This document shows, piece by piece, positions 1-16,642 of a stretch of DNA of 16,642 nucleotides; positions within the stretch are counted from its first letter, which is position 1, and each line of letters starts with the position of its first letter. The notes under the pieces are model-generated. The model did not search any database and was not told the DNA's origin. It was given only the letters and a program-made list of their open reading frames with translations. This DNA is from Prolixibacteraceae bacterium. GTDB taxonomy: Bacteria; Bacteroidota; Bacteroidia; Bacteroidales; Prolixibacteraceae. Position numbers and translations under genes: made by a program. The DNA lies in contig JAEUSS010000463.1 in assembly GCA_016788685.1 (NCBI GenBank), positions 1 through 16,642 on the forward strand. Reading direction: 5' to 3'.

Positions 1-282
1 CAGATAAACGCGCATGGCATTCATCCCGATTGCTTCGGCCCAGCCCAGTTCACGGCTGATAGTGGCTGTATCGAATGATTCGGCCTGCCAGGTCTCCAAC
101 TGGTTGATTGCAGTACTGGGGTTAAAATTGCTCCCGCGGAGCCAGTCGTTTTCTGTTGCCCACCGCTGCGCCTGTTCTTCATTCCAGCGTGTTGAAACAA
201 CTTCTTTTACTTGTGGTTTGGGTTGACAGGCGGTTAAAATGAACAAACCTGAAACAACCAGCATGGATAAGCTCTTTTTCAT
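1..282 (-). CDS. Secreted cellulase/xylanase-like glycoside hydrolase, N-terminal part (runs off left edge)
   Basis: The reverse strand from ATG at 282-280 is open for 94 codons to the window edge. The protein begins MKKSLSMLVVSGLFILTACQ, a lipoprotein signal with lipobox L-T-A-C (Cys at residue 19), so it is probably anchored in a membrane after export. The mature part contains WLRGSNFNPSTAINQLETW and ends with LGWAEAIGMNAMRVYL. This is the usual start of a TIM-barrel glycosidase of the type often named 1,4-beta-xylanase or cellulase-family glycosylhydrolase in Bacteroidota. The catalytic residues lie outside the window, so substrate and activity cannot be judged. It follows the GH43 gene on the same strand after 62 bp, so the two are probably co-transcribed. 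The reading frame and export signal are directly seen; the family is from recognition of the N-terminal motif. Confidence 0.75.
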   Translation of the reverse strand, partial: MKKSLSMLVVSGLFILTACQPKPQVKEVVSTRWNEEQAQRWATENDWLRGSNFNPSTAINQLETWQAESFDTATISRELGWAEAIGMNAMRVYL

Positions 283-344
283 TAATTGTATGGTTTAAGT
301 TATGTTGATTTTTGTTTGAAATATAAATAATTTCAGGAAAAGAA

Positions 345-1418
345 TTATTTTTCTCCTGAAGGCAGCTGAATTGATTTTCCGGCAGGAATAGCTGCGCCGA
401 AATCCGGAGTGCCGTCAGAATTCCATTGGAACGGTTGCATCCTGACATCGCGCTCCCAGCCTGGTTTAGTACTTTTTTTCGAGTGATAAATAATCCAGTC
501 TTCGGTATCATCGGGCGATTTGACGAACGAGCAATGTCCGACACCGTATACCTGCGGATTTCCCAGGAACACCGGCCCGGTTTTTTTCCAGTTTGCCGGA
601 TCGAGCAGATTTCCTTCAGGATTAATCAGCTGCAACATTCCCTGTCGGTATTCAACCAGCCACGATTCGCGGCACGAGTAGATAACAAATACGTTATTGC
701 CTTTTTTCAGAATTTCAGGGCCTTCGTTCAGGTTGAGCGGGCCGCCGGTTTCCCAGCTTTCAGCCGGAGACGAAAGTTTTACGCGTTTGCCTTTCATGGT
801 CCATGGGTTTTCCATTTCAGAAATGTACAGGTGCTGTTGCGTGGCATCGGTAGTTTCCTGTTTGATCCAACCCGACCAGATGGAGTACAGTTTACCTTTG
901 TGCTCAAAGATGGTCATGTCGATGGCCCAAACGTTGGAGTTCGGGTCAGCCGGATCATCGCCGGTGTATAAAACGCCCATGTCTTCGTAATCGCTGAAAA
1001 CATCTTCGGTCTTTGAGCGAAGAACACCGGTACGCTGATGAATAAAAGGAGGCCCGGATTGGCCGGCGGCATAATACACGTACCAGCGGTCAGCAACGAA
1101 GTGAATTTCGGGAGCCCAGACACAGGCTCGGTTCCATCCGGTAGCCGGGGCTGTCCATATTTTTTTTATCTCGCCGAGTTTGGTCATCTTTTCCGATCTG
1201 AAAATGAAAATCGAATTGTTGGCCGAATAGCAGTAGATGTACTCGTTGTTGTGCTTTACCAGCCACGGATCGGCACCGTCCCAAACAGGGTTGGTAAAAG
1301 TCGTATACCCTTGCGGCGACTGTTTTTTTTCTTTGCCGCATGCAGTTGATGCTGCAAAGATCAGTGCCAGGGATAAAATGATCGTGCTGTTTTTTACGAA
1401 ATGAAATTGGTCAGACAT
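345..1418 (-). CDS. GH43-type glycosidase lipoprotein (arabinofuranosidase/xylosidase-like)
   Basis: A 357-residue protein that probably cleaves terminal arabinofuranose or xylose from plant- or alga-type glycans outside the cytoplasm. The N-terminus has a hydrophobic stretch (about residues 12-26) ending at A-C-G-K, a plausible lipobox with Cys27. The rest fits a single five-bladed beta-propeller. The three GH43 acidic positions can be placed: Asp50 in GADPW (general base), Asp167 in WAIDMTIF (pKa modulator) and Glu232 in NEGPEI (general acid). VGHCSF near residue 300 fits the conserved propeller histidine region. No extra binding module follows, and the length is normal for a one-domain member. 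It is the first gene of a minus-strand pair with the partial glycosidase at 1-282, and divergent from the sulfatase operon. Family assignment is firm; the sugar specificity is inference. Confidence 0.88.
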   Translation of the reverse strand: MSDQFHFVKNSTIILSLALIFAASTACGKEKKQSPQGYTTFTNPVWDGADPWLVKHNNEYIYCYSANNSIFIFRSEKMTKLGEIKKIWTAPATGWNRACVWAPEIHFVADRWYVYYAAGQSGPPFIHQRTGVLRSKTEDVFSDYEDMGVLYTGDDPADPNSNVWAIDMTIFEHKGKLYSIWSGWIKQETTDATQQHLYISEMENPWTMKGKRVKLSSPAESWETGGPLNLNEGPEILKKGNNVFVIYSCRESWLVEYRQGMLQLINPEGNLLDPANWKKTGPVFLGNPQVYGVGHCSFVKSPDDTEDWIIYHSKKSTKPGWERDVRMQPFQWNSDGTPDFGAAIPAGKSIQLPSGEK

Positions 1419-1790
1419 AGAATCAGGTTTGGTTTGGAATAGGTTTTAACACTTGCATTATTTGGTAAAGACCAGAATTGAGGGACTCGCCGCTCTTCTC
1501 TGATTTTTATTTCATGCTAAAGATAAATTTTTTCGGAAATTGCAGCGCGTAATAATTTGGTAATTTGCAGGTTTGTTGGTTGTTGTGTTATGTATGACAT
1601 TTGGCTATGTTCTGGTCGGAAATAATTAAATATATTTGGGGTCTGCATTTGGTCAGGTACAAGCCGGATTGTCTGGAACACGGAGTGCTTATCTCCGGAA
1701 TACCACAGGTCTAACGGCCTTTTCAGAAAGCCACTCTGAATGCAGTCTCCTGCAGTGAGGGGCATTGAAAATTCTAAAAGAAATCGAAAA
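1419..1790. promoter_or_regulatory. Divergent intergenic region between GH43 and sulfatase operons
   Basis: These 372 bp separate two divergent operons and must hold both promoters. On the plus strand TATATTTG at 1631-1638 matches the Bacteroidota -7 element TAnnTTTG; no clear -33 TTTG lies at the usual 19-21 bp spacing. On the minus strand, TATCTTTA (plus-strand 1518-1525) is a weaker candidate for the GH43 gene. If the plus-strand promoter is right, the sulfatase mRNA has a leader of about 145 nt. That leader contains short inverted repeats: CGGAG/CTCCG at 1681-1697, GGCcTTT/AAAGCC near 1715-1731, and TGCAG/CTGCA around 1741-1754. No gene is seen here; upstream in-frame codons of the sulfatase frame start at 1740 but lack a signal peptide at the right place. 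Confidence 0.4.
1631..1638 (+). promoter_or_regulatory. Candidate -7 promoter element for the sulfatase-fucosidase-galactosidase operon
   Basis: TATATTTG fits the Bacteroidota sigma-ABfr -7 consensus TAnnTTTG exactly and lies about 150 bp before the sulfatase start, in the right orientation. A TTTG at 1600-1603 is 27 bp upstream, longer than the usual spacing, so the -33 element is not established. The match is seen; the function is inferred. Confidence 0.35.
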
Positions 1791-3350
1791 ATGAAAGATA
1801 TGAACCGTAACTTGGTAATGATTTGTGCCCTGGGCGCCGGTGCAGTTGGATCTGTTTCTGCTGCACCTAAGGTATCGGTGCCTAAACAGCCCAACATTGT
1901 TTTTATCATGACCGACGATCATTCGTTCCAGACACTGAGTGCATACGATCGTCGTTTCATTAACACTCCCGGTCTCGACCGTATTGCCAAAGAAGGAATT
2001 ACTTTTACCAACAGTTTTGTGGCCAATTCCATTTGCGGCCCCAGCCGGGCTTGTATGCTCACCGGGAAACACAGCCATACCAATGGCTTTCGCGATAATC
2101 ATGATACCTTTGACGGATCGCAGCAAACTTTCCCGAAACTATTGCAGAATGCAGGGTATCAAACCGCTGTCATCGGGAAATGGCATCTGAAAAGTAATCC
2201 GACCGGGTTCGACCACTGGAGTATTCTGAATGATCAGGGAACTTATTATAATCCGGATTTTATCGATCAGAACGGAAAAAAAAGGCATGAAGGATATGTG
2301 ACCAACCTGATCACCGATTACAGTATCAATTGGATGAACCAACGCGATCAGTCAAAACCGTTCTGCCTGCTTGTTCACCACAAAGCTGTTCACCGGATTT
2401 GGATGCCTGATATTCCGAACCTGACTTTATTTAAAGACCAGACTTTTCCTTTGCCTTCGAACTTTTTCGATGACTACTCCGGAAGGACTGCCGCCGGAAA
2501 ACAGAAAATGAGCATCGCAAAAGATATGGATCTGGTGTACGACCTGAAAATGCTCGACAAAGAGGGTAAGATACAGACTCCGTACCGCCGCGATTTTCAG
2601 AATGGCGAATATGCCCGCATGACCGATGCTCAGCGCAAGGCCTGGAATGAAGTTTACGATCCGATTATCCGTCATTTCATGGAAGCCAAACTCGAAGGAA
2701 AAGCTTTGGCTGAGTGGAAGTACAACCGTTACATGCAGGATTACCTCAGTTGTGTCAAATCGCTCGACGATAACATTGCCCGCCTGCTGAAATACCTTGA
2801 CGACAACGGACTGACCGACAATACGATTGTGGTGTACACTTCCGACCAGGGTTTTTACATGGGCGAGCACGGTTGGTTCGACAAACGGTTTATGTACGAA
2901 GAATCGTTTCGCACTCCGCTGCTGATGCGTCTTCCGAAAGCATATCACGCACAAGGAAAGGTCAGTCAGCTGGTTCAGAATATCGATTATGCACCTACAT
3001 TTCTGGAATTGGCGGGAGTTCCGGTTCCTGAAGATATTCAGGGGCAATCGCTCGTTCCGTTACTCAAAGGTGAAAAACCTGAGAACTGGCGTAAATCCCT
3101 TTATTATCATTTCTACGAATTCCCCGGAGAACACGCCGTGCGACGGCATTACGGCATCCGAACTGATCGCTACAAACTCATTCATTTCTACAACGACATC
3201 GATACCTGGGAGCTTTTCGACCTGAAAAAAGATCCGTCGGAAATGAAAAATCTCATCGATAATCCGAAGTATAAGTCGATTATCGCTGATATGAAAGCGC
3301 AGCTGAAAAAGCTTCAGGAACAATACAGAGACCCGATTATCAACCAATAA
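1791..3350 (+). CDS. Secreted S1-family sulfatase (Cys-type formylglycine)
   Basis: A 519-residue arylsulfatase-fold enzyme that removes sulfate esters from a carbohydrate. I place the start at 1791 because it is directly followed by a Sec signal peptide (to about residue 24, GSVSA|APK); the ATG at 1740 would put 17 extra residues before it. The metal site begins with TDDH (Asp42, Asp43). The activation motif is CGPSRACMLTG, residues 82-92, with Cys82 as the residue converted to formylglycine, so a radical-SAM or similar maturase must act before export. A later YTSDQGFYMGEHGWFDK stretch supplies the second Asp-Gln metal pair. Sequence around these motifs resembles S1_11-type (N-acetylglucosamine-6-sulfatase-like) enzymes, but the subfamily cannot be fixed by eye. 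It is first in an operon, 7 bp before the GH29 gene, so sulfate removal probably precedes or accompanies defucosylation. Confidence 0.92.
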   Translation: MKDMNRNLVMICALGAGAVGSVSAAPKVSVPKQPNIVFIMTDDHSFQTLSAYDRRFINTPGLDRIAKEGITFTNSFVANSICGPSRACMLTGKHSHTNGFRDNHDTFDGSQQTFPKLLQNAGYQTAVIGKWHLKSNPTGFDHWSILNDQGTYYNPDFIDQNGKKRHEGYVTNLITDYSINWMNQRDQSKPFCLLVHHKAVHRIWMPDIPNLTLFKDQTFPLPSNFFDDYSGRTAAGKQKMSIAKDMDLVYDLKMLDKEGKIQTPYRRDFQNGEYARMTDAQRKAWNEVYDPIIRHFMEAKLEGKALAEWKYNRYMQDYLSCVKSLDDNIARLLKYLDDNGLTDNTIVVYTSDQGFYMGEHGWFDKRFMYEESFRTPLLMRLPKAYHAQGKVSQLVQNIDYAPTFLELAGVPVPEDIQGQSLVPLLKGEKPENWRKSLYYHFYEFPGEHAVRRHYGIRTDRYKLIHFYNDIDTWELFDLKKDPSEMKNLIDNPKYKSIIADMKAQLKKLQEQYRDPIINQ

Positions 3351-3357
3351 ATCCAAT

Positions 3358-5394
3358 ATGACGTATCTTAAATATCTGATCATTCCATTTGTTTTTATGA
3401 CCTGGGTACAGACCAAGGCGCAGCTTCCTAAGCCCACGCCGTTACAGATGGAATGGCAAAAAATGGAGCAAATTGCATTCGTGCATTTCAGCATTAACAC
3501 CTTTACCGATATGGAATGGGGTTACGGCAACGAATCGCCTGAGTTGTTTAACCCAACGCAACTGGATTGCCGCCAGTGGGTAAAAATTTGTAAGGATGCC
3601 GGATTGAAAGGCGTCATCCTCACGGCCAAACACCACGACGGATTCTGCCTCTGGCCTTCGAAATATACCGGACACAGTGTGAAGAATTCGCCCTGGAAGA
3701 ACGGTAAAGGCGATGTGGTCCGCGAATTTTCAGAAGCATGTAAAGAATATGGCCTGAAAATGGGGCTGTACCTGTCGCCCTGGGATTGCAACCATCCGGC
3801 CTACGGAAAACCTGAATATAACCAGTATTTTAAGAATCAGCTCACCGAGTTGCTGACCAATTACGGTGACCTGTTCGAAATCTGGTTCGATGGGGCCAAC
3901 GGCGGACGCGGTTACTACGGAACCGACTCGCTGCACAACCGCAGCATTGCCGCCGATTATTACGACTGGAAAGGGTTTGTGGAAATTGTCCGCAAGCTTC
4001 AGCCCAACTGTGTTGTTCATGGCGGAGGTCTTCCGGATATTCGCTGGGTGGGCAACGAAGAAGGACATGCCGCCGAAACGCACTGGAGCTCTCTTCGCCC
4101 GAACGATCAGTTTGATAAAGACAAAAGTCGCCCGCAACAGTTGAACACCGGCCACGAAGACGGAACGCGCTGGCTTCCTTCCGAAACCGATGTGTCGGTA
4201 CGACCGGGCTGGTATTACCATGCCTTCGAAGACCACAAGGTGAAGACCCTGCCTGAACTGACGGATATTTACTACGAAAGCGTGGGGCGAAACAGTCTGC
4301 TGCTGCTTAACCTCAGTCCCGATAAACGCGGGCTGGTGCATCCCATCGACTCGGCCCGGCTGCTGGAGTGGAAGCGCCAGCTCGACCTTGATTTCAGTAA
4401 AAACCTGATTGACAAAAACTGCCGGTTTTCGTCCGGAGAACCCAAAAACCTGAAATCTGCGTTCGACAACGATTTTAACTCGTACTGGCAGGCAAGCTCT
4501 ACAACCGGAACGCTGGAAATAGATTTCCGGAAGGAAATTACCTGCAACCGGCTGTTGCTTCAGGAATATATTCCGGAGGGACAAAAAGTGAAAAACTTTG
4601 CGGTGGACATCTGGGAAAACGGCAACTGGGCCGAACTGACCAAAGCTACCACGATCGGCTACAAACGGATCCTGCGGTTTTTACCGGTTAAAACCCAGAA
4701 ACTCCGCATCCGTATCGAAGGTTCGCTGGCTCCGGCCATGATTTCGACCGTAGCGGTTTACAATGCCCCTGTTCTGTTGGCTCAGCCAGAAATCCGGCGC
4801 GATCAGTCGGGCAAAATCACGATCCTGTCGCCCGACAAGATTGGCGAAATTTATTACACCACCGACGGAACCCAACCTACCCGTAGCTCCGCAAGATACA
4901 GCCAGCCGTTCGTGCTCGATGGCCCGGCAATCGTCAAAGCCGTAATTTGTAATGGCCCCGACAATCAGGGAGAAACCACGACTCAGAAATTTACGGGCTC
5001 AAAATCAGAATGGAAAATTGTGGGCGAAACCAAGCCAAATCCGGCACTTTTCGACGGGAATCCCGGATCGACCTGGACCAGCAAGAAAGGTGTGAAGAGC
5101 ATTGAAATCGATTTGGGCGCGGCAACCTCTTTCCGGGGAATAAGCTATTTGCCCGATCAATCGCGCGGAAACTACGGCATTGCCCTGAACTATATCGTTT
5201 CGGTCAGCCCGGATGGCAATACCTGGGAACCTGTGGCAAAAGGCGAATTCTCCAACATCCGGAACAATCCCGTCGGGCAAACGATCAACTTCTCAAAACC
5301 GGTTCAGTTTCAATTCCTGAAACTGGAATCGACTTTAATTTCCGACGGGCATCCGTCGCTTGGAATTGCAGAACTGAATTTAATTACTGATTAG
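3358..5394 (+). CDS. GH29 alpha-L-fucosidase with two F5/8-type C-like domains and a chitobiase-C-like domain
   Basis: A 678-residue exported fucosidase with a signal peptide ending near residue 21 (TKA|QLPK). The catalytic TIM barrel covers about residues 28-345, with HHDGFCLWPS, GLYLSPWD and IWFDGANGG; Asp178 in the last motif is the expected nucleophile. Glu234/Glu235 in WVGNEEG are the candidate acid/base positions typical of the GH29-B group, which prefers alpha-1,3/1,4-linked fucose. After the barrel come an F5/8 type C-like beta-sandwich (about 350-468), a short CHB_HEX_C-like domain with IYYTTDGTQPTRSS (about 470-540), and a second F5/8 type C-like domain (about 545-678). These probably bind glycan. 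It sits between the sulfatase (7 bp) and the GH2 gene (19 bp), so all three are likely one mRNA. Catalytic family is secure; GH29-B is inference from motif resemblance. Confidence 0.93.
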   Translation: MTYLKYLIIPFVFMTWVQTKAQLPKPTPLQMEWQKMEQIAFVHFSINTFTDMEWGYGNESPELFNPTQLDCRQWVKICKDAGLKGVILTAKHHDGFCLWPSKYTGHSVKNSPWKNGKGDVVREFSEACKEYGLKMGLYLSPWDCNHPAYGKPEYNQYFKNQLTELLTNYGDLFEIWFDGANGGRGYYGTDSLHNRSIAADYYDWKGFVEIVRKLQPNCVVHGGGLPDIRWVGNEEGHAAETHWSSLRPNDQFDKDKSRPQQLNTGHEDGTRWLPSETDVSVRPGWYYHAFEDHKVKTLPELTDIYYESVGRNSLLLLNLSPDKRGLVHPIDSARLLEWKRQLDLDFSKNLIDKNCRFSSGEPKNLKSAFDNDFNSYWQASSTTGTLEIDFRKEITCNRLLLQEYIPEGQKVKNFAVDIWENGNWAELTKATTIGYKRILRFLPVKTQKLRIRIEGSLAPAMISTVAVYNAPVLLAQPEIRRDQSGKITILSPDKIGEIYYTTDGTQPTRSSARYSQPFVLDGPAIVKAVICNGPDNQGETTTQKFTGSKSEWKIVGETKPNPALFDGNPGSTWTSKKGVKSIEIDLGAATSFRGISYLPDQSRGNYGIALNYIVSVSPDGNTWEPVAKGEFSNIRNNPVGQTINFSKPVQFQFLKLESTLISDGHPSLGIAELNLITD

Positions 5395-5413
5395 TTAATT
5401 ATTAGATATCAAA

Positions 5414-7837
5414 ATGAAGCAGTTAAAGTTTACCGTTTATATTCTGTTATTTTTTGTTTTTTCCATTCCCGTATTTTCACAGTCAAAAGGGATAAAATTC
5501 AACGATAACTGGCAGTTCAAACTCGATTCGGCTAATACGCCCAACGACGAAGGTTTAGCCAAAGCGCAATGGCGCGAGGTACAGCTTCCGCACGACTGGA
5601 GCGTCGAACTGAATTTTGATGAAACCAGTCCGAGTGGCAACAGAGGTGCCAGTTTGCGCGGAGGAACCGCCATGTACCGGAAGTATTTCTCCTTGAATAA
5701 ATCGGATGAAGGAAAGAATATTTTCATCGATTTTGATGGTGTTTACATGAACAGCACAGTGTGGATCAACGGTCATAAGTTGGGAACACGCCCGTTTGGG
5801 TATATTTCTTTCCGCTACGATTTAACCCCTTTCCTCAAATTTGGCGGTCAAAAAAACGAACTGCTGGTGCGGGTCGAAAATCAGCAGCCTAACTCGCGCT
5901 GGTACAGCGGTAGCGGCATTTACCGCAACGTGTGGCTGGTTAAAACCGGCAAAGTGCATGTCGATCATTGGGGAACATACATTACTACGCCAAAAGTCTC
6001 GAATCAATTGGCCAATGTTCAGGTTCAGACTAAAGTTCGAAACAGCCAGAGCACGGCTGTTAAGTCAAGCTTAAAAACTTTGATTTATAATCCTGAAGGA
6101 ACGTTGATTAAAACGTTGACCAGTGATTTGTCTGTTCCGCAGAATGATTTGCTTGTTGCTGATCAGGAGTTTGCCATCGAAAATCCTAAATTGTGGTCAC
6201 CCGGGAGTCCGAGTCTTTATCGGGCAGTCAGCCAGGTTTTTGTGAACGGGAAGAAGACCGACGAATACACCACCACGTTTGGGGTAAGGTACTTTAATTT
6301 TGACCGGGAGAAAGGTTTTTTCCTGAACGGTGAACCCACTAAAATAGTCGGGGTCTGTATGCACCACGATTTGGGGGCTTTGGGCGCAGCAGTGAATTAC
6401 CGGGCGATGGAACGTCAGTTGGAAATCCTGAAGAAAATGGGGATCAACGGCATTCGTACTTCGCACAATCCGGCGGCTCCCGAGTGGCTCGACCTTTGCG
6501 ACAAAATGGGCTTTATCGTGATGACTGAAACTTTTGATGTCTGGAAAGCGATTAAAGAAAACACGCCGTTCAATTACAACCTGTACTTTGATGAGTGGCA
6601 CAAACGCGACATTACCGATCATGTGGTGCGCGACCGGAATCATCCTTCCGTTTTTATGTGGAGCATCGGCAACGAAATTCCGGAGCAATGGGGAGGAGAA
6701 AAAGATACTACCGGACGAACCATTGCCCGTAACCTGGTCAACATCGTTCATTCGCTCGACAGCCGTCCGGTAACAGCCGGGCTGAATCACGTGAGCCCGG
6801 AGAATAATCTGTACCTGTCGAAAGCGCTTGATTTGGTCGGGATCAATTATCACCATAAAGAATATCCGAATCTCCCGGCTATGTTTCCGGGCGAAACTTT
6901 CATTCTGGCCGAATCAAATTCAGCCTTGCAAACCCGTGGTGAATACCTGATGCCATCAACCGAAATACGCCGCTGGGCTGGTTTTACCAAAGCAAAAAAC
7001 GGCGGAACCCCCGACCTGATAGCTTCGGCCTACGACAACAGTTCGGCACCATGGGCATCAACTTACGAAGAAGTGCTGAAACCGGTTCTCAAGTACCCTT
7101 ATTTATCAGGTTTTTATGCCTGGACCGGTTTCGATTACCTGGGCGAACCTACGCCGTACCCGTTTCCGGCACGCAGTTCGTATTTCGGAATTGTGGATAT
7201 GGCCGGGTTCCCGAAAGATGCCTATTACCTGTTTCAAAGTTTGTTCACTCCGGAAACGGTACTGCACATTTTTCCGCACTGGAATTGGGAAAACGGTCAG
7301 GACATTGATGTGTGGGCTTATTACAACAATGCCGATGCTGTTGAATTGTTCCTGAATGGCAAGTCGCTGGGAGTTAAAGCTAAACAGGGCGACGAACTGC
7401 ACGTTCAGTGGGCAGTAAAATACGAAGCCGGAACCCTGAAAGCAGTATCGACCAAAGCCGGGAAAGTAGTGGCTGAAAGAGTGATTCGTACGGCCGGAGC
7501 GCCTGCGAAAATCGTGTTGTCGGCCGACCGGAATAAAATAAAAGCCGATGGCGAAGATTTATCATTTGTAACGGTCACGATTTTGGACAAAGATGGGAAC
7601 GTGGTTCCCAAAGCCAATAATCTGCTGAATTTTAAGCTGGAAGGCGATGCCGAAATTGCCGCACTCGACAATGGACTTCAAACCGATCTGACTCCGTATT
7701 CAAATAAAAAAACGCGCAATGCGTTTAACGGGCTGGCATTGGCCATTGTGAAAGCCCATCACAAAAAATCAACAGTTAACCTGACTGTTTCCGGAGAGGG
7801 CCTGAAACCGGCATCAATCCGGATCGATATTCATTAA
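5414..7837 (+). CDS. GH2 beta-galactosidase-like enzyme
   Basis: An 807-residue exported retaining glycosidase with a signal peptide ending near VFSQ (residue 23). Domain order is a sugar-binding jelly roll (about 25-185, with RWYSGSGIYRNVWL), an immunoglobulin-like domain (about 190-290), a TIM barrel (about 295-600), a DUF4982-like beta domain (about 610-690) and a C-terminal Ig-like GH2 domain (about 695-800). The acid/base Glu421 is in WSIGNEIPEQ and the nucleophile Glu500 in ILAESNS. RTSHNPAAPEWLDLCDKMGF is a hallmark of Bacteroidota GH2 beta-galactosidases. Other GH2 activities (glucuronidase, mannosidase) are possible but less likely. It closes the sulfatase-fucosidase operon, 19 bp after GH29, fitting a role in trimming galactose after sulfate and fucose have been removed. 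Confidence 0.92.
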   Translation: MKQLKFTVYILLFFVFSIPVFSQSKGIKFNDNWQFKLDSANTPNDEGLAKAQWREVQLPHDWSVELNFDETSPSGNRGASLRGGTAMYRKYFSLNKSDEGKNIFIDFDGVYMNSTVWINGHKLGTRPFGYISFRYDLTPFLKFGGQKNELLVRVENQQPNSRWYSGSGIYRNVWLVKTGKVHVDHWGTYITTPKVSNQLANVQVQTKVRNSQSTAVKSSLKTLIYNPEGTLIKTLTSDLSVPQNDLLVADQEFAIENPKLWSPGSPSLYRAVSQVFVNGKKTDEYTTTFGVRYFNFDREKGFFLNGEPTKIVGVCMHHDLGALGAAVNYRAMERQLEILKKMGINGIRTSHNPAAPEWLDLCDKMGFIVMTETFDVWKAIKENTPFNYNLYFDEWHKRDITDHVVRDRNHPSVFMWSIGNEIPEQWGGEKDTTGRTIARNLVNIVHSLDSRPVTAGLNHVSPENNLYLSKALDLVGINYHHKEYPNLPAMFPGETFILAESNSALQTRGEYLMPSTEIRRWAGFTKAKNGGTPDLIASAYDNSSAPWASTYEEVLKPVLKYPYLSGFYAWTGFDYLGEPTPYPFPARSSYFGIVDMAGFPKDAYYLFQSLFTPETVLHIFPHWNWENGQDIDVWAYYNNADAVELFLNGKSLGVKAKQGDELHVQWAVKYEAGTLKAVSTKAGKVVAERVIRTAGAPAKIVLSADRNKIKADGEDLSFVTVTILDKDGNVVPKANNLLNFKLEGDAEIAALDNGLQTDLTPYSNKKTRNAFNGLALAIVKAHHKKSTVNLTVSGEGLKPASIRIDIH

Positions 7838-7843
7838 AATCCA

Positions 7844-7914
7844 CATCACAGCCGACCGGAAATCTTTGTATTTCTTTTGTCTGAGGTACAAATTTTCCCG
7901 GTCGTGTGGTGATG
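7844..7914 (+). other. Three-part extended hairpin after the GH2 gene
   Basis: A 71-nt region folds as nested perfect stems: CATCAC 7844-7849 with GTGATG 7909-7914, CGACCGG 7853-7859 with CCGGTCG 7898-7904, and TTTGTA 7865-7870 with TACAAA 7887-7892. Small internal loops separate them. It begins 6 bp after the GH2 stop codon. It is followed on the plus strand by A residues, not a T tract, so it is not a standard intrinsic terminator. It may protect the 3' end of the operon mRNA or be a structured RNA. Pairing is seen; the role is unknown. Confidence 0.55.
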
Positions 7915-7950
7915 AAAAAAAGTTTCCGAGTAGTAATAGGCGCTAAGTTT

Positions 7951-7984
7951 GTTGGTTTATTCGCCATATATTTCTGTATTTTTG
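7951..7984 (+). promoter_or_regulatory. Likely Bacteroidota-type promoter for the D-lactate-type dehydrogenase gene
   Basis: GTTG at 7951-7954 and TATTTTTG at 7977-7984 resemble the -33 (TTTG) and -7 (TAnnTTTG) elements, with 22 bp between them, close to the usual 19-21. The -7 ends 28 bp before the ATG at 8013, giving a short leader. It shows that the dehydrogenase gene can be expressed apart from the upstream glycosidase operon. Confidence 0.5.
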
Positions 7985-8012
7985 CGGCCAACTAACTTTG
8001 TAAAAACGTATC

Positions 8013-10838
8013 ATGCTTACCGGAAATTACAAGCTTCTTTATCAGCAACTTATTCAGGTTGTCGATTCCAAACGAATTTTTCACGATCCGCTGCATACCC
8101 TGGCTTTCGGAACCGATGCCAGTTTTTACCGGCTCATTCCGAAAATGGTCATCAAGGCTAAAAATGAGGAGGAGGTATCATTTATCCTGAAGGAGAGTTC
8201 GAAACTGGATATTCCGGTAACCTTTCGTGCCGCTGGAACGAGCCTTTCCGGTCAGGCCATTTCCGACTCGGTGCTGGTTATTGCCGGCAACCACTGGAAG
8301 AATTTCAAAATTGATCAGGACGGCCTGAAAATCCGTCTGCAACCCGGGCTGACAGGCGCTAAGGTAAATTCACTGCTGGCTTCGTACGGCCGAAAAATCG
8401 GACCCGACCCGGCTTCGATCAATGCAGCCATGATTGGCGGGATCGCGGCCAACAATGCCAGCGGGATGTGCTGCGGAACAGCGGAGAACTCTTACAAAAC
8501 GCTCGATACCATGCGCATCGTCCTGGCCGATGGTTCGGTACTCGATACGTCCAGTGCAGAAAGCAAGGAACAGTTCATGAAAAGTCATCCGCAACTGATC
8601 CGGGAGATTGCAGATATGGTGGCCGAGGTAAAAGCCAATGATGAACTTTCGTCGCGTATTGCCCGGAAATTCAAAATGAAAAATACTACCGGATACAGCC
8701 TCAACGCGCTGGTTGATTTTTTCGATCCGTTTGAAGTGATTCAGCACCTGATGATTGGATCTGAAGGAACCTTGGGTTTTATTTCTGAAATTACCTATAA
8801 AACAGTGGTCGAACATCCGTTCAGGGCCAGTTCGCTGATGATTTTTCCGGACATTGAGAAAGCCAGCAATGCGGTGTCGCTCCTGAAGTCGGCTCCGGTT
8901 GCTGCTGTTGAGCTGATGGACCGCGCAGGGTTACGCTCGGTCGAAGATCAGGCCGGAATGCCATCGTACCTGAAAACCCTCAGCCCGACAGCCTGCGCCA
9001 TTTTGGTTGAAACCCGCGCCACACAATCCGATCAGCTCAACCGGCAAATTGCCGGGATTCTGCAAACCGTTCAGGCAATACCTTCCGAAATTCCGATCCA
9101 GTTTACCGATGTTCCTTCGGAATGTGCCTTGTTCTGGAAAATCCGCAAAGGGTTATTCCCCTCAGTTGGAGCCATGCGAAAAACCGGAACAACCGTGATC
9201 ATTGAGGACGTGGCTTTTCCGGTTTCCCGGTTAGCCGAGGCAACACTCGATTTGCACCGGCTGTTCGAAAAATGGGGTTACCACGAAGCGGTGATTTTTG
9301 GTCATGCGCTCGAAGGGAACCTGCACTTTGTATTTACCCAGGATTTCGGAACAGCCAGAGAAATTGAACGGTACAGCCATTTTATGGCCGAAGTTTCCGA
9401 AATGGTAGTCTCCAAATACGATGGTTCGCTCAAGGCCGAGCATGGAACGGGCCGTAATATGGCGCCGTTTGTCGAGATGGAGTGGGGAAAGGAAGCTTAC
9501 GATTTGATGAAGCGGATCAAGCGGATTTTTGATCCGAAAAACCTGCTTAATCCGGGTGTGATCCTGAATAATGATCCGGAAGCACACCTGAAAGATCTGA
9601 AACCGATGCCCGCCGCCAGCGAAAAGATTGACAAGTGCATCGAATGTGGGTTTTGCGAGCCCACCTGCGTTTCGGCCGAGCTGACTTTAACGCCCCGTCA
9701 GCGCATTGTGGTTTACCGCGAAATGGCCAGTCTGGCGAGGACTGGCCACGAACCGCACATCGCCGCGTCACTGGCAAAAGCTTATCAATACTCCGGAAAT
9801 GAAACCTGCGCTACTGACGGGTTGTGCGCCACCGCCTGTCCGGTTAAAATTGACACCGGTAAACTGATTAAAAATCTGCGTACCGAGGAAATTGGTTCAG
9901 GGCAAAAACGTGCCGTCTGGATTGCCGACCGCATGAAAGGTGTTACCTCTTCGGTTCGCGGAGCACTTTCGGTTGTCGGATTTTTTCATACCATCCTGGG
10001 AACATCTGTGATGAAAGGTATTTCAGGAGGAATGAGAAGTTTGTCAGGAAACCGCATCCCGCTCTGGAATCCGTATATGCCGTTGGGCGCCAGAAAGATC
10101 GATTCAACTCAAAACATAAAATCAGAGCATAAAGTGGTGTATTTTCCGTCGTGCATCAACCGGGCGATGGGTGTTTCAAAAGAACACCGGAACGAGAAAC
10201 AGCTTTCGGAAAAAATGCTGGAATTGTTGAATAAAGGCGGTTTCGAGGTCATTTATCCTGAAAACATGAACGCACTTTGCTGCGGAATGGCTTTTTCGAG
10301 TAAAGGGTATACTGAGGGCGGAACAAAAAAATCGGCCGAGCTGGAAGCCGCGTTGCTGAAAGCCAGCGAAAACGGGAAATATCCGGTTTTGTGCGACATG
10401 AGTCCGTGCCTGTTTACCATGAAGGAAAACATGAAATCGGGGCTGACGTTGTATGAACCGGTGGAGTTTATTCTGGAATACCTGTTGCCTAACCTGGAAA
10501 TTACGCCTTTGCAGGAAACGATTACCGTTTTCCCGGTGTGCAGCATGAAAAAGATGGGGTTGGAAAATAAACTCGTTGAACTGGCCGAAAAGTGCGCGGC
10601 CAAAGTGATTGTTCCTGAAACCAACTGCTGCGGGTTTGCCGGCGACCGCGGATTTTCGTTCCCCGAATTGAATGAGCACGGCTTGCGCGAACTGAAAATG
10701 CAGCTTCCGAATGAAGTGAAACGCGGCTATTCGACCAGCCGCACCTGCGAAATCGGTCTGAGCATGCATTCCGGAATTTCGCACCAATCGATTGTTTACC
10801 TGGTTGATCAGGTAAGCTTGGCTAAGGTAAATCATTAG
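8013..10838 (+). CDS. FAD- and Fe-S-binding D-lactate / D-2-hydroxyacid dehydrogenase
   Basis: A 941-residue cytoplasmic or membrane-associated flavoprotein that oxidises a D-2-hydroxyacid, probably D-lactate to pyruvate, and passes electrons through Fe-S clusters to a quinone-type acceptor. The N-terminal PCMH-type FAD domain (about 45-230) has FRAAGTSLSGQ and IGGIAANNASGMCCGT. The FAD-oxidase C domain (about 265-525) has GHALEGNLHFVF and KAEHGTGRNMAPF. A ferredoxin-like part follows: Cys542, 545, 548, 552 in CIECGFCEPTC and Cys599, 605, 609 in CATDGLCATACP. Two CCG repeats close the protein (CCG at 756-758 and 872-874), as in heterodisulfide-reductase-like subunits. The length is normal for this fused family. 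No signal peptide or transmembrane segment is obvious. The NlpE-like gene follows after 7 bp. The family is firm; the exact hydroxyacid is not determined by sequence. Confidence 0.9.
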   Translation: MLTGNYKLLYQQLIQVVDSKRIFHDPLHTLAFGTDASFYRLIPKMVIKAKNEEEVSFILKESSKLDIPVTFRAAGTSLSGQAISDSVLVIAGNHWKNFKIDQDGLKIRLQPGLTGAKVNSLLASYGRKIGPDPASINAAMIGGIAANNASGMCCGTAENSYKTLDTMRIVLADGSVLDTSSAESKEQFMKSHPQLIREIADMVAEVKANDELSSRIARKFKMKNTTGYSLNALVDFFDPFEVIQHLMIGSEGTLGFISEITYKTVVEHPFRASSLMIFPDIEKASNAVSLLKSAPVAAVELMDRAGLRSVEDQAGMPSYLKTLSPTACAILVETRATQSDQLNRQIAGILQTVQAIPSEIPIQFTDVPSECALFWKIRKGLFPSVGAMRKTGTTVIIEDVAFPVSRLAEATLDLHRLFEKWGYHEAVIFGHALEGNLHFVFTQDFGTAREIERYSHFMAEVSEMVVSKYDGSLKAEHGTGRNMAPFVEMEWGKEAYDLMKRIKRIFDPKNLLNPGVILNNDPEAHLKDLKPMPAASEKIDKCIECGFCEPTCVSAELTLTPRQRIVVYREMASLARTGHEPHIAASLAKAYQYSGNETCATDGLCATACPVKIDTGKLIKNLRTEEIGSGQKRAVWIADRMKGVTSSVRGALSVVGFFHTILGTSVMKGISGGMRSLSGNRIPLWNPYMPLGARKIDSTQNIKSEHKVVYFPSCINRAMGVSKEHRNEKQLSEKMLELLNKGGFEVIYPENMNALCCGMAFSSKGYTEGGTKKSAELEAALLKASENGKYPVLCDMSPCLFTMKENMKSGLTLYEPVEFILEYLLPNLEITPLQETITVFPVCSMKKMGLENKLVELAEKCAAKVIVPETNCCGFAGDRGFSFPELNEHGLRELKMQLPNEVKRGYSTSRTCEIGLSMHSGISHQSIVYLVDQVSLAKVNH

Positions 10839-10845
10839 AAATTAT

Positions 10846-11316
10846 ATGAATAACATGACCATGAAAACTACTTTAACAGTTCTTTTGACGATTGTACTTT
10901 GGGGTTGTGCCGGACGCAGTTCGCAAAACGGCGTTCAGAAAAGTCAGGATTCAGTAAGTACGGAGGCTGTTGCTCCGGATATGCACAATGCGAAGATTGC
11001 ACTTGATTTCGCCGGAACTTACAAAGGAACCCTGCCGTGTGCTGATTGCAGCGGCATCGAAACCGAAATACTGATCAGTACCGATCTATCTTTTGTGCGC
11101 AAAACCCGGTATCTGGGGAAAAATGGTCAGACAGTTTTTGAAGAGAAAGGCACTTACAAGTGGAACGATGCCGGGAATACCATTATCTTTAACGAGGTGA
11201 AAGATGCGCCGGATCAGTATTTTGTCGGCGAAAATGTGTTGATTCAGCTTGATCTTTCGGGAAACCGGATTACCGGCAGTTTGGCTGAAATGTATGTGTT
11301 GAAAAAGGTATTGTAA
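10846..11316 (+). CDS. NlpE N-terminal-domain lipoprotein
   Basis: A 156-residue lipoprotein. Three in-frame ATGs (10846, 10855, 10861) precede a hydrophobic stretch and the lipobox L-W-G-C (Cys21 from the first start); the start at 10861 gives the most typical signal peptide, and 10846 is the longest option. The mature part has FAGTYKGTLPCADCSGIETEI with a Cys65-x-x-Cys68 pair. This is the signature of the small beta-barrel N-terminal domain of NlpE, linked in enterobacteria to copper response and to sensing of lipoprotein trafficking. The C-terminal OB-fold domain of E. coli NlpE is absent, as in most Bacteroidota homologues. It is 7 bp after the dehydrogenase and so probably co-transcribed, but no functional link is known. 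Whether it senses copper or redox state here is inference. Confidence 0.82.
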   Translation: MNNMTMKTTLTVLLTIVLWGCAGRSSQNGVQKSQDSVSTEAVAPDMHNAKIALDFAGTYKGTLPCADCSGIETEILISTDLSFVRKTRYLGKNGQTVFEEKGTYKWNDAGNTIIFNEVKDAPDQYFVGENVLIQLDLSGNRITGSLAEMYVLKKVL

Positions 11317-11404
11317 ATCTAAAAAGAACGTTTCCTTTTGCCCGAGCCTAAATCGGCGAGTTGTCTGAATTTGCTGAAAACTTAACCAACTAACTATACT
11401 GGCA

Positions 11405-12589
11405 ATGGATCAATTAAAATTCAAAAAAGCAGGAATGGCACTGATGATGCTCTTTTCTGCATTGCTGTCTTCAGGGCAGGGAACCAAAAAGGTACAAACT
11501 TATGATGTCGCTGCTTTTTACTGGCCGGCTTACCATCATGAACCGCGGCTGCAGCATGTTTTCCCGGATGGAAAGGGAGAATGGGAAGATATCTATACCG
11601 CCAAACCCGAAAGACCGGGGCATGATCAGCCGAAAGTTCCGGTTTGGGGATACGAGGACGAATCGGACCCCCGGGTGATGGAAAAGAAAATTGATGCGGC
11701 TCAAAAACACGGGGTTAATGTATTTATTTTCGACTGGTATTGGTACGACGGGAAACCCCTGCTCGAAGACTGTATCAACAACGGGTTCCTGAAAGCAAAA
11801 AACAACGATCAGATCAGATTCTACATCATGTGGGCCAACCACACCGCCAATAGTTACTGGGACCGGAAGATGCAGGATAAAACCAAGGTGTTGTGGCCCG
11901 GCGAGTGCGACCGGAAAAACTTCGATATCGTGGTCGACCGGATTATTTCCCGGTATTTTAAACATCCTTCGTACTACAAAATTGACGGGAAACCTGTTTT
12001 CAGCATTTATGAATTGTCGACCCTGATCAAAGGGCTGGGCGGAATTCAAAACACGAAAGAAGCCCTGGACTCGTTCCGGAAAAAAACGGTGGAGGCCGGA
12101 TTCCCGGGATTACACCTTCAGGCGATATTGTGGGGTGCAATTCCGAAAAATCTGGCTGGTGTTCCCGGAGATCAAAGCCAAACGCAGGGTGGAGTACTCG
12201 ATTATTTCGGGTTTAATAGTCTGACCAATTATTCGTGGGTTCACTTTATCTCGCCGGATAACGATTACATCGACTGGGCTAACCAGGCAACTGCCATGTG
12301 GCCGAAGTTCGATCAGGAGTTTTCCATTCCCTTTTTCCCGCATGTTTCCATCGGGTGGGACAACAATCCGCGCTTTCCGGAAGGCAAACAGCCGTATGTC
12401 AGAAATACCAAACCCGAATCGTTTGCCATTTATCTGAAAAAGGCTAAATCGTACCTCGATCAGCATCCGGAACAACCCAAACTGATTACCATTAATGCCT
12501 GGAACGAATGGTCGGAAGGTAGTTATCTGGAGCCCGACCAGACCAACGGGTTCGGCTACCTGAAAGCGATAAAGAAGATATTTAAATAG
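11405..12589 (+). CDS. Secreted WbsX / GH99-like glycoside hydrolase-type protein
   Basis: A 394-residue exported protein with a signal peptide ending near SSGQ (residue 25). The remainder matches the WbsX family (Pfam 'glycosyltransferase WbsX'), now usually treated as GH99-like TIM-barrel hydrolases: AAFYWPAYHHEPR near the N-terminus, VFIFDWYWYDGKPLLED in the middle, and NAWNEWSEGSYLEPDQ near the C-terminus. The last two motifs carry the acidic residues expected at the active site, but catalytic identities are not certain. Export argues for glycan hydrolysis rather than a cytoplasmic transferase role. It lies 88 bp after the NlpE-like gene with no clear promoter seen between them, and ends just before a strong bidirectional terminator. 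Substrate unknown; GH99 proper acts on alpha-mannosides, but that should not be assumed here. Confidence 0.82.
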   Translation: MDQLKFKKAGMALMMLFSALLSSGQGTKKVQTYDVAAFYWPAYHHEPRLQHVFPDGKGEWEDIYTAKPERPGHDQPKVPVWGYEDESDPRVMEKKIDAAQKHGVNVFIFDWYWYDGKPLLEDCINNGFLKAKNNDQIRFYIMWANHTANSYWDRKMQDKTKVLWPGECDRKNFDIVVDRIISRYFKHPSYYKIDGKPVFSIYELSTLIKGLGGIQNTKEALDSFRKKTVEAGFPGLHLQAILWGAIPKNLAGVPGDQSQTQGGVLDYFGFNSLTNYSWVHFISPDNDYIDWANQATAMWPKFDQEFSIPFFPHVSIGWDNNPRFPEGKQPYVRNTKPESFAIYLKKAKSYLDQHPEQPKLITINAWNEWSEGSYLEPDQTNGFGYLKAIKKIFK

Positions 12590-12594
12590 GCTGG

Positions 12595-12641
12595 TCATAA
12601 AAAAAGCATGGAGCGACGAACGGTCCATGCTTTTTTTATGA
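12595..12641. terminator. Bidirectional intrinsic terminator
   Basis: An 18-bp perfect inverted repeat (12595-12612 with 12624-12641) encloses an 11-nt loop. The stem core is GCATGGA/TCCATGC. A run of seven A before it and seven T after it provide U tracts for transcripts from either side. It lies 6 bp past the WbsX-like stop and 9 bp past the stop of the minus-strand esterase, exactly between two convergent genes. Confidence 0.93.
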
Positions 12642-12649
12642 GAGTAAAA

Positions 12650-13555
12650 TCAGCGGGTAATGGCACTTTTGTCCATCCACTCAAACAGCGGTTTCATCCA
12701 TTCTTCAGGCTTCATTTTTAATACAAATCCATGATTTCCGGAGGGGTAAAGGTGCATCTCCGCCGGAACTTTATTCCGGATTAACTCCTGGTAGAAACGA
12801 ATGCTGTTTTCAACCGGAACCACGGTGTCGTCGCCGGTGTGGGTGAGCCAGGTGGGAGGGGTGTTTGGGTTAACCTGTAAATAGTTGGAAAAAAGTTTGA
12901 CTTGTTCTTCGGAAGGCGATGGGCCAAGCAGGTTGTTGCGCGAACCTTTGTGGGTTAATCCTTCCTCCATGCTGATGACCGGATAAATCAGGATCATAAA
13001 ATCGGGACGCAGGCTGATGTTTTCAGGATTGGGAATGTATGATTTGTTGAAATGAGTTCCGGCGGTTGAGGCCAGGTGACCTCCGGCCGAAAAGCCCATG
13101 ATTCCGACCTTTGCCGGGTTGATGTTCCATTCGGAAGCCCGCTGGCGTACCGTTTTAATGGCTTGCTGGGCATCCTGAAGCGGGCCAACCGATTTGTCGT
13201 TCATGATTGAATCGGCAGGCAGCCGGTATTTCAGTACCAATGCAGCAATCCCTTTTTTCTGAAACGATTCGGCAATCATCGTTCCTTCTGTTTCGTAGCA
13301 TTCCATTTGGTAACCTCCTCCCGGACAAATAACCACAGCCGCTCCGGTGGCTGTGCTTTTTTCGGGCAGATAAACGGCCAGCGTCGGCTGGGCAATATTC
13401 CGGTAGCCCACAAACTGCCCGTTATTTTCCATCCGGACTTCTTTCATGGCGTACGGCTTACTGTTTGGAACGGCGCCCGGATATAACGGAATGGTTTTTT
13501 GAGCTGAAACGTGCGTGGAAATCAATAGCATTAACGCGAATAAAATTTTGTACAT
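12650..13555 (-). CDS. Secreted alpha/beta-hydrolase esterase (BD-FAE / acetyl-xylan-esterase-like)
   Basis: A 301-residue exported serine esterase. The signal peptide ends near VSA|Q (residue 18). The oxyanion-hole motif CPGGGY is at residues 77-82 and the nucleophile elbow GFSAGG holds Ser156. The acid is Asp243 in HTGDDTVVPVENS, and His275 lies in SGNHGF. The length and motifs match the BD-FAE-type alpha/beta hydrolases common in Bacteroidota glycan loci, which remove acetyl or feruloyl groups from hemicellulose-like polymers. It lies 11 bp downstream of the CE4-type deacetylase on the same strand, so both probably act on decorations of the same polymer. The catalytic triad is read directly; the acyl group removed is inference. 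It ends 9 bp from the shared terminator. Confidence 0.88.
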   Translation of the reverse strand: MYKILFALMLLISTHVSAQKTIPLYPGAVPNSKPYAMKEVRMENNGQFVGYRNIAQPTLAVYLPEKSTATGAAVVICPGGGYQMECYETEGTMIAESFQKKGIAALVLKYRLPADSIMNDKSVGPLQDAQQAIKTVRQRASEWNINPAKVGIMGFSAGGHLASTAGTHFNKSYIPNPENISLRPDFMILIYPVISMEEGLTHKGSRNNLLGPSPSEEQVKLFSNYLQVNPNTPPTWLTHTGDDTVVPVENSIRFYQELIRNKVPAEMHLYPSGNHGFVLKMKPEEWMKPLFEWMDKSAITR

Positions 13556-13566
13556 GGTGGTTGATT

Positions 13567-14355
13567 TTAGTTTCTTAATTTTTTATTCAGGTCAGGAACA
13601 ATTGTTTTTGCTGCCTTTTTTATCCTGATGTAGTTGGACAAATCACGGAGGGCAATGACTTTAAACCGGTTGGCGGCAAGGTATTCCAGATATTCTCTGA
13701 ACAACTCGGGTGGCGTGGTGACCCAGGGATGTTCAATATCCGGAACGCCATGAATGGTGAGCACCACAATCTTTCCGTCGCGTGCTTCCTGAAAAGCTTC
13801 CATCATCAGCGGTTTGTTGTCGGCATTCATGGCCCAGCTGGGGATGAGCAGCGGATGATCGGTTTGCGGATCGTAAGCACGGCTGCCACCTGCCCGGGCA
13901 AACCGGTAACCCTTTTCGGCCAACACTTCGAGCACCGGAAGGCTGAGGTCGTAACCCGGGTAGGCAAAGCTGACAGGCCGGGTAATTCCCGAAGAATCGC
14001 ACCGATGTTCGATGTATTCGAGCTGGCCGATCAATTCTTGTTTGGTCAGTTTGCTTACCGGCGGATGATTCCGGGTGTGATTGGCCACTTCAAAACCCAT
14101 GCGGCCGAGCTCGCGAATCTGCCGCCAGTTCATGTATTTGGAGGTATCCGTGAAGTGGGGAGGAAATTCGCAAATAAAGAAGGTTGCGCCAAAGCCAAAT
14201 TCTTTCAGGAGTGGCGCCACCACCGAATACTGACTGGCCGTGGCATCGTCGAAAGTGAGTACGACCAGGCGGTCGGGAATTTGTTTCTTCACGGTACCTG
14301 AAAATCCGCAACAGGCCAGTGCCATCAACAGCAGCAGTATCGTTGGTTTTTTCAT
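13567..14355 (-). CDS. Secreted NodB-type polysaccharide deacetylase (CE4-like)
   Basis: A 262-residue protein that should hydrolyse N- or O-acetyl groups on a polysaccharide. The hydrophobic N-terminus ends in LACCGFSG; it could be a Sec signal or, with Cys15, a non-ideal lipobox. NodB motif 1 is TFDDA (Asp36 base, Asp37 metal ligand). Motif 2 is NHTRNHPPVS, with His93 and His97 as the other metal ligands. Motif 3 is the FAYPGYD stretch, and LTIHG near the C-terminus supplies the late catalytic His. All key residues are present, so it is probably active. It leads a two-gene operon with the esterase. Candidate substrates are acetylated xylan or chitin-like polymers, or a peptidoglycan-type glycan; sequence alone does not choose. 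Confidence 0.9.
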   Translation of the reverse strand: MKKPTILLLLMALACCGFSGTVKKQIPDRLVVLTFDDATASQYSVVAPLLKEFGFGATFFICEFPPHFTDTSKYMNWRQIRELGRMGFEVANHTRNHPPVSKLTKQELIGQLEYIEHRCDSSGITRPVSFAYPGYDLSLPVLEVLAEKGYRFARAGGSRAYDPQTDHPLLIPSWAMNADNKPLMMEAFQEARDGKIVVLTIHGVPDIEHPWVTTPPELFREYLEYLAANRFKVIALRDLSNYIRIKKAAKTIVPDLNKKLRN

Positions 14356-14380
14356 GAAGTTTTGGTTATGGTTATGTTGA

Positions 14381-14388
14381 CAAAAGTA
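14381..14388 (-). promoter_or_regulatory. Candidate -7 element for the deacetylase-esterase operon
   Basis: Read on the minus strand this is TACTTTTG, an exact fit to TAnnTTTG, placed 25 bp before the deacetylase ATG, so the leader would be very short. No TTG at the -33 spacing is seen, so only half of the promoter is supported. Confidence 0.4.
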
Positions 14389-14501
14389 ACGGCTTGAACG
14401 GAGTTTTCGGAGTTTTTCCGGAAAAGATTTCGTGGAAACAGAAAAGAAATTCGTGCGCCCGAAAAAAGGAGCATTGAAGTTTGATTTGAACTCAGCGACG
14501 G

Positions 14502-14574
14502 TTTAAAATTAGCCGAACGATTGGTTTTCAAACGAAATCAGAACCGTTCGGAATCCGTGTGGTTTAATTTTAAA
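14502..14574. repeat. Nested 73-bp imperfect palindrome
   Basis: The outer arms TTTAAAATTA (14502-14511) and TAATTTTAAA (14565-14574) are perfect complements. The inner arms CCGAACG (14513-14519) and CGTTCGG (14545-14551) are also perfect, with further TTTC/GAAA pairing near the centre. No T tract follows. It lies about 150 bp upstream of the deacetylase start and about 55 bp before the tandem array. Confidence 0.6.
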
Positions 14575-14628
14575 TCAGGGGGAACTGCGTTTAAAATGTA
14601 TTTATTCAGATTTTGATTCGATTACTTT

Positions 14629-14838
14629 GAATTGCTGAAGATTTGCATTGAATTGCTGAAGATTTGCATTGAATTGCTGAAGATTTACATTGAATTAATG
14701 AAGAATTACATTGAATTTTTGACGATTTATTTTTAATTATTGAAGAATTTAATTGAATTGATGAAGATTTACAGTGAATTAATGAAGATTTACAGTGAAT
14801 TAATGACGATTTACATTGAAATAATGAAGAATTCAGGG
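14629..14838. repeat. 21-bp tandem repeat array, about 9.5 copies
   Basis: Units begin at 14629, 14650, 14671, 14692, 14713, 14734, 14755, 14776, 14797 and 14818 (the last partial). The consensus is roughly GAATTxxTGAAGATTTACATT. The first two units are identical and the third differs at one base; later ones diverge by several substitutions, yet the 21-bp period is never broken by an insertion or deletion. A degenerate unit may precede it at about 14609. On the plus strand the units spell heptads such as ELMKIYS, interrupted by one TAA at 14734-14736. On the minus strand they spell heptads such as CKSSAIQ in a frame with only a TTG start. There are no unique spacers, so it is not a CRISPR array. 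Confidence 0.9.
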
Positions 14839-14845
14839 AATAGAA

Positions 14846-14880
14846 GGTTCTGTTCAATAAACAGTTGGTTGAACAGAACC
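14846..14880. repeat. Perfect 12-bp-arm inverted repeat beside the tandem array
   Basis: GGTTCTGTTCAA (14846-14857) pairs with TTGAACAGAACC (14869-14880) around an 11-nt loop. It starts 8 bp after the last 21-bp unit. No T run follows on either strand, so a terminator is unlikely; it may be a protein-binding palindrome or the end of a mobile element. Confidence 0.75.
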
Positions 14881-15203
14881 CAACCAAACGGTGTCAGGTG
14901 GATGTATTAAACAAATATTCTATATATTTGATAGCGTTGCCGCTAACACCTAAAAACCAACGAAGAAAACTATCCGCCTGATGCTGCCCGAAAATCATCC
15001 AATCCATATTTACCAGACTATTCACATTGACACGCATCGTGAATATACGCGCAATGGACGGGGATACCCCAGCTCCGGCGCGAGTCCTTTCGCGGGATCA
15101 ACGATAAATCTGTTTCTTATTTTTAGGTTCCAGCAACGGTTAATTCGTGCATGAGCCTTAACGACAAACTTCAGAACCAGAAAACCACGCGATGCAACCG
15201 CCT

Positions 15204-15241
15204 CTACCCCTCGTTTAAGCGATAGCGTCAACGAGGGGTAG
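15204..15241. repeat. Palindrome A: CTACCCCTCGTT / AACGAGGGGTAG
   Basis: Perfect 12-bp arms (15204-15215 and 15230-15241) enclose a 14-nt loop. The 9-bp heart CCCCTCGTT/AACGAGGGG recurs at 15316-15336. Paired, G+C-rich short palindromes like this resemble REP/BIME elements moved by REP-associated tyrosine transposases, none of which is in the window. Confidence 0.75.
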
Positions 15242-15248
15242 TTGGTTT

Positions 15249-15263
15249 TGCGTCTGTGACGCA
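15249..15263 (+). terminator. Small hairpin with T-rich tail, possible terminator
   Basis: TGCGTC (15249-15254) and GACGCA (15258-15263) pair around a TGT loop and are followed by G and five T, then GTTTG. The geometry fits a weak intrinsic terminator reading rightward, but no gene is seen directly upstream on that strand, so it may instead be part of the repeat cluster. Confidence 0.35.
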
Positions 15264-15289
15264 GTTTTTGTTTGGTATTGCACCTGGGA

Positions 15290-15306
15290 TTAAGTTACAA
15301 ACTTAA
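15290..15306. repeat. Small perfect hairpin TTAAGTT / AACTTAA
   Basis: Seven-bp perfect arms around a 3-nt loop, 9 bp before palindrome B. It is one of several triloop hairpins packed into 15249-15406. Confidence 0.55.
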
Positions 15307-15315
15307 AACTATTTA

Positions 15316-15336
15316 CCCCTCGTTGCAAACGAGGGG
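15316..15336. repeat. Palindrome B: CCCCTCGTT / AACGAGGGG
   Basis: Nine-bp perfect arms around GCA. It repeats the heart of palindrome A 101 bp downstream, so the two form a pair of similar palindromes spanning 15204-15336. Confidence 0.75.
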
Positions 15337-15388
15337 CAGCACTGGGAAATCTATGTTGCGTATTTTAGTATATAAAACCAGCCTAAGA

Positions 15389-15532
15389 AAATATACGCAA
15401 TGCGTAAAATAACTATGAATGCAAGGACTATGTTTCAGTAAAACGATTTATTGTCTTTATTATCAATTAAGTAATGTATCTTCTGAAAAACTATTTATTA
15501 TAAAAGTCACTCAAATATAATTGCGTATATTT
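15389..15532. repeat. 144-bp A+T-rich segment bounded by a 12-bp perfect inverted repeat
   Basis: AAATATACGCAA (15389-15400) is the exact reverse complement of TTGCGTATATTT (15521-15532). A related copy, TTGCGTATTTTA, is at 15356-15367. The inside is A+T-rich with no gene. The right arm overlaps the small hairpin at 15508-15537 and ends 4 bp before the GTTATGGC core of the first cassette-like gene. Its length is close to the 149 bp of the attC-like element downstream. Confidence 0.5.
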
Positions 15533-15537
15533 GAGTG
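15508..15537. repeat. Perfect 12-bp-arm hairpin abutting the first GTTATGGC core
   Basis: CACTCAAATATA (15508-15519) pairs with TATATTTGAGTG (15526-15537) around ATTGCG. The right arm contains TATATTTG (15526-15533), an exact match to the -7 consensus, so this could also hold the promoter of the first small gene. The last G of the hairpin is the first base of GTTATGGC. Confidence 0.6.
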
Positions 15538-15548
15538 TTATGGCCAAT
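15537..15548 (+). other. Upstream core site GTTATGGCCAAT
   Basis: This 12-bp string recurs as GTTATGGCTAAT at 16224-16235, where it forms the right end of the attC-like element. In both places a TTAAAA follows within one or two bases, and the small-gene start lies 30-32 bp after the first G. It may be the left boundary (attI- or attC-type core) of the first cassette-like unit. The match is seen; recombination function is inferred. Confidence 0.45.
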
Positions 15549-16067
15549 GTTAAAAGTGACAAAACAATGACTCGACAGTTAATATTTTTGATCCTATTTA
15601 TATGTACAAGTATTGCCTGTTTTTCGCAAACTAACATTGATACATGCAATACTGACTATTATAGGGAGAAAATTCGGTTAAATATAATAGCGAAGGAGTT
15701 AAAAGACACAGTAGTCTTATTCCATAATTATATTAGCGGGGTTGACGAAAAACGAATAATTTGCAACTCCATAAGTATTACTAGCGATTTGAATAACTTG
15801 ATATGGGAAAGTAAATACATCAAGTCATACCTTAATTATCAAAACAAATGGAACAAATTTTCTATTATTTCATACAAAATTGACAATCACACCGACACAA
15901 TAGCTTGCTATTTCTTATGCGATAGAAACACAAAGAGAACTGTTGAAATGGTGAGATTTCGAATAGCAAATAAAAAAATAAGCGGAATAAATATTTTACC
16001 AAAAATCTATAATGGATTTGTGCCGATTGATGAATTTGAGAACTATAGGATTGAAGAATATGAATAA
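15540..16067 (+). CDS. Small secreted protein of unknown function (cassette-like gene 1)
   Basis: I do not recognise a family. From the ATG at 15540, inside the GTTATGGC core, the product has 175 residues; from the alternative ATG at 15567 it has 166. Both lead into a hydrophobic segment (LIFLILFICTSIACFSQ), a Sec signal with the Bacteroidota-typical FSQ end, so the protein is exported. The mature part is about 145 residues, rich in Ile, Asn, Lys and Tyr, with four cysteines, two of them in CYFLC, and no transmembrane segment. Base composition is clearly more A+T-rich than the glycan locus, suggesting acquisition. I prefer 15540 because the Met-Ala-Asn start is shared with the mini-frame ahead of the next gene, but 15567 gives a more ordinary signal peptide. 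The attC-like element begins 13 bp past the stop. Confidence 0.7.
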   Translation: MANVKSDKTMTRQLIFLILFICTSIACFSQTNIDTCNTDYYREKIRLNIIAKELKDTVVLFHNYISGVDEKRIICNSISITSDLNNLIWESKYIKSYLNYQNKWNKFSIISYKIDNHTDTIACYFLCDRNTKRTVEMVRFRIANKKISGINILPKIYNGFVPIDEFENYRIEEYE

Positions 16068-16080
16068 ATAAAACACTGTG

Positions 16081-16229
16081 CATAACTTCAGCTACCCGTC
16101 AAGGTCGGCGGCAGAGGTTTTCGGTGGGCATCTTTCCGCTCGGGCTGCTTTTAGGCTTGACAGGAATTGAAAATCGGCGCAAGCCAAATCGCCCGCAATC
16201 CGCACCTGCGTGTAGCTTCCTACGTTATG
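16081..16229 (+). other. attC-like recombination-site candidate
   Basis: The ends form a broken inverted repeat: CATAAC (16081-16086) with GTTATG (16224-16229), and AGCTAC (16090-16095) with GTAGCT (16212-16217). They are separated by unpaired spacers of 3 and 6 nt. This is the R''-L''...L'-R' layout of integron attC sites, with unequal unpaired spacers. The 116-nt centre has further pairing, such as GTCAAG (16098-16103) with CTTGAC (16156-16161). It is much richer in G+C than the genes on either side and has no reading frame. The core GTTATGG departs from the classical GTTRRRY at one base. No integrase gene is in the window. A palindromic mobile repeat is the main alternative. Confidence 0.5.
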
Positions 16230-16259
16230 GCTAATTTAAAACGTGCATTTAGACAATGA
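16227..16259 (+). CDS. Ten-codon mini-cistron starting in the core site
   Basis: ATG at 16227-16229, inside GTTATGGC, opens the frame MANLKRAFRQ and stops at TGA 16257-16259, overlapping the ATG of the next gene by four bases (ATGA). The first gene has the matching start MANVK at 15540, there in frame. No Shine-Dalgarno is evident before the small gene, so translation of this leader could deliver ribosomes to it by coupling. The frame and overlap are seen; expression is inferred. Confidence 0.35.
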   Translation: MANLKRAFRQ

Positions 16260-16642
16260 TGGCAAGATTAATAACAATAGTATTTTTAAGTCTTTTGACA
16301 GGCAATCTCTGTGGTCAATCAATTCCTTCGTTTTGGATGAATATATATAGACTTGATGATTACTTTGAGACGAAAAAAGGAGAAATCAATAAGATCACAG
16401 TTGATAAGATTGGGTATTATTCATCGGGAGACACTTATAAAGAGAAATGGATTTATTCTTTTATTTCCCAAAGTCGGATACAAGGAGAAAAGTATAAAGA
16501 CAGTGAATTACAAATGAAATTTCAATTAGAATTAGATAGCCTAAATCGAATAGTAAAAAAGATCACTGAATCCAAAATTCCATTGATTGGATGGAGAAAA
16601 GAAATTATTGTTTTTGAGTACGGCGACAACAAAGTAATATTT
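16256..16642 (+). CDS. Small secreted protein of unknown function (cassette-like gene 2, runs off right edge)
   Basis: I do not recognise a family. The frame is open for 129 codons to the window end. Two adjacent ATGs (16256 and 16259) are possible starts; the first overlaps the mini-cistron stop. The N-terminus MMARLITIVFLSLLTGNLCGQ is a Sec signal peptide ending near CGQ, so the protein is exported. The visible mature part (SIPSFWMNIYRLDDYFETKK and on) is polar and Lys/Glu-rich with aromatic residues every few positions, and suggests a beta-rich domain; there is no transmembrane segment. It shows no evident likeness to gene 1 apart from the shared upstream core and export signal. It is A+T-rich like gene 1, consistent with a different origin from the glycan locus. 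Confidence 0.7.
   Translation, partial: MMARLITIVFLSLLTGNLCGQSIPSFWMNIYRLDDYFETKKGEINKITVDKIGYYSSGDTYKEKWIYSFISQSRIQGEKYKDSELQMKFQLELDSLNRIVKKITESKIPLIGWRKEIIVFEYGDNKVIF

Follow-up and report, generated by a model that had tools for sequence, protein, structure and literature searches.

Probable head of an integron-type cassette array in a Prolixibacteraceae genome, and related arrays with non-IntI recombinases in the Bacteroidia

The window, by which we mean the whole stretch of DNA analysed, comprises 16,642 nucleotides (positions 1 to 16,642, forward strand, of contig JAEUSS010000463.1, assembly GCA_016788685.1) from a Prolixibacteraceae bacterium. Its open reading frames from 1 to 14355 read as polysaccharide-breakdown-like genes (sulfatase, fucosidase, beta-galactosidase, deacetylase). 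The gap preceding the features discussed here holds an A+T-rich imperfect tandem repeat of gaattgctgaagatttacatt-like units at 14640-14860, and at 15211-15241 and 15317-15337 there are two inverted repeats whose arms are CCCCTCGTT...AACGAGGGG-like. At 15509-15536 there is a perfect 11-bp inverted repeat, not assigned to a strand (15509-15519 and 15526-15536, with a 6-nt loop), which abuts the GTT of the core GTTATGGCYAAT. This core is present in exact copies at 15537 and 16224, before each of two small genes, and all features from here on lie on the plus strand.

The first copy opens the start of cassette 1 (core GTT plus an R'-type arm, 15537-15551), followed by gene 1 at 15567-16067, which encodes 166 aa. 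An R''-type arm ending in AAC (16072-16086), which pairs with the cassette start, marks the end of cassette 1. The attC-like site extends from this AAC to GTTATG (16084-16229); it contains the L'' arm (16090-16108) and the L' arm (16200-16217) of an inner stem, both placed by the aligned columns of a 19-pair consensus, and an unpaired central spacer with TTC on its 5' side (16087-16089) and TCCTAC on its 3' side (16218-16223). The second core GTT opens the start of cassette 2 (16224-16238), whose gene runs from 16256 to 16642, where it is truncated by the contig end; 129 aa are visible, and there is a second ATG at 16259. The earlier note on this DNA had described the shared core, its distances of 30 and 32 bp to the ATGs at 15567 and 16256, and a 149-bp element at 16081-16229 with an R''-L''...L'-R' layout, all of which we confirm; this element is the attC-like site. 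Gene 1 has 25 homologues at 45-64% identity, without a listed Pfam domain, and a family scan gave DUF6621 alone (E 0.12), while no homologues were found for gene 2 using the contig-end fragment 16259-16642 as query.

The core by itself is weak evidence, since its pattern with up to two mismatches occurs 5 times in the window against 2.63 expected, and 19 of 200 shuffled sequences reach this number. A one-mismatch search of the whole genome was uninformative because the reversed-pattern control gave more matches (154 + 136) than the core pattern (60 + 47). Single-sequence folding of the attC-like site was no better than that of shuffled sequences (z 0.22). The two ends of cassette 1 are complementary at 12 of 15 positions; the mean for true partners is 11.9, and a match this good is reached by 1.25% of 5518 non-partner pairs. 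At least 12 complementary positions were reached by 2 of 74 other ends when paired with this cassette start, and by none of 74 other starts when paired with its end. Exact copies of the element's 3' arm occur 18 times, in 14 stretches belonging to 10 Bacteroidota MAGs, of which five carry the title Prolixibacteraceae, and the element is therefore more than a chance arrangement.

Two covariance models of the site were used: R1, the first, and R2, a broader successor built on diverse sites. The attC-like site of the window matches them with 133 and 62.7 bits, respectively, scores that are not independent as the site is a training row of both R1 (45 rows) and R2. It carries an insertion of ~21 bp in the terminal loop region, and an almost identical insertion is present in L045. 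The inverted repeat at 15509-15536 has the position taken by imperfect repeats between the integrase stop and the first GTT in L078, L081, L083 and L085, and we regard it as a putative attI-like site, with no integrase adjoining; the insertion point at the cassette 1 start would be G^TT.

In the MAGs sharing the 3' arm, copies of the element are ~125 bp long, lie between differing genes and keep the same orientation within an array. In three large arrays, 31 of 33 cassettes have their longest ORF (at least 60 aa) on the same strand as the array. The earlier note's proposal of an integron-type or integrase-less cassette array in a Bacteroidota genome is thus supported: the relatives' sites separate genes of mostly one orientation, cassette boundaries fall at GTT, and a tyrosine recombinase is often found upstream. 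Its expectation of an IntI-group recombinase nearby did not hold, as the array recombinases of the relatives are non-IntI. Terms such as same order, class, phylum or family here follow the kinship labels of the genome collection. The note's suggestion that the cargo consists of exported accessory proteins is a possibility only; a Pfam scan gave a family match for 5 of 10 cassette proteins. Cargo observed includes a DUF4917/SIR2-like protein (L079, 816-1859) and a barstar-like protein (L078, 18818-19345).

A hallmark of integron cassettes is that the start of a cassette matches its own end, the two adjoining each other in the circle. This was assessed by comparing the bases after the GTT of one element with the reverse complement of those before the AAC of the next. 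In the first loci, consecutive elements matched at 5.39 of 7 positions (31 cassettes) compared to 3.08 for shuffled partners, and none of 10000 shuffles was as high. Diverse loci of other families gave 5.82/6 in 22 cassettes (2.51 shuffled), and other orders 5.69/6 in 54 cassettes (2.80 shuffled), with 53 of all 59 pairs at 5 or 6. For the arrays of G313, G234 and G034, using all consecutive pairs found, the mean was 4.94/6 against 2.39 shuffled in 35 pairs shorter than 4.5 kb, 27 of which scored 5 or 6; the training set of the model included eight of these sites, but the pairing in question is not part of the model's structure. Pairs below 4/6 made up 6 of 75 pooled pairs, while scores below 5/6 occurred in 8 of the 35 from the three large arrays and 6 of the 59 from other orders. 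Measured against shuffled-partner controls, cassette starts are thus complementary to the R'' of their own attC, as in integrons.

The match extends to long units. With these included, 24 of 25 pairs score 5 or 6 in G313, which has a unit of 12.6 kb with a 6/6 end match (L216/L160), and in G034 all seven units, 444 to 19438 bp long, have ends matching at 6/6, the very long ones spanning 5.7 to 19.4 kb on G034:C3 (L220-L222, L159). When longer units are included in G234, 10 of 14 pairs fail, often where one identical sequence follows GTT. On G234:C1, between 2251 and 2304 kb (L217, L174, L218, L219), an identical GTTAATGGGTCAGTTG was seen after several attC-like sites; perhaps this is an insertion element that targets them. 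L174 and L210 also carry a recombinase that has the look of an IS91-associated one.

The folded site can be described as an outer stem, which joins the two ends of a cassette, and an inner stem. For the outer stem, 75 cassettes were pooled, 69 of which match at 4/6 or better, and the 66 distinct ones were tallied, a choice that favours matching cassettes. Pairing is seen at positions 1-9 in 62-66 of these, at position 10 in 35 and at positions 12-15 in 45-57, with little beyond. At position 11 a top-strand A stands opposite C in 50 of 66 cassettes and the reverse orientation in none, which makes this position a G.T wobble on the bottom strand. The same A/G column is present in the pairing of the cassette 1 start and end in the window; in other orders it is less marked, with 34 of the 53 matching pairs having it. 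The inner stem, from an alignment of 51 diverse sites, has 19 pairs, 17 of them changed on both sides; one pair is G.U on the bottom strand in all 51 sites, and hence A.C on top. The bottom strand folds at -33.7 kcal/mol and the top strand at -25.3 kcal/mol. An asymmetric unpaired spacer lies between the stems, and the C preceding GTT is invariant in the alignments.

PMC2727003 describes two or three extrahelical bases in a canonical attC, the first of which mainly sets strand choice. Here a single inner-stem alignment of the 51 sites has three insertions, all of them absent from 37 sites; 12 sites have one on the L'' arm and 2 have one on the L' arm. By this count the two or three extrahelical bases expected on the R''-L'' arm of an integron site are lacking. 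We speculate that the wobbles take over the strand-choice role of these bases, and that the folded bottom strand is the recombination substrate.

Comparison of relatives adds signs of mobility. G007 and G010 are 93.6% identical over 8 kb, and the identity stops exactly at ACTAGTT, the attI core, beyond which their cassettes differ. A two-cassette block is present in two copies in G001 (1384 columns, 99.4%), and three MAGs have a cassette in common (96.5% and 84%). In the strongest case, a segment of 9590 columns with 11 mismatches (99.85%) is found at the attI-like site in G371 (L169, 3738-13327) and in mid-array in G234, a member of another family (G234:C1, ~2253415-2262862). Its left break is at CGTT, which in G371 lies downstream of the integrase, and its right break follows an attC; judged from the open reading frames, this shared ~9.4-kb cassette carries regulators that look TetR-like and what may be an RND efflux operon. 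These breaks point to an exchange point at GTT next to the integrase, at attI, as in an integron.

Upstream of the arrays, and mostly in array orientation, are integrases of ~578 aa (the long form) or shorter forms. Such an integrase was found in L078, L081, L082, L083, L085, L159, L160, L167, L168, L175, L239, L242, L247 (with a broken frame), L250, L219 and L210, often with an attI-like stretch between it and the array. An integrase or partial match points away from the array in L244, L249 and L269, L264 has no integrase within the stretch, and L270 has a partial match only. A survey of the order gave, among the matches listed, at least 13 genomes with an attC within 12 kb downstream of an integrase on the same strand, and an adjoining divergent integrase/attC pair in G383 and G056. 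Of the minus-strand integrase matches listed, 31 of 79 end within 600 bp of the contig end on the downstream side, compared to 5 of 71 plus-strand matches on the upstream side (p 3e-6); this is expected if repetitive arrays break assemblies. The integrase of Aquipluma nitroreducens (P0009) is 92% identical to that of L078. In Persicobacter sp. JZB09, a plasmid encodes an integrase and carries two sites; the one cassette between these scores 1/6 in the end test. L089 and L090 (G007:C9, G010:C39) encode a 704-aa protein with an apparent second recombinase half, with three sites downstream in L090.

These enzymes differ from canonical IntI. The stretch between the KG.KDR-like and HTLRH motifs, which contains the IntI-specific insert, is 58-62 residues long in 40 of 40 new-type integrases (10 long and 30 other, a set that includes some not placed beside an array), and 100 residues in all 30 measurable of 31 canonical IntI. 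TIGR02249, the integron integrase model, scores four new integrases at 199-238 bits against a cut-off of 265, and the long integrases skip its positions ~177-234, the IntI-specific stretch. The additional domain around patch III that is specific to IntI is therefore absent from them. In a tree of 57 rows, IntI forms a separate clade (support 100/100) and the new integrases form several branches; the branching order between the two was not resolved in this tree. Six Xer rows form a branch apart (100/99; XerA not included), which sets the new integrases off from these Xer recombinases, and no Xer was noted beside the arrays. The closest solved structure by sequence is IntI4 (159 bits), followed by archaeal XerC-like (149) and XerA (133) proteins.

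The residues R424, H514, R517, H540 and Y549, which we take to be catalytic, are invariant in 26 homologues. The long form has ~290 additional N-terminal residues, predicted with modest confidence to fold into three beta-beta-alpha-beta-beta-alpha modules; the structure model has a mean pLDDT of 67.7 and a pTM of 0.36, and structural comparison spanned residues ~290-558. The N-terminal 269 residues gave no useful match to PDB sequences (best E 0.23), and Pfam DUF5710 is at or just above its cut-off in L078 and L081 and below it in L082. The modules may resemble HARP domains and may have a DNA-binding role.

The genome of the window itself, in 654 contigs, appears to hold only a remnant of this system. 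The window's element is the only close copy found in it, and the broader site model finds one further site, on contig C536; single copy, which the earlier note had named as a result that would speak against its reading, is thus nearly true of this fragmented genome and untrue of the relatives. The window has one attC before the contig end and no integrase. Contig C504 retains part of an integrase N-terminus that contains a stop, together with an attI-like site and an apparent cassette start. Matches to IntI below the cut-off were considered as a signal and rejected: they occur in 11 of 11 genomes (this one and ten array-bearing ones) and are uninformative because all 14 control genomes have them as well. 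The system looks decayed here, and we take the window to hold a copy, decayed or separated from its integrase, of a system that otherwise works.

That system seems widespread. R1 matches 86 of 393 genomes of the window's order and R2 matches 241 of 385 genomes of its class (E 1e-7; 9 candidates scored per genome). We take this class to be Bacteroidia because the relatives with names are Bacteroidota and one has Bacteroidia as its title. At E 1e-40, an integrase search was positive in 140 of the 393 genomes of the order, some of which may have integrases of other kinds. Genomes in one or two contigs have 50 (G313), 25 (G224) and 15 (G234) matches to the site. R2 gave no match on a plasmid with a class 1 integrase, nor in G345 and G337.

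Compared to canonical integrons, the likenesses are the cassette arrays of mostly one orientation, the attI beside the integrase, cassette transfer, the R''/R' pairing of a cassette's own ends and the top-strand C before the GTT core. The differences are the missing IntI insert and the N-terminal extension of the long form, the bottom-strand G.T wobbles in sites most of which show no extrahelical base, matched-end units of up to 19 kb and an integrase that lies mostly in array orientation; some canonical integrons also have their integrase in array orientation. A CALIN is a cluster of at least two attC sites within 4 kb and with no integrase nearby; the window, whose contig ends after one attC, resembles it in having a site and cassettes with no adjoining integrase, but its site is of the new type. 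The unpaired central spacer, the inner L stem and the variable terminal part have counterparts in the canonical site as PMC2727003 describes it. Archaeal integrons are likewise outside the usual host range and found in MAGs, yet, in the account that PMC9668308 gives of this point, archaeal IntIs carry the IntI-specific domain, unlike the new integrases. For Bacteroidetes proper, the IntegronFinder 2.0 survey of complete genomes names a single complete integron, that of Salinibacter ruber, and it lists others in Chlorobi and Ignavibacteriae (PMC9024848, section 3.1). Among the matches listed from the open-licence literature, no title or abstract opening describes this system; a description may exist elsewhere.

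An ordinary integron might also account for the arrays, with a canonical IntI having built them and then been lost, or acting in trans. The sites share the canonical layout, three of the four new integrases tested have TIGR02249 as their top NCBIfam model, and IntI does occur in the phylum, above the cut-off in 105 of 395 genomes. We nonetheless consider this improbable. The window's own genome has no IntI above the curated cut-off in its 654 contigs; of 107 phylum genomes with a strong IntI match, a figure not normalised to the share of the class, only G439 is of the same class and none is of the same order; and the arrays adjoin non-IntI integrases. R2 matches 11 of 41 canonical-IntI genomes, and in 12 stretches of such genomes the new-type sites adjoin non-IntI integrases in L261, L263 and L265, whereas five canonical IntI loci gave one weak R2 match in all (L266, 41 bits).

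A dispersed element, MITE- or REP-like and mobilised by a transposase, that lies by chance between small genes would fit a conserved repeat of many copies, ~125 bp long and with inverted ends, but an ordinary inverted-repeat insertion would have matching ends of its own. The two ends of a single element match at 3.25 of 7 variable positions (48 elements), near the 3.08 of shuffled partners and well below the value for consecutive elements, which speaks against such an insertion; nor does this explanation predict the order, the orientation or the integrase at the array head, which makes it very improbable. Fixed ancient operons with structured intergenic RNAs, such as terminators or riboregulators, would explain a covarying hairpin and genes of mostly one direction. 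Against them, the window has no Rfam match, the same cassette occurs in differing places and families, the strand that would correspond to such an RNA folds less well than the bottom strand, and the outer stem joins two distant cassette ends; we regard such operons as extremely improbable.

We believe instead that the window is very probably the head of an integron-type array, with an attI-like site, cassette 1 and its attC-like site and the start of cassette 2, and that it belongs to an integron class present in much of the Bacteroidia. The sequences show cassettes with self-complementary ends, arrays headed by a recombinase, relatives whose likeness breaks off at GTT and one cassette common to different families, and from these comparisons we infer recombination. 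The enzyme would be a non-IntI tyrosine recombinase whose gene lies upstream and usually in array orientation; it would bind the folded bottom strand of the site and exchange strands at G^TT; the cassette would then be excised as a circle, or inserted at attI or at another attC, with the choice of strand set by the G.T wobbles. Working like an integron, as strong comparative evidence suggests, and lacking the feature that defines IntI integrons, the system is in our view a Bacteroidia class of integrons.

Beyond this, we lean slightly towards the view that it is a second integron lineage and the main means of cassette capture in the class Bacteroidia, with recombinases that fall outside the clade of IntI. 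The recognition of extrahelical bases would have given way to a wobble code in which the recombining strand has G.T and the other strand A.C; this code is possibly read by the N-terminal modules, and operon-sized cassettes (9.4 kb for the shared one, matched-end units up to 19 kb) would move between families. With no IntI insert and few extrahelical bases, strand choice on a near-symmetric hairpin becomes testable. An apparent efflux operon moving as a single unit would stretch the usual concept of a cassette. If this reading is true, 241 of 385 genomes of the class have attC-like sites tied to a recombinase outside the definition of IntI, which would change the view of where cassette capture happens.
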